Assembly (NCBI GenBank): GCA_025964695.1
Contig: JAOPYK010000173.1
Location: 1-64,000 of the forward strand
Length of the DNA stretch: 64,000 nt
Source: Streptosporangiaceae bacterium
Lineage (GTDB): Bacteria > Actinomycetota > Actinomycetes > Streptosporangiales > Streptosporangiaceae
Reading direction: 5' to 3'
Numbering within the stretch: position 1 is the first letter of the stretch; the number at the start of each line of letters is the position of its first letter. A program made the position numbers and the translations under genes. This document shows positions 1 to 64,000 of the stretch, one piece after another. The notes beneath the pieces are model-generated. The model searched no databases. It was not told the DNA's origin and saw only the letters and a program-made list of their open reading frames with translations.

Positions 1-114
1 GGACTGTATCTGGTCGACCGGCTGTCCTGCTCCTGGGGCAGCAACACCGCACCCGAAGGCAAGGTCGTCTGGTTCGAACTACCCGCACAACCCAAAGGCC
101 CCGCCCACGGATGA
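1..114 (+). CDS. C-terminal end of an ATP-binding (anti-sigma-type) regulatory protein, partial
   Basis: The reading frame is open from the first base and stops with TGA at 112-114, leaving 37 residues. The end carries a WG...GKVVWFEL pattern. This is typical of the last strand of HATPase_c_2 domains of RsbW-like anti-sigma kinases, which are abundant in actinomycetes. The start lies outside the window, so domain order and partners are unknown. The family call rests on this short motif only. Confidence 0.5.
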   Translation, partial: GLYLVDRLSCSWGSNTAPEGKVVWFELPAQPKGPAHG

Positions 115-459
115 CCGCCCGCGACCGAATGCCCGCCCAAAACAAGAATCGACATCCCCCATGCTCAAGCAGATGTTCGTTCCGGGCCCGACGGATCATC
201 TGTTCTCTCACAACGGTTCCTCAGGTGAAGTGAATTTGTCACCGAGGAAGCGGAAGACGGTGGGCGGAAACGTTCCGCATGACGTGCGTCACAACGGTCG
301 CATGAGGTGACACCATCGTTGCGTACAGGGACACTCCTGGCCGACCTAAACGTGATCAACACGGACAGTAGGCCAGTTGAGTCGGGTGAGATTCCTCCCT
401 CCCGGCCAACCCGGCACGATCCTCGCGGACGGTACAACATCGGTGAGCGGGCAGGGGCC
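115..459. other. Intergenic stretch between convergent genes
   Basis: These 345 bases separate the stop of the ATP-binding protein from the stop of the minus-strand histidine kinase. Both strands contain open frames, but their composition is arginine/proline/serine-rich and they lack a credible ribosome site. I see no strong hairpin, repeat or RNA gene here. Confidence 0.5.
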
Positions 460-1848
460 TCAGTCGCTCGTGATGGGCAGTTCCACCTGCAGCACAGTGC
501 CCTGGCCGGGCGGACTTGTGACCTTGATCGTGCCATTCAGCGCTTCGATCCGGTCGGCCAGCCCGGTAAGGCCGCTTCCTCGAGCAGGATCGGCGCCTCC
601 GCGCCCGTCATCACACACAAGCAAACAGAGACGACCATCACAGATGTCCGCTTTGACGTGGGTGGCCGACGCCTGCGCATATTTCGCTGCGTTCGCCAGG
701 GCCTCCGCCACGACGTAATAAGCCGCGACCTCAACGCTCTCGGGGAGTCGTGTCTCGATCGGGGCGTCGAGCTTCACCGGAACGGCAGAGCGGTGGATCA
801 GGCCCTTGATCGCCTGCACGAAGCCGCCTCTGGCCAGGCTCGCTGGGTGAATCCCGCGCGCCGTCTCCTGCAGTTCGTTCAACGCGTCCGTAAGGCCGGC
901 CGCGACCTCGGAGAGCCGGGTCCTGAGTTCAGGGGCGTCGGCGGGCACATCTTTCTCGGCGATATGGAGTTCCATGGCGAGCGAGACCAGCCGTTGCTGG
1001 GTGCCGTCGTGCAGGTCGCGCCCGATCCGCCGCCGGGCCTGGTCGGTGGCGGCCACGATGCGAGCTCTGGAGGCGGTCAGGTCGGCGCGAACCTGGGTGT
1101 TGGCGATGGCGGTTGCTACCAGATCGGTGAAGTCGCAGATGCGCGTCTCGGCTGCGCGGGGCAGCAGCTGGTCATGGGTCGAGAAGGCCGTCATCACCCC
1201 CCAGCACCTTCCGTCAACGATGATCGGTGTGCCGATCCCTGAGCAAATGCCGTGCTGCTGGAGGTAGACGCACAGTGGGCTCACGGCACCGATGAAGCAG
1301 TCCATCCGCGCGGGAGTATTGCTGTGCAGCACCATGGACGGGAGGTTGCTGCCCGCGATCGTCCAGCGGGTGTTGATCGCCAACACTTCGTCGGGCCCGC
1401 CCCACACGCCGATCACGGTCGTCGTCTCGTCGGGCTCATAGCGGAGCATCCGGGTGATTTCCGCGCCGATGACCTGGCCCACCTCCCTGGCCACCGCGGC
1501 GAAGACCGTGGCCGGTGGTTCTCCGCACGCGACGAGCGTCGCCACCCGGCGCAACGCGGCCTGTTCGTGCGCGAGCCTTCTGAGCTCGTCTCGAGTATGC
1601 CGCGAAGATCTCGACATGATTCTCGACATGATGTTGAAAGCGCGGTCGAACACGCTGGTCTCTTTCACCGTGGTCCCGGGTGTTCGCGTCGCGGGCTCGC
1701 CCGAAGCCAGCAGGCTGGCTTTGACGGCCTTCGGGTGAACGGCCCGGCGAGCCGCCCGGGTGAGGTAGCCGACGAACATGTTGACGCAGGACGCGAGGAG
1801 GATGAGTGCGCCCCTCGCGACGATCAAACGGCGGTTCAGGTCGGCCAC
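460..1848 (-). CDS. GAF-domain sensor histidine kinase (HisKA_3/NarL-type)
   Basis: This 462-residue protein is predicted to autophosphorylate on His and pass the phosphate to a response regulator; no regulator gene is adjacent. A hydrophobic segment at about residues 10-28 may anchor it. A GAF-like sensor region spans about 95-250. The dimerization box RRRIGRDLHDG places the phospho-acceptor His near 280. The ATPase domain shows the N box around Asn386 and the G1 box DDGRGG near 413-418, and it runs to the C-terminus. It stands alone, convergent with the gene before it. The signal is unknown. The start ATG at 1846-1848 is the most upstream; the first 60 residues are variable in such kinases, so a shorter form is possible. 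Confidence 0.88.
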   Translation of the reverse strand: MADLNRRLIVARGALILLASCVNMFVGYLTRAARRAVHPKAVKASLLASGEPATRTPGTTVKETSVFDRAFNIMSRIMSRSSRHTRDELRRLAHEQAALRRVATLVACGEPPATVFAAVAREVGQVIGAEITRMLRYEPDETTTVIGVWGGPDEVLAINTRWTIAGSNLPSMVLHSNTPARMDCFIGAVSPLCVYLQQHGICSGIGTPIIVDGRCWGVMTAFSTHDQLLPRAAETRICDFTDLVATAIANTQVRADLTASRARIVAATDQARRRIGRDLHDGTQQRLVSLAMELHIAEKDVPADAPELRTRLSEVAAGLTDALNELQETARGIHPASLARGGFVQAIKGLIHRSAVPVKLDAPIETRLPESVEVAAYYVVAEALANAAKYAQASATHVKADICDGRLCLLVCDDGRGGADPARGSGLTGLADRIEALNGTIKVTSPPGQGTVLQVELPITSD

Positions 1849-2098
1849 GGGACTCTCCGGTTCGCGTGCCTCACGGCGGCCCAGCGGGCCGGGTCGTCAC
1901 ACCGGGCCGGGCGCCGCGGGTGTGTGGTCTTGCTCGACGACGTTCCGCTCCGCGGCGGCACGCCGCATGTGATGTAGTACCTCGTTCGTTTTTCCAGCAT
2001 ACGTCGAGGTCAGCCGCGCCGGACCCGGACCGGTAGGTGCCCTTGCGCTTGGCCATGTTCAGGGCACGGGCCTGTTCGGCCCTGCCCTGGCCCGTCGG
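1849..2098. other. Intergenic, no supported gene
   Basis: This lies upstream of the histidine kinase and behind the aquaporin hairpin. Frames crossing it give Arg/Pro/Cys-rich peptides created by the adjacent tandem repeat and are not credible genes. It should hold the kinase promoter, but I could not pick out a convincing -35/-10 pair. Confidence 0.4.
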
Positions 2099-2176
2099 CC
2101 CGTCGGCACACCGGCCCGTCGGCACACCGGCCCGTCGGCACACCGGCACACCGGCACACCGGCACACCGGCACCGG
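2099..2176. repeat. Tandem GC-rich repeat array
   Basis: A 16-base unit (CCCGTCGGCACACCGG) occurs three times in perfect tandem at 2099-2146. Three perfect 8-base half-units (CACACCGG) follow at 2147-2170, and then a truncated CACCGG. The array is intergenic, behind the aquaporin gene. The last units form the left arm of the hairpin at 2161-2199. This is a likely slippage locus and could vary in copy number between strains. Confidence 0.85.
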
Positions 2177-2199
2177 AGAGGATCCGGTGCCGGTGTGCC
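2161..2199 (-). terminator. Perfect 16-bp hairpin behind the aquaporin gene
   Basis: Bases 2161-2176 are perfectly complementary to 2184-2199, with a 7-base loop. The hairpin lies 21 bases after the aquaporin stop. No U-tract follows, as is common for actinomycete terminators. Its left arm is made of the tandem repeat described separately. Confidence 0.7.
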
Positions 2200-2219
2200 A
2201 CCGGCCGCGAGCGGTACGG

Positions 2220-3020
2220 TCAGCGGGCGGCGAGGCTGCCCTTCGGCTCCTGCGCAACCGCAGGGGTCTCACCCGTCCGGATGAACCGGTGGTAAACCAC
2301 CGCGGCGAGGACACCGCCGACCACCGGGCCCACGATGCTCACCCACCAGCCGCTGAACGAGCCGGAGACGATCATCGGACCGAGACCACGGGCCGGGTTG
2401 ACCGCGGCGCCGTCACTCGGGCCGCCAATGAAGACCGCCGTGGCGAGGGCGAAGCCGACCACGAGTGGAGCCATGGGGGCCGGGAACCGCTTATCGGTGG
2501 CTGCGGCGGTCACCACGAAGACCAGCACGAAGGTGATCAGGATCTCGACGAGCAGAGCGCGGCCATCGCCCACACCGGGCGCCGGGTTGGTGGCACCGAG
2601 GTGTGTGACGGTCCGCGCAGCGTTGCCGTGGATGGCCCAGGTAGCGAGAGCGGCGAGGATACCACCGATCATCTGGACGGCGACGTAGCCGGTGACATGC
2701 CGCCACGGGAACCTGCGGATGACGGCCATCGCTATGGTGACGGCCGGGTTGAAGTGCGCGCCGCAGATGTGGCCGAGGCCGCCGACCAGCGCCGCAAGTG
2801 CGAGCCCGTTGACCAGGACAATGGCCAGCGAGCCGTACGACGGTCCGGCGATGGCGTGCCGCAGGCCGGCGGAGGTGGCTGTGGCGGTGATGGCGAAGAC
2901 CAGGATGAAGGTTCCGATGAACTCACCGAGGTAGGCGCCGACCACGCCTTTGGAGCCCGGTGCAGCGGACCGACTGGTGACGTTGCGGGATCGGATGGAT
3001 GCGTCGAATTTTACAGCCAT
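2220..3020 (-). CDS. MIP-family aquaporin (AqpZ-like water channel)
   Basis: This 266-residue polytopic membrane protein should conduct water across the cytoplasmic membrane. Both pore signatures are present: GAHFNPAVT with NPA at about 91-93, and AAVNPARGLGP with NPA at about 208-210. About six membrane helices flank the two half-helices. Residues after the second NPA are R-G-L-G rather than the R-D-F-G typical of glycerol facilitators, which favours a water channel. A ribosome site (AAGGAC) lies about 8 bases before the ATG. The first ~25 residues are a polar extension. The gene is monocistronic and ends at the perfect hairpin. Confidence 0.92.
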   Translation of the reverse strand: MAVKFDASIRSRNVTSRSAAPGSKGVVGAYLGEFIGTFILVFAITATATSAGLRHAIAGPSYGSLAIVLVNGLALAALVGGLGHICGAHFNPAVTIAMAVIRRFPWRHVTGYVAVQMIGGILAALATWAIHGNAARTVTHLGATNPAPGVGDGRALLVEILITFVLVFVVTAAATDKRFPAPMAPLVVGFALATAVFIGGPSDGAAVNPARGLGPMIVSGSFSGWWVSIVGPVVGGVLAAVVYHRFIRTGETPAVAQEPKGSLAAR

Positions 3021-3563
3021 GTTCTACGTCCTTAGCCGAAACTCACGGTTGGTACTGTGCGCCGAAGGGCCTCCTCCTGCTCGGGACGGCGTGGTTGCCG
3101 GTGAGACCGGACACCTCGGTGGCCGGTGAGGGTGAGACGCACTACGTGTTGTGCCGTCACCTCGTACCTCCAGTGATGCGATCGTGAGGAAACCCGGCCT
3201 GTGTCATCGACGATGCCGATTCCCGACGCGTGCCGTCTTCGCCGCTAGCGCCCATTTCGAGCCCCTGTCAGCCAACCCCCGGCATACCTGCTAGCTGCAC
3301 TGCCGGGCCGGATTCTCGCTGGACTCCGAGTACACGGCGCTACGTTGGCTCACCGTCGACGACAACGATCACTTCCTTGCCGTCGCCCGGCGTGAACCTC
3401 CGCGTTCACCGGGATCCTGGCCTGCCGCGCCCCTCCGGCCAAACCGCAGATCAAGGCCGCTGCGAGGCTGGAACGTTACCCCCGGCTGGCGGCGGCGTGG
3501 CCGGACAGGCATAGCGTCGAAGACGAGGCCCATATGGCACAGCGATCTCAATGAGGAGATGCC
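3021..3563. other. Divergent intergenic region
   Basis: This 543-base region should contain the promoters of the aquaporin (minus) and of the small duplicated-domain protein (plus). Short frames inside it lack ribosome sites and have non-coding composition. One plus-strand frame around 3330-3400 gives an ordinary-looking peptide but no start, and it could be a decayed gene end. Nothing else is supported. Confidence 0.4.
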
Positions 3564-4175
3564 ATGTTCATTCAGGTCATACAGGGAGAGGTGGCCGACG
3601 CCGAGGAGATGCGTGCGGCAATGGACCGCTGGATGCGGGAGCTCTCCCCCGACGCACACGGCTGGCTGGGTACCACCTCGGGCGTGACTGATGACGGCAG
3701 GTTCATCGCCGTCGTCCGTTTCGAGTCCCAAGAGGCGGCCCGGCGCAACAGCGACCGGCCCGACCAGAGCCAGTGGTGGGTAGAGACCTCCAAGGAGTTC
3801 GGTGGCGAGGTCATCTTCCATGACTGCCGGCAGGTCGACACCTTCGGCGAGGGCGGTTCGGACCAGGCCGGGTTCGTACAGGTCATCCAGAGCCGGATCA
3901 GCGACCCCGAAGGAATGCACGACCTCATGCAGACCGGTGAGAAGGTCATGTCCAAGTTCCGGCCGAACATGATCGGCGGTACCTGTGCACTCCACAGCGA
4001 CCGTGATGGCGTCACCACCGCGGTGTACTTCACCTCCGAGGAGGCGGCCCGCGAGAGCGAGAGCAAGGAATCAACTCCCGAGGTTCGGGACCTCAGGAAG
4101 AAGGAGAGAGGGCACTACGTGGGCGACCCCACCTACTTCGACCTGCACGAACCCTGGCTGCACTCGCCACGGTAA
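3564..4175 (+). CDS. Conserved hypothetical protein with two dimeric alpha/beta-barrel-like repeats
   Basis: The 203-residue protein is internally duplicated. Residues ~1-90 and ~105-190 both start with F(I/V)QVIQ, followed by a helix of the form 'D.E.M...M......'. Both also carry a later (V/T)(R/Y)F.S.EAAR strand-helix pattern. This layout fits ABM/ferredoxin-like (dimeric alpha-beta barrel) folds, some of which are monooxygenase-like or stress-linked. No catalytic residues can be assigned. A good GAGGAG ribosome site precedes the ATG at 3564. It lies about 100 bases upstream of the Fur-catalase pair in the same orientation, so an oxidative-stress link is possible but inferred. Confidence 0.7.
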   Translation: MFIQVIQGEVADAEEMRAAMDRWMRELSPDAHGWLGTTSGVTDDGRFIAVVRFESQEAARRNSDRPDQSQWWVETSKEFGGEVIFHDCRQVDTFGEGGSDQAGFVQVIQSRISDPEGMHDLMQTGEKVMSKFRPNMIGGTCALHSDRDGVTTAVYFTSEEAARESESKESTPEVRDLRKKERGHYVGDPTYFDLHEPWLHSPR

Positions 4176-4236
4176 ACATCGGCGAAGCGCGGTCTACCCC
4201 GAAACATGGTCGAGTCTGGCATTAGAGACATTTGAC

Positions 4237-4261
4237 CAAAGACGGATGAGTCGTTGTCTTG
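4237..4261 (+). promoter_or_regulatory. Possible autoregulatory Fur operator
   Basis: An imperfect dyad (CAAAGAC ... GTCTTG) lies 13 bases before the Fur start, in locally AT-richer DNA. Fur-type repressors linked to catalases in actinomycetes usually bind a dyad at their own promoter. The position fits; the sequence match to a known box was not tested. Confidence 0.35.
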
Positions 4262-4274
4262 ATTCAGTCGTGTT

Positions 4275-4763
4275 TTGTGGTTCTGTAGGCGGGTGACCAC
4301 TGATGGCCCTGCTTTCGGACTCCCGGCCGCCGCTGCTGAGCTGCGGAAAGCGGGCCTGCGGGTAACCGCAGCCCGGCTGGCCATCCTGGAGACCATACGG
4401 TCCCGTCCCCATCTCCGCGTCGAGGTGATCGCCACCCTGACGCGCGACCGGGTCGGCTCCGTCTCGACCCAGGCCGTGTACGAGGCCCTCAACGCACTGA
4501 CCGATGCGGGCCTGCTGCGACGGATCGAGCCGGCCGGAAGCCCCGCCCGATACGAAGGCCGGGTAGGCGACAACCACCACCACCTGGTGTGCCGTCGCTG
4601 CGCAGCGGTCACCGATGTCGACTGCGTCGCCGGCATGGCGCCCTGCCTGGATCCGGTCGACGACGCCGGCTACCAGGTCGACGAGGCCGATGTCATCTTC
4701 TGGGGCACCTGCCCCGACTGCCAACGGACACACAGCCACCTAGATCAAGGAGCGGCGCAATGA
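4275..4763 (+). CDS. Fur-family transcriptional repressor (FurA/CatR type)
   Basis: The protein has an N-terminal winged helix with recognition helix around VSTQAVYEAL (residues 63-72) and a C-terminal dimerization/metal domain. HHHLVCRRC at 101-109 (metal His and Cys106/109) and CPDC (Cys146/149) form the Fur zinc and regulatory sites. It probably represses itself and the catalase, with release under peroxide. The frame begins at TTG 4275; an in-frame GTG at 4293 directly follows AGGCGG and is an equally possible start. The stop overlaps the catalase ATG (ATGA at 4760-4763), so the two are translationally coupled. This arrangement is the familiar furA-kat pairing. Confidence 0.88.
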   Translation: MWFCRRVTTDGPAFGLPAAAAELRKAGLRVTAARLAILETIRSRPHLRVEVIATLTRDRVGSVSTQAVYEALNALTDAGLLRRIEPAGSPARYEGRVGDNHHHLVCRRCAAVTDVDCVAGMAPCLDPVDDAGYQVDEADVIFWGTCPDCQRTHSHLDQGAAQ

Positions 4764-6214
4764 CCGAGAGGCCTACCACCACCACCGACGCCGGTATCCC
4801 GGCTCCGAGTGACGAATTCTCGCAGTCCGTCGGCCCGAACGGACCGCTGCTGCTGCAGGATCACTACGTCATTCAGAAGATGGCGCACTTCAACCGCGAG
4901 CGGGTGCCGGAGCGGGTCGTGCACGCCAAGGGCGGCGGCGCGTACGGTGTTCTGGAGATCACCGAGGACGTCAGCCAGTTCACCAAGGCAGGACTCTTCC
5001 AGAAGGGCGCCCGGACCGAGTCGCTGGTGCGGTTCAGCTCCGTGGCCGGTGAGCTGGGCAGCGCGGACAGCGGGCGTGACCCGCGTGGCTTCGCGCTGAA
5101 ATTTTACACCGACGAGGGCAACTACGACCTCGTCGGCAACAACACCCCGGTCTTCTTCATCCGGGACCCGCAGAAGTTCTCGGACTTCATCCACTCGCAG
5201 AAGCGCCGGGCCGACAACCACCTGCGCGACAACAACATGCAGTGGGACTTCTGGACGCTGTCACCGGAGTCGGCGCACCAGGTCACCTTCCTTATGTCGG
5301 ATCGCGGCACGCCGTACTCGTGGCGCCACATGAACGGGTACGGCTCGCACACGTTCCTCTGGTACAACGCGGGGGGCCAGAAGTTCTGGGTGAAGTACCA
5401 CTTCAAGACCGACCAGGGCATCAAGAACCTCACCGGCGCCGAGTCCGACGCGCTGAAGGCCGCCGACCCCGACCACGCCATCCGCGATCTGCACGCCGCC
5501 ATCGCGAGTGGCGATCGCCCGTCCTGGACCGTGCAGATCCAGATCATGCCGTTCGAGGACGCCGCCGACTACCGGTTCAACCCGTTCGACCTGACCAAGG
5601 TCTGGCCGCACAGCGACTACCCGCCGATCAACATCGGGAAGTGGACACTGAACCGCAACCCGGAGAACTACTTCGCCGAGATCGAACAGGCCGCGTTCGA
5701 CCCGGCCAACCTGGTGCCCGGCATCGGCGCCTCCCCCGACAAGATGCTGCAGGGCCGGCTGTTCTCCTACCCTGACACCCACCGGTACCGCATCGGCCCG
5801 AACTACCTGCAGCTTCCGGTCAACCGGCCCAAGTCCCCCGTCCACACGTACAACAAGGACGGGGCGATGACCTACGTCAACTCGTCGGACCCGGTGTACG
5901 CGCCGAACACCGCGGGCGGTCCGGTGGCCGACCCCGAGCTGTGGCAGGGCGAGTCGTACGCGGTGGCCGGCGAGATCATCCGTAGCGCCTACACGTTGCA
6001 CTCGCAGGACGATGACTACGGCCAGCCGCGGGCGCTCTGGGAGAAGGTGCTCTCCGAGACGGACAAGGAGCACCTTGCGGCCAATGTCGTGGGCCACGCC
6101 TCGGCTCCCGAAGTGACCGCGGACATGAAGGTGCGCGTGGTGGAGTACTGGCGGAACATCGCCAAGGATCTGGGCGACCGCGTCGCCACCGGTCTGGGGG
6201 TCAACGGCTCCTGA
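4760..6214 (+). CDS. katA: Monofunctional haem catalase, small-subunit type
   Basis: This 484-residue enzyme breaks down hydrogen peroxide in the cytoplasm. The active-site signature ERVVHAKGGGAYG gives the distal His55, and GNNTPVFF gives the catalytic Asn near 127-128. RLFSYPDTHRYR gives the proximal haem-ligand Tyr337. The length fits clade 3 small-subunit catalases that can bind NADPH. It starts within the stop of the Fur gene and is followed 26 bases later by a strong terminator, so fur-kat form a closed two-gene operon. It is expected to be induced by peroxide through the linked repressor. Confidence 0.97.
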   Translation: MTERPTTTTDAGIPAPSDEFSQSVGPNGPLLLQDHYVIQKMAHFNRERVPERVVHAKGGGAYGVLEITEDVSQFTKAGLFQKGARTESLVRFSSVAGELGSADSGRDPRGFALKFYTDEGNYDLVGNNTPVFFIRDPQKFSDFIHSQKRRADNHLRDNNMQWDFWTLSPESAHQVTFLMSDRGTPYSWRHMNGYGSHTFLWYNAGGQKFWVKYHFKTDQGIKNLTGAESDALKAADPDHAIRDLHAAIASGDRPSWTVQIQIMPFEDAADYRFNPFDLTKVWPHSDYPPINIGKWTLNRNPENYFAEIEQAAFDPANLVPGIGASPDKMLQGRLFSYPDTHRYRIGPNYLQLPVNRPKSPVHTYNKDGAMTYVNSSDPVYAPNTAGGPVADPELWQGESYAVAGEIIRSAYTLHSQDDDYGQPRALWEKVLSETDKEHLAANVVGHASAPEVTADMKVRVVEYWRNIAKDLGDRVATGLGVNGS

Positions 6215-6240
6215 TCCACCCGTACGGCCCGTGTACGGAA

Positions 6241-6274
6241 GGGGTCCCTCACCGCAGCTGCGGTGAGGGACCCC
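6241..6274 (+). terminator. Perfect 17-bp palindromic terminator after catalase
   Basis: Bases 6241-6257 are the exact reverse complement of 6258-6274, so the folded hairpin has its loop at the centre. It lies 26 bases after the catalase stop. It has no T-tract. Confidence 0.85.
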
Positions 6275-6517
6275 ATGCGAGCACGCCATTCACTTCGCCG
6301 CCCAGAGCGTCATCAGTGGTGCCGTGCCTATGACATCGCCGCCGGCCGGGCCCTGCCGTACGGCGCGGGTGTCAGCCTCGGCGTTGGGTGTCTGGCGGGA
6401 ATCGCCTTTATCACCCTGGAACCTGGAACTGCCCACCCGCCAGGCGCTGCGTACCCCACCCGCCCTCGCCCTCGCCCGCGGCTGACGGCGAATCGGTAGC
6501 CGTACCCGCGTGGGCGG

Positions 6518-6703
6518 TCAGTTCTGCAGAGCATGGCGTGCGAGCTTGAAGCCGATGTTCAGCCCCAGATGGAGCAGAATTCCCGCTCCGCCGGCGCCCG
6601 CGATAGCGAACGCGACCAGCTCAAAGAGCGGGAGCAGCGAACGCAACGTCCCTGCGATATCGCCCTGCAGGGCAAGCGTCGGAATTGTGATGGTGATCGT
6701 CAT
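6518..6703 (-). CDS. Small membrane protein of unknown function
   Basis: This is a 61-residue protein starting MTITITIP. It has an acidic/hydrophobic first half and one clear membrane segment at about residues 31-53 (LFELVAFAIAGAGGAGILLHL), followed by a basic tail FKLARHALQN. The start at 6703 is chosen because GGAGG sits about 6 bases upstream; a longer frame to 6730 has no such site. I recognise no family. A second tiny frame with a perfect ribosome site lies upstream at 6806-6883 on the same strand, so the pair could form a small-protein unit. Confidence 0.5.
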   Translation of the reverse strand: MTITITIPTLALQGDIAGTLRSLLPLFELVAFAIAGAGGAGILLHLGLNIGFKLARHALQN

Positions 6704-6805
6704 GACGGACCTCCAGTCCGCGCCGGGCACGGCGCTGTCGCGCCCCGTGACGCGTGACCTGCCTTGAAGAATTCGACCGCGGCCCAGCCGGCACGACGGT
6801 GACGG

Positions 6806-6883
6806 TCAGCCCGGGCGGCGCAGGTCGCGCATGCCGGGTGCAACGGAATCAAACCAGCGATGATGACTACTGCCGGGACTCAT
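6806..6883 (-). CDS. Possible 25-residue peptide with a perfect Shine-Dalgarno site
   Basis: The frame MSPGSSHHRW... is short and has no recognised domain. It is listed because AAGGAGGTGAACGGG directly precedes the ATG, which is the strongest ribosome site in this region. It precedes the small membrane protein at 6518-6703 on the same strand. It could be a leader peptide, a small protein, or a chance match. Confidence 0.3.
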   Translation of the reverse strand: MSPGSSHHRWFDSVAPGMRDLRRPG

Positions 6884-7734
6884 CCCGTTCACCTCCTTGC
6901 GCTCATGCCACATCGGGCCAAGACGGCACACGCCGATAATGTCGGCGGCGTCGTCTACCAGACGCACCCCTCATGTAAGAGCTTTGGCACTGCAGGGCGT
7001 GATCCCGCGAGCGGGAAGCCACCTGGAGTCACCCCTTAAGCCGGGGAGACCTGTCCTGACCCGGGCCGTCTCTCGACGTAGGGGGTCAGTGGCCTGTGTC
7101 CATGCAGACGCCTCACCGAACGAGGTGCGGCAGGTTCAGTGAACCTGCTGGTCAGCAGTGTGTCAAGCGATCGCAACTCACGGGATTCGGTCAGATGCCC
7201 CCGCATTGTGGGCTGAGGCGTTGAGCCTGTGATCGACCTCACTCGGACATCGCCAGGGTTCCGGCTCTACGCGGCTGGGCAAATGATTCGGCAAAGCGCG
7301 TCACCGTGGTGGGCGTCTCTCATTGCTTGACCGGGATCACGGTAGCGGACCGGCACCCTCGTCGGCCCAGCCGTCCTCAGATACCGGCAGGACGATCGGG
7401 GACGGGTGGTCCGGATCATGGAAGACTTCCTGCCGCTTCGAGCGTGGTGGCGGTGGTGCGAAGTCTGGACCGGAACCAGATCTGGGCCTCGATCTCCTAT
7501 CACCTCCAGGTCGCGGTCCAGCGGCTCACTGGTGAAGCTGCGGCGCCGGTAGGCGCAACACGCGCTGCAGAATCCTGCTGCGTACGTCGCTGAACAGGTC
7601 CTACCTGGGCGAACAGGTTGTGGCGAGTATGCGGTAGCCGGGCATCGGGCTCCGGGTGCCGGTGGTGAGGATCTGGATGCCGGCGTGGTCGGCTCCGGCG
7701 TCGGCCTCCACGGGCCCCGCCACGGAGCCGAGAC
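6884..7734. other. Gene-poor stretch
   Basis: About 850 bases have no gene I can support. Short frames on both strands are basic and proline-rich, without ribosome sites. The minus-strand frame near 7601-7798 contains an ordinary-looking segment (ADHAGIQILTTG) that could be a decayed GAF-like fragment, but this is weak. Close dyads at 7130-7158 beside a TTGACA box are described separately. Confidence 0.4.
7130..7166 (-). promoter_or_regulatory. Palindrome cluster next to a TTGACA box
   Basis: GCAGGTTC-AGT-GAACCTGC is a perfect 8-bp dyad at 7130-7148. CTGCTG-GT-CAGCAG at 7145-7158 is a second perfect dyad overlapping its end. On the minus strand a perfect -35-like TTGACA (7161-7166) lies next to them, so a repressor bound here would cover the -10 zone. 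The best -10 is poor (TTCACT). The nearest downstream gene on this strand is the tiny frame at 6883. Confidence 0.35.
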
Positions 7735-8955
7735 TCAGCGGGCGACGAGCCGCACGGGGAGCTGCTCGTGGCGTCGGACCATAAGGCTGTTGACCCATCG
7801 CGGTGCGTGCTCGGGGTCAAGGGTGATGCTGCTGGTGCGCTCCAGCAGCACGGTGAGCACGTTGCGCGCCTCGATGCGGGCGAGGGGTGCCCCGACGCAG
7901 TGGTGGATGCCGCGCCCGAACGCCACATGGAGGCGCGGCACCTGCCGTTGGAGATCGACCTCGTCGGGTCGTTGGAACTCGGCGGTGTCGCGGTTGGCGG
8001 CGCCCCAGAGCAGCAGGACCGTGGCACCGGCCGGGATATCGACGGCGCCGAGCGTCGTGTCCTTGGGCACGGAACGCATGTGGTAACGGAACGGCGGCTC
8101 CAGGCGCAGCGCCTCTTCCACGAACCTCGGGATCTGGTCGGGGTTCTGACGGAGATGCTCCTGAAGATCAGGGTCCTCGGCCAGGAGGCGCACCGCGTTG
8201 CCGAGCAGGCTCGTGGTGGACTCACCCCCGGCGCTCAGCAGGGTATGCAGGATGCCGGTGGCCTCGAAGTCGCCGAACACCCCGTCGTTCACACCGCGGG
8301 CGACAGCGCCGAGGAGGTCCCCACCTGGCCCCTTCACCGCCGTCGAGAGCTGATCGGCGAGCCAGGTCTGGATCTCGCCGGTGCGGGTGATGAGCTCCAT
8401 CAGCTCGTCGTAGGACAGCGTCGACCCCAACATCGCCGTCGAGTCGAACGCCGCGCTCAGGAGCTGGTCCATGTTGCTGTCGTGAAAGCCGATGAGGCGA
8501 CTGATCATGGTGATCGGCACGATGTTGCCGATCTCGGTCATGAACTCGACGGTCCCGCTGTCCAGCGCCCGCGTCACGCATCCGTTGGCGATGTCGACGA
8601 TGTCGGGCTCGAGTTCGGCCATGCGCTTGGCGACCAGCTCGGGGAAGACCGTCTTGCGGTGCAACGCGTGCATGGGCGGATCGGCGGTGGCGAGCACGTC
8701 CACGCCGGCTTCACCGAAGGGGAGACTGCAGGGGAGCCCAGCGCTGTCGCGGTAGAGCAGACAACGCAGGTTCGACGAGAAGTCTTCGACCCGGCCGGCC
8801 GCCTCGGCCACGAGCTCGTACGTGCTGACCGTGAACAACCCGCTACCGGGGATCTCCCACACCGGTGCCTGGGCGCGCAGCCGGCGGTAGAACGGATGGG
8901 GATCGTCGATCACCTTCGGGTCGAGCAGCAGTGTTCCGGAGATCTCCGGCGTCAT
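7735..8955 (-). CDS. Cytochrome P450
   Basis: This 406-residue soluble haem monooxygenase should use electrons from a ferredoxin. The I-helix oxygen-binding motif is AGGESTT (242-248), the K-helix ExxR is E281-R284, and the haem-ligand loop FGRGIHHCVG places the thiolate at Cys353. The start is at 8955 because GGAGAGG precedes it and the ATG overlaps the stop of the SnoaL-like gene (ATGA). The two are therefore one operon. No ferredoxin gene is adjacent; a ferredoxin reductase lies far away at 22805-23989. The substrate is unknown. Confidence 0.93.
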   Translation of the reverse strand: MTPEISGTLLLDPKVIDDPHPFYRRLRAQAPVWEIPGSGLFTVSTYELVAEAAGRVEDFSSNLRCLLYRDSAGLPCSLPFGEAGVDVLATADPPMHALHRKTVFPELVAKRMAELEPDIVDIANGCVTRALDSGTVEFMTEIGNIVPITMISRLIGFHDSNMDQLLSAAFDSTAMLGSTLSYDELMELITRTGEIQTWLADQLSTAVKGPGGDLLGAVARGVNDGVFGDFEATGILHTLLSAGGESTTSLLGNAVRLLAEDPDLQEHLRQNPDQIPRFVEEALRLEPPFRYHMRSVPKDTTLGAVDIPAGATVLLLWGAANRDTAEFQRPDEVDLQRQVPRLHVAFGRGIHHCVGAPLARIEARNVLTVLLERTSSITLDPEHAPRWVNSLMVRRHEQLPVRLVAR

Positions 8956-9374
8956 CTGACCTCTCCTTCCTCGGCGGCGATCTGCTGGAAGAGCTGCCCG
9001 ATGTCCCCGTGGACCCAGGCGGTGACGACGCGGTCGCCGCTGACCTCGTAGACCTCGCAGGTGGTGACGTCGATCGAGCGCCCCTTCGGCCTGAACCCCA
9101 GATAGTCGTTCACGTGAAGACCTCGCAGCCGCCAATGTGCGCAGACGAACCGGTCATCGCCGAAGAGCAGGTCCTCCTCGAGGTGCAGGCCTTCGAACGC
9201 GACGTGGAGCTGACGGAGGTTGTCGCCGATATCGGTGAGGGCGAGCGGTTGCGCGAGCCCGTCGGCCCAGCGCTGGCACGACGGATCGAAGTACCCGAGG
9301 TAGCCGTCGATGTCGCCGTCGTTCAACGCCGCCACCGCCGACCGGACGGCGTCGACCGCTTTGGTATCACCCAT
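8952..9374 (-). CDS. SnoaL-like / ketosteroid-isomerase-fold protein
   Basis: The 140-residue protein starts at ATG 9374, behind the ribosome site GGGAGGAACG. It shows the NTF2-like pattern: an N-terminal helix followed by GDIDGYLGYFDP, then L.DIGDNLRQLHVAFEG, HWRLRGLH and a C-terminal CEVYEVSGDRVV.AWVHGD. Such proteins act as small-molecule cyclases, isomerases or hydratases, or as unannotated partners of P450 operons. The stop overlaps the P450 start. The specific reaction cannot be read from the sequence. Confidence 0.75.
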   Translation of the reverse strand: MGDTKAVDAVRSAVAALNDGDIDGYLGYFDPSCQRWADGLAQPLALTDIGDNLRQLHVAFEGLHLEEDLLFGDDRFVCAHWRLRGLHVNDYLGFRPKGRSIDVTTCEVYEVSGDRVVTAWVHGDIGQLFQQIAAEEGEVR

Positions 9375-9584
9375 GACGAGCGTTCCTCCCAAATAGTGAT
9401 CGTTCACGACGTGGATCGGGTCCGGGTACAGCGACGCCGAGATCGCGGCGGCCATCGGATCGCCCGCGCGGCCCGCCATGCGCGCCGGCGGAGCCGCTCG
9501 ATCGAGAACATGATGACCGTCTGGTGCAAGGCAAATACTGATTTTCGGCAATCGGGATACTACTCTATCAAGAGCGTACTTACG

Positions 9585-9692
9585 CTAGCGTCCGTCGGTA
9601 CATGGTGGTGCGTCTCGCCCACCGAACCGCAGGGCACGCGAGCCCGTGTTGCCGGTCCCCCACTGGATCACGTACGGATGAGCTGAACACTC
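9585..9692 (-). pseudogene. Remnant of a dihydrodipicolinate-reductase-like NAD(P)-binding gene
   Basis: On the minus strand the frame around 9627-9680 reads HPYVIQWGTGNTGSRALR. This matches the characteristic N-terminal Rossmann motif (VIQWGTGN.G..ALR) of the actinobacterial DapB/2,4-diaminopentanoate-dehydrogenase-like family. These enzymes are ~350 residues and often sit in P450/CoA clusters. Downstream of this motif the frame becomes unrelated and ends within 30 codons. There is no start codon in register. A promoter-like element (9760-9789) still lies in front of it. I read this as a truncated, dead gene start. Confidence 0.6.
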
Positions 9693-9759
9693 GCTCCGAC
9701 ACTCTCCCGAGCGGACACGAAGGTTTCTCACACATATACTGACATGTTTCCCACTCATT

Positions 9760-9789
9760 GTGGTAGAACACGACTTGCGAGGAAAGCAA
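9760..9789 (-). promoter_or_regulatory. Promoter of the GTTCTAC family (copy A)
   Basis: On the minus strand -35 TTGCTT (9784-9789) and -10-position TACCAC (9760-9765) are 18 bases apart. The spacer contains GCAAGTCGTGTTC. The same spacing and a near-identical spacer occur at 32267-32296 and 54101-54130. This copy precedes the decayed gene at 9585-9692 and may now drive the SnoaL-P450 pair. The -10 is poorer than in the other copies. Confidence 0.55.
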
Positions 9790-9958
9790 CGCATGCTCTT
9801 ACGCGCGACGGGATGCGCCACCCTTCGCCAGCGTGACCGTGCGCTGACGAGAGGGCCGTCGGATACGGCCAGGATCGTGGGGCGGGCTTGTGGGGCGGGC
9901 TTGTGGGTTGGAGTGCGTGCAGCGGCTCTCAGCCGGCACAGTCAAGGGAGGTAGTTCC

Positions 9959-10402
9959 ATGTACAACCGCAAAGGTTCTGCGATAGTCGCGGTGCTGGCC
10001 GCGGCCGGCCTGCTCACGGTGGCGTGCGACGACAGCAGGTCCAGTATGTCGTCGAGGACCGCCTCGCCGCCGACGTCATCCCCGGCCGCGGCTGTGACCG
10101 CGCCGTCGCCGGCTTCGAGTGCCACACTTCCGGCGGCCGACTGCGCCGTCATCAGGCCGATCGGCACTCAAGCCATCAACACTCTCGGGCCGCTGCGAGG
10201 TAAGCCGAAGGCAGAAGCGGCGGCTGGCATGAAACGGTACCTAACGCAGCTGCGCACCGCAGAGGGCCGGCTGACCTCCCCGCAGGCGAAGTCGGATCTC
10301 AACGCGCTGATTTCCGCTCTCCAGAACGCCGCGAAGGACCCCGCGGCAGCGGCACAACTGGTCACCTCGCCGATCGGCAAACTCAGCGCGGACTGCCCAT
10401 GA
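9959..10402 (+). CDS. Small secreted lipoprotein
   Basis: The 147-residue protein has a basic N-terminus, a hydrophobic segment and the lipobox LTVAC, giving lipidated Cys23 and attachment to the outer face of the membrane. A Ser/Ala/Pro-rich linker (about 25-60) precedes a helical C-terminal domain with two conserved-looking Cys (in AADCAVI and near the end, SADCP), possibly disulfide-bonded. The start is at 9959, behind AAGGGAGG. I do not recognise the family. It is followed by the thiolase operon 110 bases later. Confidence 0.75.
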   Translation: MYNRKGSAIVAVLAAAGLLTVACDDSRSSMSSRTASPPTSSPAAAVTAPSPASSATLPAADCAVIRPIGTQAINTLGPLRGKPKAEAAAGMKRYLTQLRTAEGRLTSPQAKSDLNALISALQNAAKDPAAAAQLVTSPIGKLSADCP

Positions 10403-10511
10403 TCCGACCGGAACCGATCCCCTTGCCCGTCGCGCAGATGACCAGGTACGGACCGGCTCGAAGAGGTATGTCGCCGCACGTCGACCGATCACGACAAGGT
10501 TTGGACACAGC

Positions 10512-11705
10512 ATGAACAACGCGGTCATCGTGGACGTCGTTCGGCTGGCGTCCGGCAAGGGAAAGCCGGGCGGCGCGCTGGCCCGCACACACCCGGTCGA
10601 GCTTCTCCGGCATGTGCTGTGCGAGCTGGTCCGGCGTAACGATCTCGACCCCGCCCAGGTGGACGACGTCATCGCCGGATGCGTTGAACAGGTCGGCGAG
10701 CAGAGCCTGAACATCGCGCGCAGCGCCGTACTCGGCGCGGGTTTCCCGGAGTCTGTTCCCGCGACCACGCTCGACCGGCAGTGTGGCTCGGGCCAACAGG
10801 CGGCGCACTTCGCGGCACAGGGTGTGATGGCCGGGGTGTACGACATCGTGATCGCCTGTGGGGTGGAGTCTATGAGCCGCGTGCCCATGGGCACGGCGTC
10901 CGTGGACACGGACAACTGCGGTCCGAGCGTCGCCGCGCGATACCCGCAGGGCCTGGTCAAGCAGGGTGTCTCCGCCGAACTGGTCGCGGCGCGGTGGAAG
11001 CTCGATCGGGCGGCGCTCGATGAGTTCGCCGTCGCCTCGCACCAGCGGGCCGCTAACGCGGCCGCCGCCGGGCTGTTCGCCAACGAGATCGTTCCGGTAC
11101 CCGTCATGCACGAGGACGGCGGACACGGTGAGCATGTGGTGGATGAGACGGTGCGGGTCGGCACGACGGCCGAGACGCTTGGCAGACTCAAGCCGTCCTT
11201 CTTCTCGCCAGATGCCGCTCAGCGCTTCCCGGACATCGACTGGAAGATCACCCCCGGCAACTCCTCACCGCTCACCGATGGCGCATCGGCAGCGCTGATC
11301 ATGAGCGAGCGGATGGCGAGTTCATGCGGGTTGCGGCCGCGCGCACGCTTCCGCGCCTTCGCTGTGACGGGGGACGACCCGCTCTACATGTTGACCGCGC
11401 CCATCCCCGCCACCAGGCAGGTGCTGCGCCGGGCCGACCTGACGATCGGTGACATCGACGCGTACGAGGTCAACGAGGCGTTCGCGCCGGTACCACTGGC
11501 CTGGGCACACGAGCTGGACGCGGATCCGGACAAACTCAACCCATGGGGTGGCGCGATCGCCCTTGGTCACGCGCTCGGCTCCTCCGGCACCCGTCTGCTC
11601 GGCACCCTCGTGAACCACCTGGAGACCACCGGAGGACGGTACGGCCTGCAGACGATGTGCGAGGGCGGCGGGATGGCCAACGCGACCATCATCGAGCGAC
11701 TCTGA
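10512..11705 (+). CDS. Acetyl-CoA acyltransferase (thiolase), FadA5-like
   Basis: The 397-residue enzyme should cleave 3-ketoacyl-CoA with CoA in beta-oxidation. The nucleophile Cys91 lies in DRQCGSGQQA, a wording typical of the mycobacterial steroid thiolase FadA5 group. His353 lies in GGAIALGHALG and the acid/base Cys383 in MCEGGGM. The usual Pro after GH is Ala here, which may be neutral. It starts the plus-strand run thiolase-SDR-esterase-HIBADH, with gaps of 22-187 bases. It probably acts on a bulky acyl-CoA. Confidence 0.92.
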   Translation: MNNAVIVDVVRLASGKGKPGGALARTHPVELLRHVLCELVRRNDLDPAQVDDVIAGCVEQVGEQSLNIARSAVLGAGFPESVPATTLDRQCGSGQQAAHFAAQGVMAGVYDIVIACGVESMSRVPMGTASVDTDNCGPSVAARYPQGLVKQGVSAELVAARWKLDRAALDEFAVASHQRAANAAAAGLFANEIVPVPVMHEDGGHGEHVVDETVRVGTTAETLGRLKPSFFSPDAAQRFPDIDWKITPGNSSPLTDGASAALIMSERMASSCGLRPRARFRAFAVTGDDPLYMLTAPIPATRQVLRRADLTIGDIDAYEVNEAFAPVPLAWAHELDADPDKLNPWGGAIALGHALGSSGTRLLGTLVNHLETTGGRYGLQTMCEGGGMANATIIERL

Positions 11706-11756
11706 CCAGATATTGAAGGAGAGGAAGGCTCGTGCGGAGTATTCGAGGAGGACACG

Positions 11757-12593
11757 ATGCCGGCTGACGACGTCCTGGTGATCACCGGCGGCGCGGGAGA
11801 AATGGGGCTGGCCTGCGCACGGGCATTGGCGACGCGGGGTCGCCTGCTCTTGCTGGACGTTGGCGAGGAGCGACTCGAACAGGCCTGTGCCACCCTGACC
11901 ACGGAGGGGGCCACGGTCGAGACACTACGTTGCGACGTGACCTCGCCCGAGCAGGTCGCCGCGCTCACTGACAGGGTTCGCGCAATGGGGAGATTCCGCT
12001 CACTCGTGCACACCGCGGGCGTCTCACCCGAGATGGCCGACGGCCGGCGCGTGCTGGACGTCGATCTCGTGGGCTCCGTCCGAATCACCGATGCCGTGTT
12101 CCCCCTGGTGGGTCCGGGCAGCTCCGCGATCCTCATCGGGTCCATCGCCGGCTACAGCGACGTGACCCCGGCCGTCGAGAAGCTTCTCGACGACCCGATG
12201 GCCGAAGGCTTCTTCGACGCCATCGAGCGAGCTCTGGACCATCCGCTCGGCAGCGAGACAGCGTACGTGCTGGCCAAGCGGGGGGTGGTACGGCTGGCCG
12301 AGCGGCTGGCCACGCCATGGGGCGCCAAGGGCGGCCGCACGGTGGCCGTCGCCCCTGGACTGATGGACACGGCGATGGGCCGGATGGAACTCGAGCGCCA
12401 ACCCATCATGCCCCTCATGGTGGAGGCGACCCCGGTGAAGCGCCCTGAACAGCCACTCCCCGGCCGCGCGGAGGACATGGCCGCGACGGTCGCCTTCCTT
12501 GTCTCCGACGGCGCCGCTTTCATCTCAGGTTGCGACATCCGGGTGGATGGCGGTCTGGTGGGCGCCGGTCGGCACATGCTGAACGTATCCTGA
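11757..12593 (+). CDS. Short-chain dehydrogenase/reductase
   Basis: The 278-residue NAD(P)-dependent oxidoreductase has the cofactor motif TGGAGEMG at 10-17. Ser129, Tyr170 and Lys174 (YVLAK) form the catalytic set. An insert of ~25 residues before the Tyr is longer than in classical SDRs. The C-terminal ISGCDIRVDGG is the usual SDR ending. GGAGG precedes the ATG at 11757. It sits 51 bases after the thiolase, so it may be a hydroxyacyl-CoA or ring-hydroxyl dehydrogenase. Confidence 0.88.
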   Translation: MPADDVLVITGGAGEMGLACARALATRGRLLLLDVGEERLEQACATLTTEGATVETLRCDVTSPEQVAALTDRVRAMGRFRSLVHTAGVSPEMADGRRVLDVDLVGSVRITDAVFPLVGPGSSAILIGSIAGYSDVTPAVEKLLDDPMAEGFFDAIERALDHPLGSETAYVLAKRGVVRLAERLATPWGAKGGRTVAVAPGLMDTAMGRMELERQPIMPLMVEATPVKRPEQPLPGRAEDMAATVAFLVSDGAAFISGCDIRVDGGLVGAGRHMLNVS

Positions 12594-12780
12594 TCGCCGG
12601 CGGCGACCGATGGGGAAGCGCCCGCCCGGCCTGAGACGCTCGTTCAACACCGCCGCTCTCTGCTGTCACCTTACGATCACGTCGGCCGACCCCGGCCACA
12701 TCTTCCACCGTGGTGGCAGTAAGAGGAAACATGGCATCAGATCGGCAGTTTGTGCGAGGTGAAGCAACTTGGGAGCGGTG

Positions 12781-13743
12781 ATGCTTGAAGAGTCGTTGGA
12801 TGCGGAGATCAGGGAAGGCCTCCGCCAGCTGCCGGAGTTCGTGTTCTCGGAGGCCACGCTGCCGATGATGAGGGAGCTCACGGCATTCCAACCCTGCCTC
12901 GAGCCTGACATCGAACGCCGGGAACTCACCGCTGGCCCGGACGGTGAGGTCGGCTTGACACTCCTGCGACCGCGCGACGCCCTCGGTGATCTGCCCTGCC
13001 TGTTCTGGATGCACGGCGGTGGTCTGGTGATCGGGAACCGCCACATGGACGACGCGATGCTGAACGGCTGGTGTCGCGCCTTCGCCTGCGCCTGCGTCAG
13101 CGTGGAGTACCGGCTGGCGCCGGAGGCGACGTACCCGAAGCCGCTCGACGACTGCGACACCGGGCTGCGCCACATCTTCGAGCACGCGGCCGAACTCGGC
13201 ATCGATCCAAACCGGATCGGGGTGGGCGGTCGGAGCGCGGGAGGCGGCCTGGCGGCCGCGCTGGCGCTGCGTGCGCGGGACCATGGGAAACACCGCCTGG
13301 CCTTCCAGTACCTGGAATACCCGATGCTCGACGATCGCCAGCAGACGCCGTCGAGCCGGCTCGACGGCTTGCCGATATGGAGCCGCGAGTCCAACGCATT
13401 CGGCTGGCGCAGCTACCTGGCCGACCGTTATGGGGCGGACGATGTGCCACCGTACGCGGCGCCGGCCCGGGCCCGGGAGCTGCGGAGCCTGCCGCACGGC
13501 TTCGTCAACGTCGGCACGGTCGACGGTTTCCGGGACGAGGCGATCGACTATGCCGCGCGCCTCAACCAGGCGGGCGTGACGACCGAACTCCATGTGTACG
13601 CCGGGGCGCCACACGGCTTCCACCTCTTCGCCGGCAGCGCGGTCGTCGAGCGCGCCGTCAGCGACAGCGCGGAGTGGTTGAGACGGCAGCTCGCCCCCGG
13701 CTCGCTGGGAACGACGGGCATCGTGAATTTGTCATTGGATTGA
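12781..13743 (+). CDS. Alpha/beta hydrolase, hormone-sensitive-lipase (HSL) family esterase
   Basis: The 320-residue protein shows the oxyanion motif HGGG (78-81) and the nucleophile elbow GGRSAGG with Ser152. The C-terminal His lies in GAPHGFHLF, and the acid should be the Asp in VGTVDGFRDE. This is family IV/HSL esterase architecture. The start at 12781 is favoured because GGGAGCGG lies just upstream. It probably hydrolyses an ester or lactone in the pathway; the substrate is unknown. Confidence 0.9.
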   Translation: MLEESLDAEIREGLRQLPEFVFSEATLPMMRELTAFQPCLEPDIERRELTAGPDGEVGLTLLRPRDALGDLPCLFWMHGGGLVIGNRHMDDAMLNGWCRAFACACVSVEYRLAPEATYPKPLDDCDTGLRHIFEHAAELGIDPNRIGVGGRSAGGGLAAALALRARDHGKHRLAFQYLEYPMLDDRQQTPSSRLDGLPIWSRESNAFGWRSYLADRYGADDVPPYAAPARARELRSLPHGFVNVGTVDGFRDEAIDYAARLNQAGVTTELHVYAGAPHGFHLFAGSAVVERAVSDSAEWLRRQLAPGSLGTTGIVNLSLD

Positions 13744-13765
13744 CATTCGAAAGGCGGCACGACGC

Positions 13766-14611
13766 ATGACGATCTCGTCGCCGACCGTCGGCTTCATCGG
13801 GCTGGGGAGCCAGGGTGCACCGATGGCCCAGGCCATCGCCGACGCGGGCTACGAAACCGTGTTGTGGGCGCGGCGCGCCGAGGCGCTCGACCCGTTCCGG
13901 GAACGCGCCCGCATCGCGGACAGTCCCGCCGCCCTGGCCGGGCAGGCCGACATCATCGGCATCTGCGTGCTGAACGACGAGGACGTCCGCGACGTCACGT
14001 TGCGTGGCGATGGCGTGCTCGCGGGCATCCGTCCGGGAGCGACGGTCATGATCCACAGCACTACGCATCCAGCGACGTGCGTCGACCTGGCCGAACGCTT
14101 CCGCGAGCGCCACGCCCAGGTCCTGGACGCCCCCGTGAGCGGCGGCGGCCAGGCGGCGCGTGAGCACCGGCTGCTGGTGATGGTCGGTGGCGAGCGGAGC
14201 GCGTACGAATCCGTCCAGCCCGTGCTGTCCACCTTCGGCGACCCGGTCGTGTTCCTCGGCACGCTCGGGTCGGGCCAGCTCGCCAAACTCGTCAACAACC
14301 TTCTGCTGACGGCGAACCTTTCCCTGGCACACCAGGCGGTACATCTCGGGCGTTCACTGGGAGTCGAGGAGGAGGCGTTGGTCGGCCTGCTGCGGCACGG
14401 CAGTGGACGCAGCTTCGGGATGGAGATGTACGCCGGACTCCGTGGTGGCTTCGAGTCGCGGTCAGAAAGCGTGCGCGCGGTCGCCCGGCTGCTGCACAAG
14501 GACGTCGATCTGGCCGAACGTCTCGTGGTCGAAGGCTCGCTCGACGCCGCCCTGCTCACCGATGCCGCACATCAGGTGCTCGCGGCCATGGGCCATGGAC
14601 GGACGCCGTAA
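13766..14611 (+). CDS. 3-hydroxyisobutyrate-dehydrogenase-like oxidoreductase
   Basis: The 281-residue beta-hydroxyacid dehydrogenase has a Rossmann GFIGLGSQGAPMA motif at 9-21 and the substrate-binding DAPVSGGGQAA near 121-131. The catalytic Lys174 lies in GSGQLAKLVNN. The all-helical C-terminal domain follows. It likely oxidises a short 3-hydroxy acid or reduces a semialdehyde with NAD(P). It is the last gene of the plus-strand run and lies 22 bases after the esterase. Confidence 0.87.
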   Translation: MTISSPTVGFIGLGSQGAPMAQAIADAGYETVLWARRAEALDPFRERARIADSPAALAGQADIIGICVLNDEDVRDVTLRGDGVLAGIRPGATVMIHSTTHPATCVDLAERFRERHAQVLDAPVSGGGQAAREHRLLVMVGGERSAYESVQPVLSTFGDPVVFLGTLGSGQLAKLVNNLLLTANLSLAHQAVHLGRSLGVEEEALVGLLRHGSGRSFGMEMYAGLRGGFESRSESVRAVARLLHKDVDLAERLVVEGSLDAALLTDAAHQVLAAMGHGRTP

Positions 14612-14729
14612 CCGTGCGAGCGACGACCCGCACGTTGGAAATGACCACCCGATGGTGCGCAACATGATCGCCGAGCGGGCGATGGGGCTGCCCAGGGAAC
14701 CCCGGGGTTCCTAGATGGCCCTGACGCCA

Positions 14730-14760
14730 CCGGGCAGGCCACCGCGGACAGCCTGCCCGG
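14730..14760. terminator. 10-bp hairpin between convergent genes
   Basis: CCGGGCAGGC (14730-14739) pairs with GCCTGCCCGG (14751-14760) across an 11-base loop. It lies between the HIBADH-like gene and the minus-strand DUF35-thiolase gene and may serve both strands. Confidence 0.6.
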
Positions 14761-14815
14761 GATGGTGAGCGGGCTCTGCGACCACAGCAAGCGCTCCCCA
14801 CCAACTGTCACATCC

Positions 14816-16471
14816 TCAGTCGCCTCGCCTCAGAAGCAGTGTTCCCCCGGGCGTTCCGCCGCCGGTGCTGACGACCGCCACGCGGGCGTTGTTGACCTGA
14901 CGACCCTCCGCTTCGCCGCGCAACTGCAACATGGCCTCCTGCAGGAAGCCGAAGCCGTGAGTGCGCCCGGCGGAGAGCTGGCCTCCATGCGTGTTCAGCG
15001 GCAGCCTCCCGTCGAGCGCGATGGTCTTGCCCCCGTCAAGGAAATCAGCCGCCTCCCCGAGGCCGCAGAAACCGAGCGCCTCCAACCATGACACCGCGTT
15101 GAATGTGAACCCGTCGTACAGCTCCGCGACATCAACGTCGTCAGGCCGCAAGCTCGTCCGGGTCCACAGGTGCGCCGCCGGACCAAAGACTTGCGGTTCG
15201 TGGGTCAGCGTGTCCTGATCCCACGAGATCCGGTCGGTGATCTGAGTTCCCACCGCCTCGACGAGCACCGGCCGCTTCGGCCGGTCCGCGACGGTGTCGA
15301 GGGAGGACACGATGATGGCGATGGCCCCATCGCAGGGCACGTCGCAGTCGTAGAGCCCGAACGGAGAGCTGATCATCCTCGCGCCGAGATAGTCGTCGAG
15401 CGTCATCGAATCGGTGTAGATCGCGTCTGGGTTCCGGGCCGCGTTGGCACGGGCGTTGAGCGCGATGGGAGCGAGGGTCGACGCCCGGTCTCCTCCGTAC
15501 CTCCAGAAGTAATGCGACGCGTTCACACCGATCCAGTTGGCGGCGGACATGGCCCCGAACGGAGCTCGCCACTCGAACATGCCAGATGCCCGGCTGCCGG
15601 AGGATCGAATCCGTCCTGTCCGGTTGAGAGCGGCATATGTCGCCTCCCACACCGTACGAAAGCACAGCACGTGACGACACAGGCCCGAGGCCACCGCGAG
15701 CATGGCCGACACAACACTCCCGCTCGGTCCCGGGAACTCGCCTCCGCCATTGATCCAGGTCGGCTGAATGCGAAGCGTCTCCTCGACGGCCGTCACCCCT
15801 CCCTCGGACATCCCGCCGGCACTGCCGCCCGGATAGGTGGCGAGGCCGTCGATGTCGTCGAGGGTGAGCCCTGCGTCCTCGACGGCGCGCAGGCAGGCCT
15901 GGACCGTGAGTGAAAGCGGATCCACCATGAGCCGCCGGCCGATGGTCGAACTCCCCACCCCGGTCAGCGCGACCTTGTCCTCGAACTTGACCGTGGAGCC
16001 CATTGCGCGCAACGCCCTCGTGAGGTCGCGCGGCTCAGGGACAGAGCCGGGTTCCGCGCCCGGCTCCGGTTCGAACAGCGGTATCCACAGCTCGCCCTGC
16101 TGTTCGAACACGACGCGCACACGCATCCCGATCGCGACGTCGTCCGGCTCGCAGCCGATGATATTGGTGGTGAGCCGCGTCATCGGATCTTCCTCGATGG
16201 CGACGACCGCGACGACGTAGGGCGGCGGAAAACGCGGCAGCCACTGCTGATGATTGACGGTGAACCCGGCGACCACCGCCCGCCCGGACACCGCGGTCAT
16301 GACCACGTCCGTGCTGCGGCAGGTGGGACAGATCGGCTGCGGCGGATGGTGATAGCGCCGGCAGGTCCGGCATTGGGCGATCCGGAGCCGACCGTCGGCT
16401 CCGCTGGTCCAGAACGGCTCGCTGCCGATGGTCGGCTGCGGCAGGGGCCGCTCGCCTTGGGCGTCGGTCAT
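14816..16471 (-). CDS. DUF35 (OB-fold)-thiolase fusion protein, Ltp2/ChsH2-like
   Basis: This 551-residue protein joins two parts usually encoded separately. Residues ~15-150 form a DUF35/OB-fold CoA-binding domain with a zinc ribbon (Cys34, Cys37, Cys48, Cys51). Residues ~165-550 form an SCP-x/Ltp2-type thiolase domain. Key segments of the latter are GLYDCDVPCDGA, AELYDGFTFNAVSWLEALGFC and NTHGGQLSAGRTHGFGFLQEA. In sterol side-chain catabolism Ltp2 works with the DUF35 domain of ChsH2 as a retro-aldolase that releases a short acyl-CoA. The fusion suggests an analogous carbon-carbon cleavage. The start at 16471 is preceded by GGAGG. It diverges from an SDR gene across the dyads at 16573-16615. 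Confidence 0.85.
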   Translation of the reverse strand: MTDAQGERPLPQPTIGSEPFWTSGADGRLRIAQCRTCRRYHHPPQPICPTCRSTDVVMTAVSGRAVVAGFTVNHQQWLPRFPPPYVVAVVAIEEDPMTRLTTNIIGCEPDDVAIGMRVRVVFEQQGELWIPLFEPEPGAEPGSVPEPRDLTRALRAMGSTVKFEDKVALTGVGSSTIGRRLMVDPLSLTVQACLRAVEDAGLTLDDIDGLATYPGGSAGGMSEGGVTAVEETLRIQPTWINGGGEFPGPSGSVVSAMLAVASGLCRHVLCFRTVWEATYAALNRTGRIRSSGSRASGMFEWRAPFGAMSAANWIGVNASHYFWRYGGDRASTLAPIALNARANAARNPDAIYTDSMTLDDYLGARMISSPFGLYDCDVPCDGAIAIIVSSLDTVADRPKRPVLVEAVGTQITDRISWDQDTLTHEPQVFGPAAHLWTRTSLRPDDVDVAELYDGFTFNAVSWLEALGFCGLGEAADFLDGGKTIALDGRLPLNTHGGQLSAGRTHGFGFLQEAMLQLRGEAEGRQVNNARVAVVSTGGGTPGGTLLLRRGD

Positions 16472-16572
16472 CGCACCTCCGATGGCTCTTGACTGCGACT
16501 GACGGGCACGGCCGACGCCCCGCTGAGCGCTTTGCACGCTGAGCGCAGCCTGCTCGAGACGACACTTACCGC

Positions 16573-16615
16573 ATAGTAGAGCATGCTTTGCCGATACAGT
16601 AGAGTACCGCTCTAC
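16573..16615. promoter_or_regulatory. Divergent operator region with two GTAGAG sites
   Basis: GTAGAG-TACCG-CTCTAC is a perfect 6-bp dyad at 16599-16615. A second GTAGAG lies at 16576-16581 in ATAGTAGAGCATGCTTTGC. Read on the minus strand, the latter (GCAAAGCATGCTCTACTAT) matches the core of the GTTCTAC promoter family seen at 9760, 32267 and 54101. The region separates the divergent DUF35-thiolase and SDR genes and could control both. Confidence 0.5.
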
Positions 16616-16663
16616 CAACCCGGACAGCTGACGCTGTCGACTGACATGGAAGGGTGGCGTTTA

Positions 16664-17422
16664 GTGAACGTCCAAGGGATGACGGCGATCGTCGTCGGCG
16701 GCGCGTCCGGCATGGGACGGGCCACCGCCGTTCGGCTTTCCCAGCTCGGCGCGAAGGTCGCCATCCTCGACCTCCCGACGTCCGACGGGTCCTCGGTCGC
16801 CAAGGAACTCGGCGGAGCGTTCCACCCGTGCGATGTGATGGATGTGGAAGGGGCCGAGCAGGCGCTCCAAGCGGCGGTGAACGACCTGGGCGGCCTGCAC
16901 ATCGCCGTCAACACCGCAGGGGGTGGCACGTCCAAGCGCACGTTGTCCAAGAGCGGGCCACACCCCCTGGATGCGTTCCGCTCCGTCATAGACCTCAACC
17001 TCGTCGGTACCTTCAACCTCAACCGCTTGCAGGCATGGCACATGAGCCACAACGGACCGCTGGACGGCGAACGCGGAGTCATCATCAACACCGCCTCGAT
17101 CGCCGCGTTCGAAGGTCAGATCGGTCAGGTCGCCTACACGGCCGCCAAGGCGGGTATCGCCGGTATGGCCCTCACGATGGCGCGGGATCTCGGAAGTCTC
17201 GGCATCCGGGTGATGGCCATCGCACCGAGCCTGTTCGCCACCGGCATCACCTCGGCGATCCCGGAGGACATGGCCGCCACCCTCACCCGCGACGCGGCTT
17301 ATCCACGCCGGATGGGCCGTCCGGAGGAGTACGCCGGTCTCGCCATCGCCATCGTCGAGAACCAGATGCTCAACGGCGGCACGATACGCCTCGACGGTGG
17401 CCAGCGCTTCGCTCCGAAGTAA
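16664..17422 (+). CDS. Short-chain dehydrogenase, 17-beta-HSD10-like
   Basis: The 252-residue SDR has VVGGASGMGRA at the cofactor site and catalytic Ser145, Tyr158 and Lys162 (YTAAK). The VQGMTAIVVGG start and the GxHPLDxFRxVIDxNLxGTFN-type stretch resemble type-II 3-hydroxyacyl-CoA dehydrogenases (HSD10). A GTG start at 16664 is chosen because GAAGGGTGG lies at the right distance; ATG 16646 is an alternative. It probably oxidises a 3-hydroxyacyl-CoA. Confidence 0.87.
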   Translation: MNVQGMTAIVVGGASGMGRATAVRLSQLGAKVAILDLPTSDGSSVAKELGGAFHPCDVMDVEGAEQALQAAVNDLGGLHIAVNTAGGGTSKRTLSKSGPHPLDAFRSVIDLNLVGTFNLNRLQAWHMSHNGPLDGERGVIINTASIAAFEGQIGQVAYTAAKAGIAGMALTMARDLGSLGIRVMAIAPSLFATGITSAIPEDMAATLTRDAAYPRRMGRPEEYAGLAIAIVENQMLNGGTIRLDGGQRFAPK

Positions 17423-17431
17423 CCCGCCCCC

Positions 17432-17485
17432 GGTCCGCCGCCCTCGACCGGTGAGCCTGGGAAGCTCCGGCCGTGGCGGCGGACC
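17432..17485 (+). terminator. Possible long-loop hairpin after SDR
   Basis: GGTCCGCCGCC (17432-17442) and GGCGGCGGACC (17475-17485) are perfect 11-bp complements with a 32-base loop. They lie 10 bases after the SDR stop. The long loop makes terminator function uncertain. Confidence 0.4.
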
Positions 17486-17585
17486 CGTCCCTGCCATCAC
17501 CGCCATGGTCGCCGGCCGGCGACATTCGCCGTTTCCCGTTCGGTGGCTGATCTGACAACGCTCGGTCGTTCAAAGGACGCTCATC

Positions 17586-18380
17586 ATGGATCTCGGGTTC
17601 GCGGGCGCGACATCGGTGGTCGTCGGCGGGACGCGCGGCATCGGCCTGGCCACCGCGCTGTGCCTTGCCGGTGAGGGCTGCCGCGTGGGCATCATCGGCA
17701 GGGACGCCGGGCAGCTGAAGGAAACTGCCCGCCGCCTTGAGGACGCGGGCAGTCCCGAGGTCCTCGAGTTGCGGGCGGACGTCTCTTCCACCTCTGAAGT
17801 CGAGGCCGCCTTCCAAACGGTCGGGACGCGCTGGAGCCGGCTCAACGTTTTGGTCAATACCGTCGGACCGGCCGGAGCGGGGCGGTTGGAGGACCTGGAC
17901 GACCATGGCTGGACGGCCACGTTCGATCTGGGGGTGATGTCGGCGGTCCGCTGTGTGCGGTCGGCGCTGCCCCTGCTGCGGAATGCGGCGTGGGCTCGGA
18001 TCGTCAATGTGACGGCAATGTCCGTGCAGCACCAGTCGCCTTATCTGGTCAGCTACACGGCGGCCAAGAGCGCGTTGCTCAGCGTCACGAAGAATCTCGC
18101 TCGGGGGCTGGCATCGGACGGCATCCTGGTGAACGCCGTCGCTCCCGGTCCGATCCTCACCGACTGGGCGCGACCAGTGTTGTCCTCGGCGGACGTCGAC
18201 GCGGGCGACCCCGTCGCGGCCTTCCAGGTGCTGGCACGGGACCACGGCCTGTCAGTCGACATCGGCCGTCTCGGCCTGCCGGAGGAGGTGGCCACGATCA
18301 TCGCGTTCTGCGCCTCGCAGCGCAACGGCTACATGACCGGGGCTCACCTCAACGTCGACGGCGGCAGTGATTTCCTCTGA
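17586..18380 (+). CDS. Short-chain dehydrogenase/reductase
   Basis: The 264-residue SDR has cofactor motif GGTRGIG at 14-20, a Thr143/Ser146 region and catalytic Tyr157/Lys161 (YTAAK). The end is YMTGAHLNVDGG. An asparagine-lacking NTVGPAG replaces the common NNAG. A long loop with two Asp-rich stretches follows the PGPI motif. It is followed by a ~220-base control region for the amidohydrolase gene. The role is probably alcohol or ketone interconversion on a pathway intermediate. Confidence 0.87.
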   Translation: MDLGFAGATSVVVGGTRGIGLATALCLAGEGCRVGIIGRDAGQLKETARRLEDAGSPEVLELRADVSSTSEVEAAFQTVGTRWSRLNVLVNTVGPAGAGRLEDLDDHGWTATFDLGVMSAVRCVRSALPLLRNAAWARIVNVTAMSVQHQSPYLVSYTAAKSALLSVTKNLARGLASDGILVNAVAPGPILTDWARPVLSSADVDAGDPVAAFQVLARDHGLSVDIGRLGLPEEVATIIAFCASQRNGYMTGAHLNVDGGSDFL

Positions 18381-18427
18381 CTCGGGCCGCCGTACCGCCG
18401 GCCACCGTGACGTGGTGGGAAGGTAGC

Positions 18428-18485
18428 GAGAACTACATTGCCGCACTGCGATATTACAGTGCCGGTTGATGGGAACGAAGTTCTC
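18428..18485 (+). promoter_or_regulatory. Nested dyads upstream of the amidohydrolase
   Basis: GCACTG-N8-CAGTGC is a perfect dyad at 18443-18462. It sits inside an outer perfect pair GAGAACT (18428-18434) / AGTTCTC (18479-18485). The DNA is AT-richer than its surroundings. It is a plausible operator for the P450/ligase run that starts at 18600. Confidence 0.45.
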
Positions 18486-18599
18486 CGATAACGTGAGTAG
18501 CGCCAGGCAGCTTCCTATAACGGCCCGCTCGCCCTGTGGAGTCCAGTAGTGATGCTCGGCCTGTTCAACGTCCACATCGTGGGATGTGAGGAGAGTTCG

Positions 18600-19784
18600 A
18601 TGTCGCGTGAGTTGGGGTTCCGGGTCTTCGATGGAGATAACCACCTGTATGAGCCTCGTGAGGCATTGACGGCGTTTCTGCCGCCCGAGTACAAGGGCGC
18701 CATCAGGTACGTCGAAGTGGAGGGGCGAACGAAGATCGCCACCCTGGGGCAGATCAGTGACTACATTCCGAATCCCACTTTCGATGTGGTGGCGGCTCCG
18801 GGTGCACAGGAGGACTACTTCCGCCATGGCAACCCGGAGGGGAAGTCACGCCGCGAGATTCTGGGTAAACCGATCCGCTCGATCGACGCGTTCCGGGAGC
18901 CGGCTCCCCGGCTGGCGCTGATGGACGAGCAGGGCATCGACAAGGCGATGATGTATCCGACCCTGGCGAGCTTGGTGGAGGAGCGTTTCCGCGATCACCC
19001 CGAGGCCACCCACACGATCATTCATGGGTTGAATCAGTGGCTGCACGAGACCTGGACGTTCGACTGGAAGGGTCGCATCTTCACCACGCCGATCATCACG
19101 TTGCCCATCGTCGAGAAGGCGATCGAGGAGCTTAACTGGGCTGTGGAGCGGGGCGCCCGCGCAGTGCTGGTGCGGCCGGCGCCAGTGCCGGGCCTGCACG
19201 GGCTGCGGTCCTTCGCCTTGCCGGAGTTCGATCCCTTCTGGCAGCGGGTGTGCGAGACCGGCGTGCTCGTGATCATGCACTCGTCGGACAGCGGGTACTC
19301 CCGGTTCGCCAACGAATGGGAGGGCGCGGGTGAGTTCCTTCCCTTCCAGCCGACGCCGTTCCGCGCGTACTGGACCATGGCGCACAATCCCGCGGCGGAC
19401 GCTGTGGCGGCGCTGGCCTGTCATGGTGCGCTCGCGCGCTTCCCCGACCTGCGCATCGCGTCGGTGGAGAACGGCGCCTCCTGGGTGGCTCCGCTGCTGG
19501 AGACGCTCGCCGACACGTACAAGAAGATGCCCCAGCTGTTCCCGGAGGACCCGGTGGAGGCCATCACCCGTTGTCTCTACGTGAATCCGTTCTGGGAGGA
19601 CGACGTGGCCGAGCTTGCCAATTCCATCCCCATGGACCACATCTTCTTCGGCTCTGATTTCCCGCATCCGGAGGGCCTGGCCGATCCGCTCAGCTATGTG
19701 GATCACCTGAGCGGGCTGCCGGATGAGCAGATCGCGAAGGTCATGGGCGGCAACCTGACACGGCTGATGCGGGTCGGCGCGTGA
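18600..19784 (+). CDS. Amidohydrolase-family metal-dependent hydrolase/decarboxylase
   Basis: The 394-residue TIM-barrel protein belongs to the COG2159 group, which includes ACMSD-like and gamma-resorcylate decarboxylases. The N-terminal metal motif appears as FDGDNHLYEP, and the late-barrel Asp motif as FGSDFPHPEG. VRPAPVPG and MHSSDSGYS lie between them. The start at 18600 follows GAGGAGAG. It lies directly upstream of a P450 and an acyl-CoA ligase. A second member of the family is at 52832-53959. The reaction (C-C hydrolysis or decarboxylation) cannot be fixed. Confidence 0.85.
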   Translation: MSRELGFRVFDGDNHLYEPREALTAFLPPEYKGAIRYVEVEGRTKIATLGQISDYIPNPTFDVVAAPGAQEDYFRHGNPEGKSRREILGKPIRSIDAFREPAPRLALMDEQGIDKAMMYPTLASLVEERFRDHPEATHTIIHGLNQWLHETWTFDWKGRIFTTPIITLPIVEKAIEELNWAVERGARAVLVRPAPVPGLHGLRSFALPEFDPFWQRVCETGVLVIMHSSDSGYSRFANEWEGAGEFLPFQPTPFRAYWTMAHNPAADAVAALACHGALARFPDLRIASVENGASWVAPLLETLADTYKKMPQLFPEDPVEAITRCLYVNPFWEDDVAELANSIPMDHIFFGSDFPHPEGLADPLSYVDHLSGLPDEQIAKVMGGNLTRLMRVGA

Positions 19785-19842
19785 GGTCGTGACGGATCAG
19801 CAGGTATCAGCCGGTGGGCGGCCACCCAGGAAGGGTGCTTCG

Positions 19843-21027
19843 ATGGAGTTCAACCCGTTCTCGGACGTCTTCTTCGACGACCCGTACGAGACGTACCGGT
19901 GGATGCGCGATGAGGCACCGGTTTACCACAGCGAGCGATGGGGCTTCTACGCCCTGTCGCGCCATGAGGACGTGGTGGCAGCGCACCGGGACTGGGAGAC
20001 CTTCAGCAGTGCCTACGGAATAACCCTCGACGTGCTGTCGATGCGGACGCGGTTGGACTCCAAGATGATGATCATCATGGATCCGCCGGAGCACGATCGG
20101 CTGCGCAAGCTGGTGCGTCAGGTGTTCACGCGACGGGCGATCGCCAACCTGGAGCCCCTTGTGGTGGAGGTGATCACCTCCTACGCGGAGGAGCTGGCCG
20201 GCAAGGACAGCTTCGACCTGGTCGCCGATTTCGCGGCGTTGTTCCCGGTGGAGATCATCTGCTCCATGCTCGGTGTCCCGGCGGGCGAGCGGCAGCAGAT
20301 CCGGTTGTGGACGGATGAGTTCCTGCACCGGGAGCAGAACGATCCCAACATCACCGAGAGCGGGCTGATCGCCTCGGCGGAGATGTTCGAGTACATGCTG
20401 GAGCTGGCGCGCGAGAAGCGGCGCGCACCAGACGATCTGATCATGAGTCGGCTGGCAACGGCCACGTACGACGACGAGGACGGGGTCGCCCAGTACCTGA
20501 CCGACGAGGACATCTCCTCGTTCGTGGTGCTGCTGGCCTCGGCCGGAAGCGAGACCGTGACCAAGCTCGTCGGCAACGGGGTGGTCGCCTTCCACGACAA
20601 TCCCGATCAGTGGCAGCGGGTACTCGCGGATCCCGAGCTGATCCCGGGCGCGGTCGAGGAGATGCTGCGGCTGAACCCTCCCTCCCAGTATCAAGGGCGG
20701 TTCACCACCCGTGACGTCACTTTGCACGGCGAGACGATCCCCGCAGGCTCCCCCACCGTGCTCGTCACCGGTGCGGCGACCCGCGATCCCCGGGTTCACG
20801 AGCGGCCGGACGTGTTCGACATCACCCGCGGCGGCACGACCACGGTGGCGTTCGGATACGGCTCGCACAGCTGCCTCGGCGCCTGGCTGGCCCGTCTCGA
20901 AGCTCGCGTGACCTTCCAGCAACTCCGCGAACGCTGGCCCCGCTTCGAGATAGACCGCGATGGCCTGCGCCGGGTCACCATGGCCAATGTGGCCGGCTAC
21001 TCCCATGTACCGGCCAACGTCGGCTGA
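19843..21027 (+). CDS. Cytochrome P450
   Basis: The 394-residue enzyme has I-helix ASAGSET (232-238), ExxR at E273-R276 and the haem loop FGYGSHSCLG with Cys344. The start at 19843 is supported by GGAAGGG; an in-frame GTG at 19789 is possible. Its stop overlaps the ligase ATG by one base (TGATG), so oxidation and CoA activation are coupled. This resembles P450-initiated side-chain or ring-substituent oxidation followed by thioester formation. No ferredoxin gene is adjacent, but a reductase gene lies convergently downstream. Confidence 0.93.
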   Translation: MEFNPFSDVFFDDPYETYRWMRDEAPVYHSERWGFYALSRHEDVVAAHRDWETFSSAYGITLDVLSMRTRLDSKMMIIMDPPEHDRLRKLVRQVFTRRAIANLEPLVVEVITSYAEELAGKDSFDLVADFAALFPVEIICSMLGVPAGERQQIRLWTDEFLHREQNDPNITESGLIASAEMFEYMLELAREKRRAPDDLIMSRLATATYDDEDGVAQYLTDEDISSFVVLLASAGSETVTKLVGNGVVAFHDNPDQWQRVLADPELIPGAVEEMLRLNPPSQYQGRFTTRDVTLHGETIPAGSPTVLVTGAATRDPRVHERPDVFDITRGGTTTVAFGYGSHSCLGAWLARLEARVTFQQLRERWPRFEIDRDGLRRVTMANVAGYSHVPANVG

Positions 21028-22655
21028 TGACGACGTCCGCCTCCATGACGCACGACGCCGAACTGGACGAGGCCCCCGCCGACATCCCGCAACTGCTGGA
21101 ACGCAGGCGTGCCGAGCCGGACGGTGAATTCCTGGTCACCGATCGGGAGCGGCTGACCTTCGCCGAGGCCGACGGCAGGTCACGCGAGCTCGCCGGCGCG
21201 CTGTTGTCGGCCGGCGTGGGCAAAGGCACCCGGGTCGGCATTCTCTTCCCGAACTGCGCCCAGTGGCTGGTGAGCTGGCTTGCGGCGAGCCGTATCGGCG
21301 CGCTCACTGTTCCCCTGTCGACCTTCGCGCCCGGAGCCGAACTCGCCCGCCTGCTGCGCCACACCGACACACAGGTGATCCTGGCCGGTCGTTCGATCGC
21401 CGGCCGCAGCTTGATCGACCGGCTCGAGGACGGGCTGCCCGGCCTGGCGCACGGCGATGCCTCGATCGCACTGCCCGCGGCGCCGTACCTGCGCCGGGTG
21501 CATGTGTGGCCGTCATCTGACAGGCCGTGGGCCAGCCCATGGCCCACCACCTCATCCTCGGTCGCGGCGGCGGTGACCGCGGCGGCCGAGGACGAGGTAC
21601 GGCCGGCCGACGACCTCGTCCTGGTGAGCACGTCCGGCACGACGGCTCTGCCCAAGTCGGTCCTTCACACGCACGGGAGTCTCGTGCGTCACGCCTACGT
21701 TCTGGCGCGGCACCGCCGTGTGACCGCGAGGGACCGTATCTACTCTCCGATGCCGTTCTTCTGGGTGGGCGGCCTGACGATGGTGGTGCTGCAGGCCCTC
21801 TCCACAGGGGCGGCCATCCTCGCACAGGACGTCTTCGAACCCGCCGCCACACTGCAGCTGCTCGAGCGTGAGCGCGCGACCTTCATCTCGTGCTGGCCCC
21901 AGGCCAGCCGTGCGATGGCCGATCATCCCGACTTCGGCAAGCGCGACCTGTCCCACGTGCGGGGCGGCACTCTCGTGGAGGCGCTGCCCTCCGAGCGGCG
22001 ACCGGCCGAGCCTGACCTCATGCCCAACCTCCTGGGAATGACAGAAACCGGTGGTCCGCACACGATGGCCGAGATCCCGGACACCCCCCTGCCCCCCGAG
22101 CGACGCGGCTCGTTCGGCATCCCCATTCCCGGAGCGCACCACCGGATCGTCGACCCGGCATCGCGGGCCGAAGTACCGGCGGGCGGGCAGGGCGAGATCC
22201 AGGTGCGTGGCCTGATCCTCATGGACCGGATCTACAAACACGAGCGGCACGAGATCTTCACGCCCGACGGCTGGTATGCGACAGGCGACCAGGGCTGGTT
22301 CGACGACGCCGGCCATCTGCACTTCACCGGCCGGGCCGGCACGCTCATCAAGACCGCGGGGTCCAACGTCTCACCGACGGAGGTCGAGGCCGTCCTGGAC
22401 GGGATGGAAGGCGTCCTGCACAGTTTTGTGGTCGGTCTCGCCCACCCCACGCGGGGACAGGTGATCGCCGCCGCCGTCGTGCCACATCACGGAACGACCC
22501 TGACCACCGAGGAGCTCACCGTCTACGCCCGCCGGCAGCTGTCATCCTTCAAGGTCCCCACGGTCGTGCGCTTCCTGGAGGAAGACCAGCTGCCCATGCT
22601 CCCCACGGGCAAGATCGACCGCCGAGCACTGGTCGAGGTGTTCAACGCCGGCTGA
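21027..22655 (+). CDS. AMP-dependent acyl-CoA ligase (FadD-like)
   Basis: The 542-residue ANL-superfamily enzyme adenylates a carboxylic acid and transfers it to CoA. The phosphate-binding loop is STSGTTALPKS (about 209-219). The adenine motif is GMTETGG, the hinge region GWYATGD, and the catalytic C-terminal Lys lies in PTGKIDRRALVE. It is translationally coupled to the P450 before it. It is one of three such ligases in the window, and the substrate is unknown. Confidence 0.92.
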   Translation: MTTSASMTHDAELDEAPADIPQLLERRRAEPDGEFLVTDRERLTFAEADGRSRELAGALLSAGVGKGTRVGILFPNCAQWLVSWLAASRIGALTVPLSTFAPGAELARLLRHTDTQVILAGRSIAGRSLIDRLEDGLPGLAHGDASIALPAAPYLRRVHVWPSSDRPWASPWPTTSSSVAAAVTAAAEDEVRPADDLVLVSTSGTTALPKSVLHTHGSLVRHAYVLARHRRVTARDRIYSPMPFFWVGGLTMVVLQALSTGAAILAQDVFEPAATLQLLERERATFISCWPQASRAMADHPDFGKRDLSHVRGGTLVEALPSERRPAEPDLMPNLLGMTETGGPHTMAEIPDTPLPPERRGSFGIPIPGAHHRIVDPASRAEVPAGGQGEIQVRGLILMDRIYKHERHEIFTPDGWYATGDQGWFDDAGHLHFTGRAGTLIKTAGSNVSPTEVEAVLDGMEGVLHSFVVGLAHPTRGQVIAAAVVPHHGTTLTTEELTVYARRQLSSFKVPTVVRFLEEDQLPMLPTGKIDRRALVEVFNAG

Positions 22656-22804
22656 CCCAGGAGCGTTCGAGCACGTTCAATGCAGCACGACAGTGCGCCC
22701 CCACGACGCCCAACTCGTCGTGGTGACCGCTTTCGAGCGGCCCGTCAGCCAGGTCGTACAGCAACTCGGTGATGTCCGTCGAACACAGGGCCGCCAGAAC
22801 CGTC

Positions 22805-23989
22805 TCAGGTGCGCACAGTGTTACGGACCGCCACCCCGGGATCGATGATCAAATCCGGGTCGACCGGTGTCCCGCTCATCATGAGCCGGCGAGCCTGCAC
22901 CAGATCACGCGGCCGATCCACAGTCAAGATCGCATCCAGCCGATCACCGGTCAGCCAGCACGCAGCCCACATCCGCCCCGCCGGATCCCCCCGCAACACC
23001 AACCGCCCCGCCCCCCGATACCCCGCGAACTGCACCATCCGGCCGAACTGCTCAGACCAAAAATACGGCACCGCGTCATAACAAGCGCCCTGCCCGAGCA
23101 ACGACGCGGCAGCCACCTCAGGAGCATTGAGCGCCGTATCCCAATGCTCGACCCGCAACCGCCGCCCATACCGACCCGACCACCACACCGCACAATCACC
23201 CACCGCCACGATCTCCGGCCGCCGGGTACGCAACGACGCGTCCACCACCACCCCGCCCTCCAACTCCAACCCGGACCCCACCAGCCACCCCGTCTCCGGA
23301 CGGACACCCACCCCCACCACCACCTCATGGGCGTCGATCCAGCCTCCCCCCACCAGCGCCAAACCCTCCGGCTCCACCGAAGCGACCTTGATCCCGCAGC
23401 GCAACTCCACCCCCGCCTCCGCATACCACGGCACGGTCAGCGCCCCGACCTCCGGGCCGACCACACCCGCCAACGGCGCATCGGCCGCCTCCACCACCGT
23501 GACCCGGCAACCCAACCGGGCCGCCGCCGTGGCCACCTCGGCCCCGATCCACCCAGCGCCGACGATGACGATACGAGCGCCCTCGATCAGACCCGCCCGC
23601 AAAGCCCGAGCGTCCTCGATCGTACGGATCACATGCTGCGGCCCGCCCCCGGGCAACCGGACCGGCGCCGACCCAGTAGCGATCACCAGCCCATCAAAAG
23701 GCAACTCCCCCGCCGACGACTCCAGCCTCCCGCCACTGTCCCCGGCCAGCCGCAACCCCGACACGGTATGCCCGAGCAGCAGATCACAGCGCAACGCGTC
23801 CCAGTCGGTGTCCACAGTCGTGTCATCGGCCTCCCCCAGCAGCACCGCCTTCGACAGCGGCGGCCGGTCGTAGGGCCTGTGCCGCTCGGCCCCGACCAAG
23901 GTGATCGAACCCTGGTGCCCCCTGGCCCGCAGCGCCTCGACCGACCGCACGCCCGCCAGGCCGGCACCCGCGACCACTACGCAGTCCAT
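22805..23989 (-). CDS. NAD(P)H-dependent ferredoxin reductase (FAD-binding)
   Basis: The 394-residue flavoprotein has two dinucleotide folds: VVAGAGLAGVRS at the N-terminus (FAD) and IVIVGAGWIGAE near 140-151 (NAD). IVAVGDCA is the second FAD contact. It belongs to the putidaredoxin/rhodocoxin reductase type that feeds P450s or Rieske oxygenases. The coding strand has an unusually monotonous G-rich/GGTGG composition between 22980 and 23700. It is the last gene of the long minus-strand operon. A ferredoxin partner gene is not visible nearby. Confidence 0.9.
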   Translation of the reverse strand: MDCVVVAGAGLAGVRSVEALRARGHQGSITLVGAERHRPYDRPPLSKAVLLGEADDTTVDTDWDALRCDLLLGHTVSGLRLAGDSGGRLESSAGELPFDGLVIATGSAPVRLPGGGPQHVIRTIEDARALRAGLIEGARIVIVGAGWIGAEVATAAARLGCRVTVVEAADAPLAGVVGPEVGALTVPWYAEAGVELRCGIKVASVEPEGLALVGGGWIDAHEVVVGVGVRPETGWLVGSGLELEGGVVVDASLRTRRPEIVAVGDCAVWWSGRYGRRLRVEHWDTALNAPEVAAASLLGQGACYDAVPYFWSEQFGRMVQFAGYRGAGRLVLRGDPAGRMWAACWLTGDRLDAILTVDRPRDLVQARRLMMSGTPVDPDLIIDPGVAVRNTVRT

Positions 23990-24044
23990 CGCCCGTCCTC
24001 CGACCGGAGGTCCGGCCCCACAGCAACGTGATGTCCGAGCCGGC

Positions 24045-24884
24045 TCAAGCGGAACGCCCTGCGGTCTTCATCCGCTCCAGGTCCGCCATCACGACCGTCT
24101 GGCCTCCGGTCGCGGCGAGCGCCCGCGTGTGGCCTAGGTGGTGCATGTCGAAGCAGGCGGCGATCGACGTCGAGAATCCCATGGTGTCGAGCGTCTGGTT
24201 CACGGCTCGCTTGGCCAGGCGCAATGCCCAGGGGTCCGTCTGCGCGACGCGATGGGCCAGTCGCATCGTGAAGGAGCGCAACTCGTCCAGCGGCACGACG
24301 TGGTTGACCATTCCGCTCCGCAGAGCCTCCTCCGCGCTCACGGCGGTTGCCGTGAAGAGCATTTCCTTGGCCTTCCTGGCGCCGAACTCCCAGGTATGCG
24401 CGTGGTACTCCACGCCCATGATGCCCATGAGACCGACCGGGTCGGAGAACTGCGCGTTGTCGGCGGCGACGATCAGGTCACACGGCCAGCACAGCATCAG
24501 CCCGGCGGCGATGCATTTGCCCTGGACCGCGGCGATGGTGGGCTTCGGAATGTCGCGCCATCTGCGCGCGTACTCGAGGTAGCCGCGCGTCTCCCAGTCG
24601 TAGTAGCTTTCGGCCTCCAACTTGCCGTCGACGCGCTTAGGGCCGAGACTGCGGCCATCGGCCGATGGATCCTTGCCGGACATGTCATGACCTGCCGAGA
24701 AGTGCTTACCCGTCGTCATGAACACGATGACCCGGACCTCGGGATCCTCATCCGCCCGCCGCCAGGCATCGTCCAGATCTTTGAGAATGCCGGATGTCTG
24801 CGCGTTGGCGGCGGCCGGCCGGTCCAGCGTGATGACGGCCACCCGGTCGTCAACCTCATACCGGACGAAGTGCTCAGCTGTCAT
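24045..24884 (-). CDS. Enoyl-CoA hydratase/isomerase family protein
   Basis: The 279-residue crotonase-fold protein starts at ATG 24884 behind GGGAG. The oxyanion-hole segments are KHFSAGHDMSG and VQGKCIAAGLML, and the C-terminal part is helical. The usual Glu pair of hydratases is not obvious: the second motif reads SDPVGLMGIMG. Isomerase, hydrolase or hydratase activity is therefore open. It lies between the thioesterase and the ferredoxin reductase in the minus-strand operon. Confidence 0.87.
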   Translation of the reverse strand: MTAEHFVRYEVDDRVAVITLDRPAAANAQTSGILKDLDDAWRRADEDPEVRVIVFMTTGKHFSAGHDMSGKDPSADGRSLGPKRVDGKLEAESYYDWETRGYLEYARRWRDIPKPTIAAVQGKCIAAGLMLCWPCDLIVAADNAQFSDPVGLMGIMGVEYHAHTWEFGARKAKEMLFTATAVSAEEALRSGMVNHVVPLDELRSFTMRLAHRVAQTDPWALRLAKRAVNQTLDTMGFSTSIAACFDMHHLGHTRALAATGGQTVVMADLERMKTAGRSA

Positions 24885-24922
24885 TTTGGTCTCCCTGTTT
24901 CGACGTGCCTGGCCGAGATCCC

Positions 24923-25738
24923 TCAGCCACGCTGCTGCCGGATGACGCTCTCCTGGGCGAACGACGCCACGAGCGACCCCGATTGGGTGTAGACATTGCC
25001 CATTCCGAAGCCCCGGCCGCCGGCCAGCCTCTGACCACGGATCTCCACGTGAAGCCACTGGGACGCGTCGAACGACTGGTGGAACCAGACGGAGTGAGTC
25101 ACCACGCCGGTCTGCAACTGGATATGGGCGTCCCGTTCGCTGACCCCCGGCACCGCTTTGAGCAAGGTGCCGATGACCGGCCAGTCCGAGACGTACGCCA
25201 CCAGCGGCCGAGCCAGCGACTCGCCCTCGATGTCCTCGCATCGCATCCAGAAGCCTAGTTCGGCGGGAAGGGCCCGATCGTCGTGCAGCCCCACCTCACT
25301 GATCAGGCGCGCTTCGCCCGGCACCACGGCGAGGGCCACCGGCTTGGACTCCATCGGATCTGTCACCGGCACGGCGTCGAACTGATAGTCAAAGCCTTCA
25401 TCCGCCCGGTCGACGAGGATGGTGGCCGTTGCGACGACTCGACGTGAAGCCTCGGCGTCCTGCCAGATGACGGCCCGTCTGAGCCCGAGCGAGCGCCCGT
25501 CATGGGTCGTCTCCAGGTCGAGATACAGCGGGTTGCGCGGACGCGCCTCGCGGGGGAACGCGACGTGCAGCGACTTCACGGCCTTGCTCGAGCCCGCAGG
25601 CGCGGCCGCCGCGATGAGCTGAGCGAGCATCTGACCGCCGAAGACCCGATCAGATGCCGGGTCGAGGACGGGAAGCACCGTGCGCCCGTCTCCGTCCTGC
25701 CCCAACTGAAGAATGGTGCGAAACTGCTCGGTGTTCAT
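24923..25738 (-). CDS. tesB: Acyl-CoA thioesterase II
   Basis: The 271-residue protein is a double-hotdog TesB. Its N-terminal repeat contains VFGGQMLAQLIAAA and LHVAFPREARP, and the C-terminal repeat contains HSVWFHQSFDASQWL and GRGFGMGNVYTQSG.L. The family hydrolyses acyl-CoA to free acid and CoA, perhaps to relieve dead-end thioesters. Its ATG overlaps the ligase stop (ATGA, 25735-25738). Confidence 0.93.
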   Translation of the reverse strand: MNTEQFRTILQLGQDGDGRTVLPVLDPASDRVFGGQMLAQLIAAAAPAGSSKAVKSLHVAFPREARPRNPLYLDLETTHDGRSLGLRRAVIWQDAEASRRVVATATILVDRADEGFDYQFDAVPVTDPMESKPVALAVVPGEARLISEVGLHDDRALPAELGFWMRCEDIEGESLARPLVAYVSDWPVIGTLLKAVPGVSERDAHIQLQTGVVTHSVWFHQSFDASQWLHVEIRGQRLAGGRGFGMGNVYTQSGSLVASFAQESVIRQQRG

Positions 25739-27369
25739 CCTCGCCCTTCCGTGGCTCGAACCAGCTCGAATTTCTTGACCTTGCCGGACGGAGTCATCGG
25801 CAGGGCTTCCAGGAAATGCCAGTCGACCGGTGTCTTCTGCCGAGCCAGACCTGTCTCGTACAGGTGCCCGGTGAGTTCTTCGACAGAGGCCTGTTTCGTG
25901 CCGTCGAGGACGACGAAAGCGACGGGGACCTCACCGAATCTGCTGTCCGTGCCAGGGACGACGGCCGCCTGGCGTACGGCGGGGTGGGTCAGGAGGAGGT
26001 CCTCGATGTCACGCGCGGAGAACTTTTCGCCACCGCGATTGACGATGTCCTTCAGCCGGCCGGTGACCGTGACGAATCCCGCATCGTTCACGATGCCGAC
26101 GTCGCCCGTGCGGAACCACCCCGCGCTGTCGAGAGCGGCCTGGTTGGACGCCGCGTCGAGGTAGCCGATCATCCGTTCGGGTCCTCTGACCAGGAGCTCA
26201 CCCTCGGAGCCGGGTGGCAGGGCCCGGGTGTCGTCGTCGATGACGCGAACCTCGACGCCCGGCGCTATCGCACCGTCGGTCTCCGCCCGGACCTCGAACG
26301 GGTAGGAGCGATTCATCACGGTCACCGTCGGCAGTTCGGTCATGCCGTAGACCCGGGCCGCCGGGATGCCCTGCTCCTCACTGCGCTCCATGACCGCGCG
26401 CGGTACGGAGGCGCCACCGCAGGCGAACATGCGGAGAGGCAGCCGAACGTCGGCGACGCGGGCGGCTTCGGTCAGTTCCTGGAGGAAGACCGTGGCGCCG
26501 GCGGAGTATGTCGCCCCATGCTGGACGATGTCACGCACGGCCTTGTCCGGTGCCCACCGGTCCGCTATCACCGCGCATGCGCCCACCAGCAGCGGGATCG
26601 TCATGGCGTTCAGCACACCGGTGATGTGCTGCAACGGGGCGGCCATGTAGGCCACGTCCTCCCAACCCAGTCCCCACGCGTCGGCGAGCTGCCTGGTCTC
26701 GGCCAGCAGCGTCTGCGAGGAGTGAACGGCTCCCTTGGGCCGTGAGGTGGTCCCGGAGGTGAACAGGACAAGGCACGGCTCACCCGCTCCGACCTTGGTG
26801 GAGGCTTGCCGCCGATCGTGAGAGATCACGTCCTCGAAAGGCGTCCAGCCGGGGCGCGATCCCCGAAGGATGATCTTGGTCGTATCGCCGAGGCCGACCT
26901 CGGACAGCAGTTCCTCGAAGGCATCGGCGTGGGCGAACCCACGGTATGAGCCAGCCGTGACGACGACCGCCGGCCGGACCTGCTCGACGACCTGCCGGAG
27001 CTCATGCTCCCGGTAGAAGGGGACCACGGGGCTGCTGACCGCGCCGATATGCCAGGTCGCCAGCCCCAGTACGTGCGCCTCCCACCAGTTGGGGGTCTGC
27101 CAGCACACGACGTCACCGGGCCCGACCCCGGCGGCGGCCAGCCAGGCGGCCGTACGCTCGACGAGCGCGAGCAACTCTTGGTAGGTCAGCCGGCGTTCCG
27201 CCTCGATGACCGCCGGACGTGACGCCCACTGCTGTGCGGCCCGCTCGACCAGCGCGCTCATCGTGAGGTCGGTGACGTACCCGTACCGCCGGTACTTCTC
27301 CTGTAGGTCCTGCGGAACCGCGGGTGCGGCGACGTTCGCGGCGGTCAGCCGTGGTCTCAACGCGGTCAC
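25735..27369 (-). CDS. AMP-dependent acyl-CoA ligase (cyclohexanecarboxylate-CoA-ligase-like)
   Basis: The 544-residue ANL enzyme has FTSGTTSRPKG (phosphate loop), VYGMTE, GWFRTGD and PSGKVKKFEL with the C-terminal catalytic Lys. The N-terminal YRRYGYVTD.T..ALVERAA resembles ligases for alicyclic acids. It starts with GTG at 27369, overlapping the SDR stop (GTGA). It lies inside a tightly coupled minus-strand operon with two dehydrogenase subunits, two crotonases and a thioesterase. Confidence 0.92.
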   Translation of the reverse strand: MTALRPRLTAANVAAPAVPQDLQEKYRRYGYVTDLTMSALVERAAQQWASRPAVIEAERRLTYQELLALVERTAAWLAAAGVGPGDVVCWQTPNWWEAHVLGLATWHIGAVSSPVVPFYREHELRQVVEQVRPAVVVTAGSYRGFAHADAFEELLSEVGLGDTTKIILRGSRPGWTPFEDVISHDRRQASTKVGAGEPCLVLFTSGTTSRPKGAVHSSQTLLAETRQLADAWGLGWEDVAYMAAPLQHITGVLNAMTIPLLVGACAVIADRWAPDKAVRDIVQHGATYSAGATVFLQELTEAARVADVRLPLRMFACGGASVPRAVMERSEEQGIPAARVYGMTELPTVTVMNRSYPFEVRAETDGAIAPGVEVRVIDDDTRALPPGSEGELLVRGPERMIGYLDAASNQAALDSAGWFRTGDVGIVNDAGFVTVTGRLKDIVNRGGEKFSARDIEDLLLTHPAVRQAAVVPGTDSRFGEVPVAFVVLDGTKQASVEELTGHLYETGLARQKTPVDWHFLEALPMTPSGKVKKFELVRATEGRG

Positions 27370-28115
27370 CCTCCCATGCTCATTCCGCCGTCAACGGTGA
27401 GGACCGCGCCGGTGATGTAAGAAGACTGGTCATCGAGGAGGAAGGCCACCGCGTGCGCGAGTTCCTCCGGCTTTCCCCAGCGGCCGACCGGGATCAGCGC
27501 AGTCACGAGATCCCGGTCGGTGTACGTGAGCGTCTGCGGAAGCTCGGTGTCGAAGCTGCCAGGGATCACGCAGTTCACCGTGATTCCCTTGCGCGCCACG
27601 CTGCGAGCAACCGATCGGGTCAATCCCACGAGCCCCGCTTTTGCCGCACCATAGGGAATTTGCACGGGACTGCCCATAACGGCCGTGACCGAGCCGACAT
27701 TGATGATGCGTCCGAAACCTTGGTCGACCATGGTGCCCAGGGCCGCCTGGCTCAGGAAGAAGGCTGCTGACAGGTTCACCGCGATCTGCCGATGCCAGTC
27801 GTCGGCGCTCACGTCGCCGTAGCGCTGCTCGACCACCATCCCGGCGTTGTTGACGAGATAGTCGAGCCGCCCGTGCTGGTCGAGCACCTCGCTGACCAGG
27901 CGCCCGCACTCGTCCGGGTCCCCCACGTCGGCCCTGTGCAGGGTGACGTGGCCCCCGGAACGCTTGCACTGATCCTGGAGGTCCACCCCGGCGTTGACGT
28001 CACTGACGAATGCCGCGGCCACCCGCACGCCGGCCTCCGCCAGCCGGACGGTCACGGCGCGCCCGATGCCCCTGGTGCCGCCGGTGACCAGCGCCACGCG
28101 ATCTTCACCGGCCAC
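27366..28115 (-). CDS. Short-chain dehydrogenase, FabG-like
   Basis: The 249-residue SDR starts with GTG at 28115, which overlaps the preceding stop by one base (TAGTG) and has GGAGG just upstream. It shows TGGTRGIGRA, NNAG, a catalytic Ser in NVGSVTA, Tyr/Lys in YGAAK and the C-terminal ITGAVLTVDGG. It probably reduces or oxidises the 3-hydroxy/3-keto step. The stop overlaps the following ligase. Confidence 0.9.
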   Translation of the reverse strand: MAGEDRVALVTGGTRGIGRAVTVRLAEAGVRVAAAFVSDVNAGVDLQDQCKRSGGHVTLHRADVGDPDECGRLVSEVLDQHGRLDYLVNNAGMVVEQRYGDVSADDWHRQIAVNLSAAFFLSQAALGTMVDQGFGRIINVGSVTAVMGSPVQIPYGAAKAGLVGLTRSVARSVARKGITVNCVIPGSFDTELPQTLTYTDRDLVTALIPVGRWGKPEELAHAVAFLLDDQSSYITGAVLTVDGGMSMGG

Positions 28116-28921
28116 TACGGCACCTCCGGGGGCGTCTTTGCCGCGATCTTGCGGCTCAGCCGCTCCACCAGGACGTGGTGCTCCTCGGTGTCGAAGCACT
28201 CGCTTTCGGCCCGGGAGGAGTCCTCGAGAACCGTCGCGGCCTGCTCGAGGTGGAGGTTCAGCAGGCGCCGTGTCTCACGCACGGCCTGCGGGGGCAGCTT
28301 GGCGAGGCGGTGGGCAAGACGCAGGGACTCATCGCGTACCTCCCGCCTGGGCACCACACGATTCGCGAGCCCCAGCCGATGCGCTTCGGCACCCGCGACC
28401 CGGTCCCCGAGCAGCAGGTGCTCCCGGGCCGCGGACAAGCTGGTCAGCAGCGGCCACAGCACGAAACCACCAGCGCCGTCGAGGAGTCCCAGCGAGACCC
28501 GTGGGTCGCTCAAGAAGGCGTCGTCGGCGATCACGACGAGGTCGCAGAGCAGGGCGACCGTGACGCCGGCGCCGACGGCGGGACCGTTGACGGCAGCGAC
28601 GCTCGGAAACGGCAGGCGCGTCATCTCCCAGAACAGCTCCTTGTGGGCGCCGAGAATGGCGACACGCACGCGCCGGTCGTCCCGCATCGCACGGATGGTG
28701 TCGACGTCGCCGCCTGCGCTGAACACGTCGCCGGCCCCCGTGATCACCATCGCCCGCACGCTGCCGTCGTCGCGGAGAGAGCAGATGGCGGCCAGGAGGG
28801 CATCGGTGATCTCGCCGTCCATGGCGTTGGCCTTCTCCGGCCTCGTCAGGGTGACCAGCGCGACGGCTCCATCCCGCGCCACGTGCACCGCAGGCGCGTA
28901 GGACGTCTCGTGCCCGCTCAC
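28115..28921 (-). CDS. Enoyl-CoA hydratase/isomerase
   Basis: The 268-residue crotonase starts at GTG 28921, which overlaps the stop of the dehydrogenase subunit (GTGA). Oxyanion segments are DVFSAGGDVDTI and VNGPAVGAGVTVALLCDLV. DPRVSLGLLDGAGG occupies the second catalytic loop, where an Asp replaces one of the usual Glu residues. Expected role: hydration or isomerisation of the enoyl-CoA made by the dehydrogenase pair encoded just upstream. Confidence 0.9.
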   Translation of the reverse strand: MSGHETSYAPAVHVARDGAVALVTLTRPEKANAMDGEITDALLAAICSLRDDGSVRAMVITGAGDVFSAGGDVDTIRAMRDDRRVRVAILGAHKELFWEMTRLPFPSVAAVNGPAVGAGVTVALLCDLVVIADDAFLSDPRVSLGLLDGAGGFVLWPLLTSLSAAREHLLLGDRVAGAEAHRLGLANRVVPRREVRDESLRLAHRLAKLPPQAVRETRRLLNLHLEQAATVLEDSSRAESECFDTEEHHVLVERLSRKIAAKTPPEVP

Positions 28922-29895
28922 AACTGGACCAGCCGGGGAATCGCGCCGGTGGATACCAGCCGGGCGCCGATGGCACGGGGTAGCTCGCCGGCAGAGCCCA
29001 GCACCGCGTCCAGGACCGTCGCGCGGACGAGGAAGCGGTGGAAGGAGTGCTCGGCGGTGAAGCCGACACCGGCCAGCACCTGCTGGCATTGCGTCGCCGC
29101 GATCCGAGCCGCCCGCCCGGCCAAGGACTTCGCCAGCATGCCCGCCAGTTGCTCGTCCTCGGCCTCCCATGCCAGCTCGAGCGCTGCGGCGGCGCCCTCC
29201 CGGGCGACGAACGCGTCCGCGAGACGGTGCCGTACAGCCTGGAAGGACCCGATCGGATGTCCGAACTGCACCCGGTCCCGTGCGTGGTCGACGGCCAGCT
29301 CGATCATCCGGCCGGCGGCCCCGACGATCTGATATCCCAAGGCCCGCCGGCCTGCCGCGACCACGGAGTGCCAGCTCTCGGCCGCGGCCTCCCCCGCGAG
29401 CACCACCTCCGCTCTCCCCCCGGTGGTGGTGACCTCGGTGATCGCGAGAGCGGAGTCGAGGCCGGCCACCACACGGCAGGACAAGGCCTTCTGATCCGCC
29501 GGCCGGACCCAGACGACCCCTTCCTCCGATCCCACCGGCGCGAGAAAAGCGCCGGACGGGCGCCGGCCCAGTACGAGCCCGCGCAGCGTCAGGGTTTCGT
29601 CCTCGAACGTGCCGGCCAGCGGCGCGCCGATGTGCGGAAGAACGATGCTGTGACCGGCAGCGCCCTCGTGGGCGACGCCGGCGAGGGGAAGGGCGAGCAC
29701 GTCCTGTAGGGCCGCCGACGTGGAGCCGGCCCGGCCCATGGCGGTGAACAGCGACGACACCGCCTCGTGCGGCGACTGCGCCAGGAGATCGGCGAAGCCG
29801 AAGCCGTCGAGCGCCCTGGTCAGCTCCGCACCGTCGAACGCTTCGGCGAGCTGACGCAAGGTCTTGACCAGCAGGACACGCTCATCGGGTTCCAT
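28918..29895 (-). CDS. Acyl-CoA dehydrogenase, small (beta-type) subunit
   Basis: The 325-residue chain is shorter and more divergent than standard acyl-CoA dehydrogenases. It keeps the FAD-binding RVQFGHPIGSFQAVRHRLAD and QCQQVLAGVGFTAEHSFHR stretches but lacks the usual YGGTSEI segment. Its start overlaps the stop of the full-length dehydrogenase (TGATG). Such adjacent unequal pairs form alpha2beta2 enzymes in steroid catabolism (FadE26/27-like), with one active site per pair. I infer the same here. Confidence 0.88.
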   Translation of the reverse strand: MEPDERVLLVKTLRQLAEAFDGAELTRALDGFGFADLLAQSPHEAVSSLFTAMGRAGSTSAALQDVLALPLAGVAHEGAAGHSIVLPHIGAPLAGTFEDETLTLRGLVLGRRPSGAFLAPVGSEEGVVWVRPADQKALSCRVVAGLDSALAITEVTTTGGRAEVVLAGEAAAESWHSVVAAGRRALGYQIVGAAGRMIELAVDHARDRVQFGHPIGSFQAVRHRLADAFVAREGAAAALELAWEAEDEQLAGMLAKSLAGRAARIAATQCQQVLAGVGFTAEHSFHRFLVRATVLDAVLGSAGELPRAIGARLVSTGAIPRLVQL

Positions 29896-31022
29896 CACGC
29901 GCTCCTCGGCAGGCCGAGAAGCCGCAACGACACGATGTCCTTCTGGATCTCGCTCGTGCCGCCGTAGATCGTCGCGGCCCGTGAGTAGGCCCACTCACGC
30001 CGCCAGGAGTCCCCGGCAGGCGTGTCGTCGGTCTCCAGCGCGCCGAAAAGCAGCTCACGAGCGGCGTCGAAGACCGCCTGGTCCGCGGCCGCAATCATGA
30101 TCTTGTCAACCGAAGCCTCGGGTCCGGGCAGGTCGCCTTCGGCGATCCGGCCCTGGGTGGCCCTGGAACGGGCCCGGAACGCCCACAGCAACTGGTAGGC
30201 CTCACCCAGCAACGACTCCGATCGCGCATCGTGGACCGAGCCGAGGAGCCGGGCGAGATGGTGGCCGAGCCAGGCCCCGCGCTGCCAGAAGATCGGCCCC
30301 CGCTCGCACGACAGGATGAACTGGGTGACCCGCCAGCCCTCATCGACGGAACCCAGTAGGCGTTCCGCCGGGACGGCGACCTCGACGAACGATGTCGAGC
30401 AGAACTCATCGACGTTCGCCATCGTCCGCAGTGGGCTCGCGACGATGCCCGGGGTGTCCATGTCCACCAGGAAGGCGCTGATACCGCGCGACCCCGACCC
30501 TGGCTGACCCGTGCGGGCCAGGACGACGCATCGCGTGGCGTGGTGGGCCCAGCTGGTCCAGAGTTTCTCGCCGTTGATCAGCCAGCCTTCACCGTGCGGC
30601 CGGGCCGTCGTCCGCAGTGAACCGAGGTCGCTTCCGGCGTCGGGTTCGGAGAAACCCTGGCACCAGAACTCCTCACCCCGCAGAAGCCGGGGGAAGATCT
30701 CCCTGACCAGTTCGGGCCGGCCGAACTCGACCACCGCCGGACCGAGGACTTCATGCATCGACCAGGAGGTCGTGTGCACGAGAGCCCGGCTCGTGAGCTC
30801 CTCGCCGAGCACGGAGCGCAGGACGGGTGATCCATCGAGGCCGCCCACCCGTTCGGGCCACCCCCACCGCATCCAGCCCGCGTCGAAGAGCAGCCGTTGG
30901 ACCTCACGCTGGTGGCCGAGTTGTGCGTCGACGCTGTCGCCCTGCTCCAGCGAGGGAGCCAGTTCCTCCCCGTGATCGTCGATCCATGCCTGCACACCAC
31001 TCCGAAACTCATCTATCTGCAC
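29895..31022 (-). CDS. Acyl-CoA dehydrogenase, large (alpha-type) subunit
   Basis: The 375-residue chain carries FSEPDAGSDLGSL, WLINGEKLWTSWAHHA and IYGGTSEIQKDIV, the standard flavin and substrate segments. The Glu in the LSCERG segment (near residue 240) is a candidate catalytic base. The GTG start at 31022 follows CGGAG. It begins the tightly coupled minus-strand operon that runs to the ferredoxin reductase. With the next gene it likely forms one heterotetrameric dehydrogenase for a bulky acyl-CoA. Confidence 0.92.
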   Translation of the reverse strand: MQIDEFRSGVQAWIDDHGEELAPSLEQGDSVDAQLGHQREVQRLLFDAGWMRWGWPERVGGLDGSPVLRSVLGEELTSRALVHTTSWSMHEVLGPAVVEFGRPELVREIFPRLLRGEEFWCQGFSEPDAGSDLGSLRTTARPHGEGWLINGEKLWTSWAHHATRCVVLARTGQPGSGSRGISAFLVDMDTPGIVASPLRTMANVDEFCSTSFVEVAVPAERLLGSVDEGWRVTQFILSCERGPIFWQRGAWLGHHLARLLGSVHDARSESLLGEAYQLLWAFRARSRATQGRIAEGDLPGPEASVDKIMIAAADQAVFDAARELLFGALETDDTPAGDSWRREWAYSRAATIYGGTSEIQKDIVSLRLLGLPRSA

Positions 31023-31131
31023 GGCACAGCTCCGTTACGTCGGTCACCGCTTCGACCGGACAGTGGTCGTGCGTGTGGGGATGGGCGGCACGCCGGGCGC
31101 CGTCGACGTAGTTGTCGAGGAGGACGGTCAT
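31009..31131 (-). CDS. Possible 40-residue leader protein
   Basis: The frame MTVLLDNYVDGARR... contains a His-rich HPHTHDHC segment and no recognised domain. It begins at ATG 31131 behind a purine-rich GGGAGAGAAG. Its stop lies 14 bases inside the dehydrogenase coding region, so it could couple translation of the operon. The length gives little statistical support. Confidence 0.35.
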   Translation of the reverse strand: MTVLLDNYVDGARRAAHPHTHDHCPVEAVTDVTELCRADR

Positions 31132-31203
31132 CGCTTCTTCTCTCCCGCTGGTCCCGGGTGGATACGGTCGGCCGGGACGACGTATGGCATAGCGGGCGGG
31201 AGC

Positions 31204-32196
31204 TCAGGACTGGATGAGTCCCGCCTCGCGGTAGGCCTCGCGGACCGGCCCCTTCAAGGCGTCGGGGAACGCAGTCTGAGGTGGCCGCGAGTGCGGGTAA
31301 TCACCGATGGGAAGGCCGAGCACGGACGCACCGAACTTGAATCCGGCACCCCAGTGGGTGAAGGCACCGGGCCGGGCGGGATGGGACTGGTAGCGCTTGT
31401 TCGCCGCGCGGATGGCAGCCAGACCGGACTCGGCCGCGAACTTGGCCGCGAGCTCGAAGTCCCCCTGGAGAAGGAGGTTCCGGTGTTCGGTGTACAACCG
31501 GCGCTCCGGGGTCTCATAGAGATACAGCGCGGCGCCCAGCGCCCCTGGATGGGGGATGCCCGCCCGGATCCCCGCCTCGTCGGCCACCTCCCACAACACC
31601 ATCTCAGGTGCCATCTTGTGCACCGCCAGGCTGTGCTCGACATCGAACATCCCGTTCTTCAGTCCGCACAGCGCCGGGATGTCCCGGTACAACTCCACGC
31701 ACTCCTGCGGAGTGAGGACCAGGCCGGTGGCCTGGGAGTTGAAGAAGCCCAGCGGGATGTCGGTACGGTCCGCCACGTAACGCAGGTACTCATAGACCCC
31801 GGGCTTGCCGGAGCACTCGAAGTAGGGGGTGAGCAGGTAGCAGATGTCGGCGCCCAGTTCCTGGGCGTACAGCGTGAGCTCGACGCACTGCTTGGCGGTG
31901 TCGGTGCTCGACATCACCTGGATGAGCGCCTGGGGCTTGACCGTTCGTGCTTCCTCTATCGCGACACGCATGACCTCTTTGAGTTCGTCCGTGGTCAACG
32001 ACCAGAACTCGGCGATGCCCCCGTTCAGCCACAGGCCATCCTGGTCCAGCTCGACAAGGCAGTGCCTCACAAGAGCACGCAACGCCTCGTAGTCGATCTC
32101 GTCACCGTCCCGGCCCGAGAACGGTGTGTACAGGGAACTGCAGTTCCCTCGCAGATGCTCACGGGCCCACGCCTTGGCCTCCGCACCGGTCACCAT
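31204..32196 (-). CDS. Dihydrodipicolinate synthase-family aldolase/lyase
   Basis: The 330-residue TIM-barrel protein belongs to the class-I aldolase DHDPS/N-acetylneuraminate lyase superfamily. Lys180 in CGLKNG should form the Schiff base with a 2-oxo acid, and Tyr125 in LLTPYF is the conserved Tyr. LNGGIAEFWSLTTDE corresponds to the GTTGE substrate loop. Given the catabolic neighbours it is more likely a retro-aldolase or hydratase on a pathway intermediate than a lysine enzyme. GAGGGAGG precedes the ATG. It has its own promoter at 32236-32298. Confidence 0.85.
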   Translation of the reverse strand: MVTGAEAKAWAREHLRGNCSSLYTPFSGRDGDEIDYEALRALVRHCLVELDQDGLWLNGGIAEFWSLTTDELKEVMRVAIEEARTVKPQALIQVMSSTDTAKQCVELTLYAQELGADICYLLTPYFECSGKPGVYEYLRYVADRTDIPLGFFNSQATGLVLTPQECVELYRDIPALCGLKNGMFDVEHSLAVHKMAPEMVLWEVADEAGIRAGIPHPGALGAALYLYETPERRLYTEHRNLLLQGDFELAAKFAAESGLAAIRAANKRYQSHPARPGAFTHWGAGFKFGASVLGLPIGDYPHSRPPQTAFPDALKGPVREAYREAGLIQS

Positions 32197-32235
32197 CAGC
32201 GTCCTCCCTCGACATAGGTCACCGACGCGAATGCA

Positions 32236-32298
32236 TCATGCCGGAAACGACTACGTTGCTTCTCTCAGAGTAGAACGTTACTTGCACAAATCGCAACG
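32236..32298 (-). promoter_or_regulatory. Promoter of the GTTCTAC family (copy B)
   Basis: On the minus strand -35 TTGCGA (32291-32296) and -10 TACTCT (32267-32272) are 18 bases apart, with GCAAGTAACGTTC in the spacer. The 63 bases 32236-32298 align without gaps to 54070-54132, with 44 identities by my count. It lies about 70 bases before the DHDPS-like start. Confidence 0.65.
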
Positions 32299-32748
32299 CT
32301 CAATCAAGCCGATGTCGGCGACGACGATGATCTTGCGGCTGACGACTGACGGCCACGAGCGGCAAGATGCCCAGCACCGCACGATCATGAGTGGGGATAT
32401 GCGGCGGAACGGGCTCGAGGCCTCTCAGGCCGTAGCTGTACGGCATCCCAACATCGCCCGGTCGGGCCCGGTGATGGCCGAGCCGTCGTCCGCTCAGGCG
32501 GCTCAGGAGAAGGGAGGACCCGCACGCGCCGGGCGTCAGGGCGGGGACCGAGGCGCCACCTGATGACCCGGCCGGTGCTCGCCGATGGGGTCACAGACGT
32601 CCCCGGCACGCCGGAAAGGTGAGCAGGCCTGTGTGGATCAGGGTGCGCCGGAGGCATGGTGGGATGACGCAGGCGACCGACGACCGCCCCGCCGGCCGCT
32701 GATCGTCCATGAGCCGACTCACTGGCCGACCCGCCCCGCTCTCAGGCG
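32299..32748. other. Intergenic region, no supported gene
   Basis: About 450 bases lie between promoter copy B and the stop of the TetR gene. Open frames on both strands have basic, low-complexity products and no convincing starts. No clear terminator was found for the TetR gene. Confidence 0.4.
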
Positions 32749-33456
32749 CTACTCGGCGTCGGCAGCTTCCCCGCGGCGTAGCATGGCCGCCGAGCAAAAT
32801 GCCCACAGGTCGTCGGTGCTCGTCTGACGGCCACCCGCCAGCACCGCGGAATGCGCGCTGGCGATCAACAGCTCCTGCAGCAAGGCAGCCTGCGTCGAAA
32901 GATCAAGGTCGTCCCGCAGCCGGCCCACCGCCGCGACCTCCGTCAGCATGTCGGTGATGAGCCTGCGCAGAGGCTCCATGGCATGCCTGAGGTCGCGCGG
33001 GCGGGTCTCGGCGAGCCGTAGATGAAAAACGCTCAACGCACGGGCGAGAGGAGCCGGCATCGCCGTGAGCTCGGCCATGCCCTCGAGCAGCGCCTTGAGC
33101 CGCAGAACCGGATCCGGTCCGACCTCACAGCGCTCGCGCAGCATCGGCACGGCCGTCTTGCTCAAAATCGTCTCGTACACGGCGAGCAGCAGGCTGTCCT
33201 TGCCGTCGAAGAAGGTATAGAAGGTGCGAAGCGACATCTCGGAGTGGTCGACGACGTCCTGGATGGTGAGGTCGGTGTCCTCGCGCTCCGCGAGAAGCTC
33301 GAGTGCGGCGGTGACGAAGCGATCGCTGCGTTCCTGGGCTCGCATGCGAGCACCCTGCAGCGATCGATCGAGGCTGCGTTTCTGCCAGCTCGGTACGTCC
33401 TCGGTCGGCGCCTGATCGCCGTCCAGCTTCAGCTCCCCTGATTTGCGCCGTGCCAT
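32749..33456 (-). CDS. TetR-family transcriptional regulator
   Basis: The 235-residue protein has an N-terminal arm of ~45 residues and a TetR helix-turn-helix. The DNA-binding part reads LTIQDVVDHSEMSLRTFYTFFDGKDSLL. A helical ligand-binding domain follows. The start at 33456 (MARRKSGELK) is preceded by GAAGG. Such regulators often sense acyl-CoAs. It is a candidate to bind one of the repeated promoter elements in this window, but nothing links it to a specific site. Confidence 0.9.
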   Translation of the reverse strand: MARRKSGELKLDGDQAPTEDVPSWQKRSLDRSLQGARMRAQERSDRFVTAALELLAEREDTDLTIQDVVDHSEMSLRTFYTFFDGKDSLLLAVYETILSKTAVPMLRERCEVGPDPVLRLKALLEGMAELTAMPAPLARALSVFHLRLAETRPRDLRHAMEPLRRLITDMLTEVAAVGRLRDDLDLSTQAALLQELLIASAHSAVLAGGRQTSTDDLWAFCSAAMLRRGEAADAE

Positions 33457-33559
33457 GGCCTTCGCTCTCTCTCCGGTTCGGCGGGCGGGGCGGAGGCTGG
33501 GAGGCGTTGTGCCGCGCTCCCGGCCAAGACGCCGCCTTCTGTGACCACACCGCATTTCA

Positions 33560-34369
33560 TCACGACGGATCCCCCGTGGACCTGGGCATCGGCGCCGTGC
33601 CAGCCGGTGCATCCACTTCGGCCAGGAAGTCCCCGATCATCCGGGCAACCTTAGCCGGACGTTCGAGGTGCGCCGCATGCGCCGCCCCCGTGATCTCCAC
33701 GTAGCGGGCCAGCGGATTGGCTTCGGCGAACCGCCGGGCCTGGCGCTGCCGCGCCGGGTCATCGCGGTCACCGGCCAGCAGCAAGGCCGGGCAACCCACC
33801 CTCTTCAGGACCTCGGACGGCAGCTCGGGCCGACGAGCGGAGTCCTCCTGCAGCACTGCGACGAGCGAACGCCAGTGGTCAGGCCCGTGGTGGGCTTCGT
33901 GCAGGCGCCGAAGCGAGGGCGGCCAGACGCGCTGCAAGTATTCGACACTGGGTATCCGAGCCGCGCTAGAGCGCCCGGTACCCGGGCTGACGAGCACGAG
34001 CGAGCGGGCGGTTCCGGGCGCTCCCAACTCAAGCATCAGCGCTACCTCGGCACCGTAGGAGAAGCCCACGACGTGGGGACGTTCAAGCCCCAGGTGGTCG
34101 ATGAGATGGAGAAGATCGAACTCGAGCTCCTCCCCCGAATAATCCGACCGGCGGAAATCCGACCGGCCGTGCCCACAGAGGTCAGGCATGACGCACCTGT
34201 AGTGAGACGACAGCTCCTCGGCCAGACTCCCCCAGTCGAAGAGCCCGGTACCCGTCGCCCCATGTATGAACAGGACAGGAGTTCCCTCTCCCACCACGGA
34301 GTAGGCAAGGGTCAGACCGTCCCGCTCATACGTCGACATGCGCGGACCGCTCACAGTGCTCTCATTCAT
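33560..34369 (-). CDS. Alpha/beta hydrolase
   Basis: The 269-residue hydrolase has oxyanion motif FIHGATG, nucleophile Ser104 in GFSYGAE, Asp201 in AGDRDD and a His near 231-234 (GAAHAAHLE). It resembles small meta-cleavage-product hydrolases and esterases. It is divergent from the SDR gene at 34735, and an ATG with AGGG upstream supports the start. It might hydrolyse a ring-cleavage product or ester. Confidence 0.88.
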   Translation of the reverse strand: MNESTVSGPRMSTYERDGLTLAYSVVGEGTPVLFIHGATGTGLFDWGSLAEELSSHYRCVMPDLCGHGRSDFRRSDYSGEELEFDLLHLIDHLGLERPHVVGFSYGAEVALMLELGAPGTARSLVLVSPGTGRSSAARIPSVEYLQRVWPPSLRRLHEAHHGPDHWRSLVAVLQEDSARRPELPSEVLKRVGCPALLLAGDRDDPARQRQARRFAEANPLARYVEITGAAHAAHLERPAKVARMIGDFLAEVDAPAGTAPMPRSTGDPS

Positions 34370-34670
34370 AGCGTGCCCTGAATGTCAACACGACTTCCCC
34401 AATCTGGCAACCCTACCGGCAGTCATAGGCAAAAAGAGCGACGAAACCCGAGTGGACCGTTCTCCTGGCCGGCCTTCGGGCGCGGGCGGGCCGGGCGTAC
34501 GAGAGAGCCTCACCTTCCATGCAACCCCAGCCGATGATGCGGGCACCACCGCGTCGGCCTCCCCTCGTGAGGGCCCGCACAACGCTGGGAATGCCTGCGG
34601 GCATGAGCGAGCGGCGGCCACCTGTACGCCAGTGCAAGCCTTGGTGTCGTCCGTTCACCGAGAATAAGTC
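34370..34670. other. Divergent intergenic region
   Basis: The region separates the hydrolase (minus) from the promoter block of the SDR gene (plus). Frames across it have non-coding composition. It should contain the hydrolase promoter, which I could not identify. Confidence 0.4.
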
Positions 34671-34732
34671 TTGACGAACCATCCTCTCACTGTACGCTCA
34701 TGTCATTCTACTCGTGCGACAGCGAGGATTGC
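34671..34732 (+). promoter_or_regulatory. 62-base TTGACG/TACGCT promoter-operator block (copy 1)
   Basis: -35 TTGACG (34671-34676) and -10 TACGCT (34693-34698) are 16 bases apart. CTCTCACTGTACGCTC covers the -10. CATTCTACT follows at block positions 34-42 and GATTGC at 57-62. The whole block aligns without gaps to 39568-39629 (49 of 62 identical) and to the minus-strand block at 63784-63845. It ends 2 bases before the SDR GTG, so the leader is very short. Confidence 0.75.
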
Positions 34733-34734
34733 TT

Positions 34735-35496
34735 GTGACGTCAAACACTATGGTGGGGAAGGTCGCCGTCGTGTCCGGGGGCTCGACAGGCGTCGGCAGA
34801 GCCGCGGCCCGACGGTTCGCCGCAGAGGGCGCGACCGTGGTCTTGTTGGCGCGTAGCAAAGACCGGCTTGACGAGGTCGTGGAGGAGATCGGCCCCCAGG
34901 CCATACCCATCGTGACCGACGTCACTTCGAGCGCCAGCGTCCGCGCCGCCTTCAGCCAGATCGCCACCCAGTTCGACCGGATCGACGTACTGGTCAACTC
35001 GGCGGGCATGATCAAGATCCGGCTCATCGAAGAGGCGAGCGACGAGGACATCGCCGCCTCCATCGGAACCAACCTCCTCGGGCCCATCTACACCACCCGA
35101 TCCGCAATTCCCCTGCTCAAAGCGGCCGGTGGTGGGGACATCATCAACATCTCGTCGGAGATCACGCTCGATCATGTGCCGCTCATGACGCTCTACGCGG
35201 CGAGCAAACGAGGCCTCAATGGTTTCACCGAGGCGATGAGCAAGGAATTGCGCGACGATTGCATCCGTGTGACGCTCGTCATCCTGGGCGCGGTGGGCGA
35301 CACGGCGATCGCCGATAACTTCACTCAAGCCGACCTGGAGAAGGCTTTGCCGATCTGGGATGCCAAGGGTTACCTGGCCGGGATGCAAGGGAACAAGCTC
35401 CTCACCTCGGCAACCGTGGCGGAGGTGCTGCACCATATCGTCTCCCGGCCTGCGGAGTTGACGCTGGATGTGATTCATGTCCGCCCTTCCAGCTGA
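34735..35496 (+). CDS. Short-chain dehydrogenase/reductase
   Basis: The 253-residue SDR starts at GTG 34735 behind GAGG. It shows VSGGSTGVGRA, VLVNSAGM, ISSEITLDH with the Ser, and Tyr/Lys in YAASKRG. The C-terminus is shorter than in classical SDRs and ends in DVIHVRPSS, as in YdfG/serine-dehydrogenase-like members. It lies directly under promoter block copy 1 and 160 bases before a CoA transferase in the same direction. Confidence 0.88.
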   Translation: MTSNTMVGKVAVVSGGSTGVGRAAARRFAAEGATVVLLARSKDRLDEVVEEIGPQAIPIVTDVTSSASVRAAFSQIATQFDRIDVLVNSAGMIKIRLIEEASDEDIAASIGTNLLGPIYTTRSAIPLLKAAGGGDIINISSEITLDHVPLMTLYAASKRGLNGFTEAMSKELRDDCIRVTLVILGAVGDTAIADNFTQADLEKALPIWDAKGYLAGMQGNKLLTSATVAEVLHHIVSRPAELTLDVIHVRPSS

Positions 35497-35656
35497 CCCT
35501 CCACGCCTATGACCCTCTGGTTATCACAGGACCTCGGCAGCAACGGCCAGAGCCGCTCCGAATTGCGGGAAATAACGGGTATACAGGCGGCCGAGGTCGT
35601 GCCGTTCATGCCACAACGACATTACTTCACCCAAGTTACAAGAAGAGGAGACGGCC

Positions 35657-36880
35657 ATGCTTCGACCGATGGAAGGCGTTCGAATCCTGGAGGTGGCACA
35701 GTTCACCTTCGTTCCGGCGGCCGGCGCGGTACTCGCTGACTGGGGCGCCGACGTCATCAAGGTCGAACACGCGGAGACCGGTGACGCGCAGCGGGGACTC
35801 AGCCAGTTGATGGGCATGCCGGTGGGCGACGGTTCGTTCGCGCCTCTGATGGAGCATCCCAACCGCGGGAAGCGCAGCATCGGCCTGGCGCTGGAGAAGG
35901 CCGAGGCGCTCGAGGTACTGCACGAACTGATCCGCACCAGTGACGTCTTCTTGACGAACTTCCTGCCTGGGGCACGCCGCAGACTCGGTATCGAACTGGA
36001 GGACGTCCGCAAGATAAACCCGGACATCATCTATGTGCGCGGCACCGGCTTCGGCAGTCATGGCCCGGACAGGGACAAGGGCGGCTACGACAGCACGGCC
36101 TTCTGGGCGCGGGGCGGCAGTGCGATGGGGACGACGCCCGTGGAGTTCGACGGTCTGTGTTCGATGCCGGCCGGTGCCTACGGCGACTCCATCGGAGGTA
36201 TGACCATCGCCGGCGGCATCGCCGGCGCGCTGTTCGCCCGGGAGCGCACCGGCGAGACGTCGGTCGTCGACGTCTCCCTGCTCAGCGTCGGTGCCTGGGC
36301 CAACGCGCTCTCGGTGGGCTTCGCTCTGCTGGCGGGCGGTCCGCTACCGCGCCGGACCTCCAGCAACGCGGCGCAAACCAATCCCCTCGTGGGGAATTAC
36401 CGGGCTGCGGACGGCCGGTGGCTCGTGCTGGCCATGCTTCAGCCAGGTCGCTACTGGCCGGAGTTCTGTCGCCACATCGAGCGTGAAGATCTCATCAAAG
36501 ACGAGCGGTTCGCCTCCGTGGAAAAGCTGATGGCCAATGCACCGGCGGCATCGGAGATCATCCGAGAGGTGCTCGCCACCCGCACCCTCGCGGAATGGAC
36601 GACTCGGTTCGCAGGCATGGAAGGCCAGTGGGCCGCCGCGCAGGATCCCTGGGAGGTCAGTCAAGATCCGGCGCTGCGGGCCAATGGATTCATCGCGGAG
36701 GTGACCGACGTCGAAGGCCAGCGGCACGAGCTCGTAGCCAACCCGGTGCAGTTCGATCAAAAACCGGTACGCATCGAGCGAGCCCCGCAGTTCGCCGAGC
36801 ACACCGATGAGATCCTGCGTGGGCTCGGCAAGTCCGATGAGGAGTTGATCGACCTGAAAGTCACGGGTGCAGTCACCTGA
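35657..36880 (+). CDS. CaiB/BaiF family (class III) CoA transferase
   Basis: The 407-residue protein transfers CoA between a carboxylate and an acyl-CoA donor, or acts as a racemase. The family catalytic Asp is at about 145 in GGYDSTAFWARGG. LADWGADVIKVE, HPNRGKRSIGL and LTNFLPGARRRLGI are classical family stretches. An AGAAGAGGAG site precedes the ATG. Together with the SDR it forms a unit under promoter block copy 1. It could recycle CoA onto the incoming substrate without ATP. Confidence 0.92.
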   Translation: MLRPMEGVRILEVAQFTFVPAAGAVLADWGADVIKVEHAETGDAQRGLSQLMGMPVGDGSFAPLMEHPNRGKRSIGLALEKAEALEVLHELIRTSDVFLTNFLPGARRRLGIELEDVRKINPDIIYVRGTGFGSHGPDRDKGGYDSTAFWARGGSAMGTTPVEFDGLCSMPAGAYGDSIGGMTIAGGIAGALFARERTGETSVVDVSLLSVGAWANALSVGFALLAGGPLPRRTSSNAAQTNPLVGNYRAADGRWLVLAMLQPGRYWPEFCRHIEREDLIKDERFASVEKLMANAPAASEIIREVLATRTLAEWTTRFAGMEGQWAAAQDPWEVSQDPALRANGFIAEVTDVEGQRHELVANPVQFDQKPVRIERAPQFAEHTDEILRGLGKSDEELIDLKVTGAVT

Positions 36881-37126
36881 GCGCCACCGCCACCTCCATG
36901 AATCCGGATCGCCGCAGCAGCCTGCCATATCCGCATGTCCGTGGGCCGAACCCGGAGTCTCCGAACCCGTACACCGGAAGGGGAGCAGCCCCCCGTCCCG
37001 GACGTTGCCTGGCCTTACCTTGAGGCAGCCGCCTCCATCGAACCGCCGGCCTGACGGCCTCATCGTGGCCTCTCCCAGTAGTGCTGCGATCACCGCGCTG
37101 TGAATGGCCCGTATGAAAGGCCCCAG

Positions 37127-37387
37127 ATGGATGCCCCACCCTCGCGTCCACCAGCTCGGCCCCCTGCCGTCGAGGAGCAGGCGGAGCAACGAGTCGACCC
37201 GACCGTATGGCTGGCCCGGCTGCGGTCCTCCCATCCGGATTGGGCGTTCGTCTATGACCCCTTCGCCCTCCGCTGGATCGCCGTTCGCGGACGGCACGAG
37301 GCGCTCGACGCCCGGACGGCGTTCGAGCTTGCCGATGCCCTGACCGAAATCGGCAGGGACCACACCATGCCCTTTCCAGACATATAA
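37127..37387 (+). CDS. Small hypothetical protein
   Basis: The 86-residue protein has a Pro-rich N-terminus and a compact C-terminal part: WLARLRSSHPDWAFVYDP, then FALRWIAVRG, then AFELADALTEIG. The ATG at 37127 follows GAAAGG. The pattern resembles small actinomycete proteins of unknown function, but I cannot name a family. It is convergent with the PucR gene. Confidence 0.55.
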   Translation: MDAPPSRPPARPPAVEEQAEQRVDPTVWLARLRSSHPDWAFVYDPFALRWIAVRGRHEALDARTAFELADALTEIGRDHTMPFPDI

Positions 37388-37444
37388 CGGTCGCTCACAA
37401 GGCTGAGCCCCTTTCGCCCGGCCCGACGATGGTTCTGCGTGCTT

Positions 37445-38656
37445 CTATTCGGTGTTCAGAAGCAGTCGGGTGCGCAGGACGATTTCCATTTCGAATTTCC
37501 AGTCCGGGTCGTTCATATCTTCACCGAACAGCTCTTGGAGTTGGCGCATGCGGTAGCGCACGGTCTGCGCATGAACGCACAATCGGACGGCGATCTCAGG
37601 GGCGCTTCCCCCCGTTGCCAGCCAGTCCAGGAGCGTCTCACTCAAGCGCAGTCGCTGGAGCGGCTTCAGCGAGGCGAGTGGCCCATATCGGCGCCGGGTC
37701 ATCAGCCGGATCAGTTCCTCGTTACGCAGGAGCAGCAGTGTGGGAAGCTGGTCCGCACAGCGGACGAAATGGTCGCATTTGATGACACCGCGCTGGACGA
37801 GTGACAGGGCTTGTGCGGCCAGGCGAAGCGACAATGGCGCGTCGGCGAGGGGTACGCTAGGGCCGATCGCGAACGGTGAGTCAGGCAGCGCTCGCGCCAG
37901 CATGTCGTGACGACCGGGGCCATCGGGGTCGGGAACGAGTAGACACGGATCAGGGCGTTCCAGATCCATCAGCACGTCCGGGCCTACCGCCGGTCCTATG
38001 CGCGGTCGGCGGGCGACGGCCACGCAGGCCACGGTCTGGGGCAGGCGCCATTGCGCTTCGCTCGCCAGCTCGCGAATGGTCTCGCCGGACAAGGCACGAC
38101 CTCTGGTCAGGACCAGCTCCAGCAGGCGCCGGCGGGGGCGTTGCAACATACCCGCCGTCCTCACTCGCTCCTGCGAATAACCTTGCACCGAGTTCGCCGC
38201 GATCTGTTCGATGTGGGAAAAGACCGCCTCGGCCAGGAAGGACATGGTCGCGGGGGGCCATCCTGCCCGCTGTCCCACCTCGGCGATCCGACGCCAGGCG
38301 ACCCGGGCACCCACGCGATAGGCGGCCTGGAGGCCATCCAGGCTTCTGCCCTCCCGGCACTCACCGCGGCCGAGCGCCCGATAGACCTTGATCCCCTGTT
38401 CCCGAGCTGCCATAGGATCGGCGATCTGATCCACGAACTGGCGCAGTCCCTGCTCGACACCCACCCGGATCCCGACGGCGAAGTGTCCTTGGAGCGGGCG
38501 ATCGAAGTCCGTGACGCAGCACCGGATCTCCTCGATGATCTCATCGGCCAGCGACGGCAACTCCGGGCGCAACAACGAGGCCAGGTCGGCCGGATAGACC
38601 CGCCGGCGGGCCGGGATCTGAAAAGCCGATAGCGCGATCATCGTCACCCCAGACAT
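37445..38656 (-). CDS. PucR/CdaR-type transcriptional regulator
   Basis: The 403-residue protein has an N-terminal helical sensor region (VGIRVGVEQGLRQFVDQIADP), a middle GGDEF-like region and a C-terminal PucR HTH_30 domain. The HTH region reads LLDWLATGGSAPEIAVRL and then VHAQTVRYRMRQLQELFG. GGAG precedes the ATG. These regulators usually activate catabolic genes in response to a metabolite. It lies between two copies of the 62-base promoter block, which makes it a candidate regulator of them, but this is positional inference only. Confidence 0.88.
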   Translation of the reverse strand: MSGVTMIALSAFQIPARRRVYPADLASLLRPELPSLADEIIEEIRCCVTDFDRPLQGHFAVGIRVGVEQGLRQFVDQIADPMAAREQGIKVYRALGRGECREGRSLDGLQAAYRVGARVAWRRIAEVGQRAGWPPATMSFLAEAVFSHIEQIAANSVQGYSQERVRTAGMLQRPRRRLLELVLTRGRALSGETIRELASEAQWRLPQTVACVAVARRPRIGPAVGPDVLMDLERPDPCLLVPDPDGPGRHDMLARALPDSPFAIGPSVPLADAPLSLRLAAQALSLVQRGVIKCDHFVRCADQLPTLLLLRNEELIRLMTRRRYGPLASLKPLQRLRLSETLLDWLATGGSAPEIAVRLCVHAQTVRYRMRQLQELFGEDMNDPDWKFEMEIVLRTRLLLNTE

Positions 38657-38740
38657 GTACGACTCCGTGGAAGAACGCTGACGAGGTAGGGGGCCCGTCC
38701 CACAGGCGATGCGGCATTTGGCCTCCCGATCTATGGACGA

Positions 38741-39106
38741 TCAAGCGACACGAATTCCGCCGGCACCTCCGCCCCAGGCGATCGACCGGCTCGGTTTCCC
38801 GCCGTTCCAAGGTGGCGCGGGCCGGCAAAGGACGGCCGGAGGAGTGGCGACGTTCACCTCGGGTGCTTGCAAGAGAGCCGCGCTGCCGCGGCTCCGGTCC
38901 GGTGTCACGTCCAACGGCATGCCATAAGGCACCACGGAGATCTTTCCGCCCGTCACCGGTCCCATGACCGTCGGCCCGACCGCCGAAGACTTCGGGAACA
39001 TTCGAGACTCCCCGTCGGCGTACGCGACAGCCATCGTGACGGTGCCGAAGAAGAGAACAGGGATCGTTGCCACACGCCGAGCCATCCATCTGGGTTTCGC
39101 GCTCAT
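38741..39106 (-). CDS. Hypothetical exported protein, possibly truncated
   Basis: A 121-residue frame begins MSAKPRWMARRVATIP, with a hydrophobic stretch VLFFGTVTMAVAYADG that looks like a signal peptide. The ATG at 39106 follows AGAGG. The mature start (GPVTGGK...) looks like a normal exported protein. The last ~60 residues are Pro/Gly/Arg-rich, as if read out of frame, so this may be the live start of a decayed gene. A good promoter lies upstream (39162-39190). The family is not recognised. Confidence 0.45.
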   Translation of the reverse strand: MSAKPRWMARRVATIPVLFFGTVTMAVAYADGESRMFPKSSAVGPTVMGPVTGGKISVVPYGMPLDVTPDRSRGSAALLQAPEVNVATPPAVLCRPAPPWNGGKPSRSIAWGGGAGGIRVA

Positions 39107-39161
39107 GTCTGGCACCTCTCGAGGCCGACTTCAGGATGCGGCTTCCAATCGTTGCCCCCGG

Positions 39162-39200
39162 AAGGTAACCCCGTATGTCACTTTGGTCAAGTCAGGTTAC
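39162..39200 (-). promoter_or_regulatory. Promoter flanked by an inverted repeat
   Basis: On the minus strand -35 TTGACC (39185-39190) and -10 TACCTT (39162-39167) are 17 bases apart, about 55 bases before the exported-protein start. GTAACC (39165-39170) and GGTTAC (39195-39200) form an inverted pair bracketing the promoter. AT-rich DNA follows at 39220-39240. Confidence 0.5.
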
Positions 39201-39567
39201 TGCTGTTGGCATACAGCACTATTAAAAATAGGAAATATTCCTCCGGACCTCGGCGACACCGTTATCGATCTTTGCGCCTCATCGGCGAAGCCCAGCCAAC
39301 TGTCCGGGACGGCGACCGGCGGTCTGTCGCTCAGGCCCACCGGGCATCGTCAGCGGGACCGGCTGTGACCGCCCCAGAGCCTGGATCTGACCGTACGTGG
39401 CCGGGGTGCGGCGAGGCGCCCGGTCAGCCACACGCCGGGCGGACCGCGCCGCCAGGCGGCCGAATGGACGTCCCGGCAGAACGTCGCCGGGTCTCCCCGG
39501 GGCCGGGGGGTGGCCACCACGAGGTATCCCTGGTGGCGAGCGGATCCCGGTCCGGCTCCCCGGGGTA
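39201..39567. other. Intergenic region, no supported gene
   Basis: An AT-rich patch lies at 39220-39245 (poly-A run and TAGGAAATATT), unusual for this DNA. The rest is GC-rich, with frames of basic low-complexity composition. No gene is supported. Confidence 0.4.
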
Positions 39568-39629
39568 TTGACGAATGAGACTCTCACTGTACGCTCTGGA
39601 CATTCTACTTATCCGACAGCTTTGATTGC
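39568..39629 (+). promoter_or_regulatory. 62-base TTGACG/TACGCT promoter-operator block (copy 2)
   Basis: -35 TTGACG (39568-39573) and -10 TACGCT (39590-39595) are 16 bases apart. CTCTCACTGTACGCTC, CATTCTACT, CGACAGC and GATTGC occupy the same positions as in copy 1. It lies about 85 bases before the start of the ABC-importer binding protein. Confidence 0.78.
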
Positions 39630-39712
39630 CGCATAGTCGAGTGAACCGTGACGTCTTCCGCGCAAGGCTGACCGGCGATCCGGCTCGAATGGGTCATTTT
39701 GGAAGGAGCCCC

Positions 39713-40957
39713 ATGCGACCTTGGCGTCCGCTGACGATCGCGTCTCTCGCCGCGTTGCTCGCCCTGACGGCCTGCAGCACGACCAACAAAGGCCCCGGCT
39801 CGACCACCGCAACGGTCGACACCGGCACGTTGACCCCTCCCGGGGGTAAGCACGTCGCGGCCGGCAGCCCCATCAAGGTCGGCCTGATCAATGACGAGGG
39901 TGGGAGCACGGTGAGCTTCCCGGAGATCCGCCTCGGCACCGAAGCGGCTCTCAAGTACGCCAACGACTACCTCGGGGGCCTCGGGGGCCGACCGGTCGTC
40001 TTGGACTCGTGCGCTAGCAAGGGCACCCCCGCATCCGCTGCGGCCTGCGCGAACCAAATGATCGCAGACCATGTCGCGGCGGTGCTGCACGGTCTCGAGA
40101 GCGACTCGGGAACGACGGCGCAGACCCTGATGAACGCCGGTATCCCGGTGATCTCCACCGCTCCGGCCAGTGCCCAGGAGACGATCGGCAAGCTGTCGTT
40201 CTCATTGACCGGCGGCGCATCGGCCTTCGTCGCCGGTCTCGGCCAGTGGATGATCGAGCAGCACTACAAGACGTCGGTGCTCTTCGCGCTCAACACTCCA
40301 GGTGGCACCGCCCTCTACCAGGCTTCCATCGCCTACCTCCAACGACACGGCATCTCCTCCAGCCTGGTCCTGGTGCCACCCGGTACCGCGGACATCACAC
40401 CCCAAATGGCCTCCGCTGCCTCCCACCACCCCGACTTCATGTGGGTACTCGGTGACGCGGGCATGTGCCTGTCCTTCATGCGGGCCTATCAAGCCTCCGG
40501 AAGCAGCGCGAAAATCGGGCTGATCGGGCAGTGCACCGACTCGCAGGTGACGGACGCGGTGTCGCTCGACGGTGCGATCGCGCCTGCCTACTCCGTGCCC
40601 CTGGCGTCCAACTCCGAAGCGCGGCTGTACCGGGCCGTCCTGGCCGCCTACGCCCCGGGAACGGCCCCCGGTGGCCTGGCCTACGTCGGTTACACCATGA
40701 CGCTGGGGATGATCCGAGCACTGCACGGCATGACCGGGCCGGTGAACCCGCAAACGATCGCCACGCAGATGCGAGCGGCGAAGAAAAGCGTCCTCCCCGT
40801 CGCCGACGGGGTCACCTTCACTTGTGACGGCAAGGCGATCCCGCCCTTCCCCGCTCCGTGCTCGGCCACGATCTTCATCACCCGGCTGGACGCCAAGGGC
40901 AACCCCACCGTCCTCAAGAAGCTGCAGGCCATCAGCCTCTTCGGCGGTAAGCCTTGA
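39713..40957 (+). CDS. Branched-chain-amino-acid-type ABC transporter substrate-binding lipoprotein
   Basis: The 414-residue periplasmic-binding-protein fold (LivJ/type I) has lipobox LTAC with Cys21. The family entry IKVGLINDEGG.TVSFPE follows after a Pro/Thr-rich linker. It should capture a substrate outside the membrane for the fused permease encoded next. Start ATG 39713 has GGAAGGAG upstream. In catabolic clusters this family often carries aromatic or alicyclic acids rather than amino acids; the ligand here is unknown. Confidence 0.9.
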   Translation: MRPWRPLTIASLAALLALTACSTTNKGPGSTTATVDTGTLTPPGGKHVAAGSPIKVGLINDEGGSTVSFPEIRLGTEAALKYANDYLGGLGGRPVVLDSCASKGTPASAAACANQMIADHVAAVLHGLESDSGTTAQTLMNAGIPVISTAPASAQETIGKLSFSLTGGASAFVAGLGQWMIEQHYKTSVLFALNTPGGTALYQASIAYLQRHGISSSLVLVPPGTADITPQMASAASHHPDFMWVLGDAGMCLSFMRAYQASGSSAKIGLIGQCTDSQVTDAVSLDGAIAPAYSVPLASNSEARLYRAVLAAYAPGTAPGGLAYVGYTMTLGMIRALHGMTGPVNPQTIATQMRAAKKSVLPVADGVTFTCDGKAIPPFPAPCSATIFITRLDAKGNPTVLKKLQAISLFGGKP

Positions 40958-41036
40958 CAGGGCGGCCCGGCGGCCCGTCGTTCTCGCGCTTCCGGTACGG
41001 AGCACGGCCGGACCGTGACCGGCGAACGGCGGGAAC

Positions 41037-43817
41037 GTGACCCAACTGCCGGAACACCTGCTGCTCGGCATCGGCAACGGGGCGGTGTTCGCAGCGCTGG
41101 CCCTCGCGCTCGTCCTGACTTACCGCAGTTCGGCCGTCCTGAACTTCGCCACCGGCGCGGTCGCGCTGTACGCGGCCTACACCTACGCCTTCCTGCGCCA
41201 GGGGCAGCTCTTCCTGCCGATCCCCGGCCCGCCCAGCACCATCGACCTCGGCGGCCAGCTCGCCTTCGCACCGGCGGCGGCGATCTCACTCGCCGCCGCC
41301 ACGGTACTCGGCGTCCTGAGTTATCTCCTTGTCTTCCGCCCGCTCCGTCACGCACCGCCCGCGGCGCGGGCGGTCGCGTCAGTGGGTCTCATGGTGGTGA
41401 TCCAGGGCACGCTCGCGGAGCGACTCGGCACCAAGGTGGTCGGCGTCGCATCGATCTTCCCGAAGGATCCCCTCCAGGTCGGCAGCGTCGTCGTACAGCG
41501 CGACCGCCTCTACTTCGGCGTCACGATCCTGGTGATCGCACTCGCCCTCGCGGCGTACATGCGCTTCACGCGGTTCGGGCTCGCCACCCGAGCGGCTGCC
41601 GAGACCGAGAAGGGCGCCGTGGTCACGGGTCTTTCGCCCGACCGGATCGCGGTCGTGAACTGGGCCATCAGTTCTCTGATCGCCGGGCTCGCGGGAATCC
41701 TCATCGCACCCATCGTGCCGCTCAGGCCGGTGGGGTACGCCCTGTTCATCGTCCCCGCACTGGCCGCCGCGCTCCTGGGTCAGTTCAGCGCGATCGCTCC
41801 CGCCGTCTTCGGCGGCCTGGCGATCGGAATGATCCAGTCGGAGATGATCTTTCTTCAGGTCGACCATCCGTCGCTCCCCCAGTCGGGGCTGCAGGAAATG
41901 ATCCCACTCATACTGGTCTTCTTCCTGCTGATTGTGCGAGGCCGGTCGCTCCCGACCCGCGGGACTTTGATCACTCATACGCTGGGCCGTGCCCCACGAC
42001 CTCGCACGATCGCCGCGCCGGCAGCGGTCTTCGGCGTCATCGGCATCCTCTTGGTCCTGGTCACCCAAGGTCAGTACAGGGCCGCCTTCGTCACCAGCGT
42101 GATCATGGGCATCATCTCCCTCTCGCTGGTCGTCGTGACCGGCTACACAGGGCAGCTCTCGCTCGCACAGCTCACCCTCGCCGGTACGAGCGGCTTCTTC
42201 CTGAGCGGCATCACGATGTCATGGGGCGTGCCCTTCCCCATCGCTCCGCTCGCGGCCGCGCTCGGCACCATGGGCCTGGGCCTCGTCATCGGCCTGTCGA
42301 CTCTCCGGGCGCGCGGCATGAGCGTGGCCGTGGTCACCCTTGCTCTGGCGGTCGCGGTCGAGGCCTTCTGGTTCAGCAACTCCGACCTGAACGGCGGTCT
42401 CAACGGGGCCCGGGTCAAGCCCCCCGCCCTCTTCGGGCTCGATCTCAGCGTGGGCACCGGCACGCAGCGAGCCGCCTTCGGCATCATGTGCGTCGTCGTT
42501 CTCGTCGCCGTCGCCGTCGCCGTCGCCCATCTGCGACGCAGCCGGCTCGGCGGGGCGATGCTCGCCGTACGCGCCAACGAGCGGTCGGCCGCCGCGGCGG
42601 GGATCAACGTACGGGTCGTGAAGCTGCTCGCGTTCGGCGTCGGTGCCTTCATCGCCGGGCTCGGAGGTAATCTCCTCGCCTACCAGCAGACGGCCGTGTC
42701 CGCGGCCTCGTTCAGCGCGGTCGGCGGTCTCGCACTCTTCGCCGCCGTCTATTTGGCCGGGGTGACGTCGGTATCCGGCGGCGTCCTCGCCGGGGTCATG
42801 GCGCCCGGGGGGCTGCTGTTCATCCTGCTCGACAAGGCGGTCAACCTCGGCTCGTGGTACGACGTCGTCTCTGGCATCGCTCTGATCCTCACCGTCCTCA
42901 CCAATCCGGAGGGGCTGGCCCACGGCGTCCACAAGATCGGCGACCGTTGGCAGGCGATGACTCGCGACCGCCGGGTCGCGGCCACGCGCCCCGCCCACCC
43001 GATCCCGGACCCCCTCTCAGCAGGCGGTTCAGGTCGCGGCGCCGAGCTCGGAGCCCCGGAGACACTGCTCGCAGTAAGGAACGTAACCGTTTCCTATGGC
43101 GGCGTGGTCGCAGTTCGCGATGTCTCGCTGGACGTGCCGGCCGGCTCCGTCGTGGGTCTCGTCGGCCCGAACGGCGCGGGTAAGACCAGCCTGATGGACG
43201 CCATCAGCGGGTTCGCCCAGGCGCGCGGCGACGTCCTCCTGGCCGACCGGCCGGTGGGGAGCCTCAAGCCGCACCAGCGAGTCCGGCACGGGCTGGGCCG
43301 CAGCTTCCAGGGCATCGAGCTGTACGACGACTTGACCGTGGAGGAGAACGTTTCGGTCGGTGACCGGTCACGTCGGCAGGGCGGACAGGATCTCTCGGGC
43401 CTGTTGGCCATGCTCGGGCTCGAAGACGTGCGCGCCCGGCCGGTGTCCGAGCTGTCGCAAGGTCAGCGGCAGCTCGTGTCGATCGCCCGCTCGCTCGCGA
43501 GCCGCCCATCGCTGGTGCTCCTCGACGAGCCCGCCGCCGGCCTGGACAGCCGCGAGAGCCTCTGGCTGGCGGAGCGACTCAGGCAGATCCGCGCCAGTGG
43601 CGTCACCATCCTTCTCGTCGACCACGACATGAATCTGATGCTCAATCTCTGTGACCGTCTCTATGTCCTCGACTTTGGAGCCGTCATCGCCTCGGGGACG
43701 CCGGACGAGGTGCGCAGGGACGACAAGGTCGCCCGCGCGTACCTCGGCGCGACGCACGAGTCCCCAACGCCCACCGGCCCCGTCGAGCCGAAGCGCGCTC
43801 CGCTGGAGGCGTCATGA
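41037..43817 (+). CDS. Fused ABC importer: LivH-like permease, LivM-like permease and LivG-like ATPase
   Basis: A 926-residue single chain replaces three usual proteins. Residues ~1-300 are a LivH-type permease (LTYRSSAVLNFATGAV near the start). Residues ~325-640 are a LivM-type permease (VTGYTGQLSLAQ; LAVRANERSAAAAGINV). A ~35-residue polar linker follows. Residues ~680-910 are the ATPase, with Walker A GPNGAGKTS near 709-717, signature LSQGQRQL near 804 and Walker B LVLLDEPAAGLD near 826. The GTG start is preceded by GGCGGGA. The stop overlaps the second ATPase gene (ATGA). The frame is uninterrupted, so the fusion is genuine in this sequence. Confidence 0.92.
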   Translation: MTQLPEHLLLGIGNGAVFAALALALVLTYRSSAVLNFATGAVALYAAYTYAFLRQGQLFLPIPGPPSTIDLGGQLAFAPAAAISLAAATVLGVLSYLLVFRPLRHAPPAARAVASVGLMVVIQGTLAERLGTKVVGVASIFPKDPLQVGSVVVQRDRLYFGVTILVIALALAAYMRFTRFGLATRAAAETEKGAVVTGLSPDRIAVVNWAISSLIAGLAGILIAPIVPLRPVGYALFIVPALAAALLGQFSAIAPAVFGGLAIGMIQSEMIFLQVDHPSLPQSGLQEMIPLILVFFLLIVRGRSLPTRGTLITHTLGRAPRPRTIAAPAAVFGVIGILLVLVTQGQYRAAFVTSVIMGIISLSLVVVTGYTGQLSLAQLTLAGTSGFFLSGITMSWGVPFPIAPLAAALGTMGLGLVIGLSTLRARGMSVAVVTLALAVAVEAFWFSNSDLNGGLNGARVKPPALFGLDLSVGTGTQRAAFGIMCVVVLVAVAVAVAHLRRSRLGGAMLAVRANERSAAAAGINVRVVKLLAFGVGAFIAGLGGNLLAYQQTAVSAASFSAVGGLALFAAVYLAGVTSVSGGVLAGVMAPGGLLFILLDKAVNLGSWYDVVSGIALILTVLTNPEGLAHGVHKIGDRWQAMTRDRRVAATRPAHPIPDPLSAGGSGRGAELGAPETLLAVRNVTVSYGGVVAVRDVSLDVPAGSVVGLVGPNGAGKTSLMDAISGFAQARGDVLLADRPVGSLKPHQRVRHGLGRSFQGIELYDDLTVEENVSVGDRSRRQGGQDLSGLLAMLGLEDVRARPVSELSQGQRQLVSIARSLASRPSLVLLDEPAAGLDSRESLWLAERLRQIRASGVTILLVDHDMNLMLNLCDRLYVLDFGAVIASGTPDEVRRDDKVARAYLGATHESPTPTGPVEPKRAPLEAS

Positions 43818-44575
43818 GCACCGTCCTGGAATGCCGTTCCCTCGATGCCGGCCATCTCGGCCGGCCCGTCGTGCGCGGGTTCGATCTCAGTGTCTCGGAG
43901 GGCGAGATCGTCGCCTTGCTGGGGCCCAACGGAGCCGGCAAGACCACCGTCCTGCTGACCCTCTCCGGTCTCCTGCCCAAGCTCGGTGGCAGCGTCTCGT
44001 TGCTGGGACACCCCCTGCGGGCCTCCCGGCCGCACCTGGTCACCCGACTGGGGCTCGTGCTGGTACCCGATGACCGGGCACTCTTCACCACACTCACCAC
44101 CCGGGAGAACCTCCGGCTCGGCCGGCGTCGCGGCGGCATGGGCGTCCCGGAGGTCTTGTCATACTTCCCGGCGCTCGAGGAGCGTCTGGACGTCAAGGCC
44201 GGCATGCTGTCCGGCGGCGAGCAGCAAATGCTCGCCGTAGGCCGCGCACTGGTCCAGGGACCGAAGGTTCTCCTCCTCGACGAGATGAGCATGGGCCTGG
44301 CCCCGACGATCGTCGAGTCCCTCCTGAGCGGATTGCGCAAGATCGCCGGCGACTCCGGAGTCGCCGTCGTGCTGGTGGAGCAACACGTGATGCTGGCACT
44401 CGAGGTCGCCGATCGGGCCCTGGTGCTCGCGCATGGCGAGGTCACACTTCAGGGCTCGGCGGCCGATCTGGCCGCTGACCGGGAGCGGCTCGAGAACAGC
44501 TACCTCGGGGCCGGTGCCCGGCCCGCTGGGAACACCGCAAGTGACATAGTCGCTCATATGGCCCGGCCCGCCTGA
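43814..44575 (+). CDS. livF: LivF-type ABC transporter ATPase
   Basis: The 253-residue ATPase has Walker A GPNGAGKTT (about 37-45), signature LSGGEQQMLAVGRAL near 132 and Walker B VLLLDEMSMGLAP. It pairs with the ATPase domain of the fused chain to form the asymmetric Liv-type motor. Its ATG overlaps the fused gene's stop. It is the last gene of the importer operon. Confidence 0.93.
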   Translation: MSTVLECRSLDAGHLGRPVVRGFDLSVSEGEIVALLGPNGAGKTTVLLTLSGLLPKLGGSVSLLGHPLRASRPHLVTRLGLVLVPDDRALFTTLTTRENLRLGRRRGGMGVPEVLSYFPALEERLDVKAGMLSGGEQQMLAVGRALVQGPKVLLLDEMSMGLAPTIVESLLSGLRKIAGDSGVAVVLVEQHVMLALEVADRALVLAHGEVTLQGSAADLAADRERLENSYLGAGARPAGNTASDIVAHMARPA

Positions 44576-44578
44576 TCT

Positions 44579-44700
44579 GACCTACCTGCCGCAACAACGG
44601 CGTCGTAGACGTATGCGAAGGTGAGGGCGACGGATCGCCCGACACCTTGTCCCGCACCGGTCACCAGCGCTCGCCGGTCGGTGAGATCTATTCCAGCATC
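44579..44700 (-). pseudogene. N-terminal remnant of a short-chain dehydrogenase
   Basis: On the minus strand the codons at 44614-44688 read DLTDRRALVTGAGQGVGRS and then VALTFA. That is a classic SDR first strand plus nucleotide loop TGxxxGxG. The similarity ends abruptly after VALTFA, and no catalytic Tyr-Lys follows before the importer genes. There is no start codon in register. It lies downstream of the aldehyde dehydrogenase on the same strand. I read it as the broken start of a lost SDR gene. Confidence 0.65.
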
Positions 44701-44751
44701 GAATGGTCCCGTACACGGTTTCGCTACAGCGAGCCGCCGGCTCCGGATGAT

Positions 44752-46281
44752 TCAGCTCCACTCGATGGTCTTGAGTTCGGTGAACTCCTCGATGCCGTGG
44801 TGTCCCCACTCCCTGCCGACGCCACTTTGCTTGAACCCGCCGAAGACGCCGGTGATGCCGATGCCGCCGCCCTGCTCCGCCGACCAGCCTGGACCGGTGC
44901 CCCCCAGGCCCTCGAAGTTGGTCACCTGCGGACCGACGGTCTGCACGGCGACGTTGCCTGCACGGATCTGACGAGCCACGTTGAAGCCGCGAGCGGTGTT
45001 GCCGGTCACGACCCCACCGCCGAGACCGTAGACCGAGTCGTTGGCGAGCCTGATCGCGTCAGCTTCGGTCCGGTAGGTGATGACGGTGAGGACCGGCCCG
45101 AAGATCTCCTCCTGTGCGATCCGCATGTCGTTGCGGGCGTTGATGAACAAGGTGGGTTCGTAGAAAAAGCCCTTGGTGAGGTGGTCCGGACGCCGACCAC
45201 CGAAGGCCAGCTCCGCGCCCTCGTCGAGACCGGCTTGGACGTATCCTTCGACGCGCTTGCGCTGCTGCTCACGGATGAGCGGCCCGATGACGGTGTCGGA
45301 CTCCCGCGGGTCGCCGATCTTGAGATAGGACAGCGAGTTCTTCGCGCCCTCCACGTAGGCCTCGAGCAGGTGCTCCGGCAGCAGCAGGCGCGTGTGAATG
45401 GCACACCCCTGTCCCGCATGGATCATGTTCGTCACGATGCCCATGCTGGCGACATGCTCCTCGGGTACATCGTCGAGCACGATCGATGCGCTCTTGCCAC
45501 CCAGTTCGAGCTGCAGTCTCTTCACCGTCGGCGCCGCGGCCGCCATGATCCGCCGACCGGTCTGGGTCGACCCCGTGAAGGTGACCATGTCGACCATCGG
45601 ATGGGTCGTCATCGCCTCACCGAGCTCGGCACCACCCGTGATGACGTTGAGGACACCCGGCGGAAGCTCCGCGTCCTGGGCCGCCTTCGCGATCTCGTAC
45701 GCGTCCAGTGGTGTCCACTGGTGAGGCTTCAGCACCACGGTGCAGCCGGCGGCGAGAGCGGGAATCACCTTCACGATGTTGAGGAAGAAGGGAAAGTTGA
45801 ACGGGGTGATGGCCGCCACCACGCCCGCCGGCTCGCGGACGACGGCGTGCCCGGCCATGCCGACCGGGCCGCCTACCGGCGGCGATACCTCGGTCCACTG
45901 AACGGCGTGCTCCACCGAGTCCGCGACCCACTGGGCGATGTTGATGGTGCCCCGGACCGCGATTATGTCGGCGAGGAAGCCGACCGCGCCGGATTCGGCC
46001 ATGACCAGTTCCTTGAGCGCGTCGTGACGCTCATCGAGGATGGCGGCGAATCGGCGGAGCACGACCCCTCGCTCACGCGGTGAAATGCGGGGCCATGGAC
46101 CCTCGTCGAATGCCCGGCGGGCAGCCTCGATCGCGGCGGCGGCGGCCTTGACGTCAGCGTCGGGAACAGAGCCGATCACGTTTTCGGTAGCGGGGTCGAT
46201 GACCTCGATGACGCCGGCGGCGTTGCTCGCCGTCCAGGCACCGTCTATGAACATGGTGTCGTACTTCCAACGCCCATTCAC
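44752..46281 (-). CDS. NAD(P)-dependent aldehyde dehydrogenase
   Basis: The 509-residue enzyme has Asn162 in TPFNFPFF, general base Glu259 in LELGGKS and nucleophile Cys293 in GQGCAIHTR, with EEIFGPVL downstream. It oxidises an aldehyde to the acid, for example after P450 or aldolase action. GGAGGAACA precedes a GTG start at 46281; ATG 46254 is an alternative. An insert rich in Gly (GLGGTGPGWSAEQGGGIG) near 470-490 is longer than in most relatives. Confidence 0.93.
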   Translation of the reverse strand: MNGRWKYDTMFIDGAWTASNAAGVIEVIDPATENVIGSVPDADVKAAAAAIEAARRAFDEGPWPRISPRERGVVLRRFAAILDERHDALKELVMAESGAVGFLADIIAVRGTINIAQWVADSVEHAVQWTEVSPPVGGPVGMAGHAVVREPAGVVAAITPFNFPFFLNIVKVIPALAAGCTVVLKPHQWTPLDAYEIAKAAQDAELPPGVLNVITGGAELGEAMTTHPMVDMVTFTGSTQTGRRIMAAAAPTVKRLQLELGGKSASIVLDDVPEEHVASMGIVTNMIHAGQGCAIHTRLLLPEHLLEAYVEGAKNSLSYLKIGDPRESDTVIGPLIREQQRKRVEGYVQAGLDEGAELAFGGRRPDHLTKGFFYEPTLFINARNDMRIAQEEIFGPVLTVITYRTEADAIRLANDSVYGLGGGVVTGNTARGFNVARQIRAGNVAVQTVGPQVTNFEGLGGTGPGWSAEQGGGIGITGVFGGFKQSGVGREWGHHGIEEFTELKTIEWS

Positions 46282-46755
46282 CGGGGTGTTCCTCCATCTC
46301 GCACAGGGTCGCGTCCCTCAGGACATCGTCAGCAAGGTTCTACGACCTGCTGCCGACCGGAACGGGGCGGGAAATTCGGGTGGTGGTCAGTCTCATCCGC
46401 AACGTCAATGCGTGACTTCGGGGCCGCCTGCGGCGGAACCGGCCCTCCTTCCACCCGCCCATAACAGCAGTCAGTCTCCTTTCGCCCGACGCCTTGCTGG
46501 GCTGGAGTCCGGCCAGGCCTATCCCGGAAGGAGCAGACTGCCGTCCGACGAACATAGCACCAAAACAGGTGCTTTGAGAATACTGTTCCTACTGAATGCC
46601 AATGAGCTACCGTTATCCGGGAACGTGGTTCTCTCTTAACGAGCGGAGGTGCTGGCCGGGTTCGGCTCCTCGACCCAGCCGGCGCCGTCCGGTCGCAGCC
46701 CGGACCGCTCTCGCCCTGCCTTGCCCACCCCATCAGTGCCCTCTGGAGGACAACC
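46282..46755. other. Divergent promoter region
   Basis: These 474 bases separate the aldehyde dehydrogenase (minus) and an SDR (plus). AGCACC-N6-GGTGCT forms a small dyad near 46556-46573, followed by AT-richer DNA to 46640. The long minus-strand frame across it lacks coding character. No promoter could be assigned with confidence. Confidence 0.4.
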
Positions 46756-47583
46756 ATGGAAGACGTACTCGGTTACGCAGGCCGCCGTGTCGTGGTCACC
46801 GGCGCCGCTTCGGGGATGGGCGCCGCCACCGCTCAGCTCCTGGTCGACCTCGGCGCACGGGTCACCGCCATCGACGTGAACCCGACAAAGGCGCCGGTCG
46901 ACCGGGCACTCCAGGTCGACCTGCGTGACCGGGCGGCGATCGAGGCTGCAGCCGAGGCGATCGAGGGGCCGGTCGAGGGCTATTTCGGCTGCGCCGGCCT
47001 GCCCGGCCCGCCGTTCTCCGACCTCGACGTGATGCTCGTCAACTTCGTGGGCGCGCGTTACCTCATCGAGCTGGTCCTACCGAAGATCCCTGCGGGTGGC
47101 GCCATCGCGGTCGTGGCCTCCAACGCCGCCATGGGCTGGCAGCTGCAACTGCCGCAGCTCATGGAGCTGGTGACCGCCGATGGCTTCGACGCGGGAAGGA
47201 AGTGGTGCGAGAAGCACCTCGAAGATCTCGGGTCGGACGCCTACTCTCTCTCGAAGAAGGTGGTCAACGCCTGGGTCGCGTCCCGTGCCGCCACCCTCAT
47301 CACCGAGGGCGTACGGCTCAACTGCATCAACCCGGGCCCGACGAATACTGCGATGATGCCGCACTTCGTCGAGTACGCCGGGCAGGAGGTTCTTGACGCC
47401 TTCGTCGGCCCGATCGGACGGCAGTCGACCGCCGAGGAGCAGGCCTGGCCGCTGGTGTTCCTCAACAGCCCTCGGTCCAGCTACGTCAACGGCGAGGCCT
47501 TCACCACCGACGGCGGGTTCTTCGGCGCGGTGCAGACCGGCCAGATAGACCTGGCGAAGCAGTTCGGCGGGGCGGGCCAGTAG
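46756..47583 (+). CDS. Short-chain dehydrogenase, 3-alpha-HSD-like
   Basis: The 275-residue SDR has VVVTGAASGMGAA, Ser122 (VASNAAMG), Tyr163 and Lys167 (YSLSKK) and C-terminal YVNGEAFTTDGG. A ~30-residue helical insert before the Tyr (about 130-160) and the short VNFVGARYLIE region resemble bacterial 3-alpha-hydroxysteroid/carveol-type dehydrogenases. GGAGG precedes the ATG. It is monocistronic with a terminator after it. Confidence 0.88.
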   Translation: MEDVLGYAGRRVVVTGAASGMGAATAQLLVDLGARVTAIDVNPTKAPVDRALQVDLRDRAAIEAAAEAIEGPVEGYFGCAGLPGPPFSDLDVMLVNFVGARYLIELVLPKIPAGGAIAVVASNAAMGWQLQLPQLMELVTADGFDAGRKWCEKHLEDLGSDAYSLSKKVVNAWVASRAATLITEGVRLNCINPGPTNTAMMPHFVEYAGQEVLDAFVGPIGRQSTAEEQAWPLVFLNSPRSSYVNGEAFTTDGGFFGAVQTGQIDLAKQFGGAGQ

Positions 47584-47597
47584 TCACGGTAACGACC

Positions 47598-47627
47598 GAG
47601 GCGGTCCCGGGCTGACGGGACCGCCTT
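47598..47627. terminator. Hairpin between convergent genes
   Basis: GGCGGTCCC (47600-47608) pairs with GGGACCGCC (47617-47625), extended by A-T and G-T pairs on the outside. It lies between the SDR stop and the stop of the minus-strand dehydrogenase, so it can serve both. Confidence 0.7.
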
Positions 47628-47657
47628 CGTGCGCCGGGCCCACCATCCCGACTCCGG

Positions 47658-48830
47658 TCAGCGACCGAGCAGGTCACGTCCGATGATCAACTTCATGATC
47701 TCGGAGGTACCTCCGTAGATGGTCTGGACGCGGGTGTCGACGAATGAGCGGGCGATCGGGTATTCGAGCATGTAGCCGTAACCGCCGAACAACTGCACGC
47801 ACCGGTCCACGATCCGCTTCTGTGCTTCGGTCGCCCACAGTTTCGCCTTTGCCGCGGCCACTGCGGACAGCGTCCCACGGTTGTAGTCCAGGATCATCTC
47901 GTCGATATAGGTGCGGGTCACCTCGACCTCGGTGGCGATCTCGGCCAGGGTGAACTGGGTGTTCTGCTGTGCCGCGATGGGCTTACCGAAAACCTGCCGG
48001 GTCGTCACGTAGTCGACCGTCCATTCCAGCGCCGCCTGCGCCGCCGCGCTGGCACTGACGGCGATCGACAGCCGTTCGAGCGGCAGCCGTTCCATCATGT
48101 GGACGAAACCGCCGCCCACGTCGCCGATCAGGTTGGCGGCCGGCACCCGCACATCGTCGAAGAAGAGCTCGGCCGTGTCCTGCGCCTGCAGCCCGACCTT
48201 CTTGAGCTTGCGTCCACGGGAGAAGCCCTCCATCCCCCGCTCCACCATCAGCAGGCTCATGCCCTTCGCCCCCGCTTCCGGGTCGGTGTAGGCGACGGCG
48301 ATGACGTAGTCCGCATGGATCCCGTTGGTGATGAAGGTCTTGGCCCCGTTGAGCACCCAGGTCTCGCCGTCGCGCACCGCGGTGGTGGCGATGGCTCTCA
48401 GGTCGCTACCGGTCCCGGGTTCGGTCATCGCGATGGCGCCGATCGCCTCGCCCGAGCAGCACGGCGGAAGCCAGCGGCGCTGCTGCTCGGGCGTGGCCAG
48501 ATTGATCAGGTAGGGGATGAAGACATCATCCTGGACACTGAGCCCGGAGCTGACCGATGCGGCGGAGACACGGGCGAACTCCTCGGCGACCACCGTACGG
48601 AACCTGTAATCGGCGAGACCGCCGCCGCCGTACTCCTCCGGAACGGCGATACCTATCAATCCCTGCTTGCCGGCCGCGACCCAGGCCGACCGGTCCACGA
48701 GGTGCTGTTCCTCCCAGCGTTCAAGGTTCGAGATGATCTCGCGCGCGATGAACGTACGGACGGTGTCCCTGAACTGTTTGTGCTCACTGTCGAACAGGCT
48801 GCGGGCGGCCTGCGGAAGGGCGGTCGTCAT
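47658..48830 (-). CDS. Acyl-CoA dehydrogenase
   Basis: The 390-residue flavoprotein has GLIGIAVPEEYGGGG, AMTEPGTGSDL, WVLNGAKTFITNGIHAD, RQVFGKPI and a C-terminal IYGGTSEIMK. The start at 48830 is preceded by GAGG. It lies 45 bases after a thiolase gene and downstream of an acyl-CoA ligase, giving a compact beta-oxidation set ligase-thiolase-dehydrogenase on the minus strand. Unlike the pair at 28918-31022 it is of standard single-chain type. Confidence 0.92.
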   Translation of the reverse strand: MTTALPQAARSLFDSEHKQFRDTVRTFIAREIISNLERWEEQHLVDRSAWVAAGKQGLIGIAVPEEYGGGGLADYRFRTVVAEEFARVSAASVSSGLSVQDDVFIPYLINLATPEQQRRWLPPCCSGEAIGAIAMTEPGTGSDLRAIATTAVRDGETWVLNGAKTFITNGIHADYVIAVAYTDPEAGAKGMSLLMVERGMEGFSRGRKLKKVGLQAQDTAELFFDDVRVPAANLIGDVGGGFVHMMERLPLERLSIAVSASAAAQAALEWTVDYVTTRQVFGKPIAAQQNTQFTLAEIATEVEVTRTYIDEMILDYNRGTLSAVAAAKAKLWATEAQKRIVDRCVQLFGGYGYMLEYPIARSFVDTRVQTIYGGTSEIMKLIIGRDLLGR

Positions 48831-48875
48831 GGCGATCCTCGAGAAGGTCGGGCGGCCGGGGTCCTCGTGCTTCAC

Positions 48876-50045
48876 TCAGACGCGTTCGACCACGAGTGCG
48901 GAGCCCATTCCGCCGCCGGCGCACATCGACACCACGCCGATGCGGGCGTCTCGACGTGTGAGCTCATGGACCATCGAGACGAGCATCCGGGCACCTGTGG
49001 CCGCGATCGGGTGGCCGAGGCTGATTCCGCTGCCGTTGACATTCGTCATCGACTCGTCCAGACCGAGTTCGCGGGCGCAGGCCACTGCCATGGTGGCGAA
49101 CGCCTCGTTGATCTCGAGGACGTCGACCTGGTCGAGGCTCAGCCCGCTGCGCTCCAGGGCCTTCGGGATCGCCAGCGTCGGGGCGAGCCCGGTCCGCTCG
49201 ATGTCCACGCCGACCGAGGCCCAGCCGCGGATCCTCGCCAGCGGCGTCAGGCCGTGGGTGCGCGCGAAGTCCGAGCTGCCGACGACGAGGGCCGCCGCCG
49301 CGTCGTTGACGCCCGAGGAGTTCCCCGCTGTGACGACGGCGCCCGGCATCTCCGGGTGCAGGACCTTCAAGCCCGCCAGCGCTTCGGGAGTACTGCCGGC
49401 CCGCGGGTGCTCGTCTGTGGTGAACAGGCCGGGTGAACCGTTCTTCATCACGGGGACGCCGACGATCTCGTCTTCGAAGTAGCCCTTGGCGATGGCGTCG
49501 ATGGCCCGCTGGTGCGAGCGAGCCGACCAGGCGTCGGCCTGCTCGCGGGTGATGCCGCACAGCCGGGCAATGTTCTCGCCGATCGTCACGGACATGTCGT
49601 AGGGCGGGATACCGGGGGCGTCCGGATGGCTCTCGGGCATCCAGCGCGTCGGCTCCGTCGCGCCCGGCAGCACCTTCGTCAGCCTCGGCATCGTACTCGC
49701 GCTCTCTGTGCCGCCGGTGACGATGACGTCCTCCATTCCCGCGAGAATGGTGGCCGCCGCGAACTGCACGGCCGTGAGGCCGGACGCACAGTGACGGTTG
49801 ACGGCCACCCCGGGCACGGAGGTCATGCCGAGGCGCACGGCGACATTGCGTCCGATGACGCCGCCGCCTTGAAGCGACTCGGCCAAAATGAGATCGCCCA
49901 GCTCGCCGGCCGGGACCCCGGACCGCGTCACGGCGGCGCCGACGGCGACCTCGGCGAGCTGGAACGCGTCCATGTCGGCCAGCGAGCCCTTACGGGCCCG
50001 GCCGATCGGGGTCCGCGCGGCTGAGAGAATGAGTGCGTCGGGCAT
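48876..50045 (-). CDS. Acetyl-CoA acetyltransferase (thiolase)
   Basis: The 389-residue enzyme has nucleophile Cys86 (NRHCASG), His345 (SLGHPIAATGAR) and Cys375 (SMCAGGGMGS). It starts at ATG 50045 behind GGAGG. It is the second thiolase in the window and closer to generic FadA proteins than the one at 10512. Its neighbours are an acyl-CoA ligase upstream and a dehydrogenase downstream on the same strand. Confidence 0.93.
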   Translation of the reverse strand: MPDALILSAARTPIGRARKGSLADMDAFQLAEVAVGAAVTRSGVPAGELGDLILAESLQGGGVIGRNVAVRLGMTSVPGVAVNRHCASGLTAVQFAAATILAGMEDVIVTGGTESASTMPRLTKVLPGATEPTRWMPESHPDAPGIPPYDMSVTIGENIARLCGITREQADAWSARSHQRAIDAIAKGYFEDEIVGVPVMKNGSPGLFTTDEHPRAGSTPEALAGLKVLHPEMPGAVVTAGNSSGVNDAAAALVVGSSDFARTHGLTPLARIRGWASVGVDIERTGLAPTLAIPKALERSGLSLDQVDVLEINEAFATMAVACARELGLDESMTNVNGSGISLGHPIAATGARMLVSMVHELTRRDARIGVVSMCAGGGMGSALVVERV

Positions 50046-50195
50046 CGTGGCCTCCAAGGCAGAGATGTCGGCGTCAGGCCGTTCCAGGCGATCGGCCGGA
50101 CGAGCTGAGTTTGCGGAAGTCCCAGGTGGTCCTCACCGGCATCGATGACCACCGACTCCCGCGAGTCGAGTGCGCGACGTGGCGCTGCAAGGCGG

Positions 50196-51701
50196 TCATG
50201 CGATCGGCTCCCGCTGCCCGCCGAGAAGGTCCGCGAGAACCTCACGGCGCAGGATCTTCCCGGTCGGTGTCTGGGGCAGCGTGGCGCGGAACACGATCAG
50301 GGCCGGGGTCTTGGAGCCGCGCAGCCGGGATCGCACCCAATCGCGCAACTCCTCCGCGTCGACGAGCCGATCGGGGCGGAGCACGACCGCGGCGGCGATG
50401 TCCTGGCCCCACCGCTCATCGGGAACACCGACGACGGCGGCCTCGGCAACCGCGGCGTGTTCGAGCAGCACGTCCTCGATCTCCGCGGGTGCGATGTTCT
50501 CGCCGCCGCGGATGATGGTGTCGTCAGAACGTCCTTCGACGAAGAGGTAGCCGGCGTTGTCCACCCAGCCGCGGTCGCGGGTGGCGAACCACCCTTCGGG
50601 GTCGAGCGACGTCCCCTGATCGCGGTACTCACCCGAAACCTGAGGCCCGCGTACGTGGATGTCGCCGGACGCTCCTGCGGGCAGTACGCCGCCCGAACCC
50701 CGCACCTGGATCTCGATGCCGGGAAGGAGCCGGCCGACGGAACCGAGCCTGGCACGGGCGACCGGGTCACCGCCGAGCGCGGCGCGGTGGTCGTCCGGGC
50801 CGAGTACCGCGATCGTGGAGCTGGTCTCGGTCAGACCGTAGGCGTTGACGAAGTCGACCCCCGGGAAGAGCCGGATCGCGCGGTCGAGCACCGGCATCGG
50901 CATCTTCGCACCGCCGTAGGCCAGGGATCTCAGGGTGGGGACCCCGGCGTGCGGGGCGTCACCCAGGTGCTCGGTGAGGCGGGCCAGCATCGTCGGGACG
51001 AGGAGCGCGTGGCTGACCTCCTCCTCCCGCACCCGTTCCAGCCATCCCTCGGGCGTGAACGACTCCAGGTAGACGACCCGCCTGCCCGCGTAAACGTTGC
51101 TCAGCAGATTGGACACGCCGGCGATGTGGTAAGGCGGCACGCTCACGAGCATCGCGTCGCGCTCACCGGCGGCGCCGAAGTCGACGCTGCCGAGCAGGTA
51201 CGACACGACATGCCGGTGACGGAGCACGGCCGCCTTCGGAGCGGAGGTCGTGCCGCTGGTATAGAGCAGGGCCGCCACGGCGTCGGGCTCGTCATCCCAC
51301 CGTGGTACGTCCGGCCCGGCATCGGCGCACGCGGCACGCCACTCCCGGATGCCCATGACGCGCGCACCGGTCGGCGGATCGAGGTCGGAGATGACCAGGG
51401 CATGCGGATGGTGCGCCAGCAGGCCGGCGAGCTGATCCCGGCCGAGGCGATAGTTGAGAGGCACCAACGGGACACCCGCCCAGGCACTGGCGAACAACGC
51501 CACCGGGAAGGCTTCCCCGTTGACGCCCAGGTAGACGACCTCTTCGGCACCGCTCTCCCGCAGCACCGCAGCCCCCGCCCCGGCCTGGTCGAGCAGTTGC
51601 AGGCAGCTCAGCGCACCCGAGCCGGCCGCACCGTACCTCCCGATCGCGACTCGGTCCGGCGTTCCCGTCGCCGCCATCTCCAGAAGCGTCATTATGTTCA
51701 T
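50196..51701 (-). CDS. AMP-dependent acyl-CoA ligase with an altered hinge motif
   Basis: The 501-residue ANL enzyme has LYTSGTTSAPKAAVL, AYGLTETSS and PTGKILRREVL with the catalytic Lys. The motif normally read as TGD is TRD here (EGWFATRDRG): the Asp that binds the ribose is kept, but Gly is replaced by Arg. The start ATG 51701 sits 11 bases after the small conserved gene. It probably activates a carboxylic acid for the following thiolase and dehydrogenase. Confidence 0.9.
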   Translation of the reverse strand: MNIMTLLEMAATGTPDRVAIGRYGAAGSGALSCLQLLDQAGAGAAVLRESGAEEVVYLGVNGEAFPVALFASAWAGVPLVPLNYRLGRDQLAGLLAHHPHALVISDLDPPTGARVMGIREWRAACADAGPDVPRWDDEPDAVAALLYTSGTTSAPKAAVLRHRHVVSYLLGSVDFGAAGERDAMLVSVPPYHIAGVSNLLSNVYAGRRVVYLESFTPEGWLERVREEEVSHALLVPTMLARLTEHLGDAPHAGVPTLRSLAYGGAKMPMPVLDRAIRLFPGVDFVNAYGLTETSSTIAVLGPDDHRAALGGDPVARARLGSVGRLLPGIEIQVRGSGGVLPAGASGDIHVRGPQVSGEYRDQGTSLDPEGWFATRDRGWVDNAGYLFVEGRSDDTIIRGGENIAPAEIEDVLLEHAAVAEAAVVGVPDERWGQDIAAAVVLRPDRLVDAEELRDWVRSRLRGSKTPALIVFRATLPQTPTGKILRREVLADLLGGQREPIA

Positions 51702-51712
51702 GGCGGCAGCCC

Positions 51713-52015
51713 TCAGTCCGACGCCGGTAGCGCTTTGGGCGCCTTGATCGTGAGCTTCCGGCCAGCCACGGCGAGCTCGCCCGTCCCAGGCTTCGTGCAC
51801 AGCACCTCGAGCCCGCTCGCGTCGTCGACATAGCGCTTGCCGAGCAGCGTGCCCCCGCCGAAGTCCGGTGCAGGAACCCCGACCAGCTCGGATTCCCCGG
51901 TCATCGGCTGGCCCCCGCAGCTGAGCTCGATAGGGGCGTTCGGTGCGCACACGACGATGATCTCTGTCTCACACACGGAGCTGCGCAGGCGTTTCCCCAC
52001 CGCAATCTCGACCAC
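51713..52015 (-). CDS. Small conserved protein linked to acyl-CoA ligase genes
   Basis: The 100-residue protein begins VEIAVGKRLRSSVCETEIIVV, contains LSCGGQPM and GTLLGKRYVDDASGLEVLCTKPG, and ends in an LTIKAPKALPASD tail. Cys residues near 15, 23, 33 and 73 could bind metal or form disulfides. The GTG start follows GAGGAAAGG. From memory, proteins of this pattern accompany acyl-CoA ligase genes in Nocardia and Mycobacterium relatives, but I know no assigned function. Confidence 0.65.
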   Translation of the reverse strand: MVEIAVGKRLRSSVCETEIIVVCAPNAPIELSCGGQPMTGESELVGVPAPDFGGGTLLGKRYVDDASGLEVLCTKPGTGELAVAGRKLTIKAPKALPASD

Positions 52016-52162
52016 GGGTCACCTTTCCTCGAGTGAGTTCTTCTGTCATCAATCGGCGTGGCATCAGCGCAATCCGCGTCTGCCCTCGGCCGGTCCTTCA
52101 CCATGGACGCCACCTCACGGCCGACCTCGAAGGTCTGGGCGGCGAGCCGCTCGGTCCACTGG

Positions 52163-52726
52163 TCAGGAAGCCACCGTTGGGGACGGTGTCATCCCGGTCT
52201 CACCGGTGTCGGCTGGTTCTCCGGCGACCGGGGGTACGGCCCGGGGACGCCAGAAGACGCCGAGAAGCACCGCGGCACCGCCGAGCCCGATGCCCAGGCA
52301 CGCGGCTAGTCCGGCCCAGGCGCTCAGATGGAAGCCGCTGGCGTGGTCGGCCGACGCCCGTCCGCCGCCGCTGATCGCCGTGGCCGAGAGAACGACGGCG
52401 ATCATCAGCACGTACTCGTAACCGTTGCGGAAGATGAAGAATCCGTGGGTGCGATGCTCGATGACGCCTGCCACCGCCATCGTGCCGAGCAGTGCTCCGG
52501 CGGCCAGCGGGGTGAGGAAGCCGATGGCGAGTGCGAGCCCGCAGCCGACCTCGGTGAGAACGCTCATCCAGGCGTGGGCGCATCCCGGGCGTAGCCCCAG
52601 GCTCTCGAACCAGCGGGCAGTCCCCGCGATCTTGCCGCCGCCGAATGCGTGATTCCAGCCGTGGATCACCATGGTGAGCCCGACGATCAGCCGGATGATC
52701 AGCAGCGAAGTGTCGTTCGCGTGCAT
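52163..52726 (-). CDS. DoxX-family membrane protein
   Basis: The 187-residue protein has about four membrane helices. It starts with the DoxX hallmark LLIIRLIVGLTMVIHGWNHAFGGGKI, shown in two parts: helix 1 at about 8-24 and the HGWNHAFGG loop at about 22-30. A conserved RNGYEYVLMIA helix follows near 100-110. A polar C-terminal tail of ~30 residues is cytoplasmic or extracellular. The role is unclear; relatives accompany quinol or redox functions. GGAG precedes the ATG. Confidence 0.85.
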   Translation of the reverse strand: MHANDTSLLIIRLIVGLTMVIHGWNHAFGGGKIAGTARWFESLGLRPGCAHAWMSVLTEVGCGLALAIGFLTPLAAGALLGTMAVAGVIEHRTHGFFIFRNGYEYVLMIAVVLSATAISGGGRASADHASGFHLSAWAGLAACLGIGLGGAAVLLGVFWRPRAVPPVAGEPADTGETGMTPSPTVAS

Positions 52727-52831
52727 GCGTCGGTCTCCGTTCGCGTCAGCCGGGCACCGGCGGCGAGGGCGCCGTCTGCCGGTGCACGGTCTTCGTGGGT
52801 GCCCTTCGCCGGGCCGCCCAGAGCAGCGGGG

Positions 52832-53959
52832 CTATGCCGGGAAGTGGTAGAGGGCGCGCGCGTTGAGCTCGACGATCTTGCGCGCCTCGTCGTCCGGCAC
52901 ATCGGCCAGATGTTCGGCGAGCAACTTGCGCGTGTGCGGCCAGTTCGAGTCCGAGTGCGGGTAGTCGCTCTCGAACAGGATGTTGTCGACCCCGATGCGG
53001 TGACGCTGCTCGAGGCCGGACTGGTCGGAGATGAAGCACCCATAGATGTGCTCCCGGAACAGCTCCGAGGGGCGCTTGTCCTTGTTGATGTTGCTCCAGT
53101 ACTTGTGCCGCCCCCAGGAGTAGTCGACCCGCTCCAGCAGGTAGGGCATCCAGCCGATGCCTCCCTCGGAGAGGGCGACCTTCAGGTTCGGGAACTTGTA
53201 GAACACGTCGGAGATGAGCAGGTCGACGGTGGTGATCATCGAGTTCAGCCCGAACAGCGCGATGCTGATGAACAAGTCACCGTCGGGCGCGAGCCCCTTT
53301 GGCATGCCGCCCGAACCGAAGTGCATCGACAGCGGGAGTTGCGCTTCCTCGCAGATGCGCAGGATCGGGTCCCAGTGGTCGGTGTGGTACGACGGCAGGT
53401 CCAGCTTGTGCGGCGCCTCGACGAACGAGATCGATTTCGCGCCCTTGGCAGCGGTCCGCTCGATCTCCTTCACCGACGCCTCGACGTCCCAGTACGGCAC
53501 CATCATCAACGGGATCTGGCGGTCCGGTGCGTAGGCGCACCACTCGTCGAGGATGAAATCGTTGTAGGCGCTGATGCACAGTTTCGCCAGCTCCTTGTCC
53601 TTTGCGGCGAAGAACGTGCTGCCGGCGAACCCGCCGAAGTTGGGGAAGCACAGCTGGGCCCAGACGCCCTCGATGTCCATGTCCTTGATGCGGTCCTCGA
53701 TGCGGTGGCACCCGGGCAGCATGTCGTCGTAGCTGCGCGGGTCCAGCCCGAACTCGCGAGGGTGCTTGCCCGCGACGGCGTTGAGCGCGAAGTTGCCGGA
53801 CTGTGCGCCTTCGTAGAGCCAGGTGTCGTTGCCATCCGGGAGCTTGACGATGCGCGGTGCCACGTCCGCGTACTTGGCGGGAAGCCGATCCAGCCAGACT
53901 CGAGGATGTTCGATCACGTGGTCGTCGACAGAGATGATCTTGGCGTCGTCGGGCAGCAT
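52832..53959 (-). CDS. Amidohydrolase-family metal-dependent hydrolase/decarboxylase
   Basis: The 375-residue COG2159-type TIM barrel has the metal motif SVDDHVIEHP near 9-18. SMHFGSGGMPKG lies mid-barrel and the terminal FESDYPHSDSNWP carries the metal Asp. FPNFGGFAGSTFF is typical of the actinobacterial branch seen in steroid and terpenoid clusters. Start ATG 53959 follows GGAGG. It stands under promoter copy C of the GTTCTAC family, with a ~135-base leader. Confidence 0.88.
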   Translation of the reverse strand: MLPDDAKIISVDDHVIEHPRVWLDRLPAKYADVAPRIVKLPDGNDTWLYEGAQSGNFALNAVAGKHPREFGLDPRSYDDMLPGCHRIEDRIKDMDIEGVWAQLCFPNFGGFAGSTFFAAKDKELAKLCISAYNDFILDEWCAYAPDRQIPLMMVPYWDVEASVKEIERTAAKGAKSISFVEAPHKLDLPSYHTDHWDPILRICEEAQLPLSMHFGSGGMPKGLAPDGDLFISIALFGLNSMITTVDLLISDVFYKFPNLKVALSEGGIGWMPYLLERVDYSWGRHKYWSNINKDKRPSELFREHIYGCFISDQSGLEQRHRIGVDNILFESDYPHSDSNWPHTRKLLAEHLADVPDDEARKIVELNARALYHFPA

Positions 53960-54069
53960 ACGGATTACCTCCTGGTTTCGAACGGCAGCCGCTCGTCGGA
54001 CCGGCAGCCCTTCCCGCGTTGGAGATCGCCGATGGCCGCTTCGAGAGACGCACGGCGAGTTGAAATTTC

Positions 54070-54132
54070 TCATGCTGGAAACGAACGACCTGCTCTCCCT
54101 AGAGTAGAACATGACTTGCGTTAGTAGCAACG
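54070..54132 (-). promoter_or_regulatory. Promoter of the GTTCTAC family (copy C)
   Basis: On the minus strand -35 TTGCTA (54125-54130) and -10 TACTCT (54101-54106) are 18 bases apart, with GCAAGTCATGTTC in the spacer. A TTGC-N7-GCAA dyad overlaps the -35. Conservation with copy B extends into the leader (CGTTTCC.GCATGA). Confidence 0.65.
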
Positions 54133-54173
54133 TTGGATTTCCCAGGATCGACGGGCTCGTCACGACAATGACG

Positions 54174-54208
54174 TGACCCGGTCGGCCTGCGGCAGGCCGA
54201 CCGGGTCA
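54174..54208 (-). terminator. Perfect hairpin ending the mce operon
   Basis: A 16-bp perfect stem (54174-54189 with 54193-54208) closes on a CGG loop, about 58 bases after the last mce-operon stop. It separates the operon from the amidohydrolase promoter. Confidence 0.85.
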
Positions 54209-54265
54209 ACGTCCCAAGGCGGAGATGGCGGCTGCGCCGACCAGCCACGGCGTCATGGGCGGCGT

Positions 54266-55168
54266 TCAGTGACCGGGCGAGGGGGAAGGGGAGGGGCTGG
54301 CACCCGCACCCGGGAGGCCACCGGTCGAGGGCGGACTGATCGGCTTCCCGGCCGGGTCGGTGTATGACTGCCGGCCGGAACTCACCAAGGTGATGTTGTC
54401 GGCGAGCCATATGTGCTTGACCCGTTTCATATTGATCAGGAGGGTGGCACCGGTATTGGTCTGGATCGAGGCCGACGTCGTCACCCTGGTGTCCACCACG
54501 GCCAGCACGGTCGCGTCGTCACCCCGGATGACGCCGGGGTAGATTCCGCTGAGCCGGGCGGTGGAGGCGGTCTTGTTGGTGGTGAAGTAGGAGGTGAGTG
54601 CCGCTTCGGTGGGCTTGATCGCGTTGGCTGCGGAGCTGGTCAGCAGGGCGTACTTCGCGGCGAAGGACTGCTGCATGTGCTGGTAGTCCCAGTTGAAGAA
54701 CGTCGCGGCGACCTTGCCCGCGTTCTGCTGGAGGGCCTGGCGCTGCGCCTTGTCGGCCGAGAGGTCGCTGTTATGGCGCCACAGCAGGACCATGATGGTG
54801 CTGACCGCCGCCAGCGCGATGACCAGCAGCGAGCTGATGAGGCTATGTGCGGATAGCCGGCCCGATGTCCATTTTAGAGCGGTACGCTGCGACCCTGCGG
54901 CCGGGCGTTCGGCCGTGCCCTCGTCCCCAGCATCGGCTTCGGCTTCCGTACCAGCGTCACCTTCGGCTTCGGCTTCCGTACCAGCGCCGGCTTCGGCTTC
55001 GGCTTCCGTACCAGCGCCGGCTTCGGCTTCGGCTCCCGTACCAGCGCCGGCTTCAGGTTCGGTGCAGGCCAACTGGTCGGGAGCAAGATCGTAGATGTAG
55101 ACGGTCTTGGCGGAATCCGCCTGTGCGCTCGCGCCGGTGGCCGACGCCGTGGTCTTGTCGGTGGCCAT
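54266..55168 (-). CDS. Mce-associated membrane protein
   Basis: The 300-residue protein has a cytoplasmic, Glu/Ala/Gly-rich repeat region (about 35-85), then one membrane helix (SLISSLLVIALAAVSTIMVLLW, about 109-130, given as ends SLIS and VLLW). An extracytoplasmic domain contains FFNWDYQHMQQSFAAKY and YPGVIRGDDATVLAVVD. This matches Mam/Mas proteins that stabilise Mce complexes. GGAGGAGAG lies before the ATG, one base after the MceF stop. The C-terminus is Pro/Ser-rich. Confidence 0.85.
   Translation of the reverse strand: MATDKTTASATGASAQADSAKTVYIYDLAPDQLACTEPEAGAGTGAEAEAGAGTEAEAEAGAGTEAEAEGDAGTEAEADAGDEGTAERPAAGSQRTALKWTSGRLSAHSLISSLLVIALAAVSTIMVLLWRHNSDLSADKAQRQALQQNAGKVAATFFNWDYQHMQQSFAAKYALLTSSAANAIKPTEAALTSYFTTNKTASTARLSGIYPGVIRGDDATVLAVVDTRVTTSASIQTNTGATLLINMKRVKHIWLADNITLVSSGRQSYTDPAGKPISPPSTGGLPGAGASPSPSPSPGH
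54931..55068. repeat. 30-base tandem repeats inside the Mce-associated protein gene
   Basis: The unit GTACCAGCGCCGGCTTCGGC (first 20 of 30 bases) recurs at 54948, 54978, 55008 and 55038, in frame. It encodes a 10-residue GAGTEAEAEA-type repeat near the protein's N-terminus, on its predicted cytoplasmic side. Small differences occur between copies. Copy number may vary between strains. Confidence 0.85.
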
Positions 55169-55169
55169 G

Positions 55170-56480
55170 TCACTCTCCTCCGCTTGGGCGTTTCTTGGTC
55201 GCACGGCGTCGTCGCCACACGACGGGCACCGCGTACCACAGGACTCTGCCGAGAACCGCGGCTGCGATCAGCGGCGGAATGTAGATGAGCCACGAGGGTG
55301 GGCCGCCGGCTTCTCCGTTCGCGGCGTTCTTTACCGGGATCGGAGATGCTGCGGGGGAGGTGCCGGAGGCCGCCGTCTTGGCAGCCTGCCTGGACGCGGG
55401 CGCGGTGGGGATCTGCTGGGTGGGAAGTGACACACCTGGGCAGGTCGGGATACGCGGGATGGAAGGAAGTGGCCGCAGGCTCTTGTACTCCACCGGGCCC
55501 TTGGCCGATCTCGACGGTTGGAAGGTGAAGACGAAGTCCAGGTTCAGGTTGGGCTTACCGTTGATCGGCGGGGTCGCTCCGGTCAGTGCGTTCACGAGCG
55601 CCGGGGACTGACGAAAGCTGATCGCCAGATCGTCGAGGCTGGTGGACGAGAGCAGCGTCGGAAGGGTGGCGTCGAGCGCGCTGATCAGACACTGGTCGGA
55701 GGCCTTCGACTTGGTCAGGATCCCGTTGACCCGGGTAAGAAGATCGGGTGTTCGCTGACGCAGTTGAGTGATCTCGGTGCTGACCGAGGCCAGCGAGTCG
55801 GTGACGGCGGCGACGTTGTCGATGCTGCTGCCGATCTGGTCGCGATGGGCGACGAGTACGCCGGTGACGTTCGTGAGATTCGAGATCAGGTTGTCGAGCA
55901 ACTGCGTGTTGTGTGCGAAGGTCCCGGTGATCTGGCTGCCGTTGTCGATCACTTGACGCAACGAGTCGCCGCGGCCGTCCAATCCTGCGGCCAGTTCGTG
56001 GGTCACGGTGTGAAGGTCATCGGGATTCAGCCCGTTGACGGCCTTGTTCACGGCCTCGAACAGGTCGCCGTAACTCTCCGGCACGCTCGTACGGGAGATC
56101 GGGATCACCTCGCCGGCACGCATCGCAGTGGCGTCCCCGCCACCAGGACCCGGCTCCAGGTCGATGTAAGGCTCGCCGATGGCGGACTTCCGGCCTGCCG
56201 CGGCTGTCATTCCCTCAGGGAGGTGAACGCCCTTGTCAATGTTGAGCGTCGCGATGACCCGATCCCCGCTGAGGCGCACCGACTTTATCTTCCCGACGGC
56301 CACCCCCAGGTAGGTGACGTCGAAGTTCGGCTGGAGTCCAGGCGAGGACGAGAACTCCGCGGTGATGCGGTAGGGGTGGGTCAGCGCGTCGAACCTGATG
56401 ACGTCCTTCAGCGCCCATCCGGTCATGACCACGCCGAGCACCGCGAATACGACCAGGTTGAGCAGGATGCGGCGGGTCAT
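55170..56480 (-). CDS. mceF: Mce-family protein, sixth of the operon (MceF-like)
   Basis: The 436-residue protein has an N-terminal membrane anchor (LVVFAVLGVVMTGWAL), the MlaD/Mce beta domain from ~35 to 125 (DVTYLGVAVGKIKSV; GEPYIDLEP) and a long helical tunnel region. Unusually it also has a second membrane helix near the C-terminus (WLIYIPPLIAAAVLG) followed by an Arg/Lys-rich tail. It is part of the hexameric lipid-shuttling tube. The start overlaps the preceding stop (ATGA). Confidence 0.9.
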   Translation of the reverse strand: MTRRILLNLVVFAVLGVVMTGWALKDVIRFDALTHPYRITAEFSSSPGLQPNFDVTYLGVAVGKIKSVRLSGDRVIATLNIDKGVHLPEGMTAAAGRKSAIGEPYIDLEPGPGGGDATAMRAGEVIPISRTSVPESYGDLFEAVNKAVNGLNPDDLHTVTHELAAGLDGRGDSLRQVIDNGSQITGTFAHNTQLLDNLISNLTNVTGVLVAHRDQIGSSIDNVAAVTDSLASVSTEITQLRQRTPDLLTRVNGILTKSKASDQCLISALDATLPTLLSSTSLDDLAISFRQSPALVNALTGATPPINGKPNLNLDFVFTFQPSRSAKGPVEYKSLRPLPSIPRIPTCPGVSLPTQQIPTAPASRQAAKTAASGTSPAASPIPVKNAANGEAGGPPSWLIYIPPLIAAAVLGRVLWYAVPVVWRRRRATKKRPSGGE

Positions 56481-57523
56481 TGCGCGTGCTCCAACAGGGT
56501 TTTGAGGCTGGCGAGGATGTCCGGGCGCGCACCCGCTGCCGAACCTCCCTGAGATGTGGAGCCGCCGGTGGAATCGGGCCCGACGAGTTGCAGCACCGGG
56601 AATGCCAGCAGCTGACCGTTGTACACGGCTCTGGGAAGCACCTTGACGAAGTTCGTGAGGGTGGTGACGAGCTGGCCAAGATTGGTCTTGTCGCTCGCCA
56701 GCGTCCCGATTGACGGTCCGAGTCGCTCGATCAGCTTGCGGAGCTGGTCGGTACGGCGCACGAGGACCGTGTCATTGATGGTCTTTGCCAGGCTCGACAG
56801 GCCTTGCACCGCGCTAAGGATCTTGTCTCGGTCGTTGGCCAGCATCCGCGTCGTCTTGGCGAGGTTGTCGGGGAGCGCGCTCAGTTGCCGCTGCCCCTTC
56901 GCCAGCTGGCCGCCCAGCCGGGCGAGGTCGTCGACGGCGCCGGCCAGTTGCTCTCGCTGTGCGGTGAACATCACGAGAAGCTGGTTGGACTGCTTGATCA
57001 TTGTGTTGAGCTGCTGCCCTTTACCGCCGAACGCCGTCGCACCGGCATCGACGATCCCGGCGACGTCGTTGCCCGACACGGCGCTCAGCAGGGGACCTGC
57101 CTTACCGACGACCTCCTCGAACGCCGGTGCCACGCTCGTACTGGTGATCTGCGCGTGATTGGCGAGCATGGGCCCACCTGCCACCAGTGAACCCGGCGGC
57201 GGAGCGAGCCGGACGTAGTTCTCCCCGAGCAGCGAGGTGATCGACAGCTCGGCGCTGGTACCGGCGGGCACCTTCACGCCGTTCTTGATCGACATGGTGA
57301 CCTGGGAGCGGTAGCCGGTTCCGGACCCGATCAGTTTGATCCCGGTAACCGATCCCACCGGCACGTCAGAGATCTTCACGGCGTGACCGACGACGAGGTT
57401 CTGGACGTCGTCGAAGTCGGCGGTCAGGGTGAGATCTCCCTTGGGTGCTCCCAAGGTCTGCAATGAGCAGCCCGAGAGCGTGACACTGAGGGCGAGCATC
57501 GCAGTCATCAGCAAACGTCTCAT
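56477..57523 (-). CDS. mceE: Mce-family lipoprotein (MceE-like)
   Basis: The 348-residue protein carries the lipobox LSGC (Cys near 19), then an MlaD domain (VVGHAVKISDVPVGSVTGIK; LLGENYVRLAPP) and helical repeats. It lies eight bases after the MceD stop, with AGGAAG as ribosome site. MceE members of this operon type are typically lipid-anchored. The C-terminus is Gly/Ser-rich. Confidence 0.9.
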   Translation of the reverse strand: MRRLLMTAMLALSVTLSGCSLQTLGAPKGDLTLTADFDDVQNLVVGHAVKISDVPVGSVTGIKLIGSGTGYRSQVTMSIKNGVKVPAGTSAELSITSLLGENYVRLAPPPGSLVAGGPMLANHAQITSTSVAPAFEEVVGKAGPLLSAVSGNDVAGIVDAGATAFGGKGQQLNTMIKQSNQLLVMFTAQREQLAGAVDDLARLGGQLAKGQRQLSALPDNLAKTTRMLANDRDKILSAVQGLSSLAKTINDTVLVRRTDQLRKLIERLGPSIGTLASDKTNLGQLVTTLTNFVKVLPRAVYNGQLLAFPVLQLVGPDSTGGSTSQGGSAAGARPDILASLKTLLEHAQ

Positions 57524-57531
57524 GTGACTTC

Positions 57532-58590
57532 CTACTGGCAATTGGAATAGGGAGGCGGAAGCGGGCACGGGACGTTCGGGTTGACGTTGGGCTGCTTGAG
57601 AAGCGCCGCCAGATACGAGCGGAGAAAATTGTCCATCGAGATTCGCGAGACGATCGAATGATGCTTCGGATTGTAGGCATTGATGAACGTGTAGTTCAGA
57701 TCTGGCAGCGATTGCACGAAGGTCGCCAGCCTGCTCGCGTTGCCTTTCATGATGAGGGCGACCTGGGCGAACCTGGCAAGGTCTTCGGGCAGTTGTTGCT
57801 GGTAGGCCTTGACGAGCGCCCCGCCCTGGTTGACGAGGTGGGCGCTTCCTGCCACGAGGTCCCGGATGTTCTGGCGCTCGTCGGCGGCCATCTGGCTGGC
57901 CTGTGAGAAGTCGCTGATCAGTGAGCCGAGAAGGCGTTCGCGTCCGCGGACCACCCCGGCGACCTGATTCAGATTCTGAGCGACCTGGAGCAGTTGGTCG
58001 TCTTGCGCGGCGATGTTGCCGGTGAGCGTTGCGGTCTGCTGCAACGCGGCGTTGAAGAGTTGTCCGTTGCCCCGAAGCGTTCCGGCGGTCTTGTGCAGGA
58101 TGGTGTTGGCCTGTGCTGGGTCGAAGGAGTCGAGAAGCTTGCTGAACGATTTGAGCGCGTCGTCGACCTCCACCGGCGTGTGCGTACGGTCCTGCCGGAT
58201 CACCGCGGAGTCGGGGAGCTTGGCGTCTCCAGGCTTCCACGGCGGGGAGAGGGTGAGGGTGCGCTCTCCGATGAGGCTGAGTGGCACGATGGAGGCGCTT
58301 ACATTGGCCGGGAGTGGGACCTTCCGGTCGATCGACGCTTCGACCCGTACCTGACCGTTGACCGGCGTGACCGAGTCGATGGTACCGACCTGAACTCCCA
58401 TGACCTGGACTTGCGAGCCGGCATAAAATGAGACGGCCCTCGCAAAATAGGCCGTTATATGGTATTTCCCGGCCACGGACACCTGAAGGTTTTCAGGCAC
58501 GAGTGAACACGCGCTGAGAGCCCAGGCCAACAACACGCCTAGGAGCGCCGCAGTGGCGCGAACTCTCCGGACCGTCCAAGCGTCACCCAT
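57532..58590 (-). CDS. mceD: Mce-family protein (MceD-like) with a lipobox
   Basis: The 352-residue protein has an N-terminal hydrophobic stretch ending in ALSAC, a good lipobox (Cys near 28), so two of the six Mce proteins may be lipoproteins. The MlaD domain contains VQVMGVQVGTIDSV and SLIGERTLTLSPP. It ends in a Pro/Cys-rich VPCPLPPPYSNCQ. The start overlaps the previous gene by 8 bases, behind GGGAG. Confidence 0.88.
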   Translation of the reverse strand: MGDAWTVRRVRATAALLGVLLAWALSACSLVPENLQVSVAGKYHITAYFARAVSFYAGSQVQVMGVQVGTIDSVTPVNGQVRVEASIDRKVPLPANVSASIVPLSLIGERTLTLSPPWKPGDAKLPDSAVIRQDRTHTPVEVDDALKSFSKLLDSFDPAQANTILHKTAGTLRGNGQLFNAALQQTATLTGNIAAQDDQLLQVAQNLNQVAGVVRGRERLLGSLISDFSQASQMAADERQNIRDLVAGSAHLVNQGGALVKAYQQQLPEDLARFAQVALIMKGNASRLATFVQSLPDLNYTFINAYNPKHHSIVSRISMDNFLRSYLAALLKQPNVNPNVPCPLPPPYSNCQ

Positions 58591-59644
58591 TCGGAACTCC
58601 CGTGGGCACCATCGGATAATTGGGGGGATTGAAATTCGGCTGCGGTCCGGCCAGGCTCGGCTGTACGGGGCCCACACCGATGAAGTCGCCCTCGAGGAAC
58701 CGTCCGGGTCCGTGAATCTGGGACAGCCCGTTGAACGTGGGACCGAACCAGGCGAGCGCGGCGTTGAGTGAGGGCAGGTTGCCTCCGGTGAGAGTCCGTG
58801 AAGCAAGGTCGAAATCGGCCAGGATCGTGTTGAGCTGTGCCTGGTGCCGGCTCACCACTTGATCCAGAGTGCGGATCACTTGGCTGCCCTTCCCTAGGGC
58901 CGCGGTGAGTTCGGCTTTCCGCTTGACCAGTTCGTTGAGCAGGCTTTCCCCGTACGTGAGCAGTTGCGCCAGTTGCTGATCCTTCGACGCGAGGGCGGCG
59001 GTGAGCCCCTTGCTGTTGGCAATGATCGCGGTGATCTGCGGCGAATCCCGGTTGAGCGTCGAGGTCAGGTTCTGCAGGTTCGCGAGCATGACGCTGAGCT
59101 GCTTCTGAGTCGGCGGGTTGATGCCGGCGGCGGCCTTGAGGATCCGGTCGACTGATTGGGTGTCGAGCCTGCCGGCCAGGTCCGTGGTGGTGTTGAGTGC
59201 CTGGTTGAGCGTGTACGGGATGCTGGTGCGAGGCAGCGGGATGCGCCGCCCGTCAGCCGACAGGGAATCGGCATAGGGCCTGACCACCGGACCGGACAAC
59301 TTGATGTACTGGCCACCGAGCAGGTTCGCCAGCTCGATGTCGGCGTGGGTCTGCGGGCCGAGTTTGATACCGTCGTCGACCTTCCAGCTGATGACGACGT
59401 TGCCGTGGGTGAAGTCGGGGCTGATGCCGGTCACGGTGCCGACCTTGACTCCGGCGAGCTGAACCTCGCTCCCTACCTGCACCCCGCCGGTAGCGGCGAA
59501 GACCCCGCTCATCGAGTAGCCGCCCCGCCCGAGACCGAGGGTACCGAAGGAGAAGGCCAGAAAGATGAGGGCACCGATCACGGGGATGGAGACGGCTGCG
59601 ACGGCCCGGGGGCTGCGGTCACGGAACGACGTGATCATCATCAT
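58583..59644 (-). CDS. mceC: Mce-family protein (MceC-like)
   Basis: The 353-residue protein has an N-terminal membrane anchor (about 15-35), an MlaD domain (GSEVQLAGVKVGTVTGI; LLGGQYIKLSGP) and a long alpha-helical region. The C-terminus is Pro/Asn-rich (PQPNFNPPNYPMVPTG). It is translationally coupled on both sides. A subunit of the extracytoplasmic Mce tube. Confidence 0.9.
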   Translation of the reverse strand: MMMITSFRDRSPRAVAAVSIPVIGALIFLAFSFGTLGLGRGGYSMSGVFAATGGVQVGSEVQLAGVKVGTVTGISPDFTHGNVVISWKVDDGIKLGPQTHADIELANLLGGQYIKLSGPVVRPYADSLSADGRRIPLPRTSIPYTLNQALNTTTDLAGRLDTQSVDRILKAAAGINPPTQKQLSVMLANLQNLTSTLNRDSPQITAIIANSKGLTAALASKDQQLAQLLTYGESLLNELVKRKAELTAALGKGSQVIRTLDQVVSRHQAQLNTILADFDLASRTLTGGNLPSLNAALAWFGPTFNGLSQIHGPGRFLEGDFIGVGPVQPSLAGPQPNFNPPNYPMVPTGVPNG

Positions 59645-60774
59645 TGCCCCTTGATCTGAGTGCCCAGCAGGAACAGGCTCGCCATCCGCTGGAAGGACGT
59701 CTGCTGTGCGGGGGTGAGCGGACGGCTGCCGCTTCCGGATCCCCCTTGGACCTGCGGCGGGGGCGGGAGGGTCTCCGGGAATCGGCAGACATCTGTCTGA
59801 ACGACGTCGATGCAGAGCACAGTGCCTCGCACGAAGTGACCGCCGTCCATGGTCGTGAGCAGAGCCTGCAAAGCGGCCGGAAGGCCCCTGAGCAGCCCGG
59901 AAAGCTGGGAGACGTTACGGTGCGCGATCTCCAGAAGCGCCGCGGTGCTTTCGACGACGTTGCCGAGCTGAGGACCCTGGCCGCCCAGAACCGTGTTCAG
60001 GTTGGCGGTGAGTCCGCGGAGCTGGACGGTCGCGCCGTCCAGGACCGCCCGGTTGTCGGCAAAGGCCCGGGTGAGCGTTTGCAGGTTCTGCACCGTCTCC
60101 GCGATCTGCTGATCGCGCGTCGCCACGGCGTCGGTGACGGTCTTGTAGTTCGCGATCATCTGGTGGATGGTGCCGCTCCGGGAGCCGAAGACCTGCAAAA
60201 GAATGGAGAGATTGGTTGTGATCTGAGTGATGTTTCCTTCGTTTCCACTCAAGGCCACCGCGAAGGACTGCAGGATCTGGTTGATCTCGTTGGGGTCGAG
60301 GCTGCCGGTCAGCGGGCCCAGACTGTTGATCACCTCGCCGAGATCGACCGCGGACTGGGTTTGGCTCACGTGGGCCCCGTCGTGCAGCACCGCGTTGCTC
60401 GTGCCGGGTATGAGATAGACCTCGCGCTGACCGATGAGATTGCGCCACCGGATGGCGGCTCGTGAGTCCACCGGTATCCGGATGTTCCGGTTGACGTCCA
60501 TGTCGACCGCCGCCCTGCCGTCGACGACTTTGACCCCCGTCACGCGTCCGACCGGTGTCCCCGCGACCTTGACCAGATCGCCCGTGGCCAGCCCGCTCAC
60601 GTCGTCGAAGGTCGCGGCGACCCGGTAGGTGGGATGGAGATCGCTGCCCACGATGGCGTAGGCCATGTAGAGGGTGAGCGAGATCGTCACGATCGCGAAG
60701 AGCAGAAACTTGATCGCCGTGCTGCGTCCAGGGCCGCGGCGGCTGCGGCCGTGCGCTGACGTCCGGGCCATCAT
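59641..60774 (-). CDS. mceB: Mce-family protein (MceB-like)
   Basis: The 377-residue protein starts at one of two adjacent ATGs (60774 or 60771) overlapping the MceA stop. A basic N-terminus and membrane anchor (FLLFAIVTISLTLYMAYAI) lead into the MlaD domain (TGDLVKVAGTPVGRVTGV; LIGQREVYLIPG) and helical repeats. Two Cys in VLCIDVVQTDVC near 335-345 could form a disulfide, as in other Mce B-type subunits. Confidence 0.9.
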   Translation of the reverse strand: MMARTSAHGRSRRGPGRSTAIKFLLFAIVTISLTLYMAYAIVGSDLHPTYRVAATFDDVSGLATGDLVKVAGTPVGRVTGVKVVDGRAAVDMDVNRNIRIPVDSRAAIRWRNLIGQREVYLIPGTSNAVLHDGAHVSQTQSAVDLGEVINSLGPLTGSLDPNEINQILQSFAVALSGNEGNITQITTNLSILLQVFGSRSGTIHQMIANYKTVTDAVATRDQQIAETVQNLQTLTRAFADNRAVLDGATVQLRGLTANLNTVLGGQGPQLGNVVESTAALLEIAHRNVSQLSGLLRGLPAALQALLTTMDGGHFVRGTVLCIDVVQTDVCRFPETLPPPPQVQGGSGSGSRPLTPAQQTSFQRMASLFLLGTQIKGQ

Positions 60775-61823
60775 TTCCCTTTCCTGGGAAGCGGGAGCGC
60801 TGGGGCCGGAGGCCCGCACAGGCCAAGGAACGTCCCGCAGAGTGCCTCGTTCACCCGTACCTGGGAGGTGGTCCGAGTCATGAGCGTGTTGTGCGGACCC
60901 GGCACCCGGACGATGTTGGCCACTTCCTGGAGGTCGGCGGCGACAGCGGCGATGAGCACCGGTATGTATCTGCGGTTGGCATATAGCGTGTCGACCGTGG
61001 GGACGGCGCGGTCGAGGATGTGTCCGACCGCGCCTGGGGTGGCCAGCAGAAGTGTGTTCAGCATCTGAGCCGTCCGTGTACTACCGTCCAGCAGCGCACT
61101 GATCTGCGCGGGGTCTCCGGCGATCGGTCCGGCGAGTGCGTTGAGGTTGCCCGCCATATCCACGAGCCGATCTCCATGGGAAGCCGAGGCGCGCGCCAGG
61201 ACGCTGCCATTGCCGATCAGTTGCCGGAGATTCGTGATGTTCTGAGAGCTGAGGTCCAGCAACCGGCCGGCGTTGCCGATCGTGTCCGACAGTTCCTGGC
61301 CGCGGCCGCTGACGCCTCGGCTCAACGAACGCAGAATGGCGGCGACGTCCTGCGGATCGACGGCGCCCAACAGGCGATCGGCCGGCCTGGCGATATCGGC
61401 CAGGTCCTGCGGATCCTGGGTCTTGGTGACGGCGGCGCCGTCGGCCAGATACGGCCCGGTCCGTTCGCCGGAGCCCGGGACGAGGTCGATGAACTTGGGG
61501 CCGAACACCGACAGCGGCTGGACGACCGCCGTCGTCGTCACAGGTGCCTTCACGCCCTTGTTCAGGCGGATACGGACCCGTACCCGCCAGTTCGAGTCGA
61601 GCCGTATCGAGGATACGGTCCCCACATTGATGCCACGGATCTTGACGGCCGACTGGTCGTCCAGTCCTTCGCCAGATCGTCCGAACGTCGCCATCACATA
61701 GGTGGAGCCCGGATGGTTGTCCTGAATCCCGAGGTAGGCGGTGAACGCTCCCACGGCGAAGAGGCCGGCTCCGATGAGACCGAACATCCGGCGAGATCGT
61801 CGCGACAGATCTGAGTTGATCAT
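60771..61823 (-). CDS. mceA: Mce-family protein (MceA-like)
   Basis: The 350-residue protein starts at ATG 61823, overlapping the YrbE stop (ATGA). The N-terminal anchor (FGLIGAGLFAVGAFTAYLGI) precedes the MlaD domain (DQSAVKIRGINVGTVSSI; FGPKFIDLVPG) and helical repeats. A Cys pair lies near the C-terminus (ALCGTFLGLCG). It is the first Mce subunit after the permeases and presumably touches them directly. Confidence 0.9.
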   Translation of the reverse strand: MINSDLSRRSRRMFGLIGAGLFAVGAFTAYLGIQDNHPGSTYVMATFGRSGEGLDDQSAVKIRGINVGTVSSIRLDSNWRVRVRIRLNKGVKAPVTTTAVVQPLSVFGPKFIDLVPGSGERTGPYLADGAAVTKTQDPQDLADIARPADRLLGAVDPQDVAAILRSLSRGVSGRGQELSDTIGNAGRLLDLSSQNITNLRQLIGNGSVLARASASHGDRLVDMAGNLNALAGPIAGDPAQISALLDGSTRTAQMLNTLLLATPGAVGHILDRAVPTVDTLYANRRYIPVLIAAVAADLQEVANIVRVPGPHNTLMTRTTSQVRVNEALCGTFLGLCGPPAPALPLPRKGK

Positions 61824-62671
61824 CCGGTCAGGCTCACTGTTCCTCCGTGCCCCCAGAAGATGTACGAGAGCAGCAGGTTCACCATGATGATCGACACCAT
61901 GGACTCGCGGATCGCCTGCCCGGTGGCGTGCCCGACGCCCACCGGGCCACCGACGGCCTGAAAGCCCCGATAGCAATGGACGATCACGATGATGAAGGCG
62001 AACACCACGACCTTGACAACGCTGTAGAAGACGTCGATCGGTGGCAGATAAAGGTGGAAGTAGTAGTCGTAGACGCCGGGTGAGATCCCGAAGAACTGGA
62101 CGGATATCAGCCGGGTGGCGAAGAAGCTGGAGAACAGCGCGATCAGATAGAGCGGGATCAACGCGGCCAGCGTGGCGACCAGCCGGGTGCACACGAGGTA
62201 GGCCAGCGCGTTGATGCCCATGACCTCCAGCGCATCGATTTCCTCAGAGATCCTCATTGCGCCGATCTCCGCGGTGAAGGATGCCCCGAGCTGGAAGACC
62301 AGGGCGATTCCCGCGATGATCGGGGTGATCTCCCGGACGTTGGCGTAGCTGGCGATGAGACCCGCCAGGCTCTGCGCACCGATGCGCTGCAGGCCGGGGA
62401 TGGCCTGTAGCCCGACCGTGGTCCCGGTGAAGAACGACATGAAAAAGATCACGAAGACCATGCCGAGCCCGACCACGATCGCGCCGACCCCCGCGACGAT
62501 GTCGCTGATCTGCCGCAGAACGGTCCGGAAGTACCTGCCCCGCGCGATGTCGGTGACCAGGTGGTAGAAGACGCGCCCCACGAAGACGGCCAAGTCGGCC
62601 GCGCCCGATCCCGGGGTCCATCGCCATCGAACGGCATGGCGCAGCACACGTCCCGGCGAGATGGCAGCCAT
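61820..62671 (-). CDS. yrbEB: YrbE-type ABC transporter permease (second)
   Basis: The 283-residue MlaE-family permease has about five membrane helices. The central MlaE hallmark is present (GASFTAEIGAMRISEEIDAL; INALAYLVCTRLVATLAAL), and SQSFFGISPGVYD-like loops follow. With the first YrbE it forms the membrane channel of the Mce lipid importer; the ATPase (Mkl/MceG) is normally encoded elsewhere and is absent here. The start overlaps the previous stop (TGATG). Confidence 0.93.
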   Translation of the reverse strand: MAAISPGRVLRHAVRWRWTPGSGAADLAVFVGRVFYHLVTDIARGRYFRTVLRQISDIVAGVGAIVVGLGMVFVIFFMSFFTGTTVGLQAIPGLQRIGAQSLAGLIASYANVREITPIIAGIALVFQLGASFTAEIGAMRISEEIDALEVMGINALAYLVCTRLVATLAALIPLYLIALFSSFFATRLISVQFFGISPGVYDYYFHLYLPPIDVFYSVVKVVVFAFIIVIVHCYRGFQAVGGPVGVGHATGQAIRESMVSIIMVNLLLSYIFWGHGGTVSLTG

Positions 62672-63486
62672 CAGATCCTCGGGGGGAACAGGGCGTAGTC
62701 CAGTGCGGACAGCACGTAATTGGCGGCGAACACCAGCATGGCGGAGATGACCGCCGCCTGGTTCACCGCCCTGCCCACCCCGCTCGGCCCGTAGTCGCAG
62801 TTCATGCCCTTCCAGCAGGCCACCGCGGCGGCGATGAACCCGAAGATCCAGGCTTTGATCAGGGTCGCCAGCAGGTCGGGAAGGGTCAGCAGCGAGGTCG
62901 CGCCGTCGAAGTACGACCCCGGGGTGACGCCCTCCTGGATGACGTTGAAGTAGTAACCCCCGACGATGCCGGCCAGGATGATGAGGGAACAGAGCATCAC
63001 CCCCACCGTGCTCGCGGCCCACAGCCGTGGGGTGACGAGGCGGTGCACCGGGTTGATGGCCAGGACCTCCATCGCGTCCAGCTCATCGCGGATCCGCCGC
63101 GAACCCATGTCCGACGTCATGGCCGAGCCACCCGCACCGGAGATCAGCAAGGAGGCGGCCACCGGCGCGACCTGTGTGACGAGTGCCTGCACGACACTGG
63201 CGCCCGTACCTGACTGAGCACCGATCTGCCGGACGATCTGCCCTACCTGCAGCGCGATGGTCCCGCCCAGCGGTATCGCGACGAGCATCACCGGGACGCT
63301 GGTGACCCGGGCCAGAAACCAGCACTGCTCGATGTACTCACCCCACCATCGGCGGACGTCCCAGGTCTTGCGGAACCCCTCGAGCGTGGTGATGAACAGC
63401 AGACCGCTCTGGTCGAAAAAGGCGCCGACCCTGCTTCCCACCGCCTGCGTGCCCGCAAGCACGCCGCGGTTCACGCCGCCGGCCAT
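62671..63486 (-). CDS. yrbEA: YrbE-type ABC transporter permease (first)
   Basis: The 271-residue MlaE-family permease contains LLISGAGGSAMTSDMGSRRI and DELDAMEVLAINPVHRLVTPR, the conserved cytoplasmic loop for ATPase contact. About five membrane helices are predicted. The ATG at 63486 is chosen because CGGAGG lies upstream; a longer form from a TTG at 63549 is possible. It is the first gene of the mce operon. It is preceded by an unusually long leader behind the promoter block at 63784-63845. Confidence 0.92.
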   Translation of the reverse strand: MAGGVNRGVLAGTQAVGSRVGAFFDQSGLLFITTLEGFRKTWDVRRWWGEYIEQCWFLARVTSVPVMLVAIPLGGTIALQVGQIVRQIGAQSGTGASVVQALVTQVAPVAASLLISGAGGSAMTSDMGSRRIRDELDAMEVLAINPVHRLVTPRLWAASTVGVMLCSLIILAGIVGGYYFNVIQEGVTPGSYFDGATSLLTLPDLLATLIKAWIFGFIAAAVACWKGMNCDYGPSGVGRAVNQAAVISAMLVFAANYVLSALDYALFPPRI

Positions 63487-63783
63487 TCGGGCAACCCTCC
63501 GCTCGGGATCGCGGGACCGCTCATCCAGGCCTCCTCCTTCACCGGACAACCGGCGTCAGTCACGTGTAGCTGGGCTGTCCGGTCTGTGATGGGGCACAGC
63601 AACCAGTCAGAAAAGCGAGCATTGATTGCCTTATTAATTGCTTGACTCTGCGTAACGATCCATCGACCACGCGCCCCGGCAGCGCCGGGAGACGCGATCG
63701 CCGACGAGCGCGATGGCGTGTGGGGCCGCCCTGACGAATGACACGTGTGCCACTATGCATTGCACAGCCCCCTCGTCTAGATG
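63487..63783 (-). other. Long untranslated leader of the mce operon
   Basis: About 300 bases separate the promoter block from the first permease start. A short minus-strand frame (about 63560-63760, start behind GAGGGGG) could encode a 66-residue basic peptide. Its composition is not convincing and it contains TTA and AGA codons. A GC-rich hairpin-like stretch (CCCGGCGCTGCCGGG) lies near 63680. No other gene is visible. Confidence 0.4.
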
Positions 63784-63845
63784 GCAATCCCAACTTCCAC
63801 AGAAGTAGAGTGCAATGAGCGTACAGCGAGAATCACATTCGTCAA
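63784..63845 (-). promoter_or_regulatory. 62-base TTGACG/TACGCT promoter-operator block (copy 3, mce operon)
   Basis: On the minus strand -35 TTGACG (63840-63845) and -10 TACGCT (63818-63823) are 16 bases apart. CTGTACGCTC, a CACTCTACT counterpart and GATTGC fall at the same block positions as in copies 1 and 2. I count 46 of 62 identities with copy 2, without gaps. Confidence 0.75.
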
Positions 63846-64000
63846 GTGCCTTCGGGACGGGCCGACCTCGGCCACATAGGCCCCCGGACACCCGTGCGGC
63901 GCAGCCAAACCGCCCCGGAGCCAGACGCCGGCGTATGCATGTCAGGCGAAAGACCGCAGAGGGTGGTGACGTGGAGTTAGGCCGGTCATACCGAGAATCA

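Follow-up and report, generated by a model that had tools for sequence, protein, structure and literature searches.

Three similar 62-base blocks (W1 to W3) in the window, i.e., the whole 64,000-nucleotide stretch of DNA analyzed, contain an element that, as judged by sequence comparison, is most likely the predicted operator of a TetR-family repressor for a catabolic-uptake regulon. The blocks precede a short-chain dehydrogenase (SDR)/CoA-transferase unit, a Liv-type importer, and an mce operon, respectively (Table 1). We consider it probable that the whole model, in which the TetR protein would act on four units including the one with the mce copy, is correct.

Table 1. Features of the window relevant to the predicted regulon
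Feature	Position	Strand	Remarks
TetR-family regulator	32749..33456	-	Proposed binder; 235 aa, MARRKSG start; orthologues in relatives
Alpha/beta hydrolase	33560..34369	-	First gene of the hydrolase-TetR unit
W1 block	34671..34732	+	TTGACG-N16-TACGCT promoter plus element; before SDR/CoA-transferase, divergent from hydrolase-TetR
W1 conserved operator core (predicted)	34685..34712	+	Block positions 15-42
SDR	34735..35496	+	Likely GTG start at 34735
Class III CoA-transferase	35657..36880	+	
PucR-type regulator	37445..38656	-	Disfavoured as binder
W2 block	39568..39629	+	Before substrate-binding protein and fused Liv-type importer
W2 conserved operator core (predicted)	39582..39609	+	
Liv-type substrate-binding protein	39713..40957	+	Likely ATG start
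Fused Liv permease-ATPase	41037..43817	+	926 aa
LivF-type ATPase	43814..44575	+	
Candidate weak site	54104..54121	+	2 mismatches to core; upstream of amidohydrolase gene (ATG 53959, minus strand)
mce operon	55170..63549	-	Two MlaE permease and MlaD/Mce genes; first start codon uncertain
W3 block	63784..63845	-	Before mce operon; downstream sequence resembles that of W2
W3 conserved operator core (predicted)	63804..63831	-	

The blocks and their conserved part

Alignment confirmed that the three blocks described in an earlier, sequence-only reading of this DNA match without gaps, with the identities given there for W1 and W2 (49/62) and for W2 and W3 (46/62); W1 and W3 are identical at 44/62 positions. 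As that reading had listed, all three contain TTGACG, a 16-base spacer, TACGCT, (C/T)TCTACT at block positions 36-42, and GATTGC at 57-62. Genome scans with core patterns, a check that it had proposed in the form of a profile, returned W1 to W3 only and not sites before many unrelated housekeeping genes. Specifically, in the window's 7.66-Mb genome, TCTCNNTGTANGCTCATNNCATTCTAC and a core pattern of 20 fixed bases, each allowing ≤3 mismatches, matched W1 to W3 only, with no match for either control, and TTGACG-N14-18-TACGCT occurred at five places, three of them W1 to W3 (reversed control, three places). Because these searches recover W1 to W3 while the controls are low or zero, the blocks are not chance matches. 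Among 60 genomes (the window's own and 59 others), the block is present in two, the window genome and its sister G001, which is the sole other genome of the genus in this set and contains two further full copies. The 20-base pattern (≤3 mismatches) occurred at 10 places in four whole genomes, all at the catabolic cluster described below or its counterparts (control, 0).

The five full copies, i.e., W1 to W3 and the two in G001, agree over 42 bases, TTGACGAA-N6-TCTC-N2-TGTACGCTC-N4-CA(Y)TCTACT. With the G001 copies included, strong conservation is kept for positions 1-42 only, and this part consists of a TTGACG/TACGCT promoter overlapped by TCTC-N2-TGTACGCTC-N4-CA(Y)TCTACT, which supports the earlier proposal that the blocks are more than core promoters. 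We discarded GATTGC as part of the operator; one G001 copy has GATACC instead, and none of the seven Nocardia copies has the hexamer at this place. TTGACG and TACGCT, 16 bases apart, can be read as a sigma-70-type promoter, from which transcription would be expected to start near block position 35. The core spans the -10-like TACGCT in W1 to W3, so that the predicted site overlaps the target promoter.

G001 also contains a sixth copy (15480, minus strand), which has kept positions 15-42 and lacks TTGACG. On one side it is bordered by the end of a CoA-ligase gene and on the other by a second gene encoding the same TetR protein (66% identical). It points away from the TetR gene, toward the convergent ligase gene's end; no gene that it could drive in the forward direction was seen at that locus. 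This copy fits a division of the block in which positions 15-42 would be the operator and TTGACG the -35 box. Across genera, the core positions are constant and the spacer positions variable, and six of the seven Nocardia copies lack TTGAC. The long and strict conservation in the five full copies of the genus, including the -35 and -10 hexamers, might suggest a promoter for an alternative sigma factor without any operator, but this is barely conceivable given that the copy at the second G001 TetR gene and the six Nocardia copies have lost TTGAC while most of the core is kept, and that the core is reversed at the Mycobacterium SDR gene. On core orientation and TTGACG loss, we disfavour a sigma factor alone.

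We compared the ten pairs of full copies and their flanks with shuffled sequences. The block scored above each of 200 shuffles in 10/10 pairs; the 200 bases upstream were at shuffle level in all ten, orthologous pairs included, and the 258 bases downstream beat all shuffles in the two orthologous pairs and W2/W3 only. These comparisons bear on the possibility that the blocks are alike merely as recent copies of one promoter, in which case a shared regulator would be unneeded. The similarity of W2 and W3 does extend well beyond the block, but the flanks of the other non-orthologous pairs are at or near shuffle level, as the upstream flanks are even between orthologous loci, and the core positions are kept between genera while the spacer varies. 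On the basis of the shuffle-level flanks, we reject recent duplication alone, the W2-W3 relation excepted, and consider it a very unlikely explanation for the set.

The operators of TetR proteins are usually, although not universally, palindromic. No dyad above shuffles was found in the predicted operator, where 40, 277, and 261 of 300 shuffles had symmetry as good as that of W1, W2, and W3, respectively; judged by eye, similar 4-base steps repeat in it at 11-base spacing. The non-palindromic operator is the main weakness of the TetR reading.

The element and its candidate binders in other genera

Searching genome contigs with the SDR yielded 61 loci, of which 12 are at ≥67% identity: one on contig C471 of G001, ten in Mycobacterium (one filed as Mycolicibacterium), and one in Nocardia miyunensis. 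At all 12, a TetR orthologue is nearby together with parts of the same catabolic cluster. By family resemblance, with assignments mostly under the curated NCBIfam cut-offs, this cluster encodes acyl-CoA ligases, acyl-CoA dehydrogenases, enoyl-CoA hydratases, thiolases, P450s, and an aldehyde dehydrogenase, a content suggestive of a pathway that breaks down the side chain of a lipid-like or alicyclic acid. We note that the product of window positions 14816-16618 combines a thiolase-like domain with a ChsH2-type zinc ribbon and OB domain in one fusion, as in steroid side-chain aldolases.

The element precedes the SDR gene in G001 and Nocardia and, in a diverged form, in Mycobacterium. Alignment of intergenic regions placed it before both the SDR and the TetR genes in N. 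miyunensis; in Mycobacterium, a shorter common core, GTAGAAYNNNRTGNGCGT, lies before the SDR gene and the hydrolase-TetR unit, with 0-3 mismatches at the TetR units and facing the other way at the SDR gene. In 13 whole genomes, the exact core occurs at 10 places in nine genomes, nine of them at these cluster genes, including one upstream of the hydrolase gene in G207. The one place unaccounted for, G200:C31:35579-35596 in a Nocardia, is away from the cluster. Going by these alignments, the element is older than the genus.

The window TetR protein has an N-terminal HTH (TetR_N, PF00440; 28.4 bits against a cutoff of 24, run on the longer frame 32749-33612). At E 1e-60, it matched in at least 4 of 198 Mycobacterium genomes and in at least 2 of another 148 genomes, adding G319 (Mycobacterium) and G537 (Nocardia), and at 1e-40 in at least 4 of 198 relatives of the window genome, namely, the window genome itself, G001, and two distant ones (38-41%); with 14-19 candidates scored per genome, these counts are lower bounds. 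In 15/15 genomes examined, the TetR orthologue lies within the cluster. The promoter of the window's own TetR unit carries the element. For 18 orthologues from the 15 genomes, we recorded the best match to GTAGAAYNNNRTGNGCGT in the 400 bases upstream: it had ≤2 mismatches in 14, three in three, and five in one, and its orientation to the TetR gene was the same in 18/18, the weakest matches being at chance level. Among 600 shuffled regions, 3 reached two mismatches, 47 reached three, and none had fewer than two; among 600 stretches of 400 bases drawn at random from the same contigs, with the sites themselves included, 19 had ≤2. The core had been written from part of the 18 promoters tested, and the regions not used for it have one (G319), one (G537 TetR), three (second N. 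miyunensis TetR), and five (second G537 TetR) mismatches; the G207 TetR region has none, but was found with the pattern itself. The exact core was present in 3 of 4 Mycobacterium genomes with the TetR protein and in 7 of 194 without (p 0.0004; 14 candidates per genome scored for TetR), although two of the three had served to write the core; the reversed core occurred at 13 places in these 198 genomes. The recognition region SEMSLRTFY is identical in the window TetR and both G001 TetR proteins, and the corresponding HTH stretch reads SxMSQRTFY in 9/10 aligned Mycobacterium proteins, where the operator differs too.

Using a ten-site profile, we found that the N. miyunensis TetR site scored 15.0 bits when left out of training and the other nine sites 30.8-48.6 bits. 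At the hydrolase-TetR unit of G537, only a poor site was found (17.7 bits; five mismatches). Unplaced matches of 9-15.2 bits lie in L118 (3254 and 7834), the window contig (83727 and 34664, the latter overlapping W1), L120 (9502), and G001 (21768), and the one at 83727, unaccounted for at 15.2 bits, scores no lower than the left-out N. miyunensis TetR site; as a control, shuffled copies of 7/9 scanned sequences gave two places of 9-15.2 bits.

The sequence-only reading had named the PucR-type regulator as a candidate binder, and in the window its gene lies next to the liv block, on the left. That PucR binds the blocks and activates the units is nevertheless highly improbable. A close relative (72%) is found in G001, at 19237-20439, i.e., only in the two genomes of the genus among the 15; of the 13 other genomes with the TetR cluster, all Nocardia or Mycobacterium, 12 had no match at E 1e-50 and one had a match at 38%. 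No block was found near the G001 PucR gene. Because PucR fails to co-occur with the element and TetR outside the genus, we disfavour it as the binder. The window genome has four further PucR-type paralogues (42-47% identical), on contigs C296, C173, C246, and C41.

The same blocks could also define one regulon under a different binder, a non-TetR factor or several proteins, with the TetR gene merely among the targets. The non-palindromic operator with its 11-base-spaced steps would agree with this, a mere target gene would carry the element as well, and TetR and PucR are the only two regulators compared for co-occurrence with the element. Against it stand the constant presence of the TetR orthologue in the cluster and the frequency of the element before its gene; moreover, TetR proteins are described as commonly controlling their own and a divergent gene (PMC3511530), and the TetR-like Mce3R as binding a non-palindromic operator, though as a double-domain chain (PMC11667970). 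Overall, we consider a different binder unlikely. One feature of the layout counts against the TetR reading: the hydrolase and SDR starts in the window are ~365 bases apart, which exceeds the 200 bases within which TetR genes are mostly described to control a divergent neighbour (PMC3511530).

Uptake systems and candidate targets

In N. miyunensis, one copy of the element is shared by the gene for the fused Liv permease-ATPase (70% identical) and the hydrolase-TetR genes, which run divergently from it; this copy, between LivHM-G and hydrolase-TetR, was a training site and has TTGACT at block position 1, the -35 place. The profile also recovered an extra, untrained N. miyunensis site (36.6 bits; two mismatches to the 20-base pattern) before binding-protein/CoA-transferase genes. 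In Nocardia G537, one apparent operon comprises the genes for the binding protein, SDR, CoA-transferase, and Liv components, and the profile site at its front is weaker (19.8 bits). The GTAGAAYNNNRTGNGCGT core misses the profile's sites at the Nocardia binding-protein genes, its best matches there having four and three mismatches at other places. The fused permease-ATPase chain is kept at ~70% identity in two Nocardia.

Since the element or an operon joins both in Nocardia, the importer genes and the SDR/CoA-transferase genes belong together outside the genus as well, and W1 and W2 may derive from a unit that was formerly undivided. A common DNA-binding protein, as put forward in the sequence-only reading, is strongly indicated for these two units because the element precedes both kinds in N. 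miyunensis and G537 has them in one apparent operon, albeit with a weaker site. The same proposal had included the mce operon, and this link is seen in one of two related species, with a block before mce in the window genome only.

The window genome and G001 have orthologous mce operons (first permease, 86-87% identical), and no block was found before the G001 operon by the profile, the 20-base pattern, or the core (best match three mismatches, chance level). Sequences downstream of W3 align with those downstream of W2, and the alignment takes in the initial codons of the binding-protein gene (score, 20; mean of 5000 dinucleotide shuffles, 10.4; maximum, 18), W2/W3 being one of ten pairs compared downstream. 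Based on this alignment, the mce block seems to be a copy of the liv promoter, and liv to mce is the direction that we infer: this promoter, together with the beginning of the binding-protein gene, would have been copied before mce. The intact hexamers and core suggest that the mce copy still works. G001 has retained the liv block and the opening codons of the binding-protein gene; at G001:C471 54905-55492 (L011 near 12863-13450), they form a relic before another small open frame. A binding-protein match was not found in G001 (94% complete; search without a positive control).

The amidohydrolase gene is a possible further target. The weak site upstream of it, ACGCAAG-N4-GTTCTACTC, has a conserved counterpart in G001 (11741). 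In N. miyunensis, no clear site was seen in the promoter of the amidohydrolase gene (three mismatches), and the gene therefore stays a candidate only. In G001, a possible site (38102) before the orthologue of the 18549 gene is not conserved in the window genome and was dropped.

Proposed regulation and related systems

In the mechanism that we propose, a sigma-70-type promoter would be overlapped by a TetR operator extending from just upstream of the -10 to about +8. Ligand-free TetR would occupy positions 15-42 and block RNA polymerase at four units: the regulator's own hydrolase-TetR genes, transcribed in the opposite direction from W1; the SDR/CoA-transferase genes (W1); the Liv importer (W2); and, for the lineage of the window, the mce operon (W3). 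The substrate, or a CoA-thioester made from it, would release TetR, and uptake and breakdown would start together. Tentatively, we entertain the more specific possibility that a single-domain TetR protein reads an asymmetric operator on one-helical-turn steps, and that the cassette was copied from the importer to mce in one of two species, so that two mechanistically different uptake systems came under one ligand.

If correct, the model names a likely regulator for a so far uncharacterised catabolic cluster of actinobacteria that some Mycobacterium and Nocardia share, and it defines a regulon that can be tested. It would tie the Mce lipid shuttle and the Liv-type importer to the same pathway, and the recruitment of the mce operon by promoter copying would offer a natural with/without pair.

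The sequence-only reading had known of no description of such shared control; joint TetR control of catabolism and an mce operon has already been described for KstR and mce4 (PMC1995591). A literature search returned nothing joining an mce operon, TetR, operator, and ABC transporter, and the present regulon is not named in related literature as far as titles and abstract openings tell. The divergent arrangement of a TetR gene and enzyme genes sharing one intergenic region is described as common (PMC3511530) and is found here too; in contrast to the usual case, copies of the element stand at two to three distant units, and the starts of the divergent genes lie far apart. Mce3R is described as a TetR-like repressor of an mce operon with a non-palindromic operator, features that the predicted system would share, and as a protein of 406 aa with two TetR halves (PMC11667970). 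The window TetR differs from this double chain of ~400 aa in having 235 aa with one HTH/TetR_N stretch, and the two proteins match only weakly (E 0.0046).

KstR of Mycobacterium is described as a TetR-family repressor with an operator in its own promoter partly overlapping the -10, and its motif precedes lipid-metabolism genes and the mce4 operon (PMC1995591). We rejected KstR itself as the binder, as its motif, TnnAACnnGTTnnA, is absent from W1 to W3 and 40 bases on either side; it occurs once in the 116-kb contig, at 5576. The predicted system resembles that of KstR in involving the regulator's own promoter, lipid-metabolism genes, and an mce operon, with an operator partly over the -10; unlike in the KstR system, the element is non-palindromic, and a Liv-type importer is among the predicted targets. 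These comparisons point to a new regulon of the KstR kind, with a different operator, a Liv-type importer, and apparent recruitment of an mce operon in one of two species.
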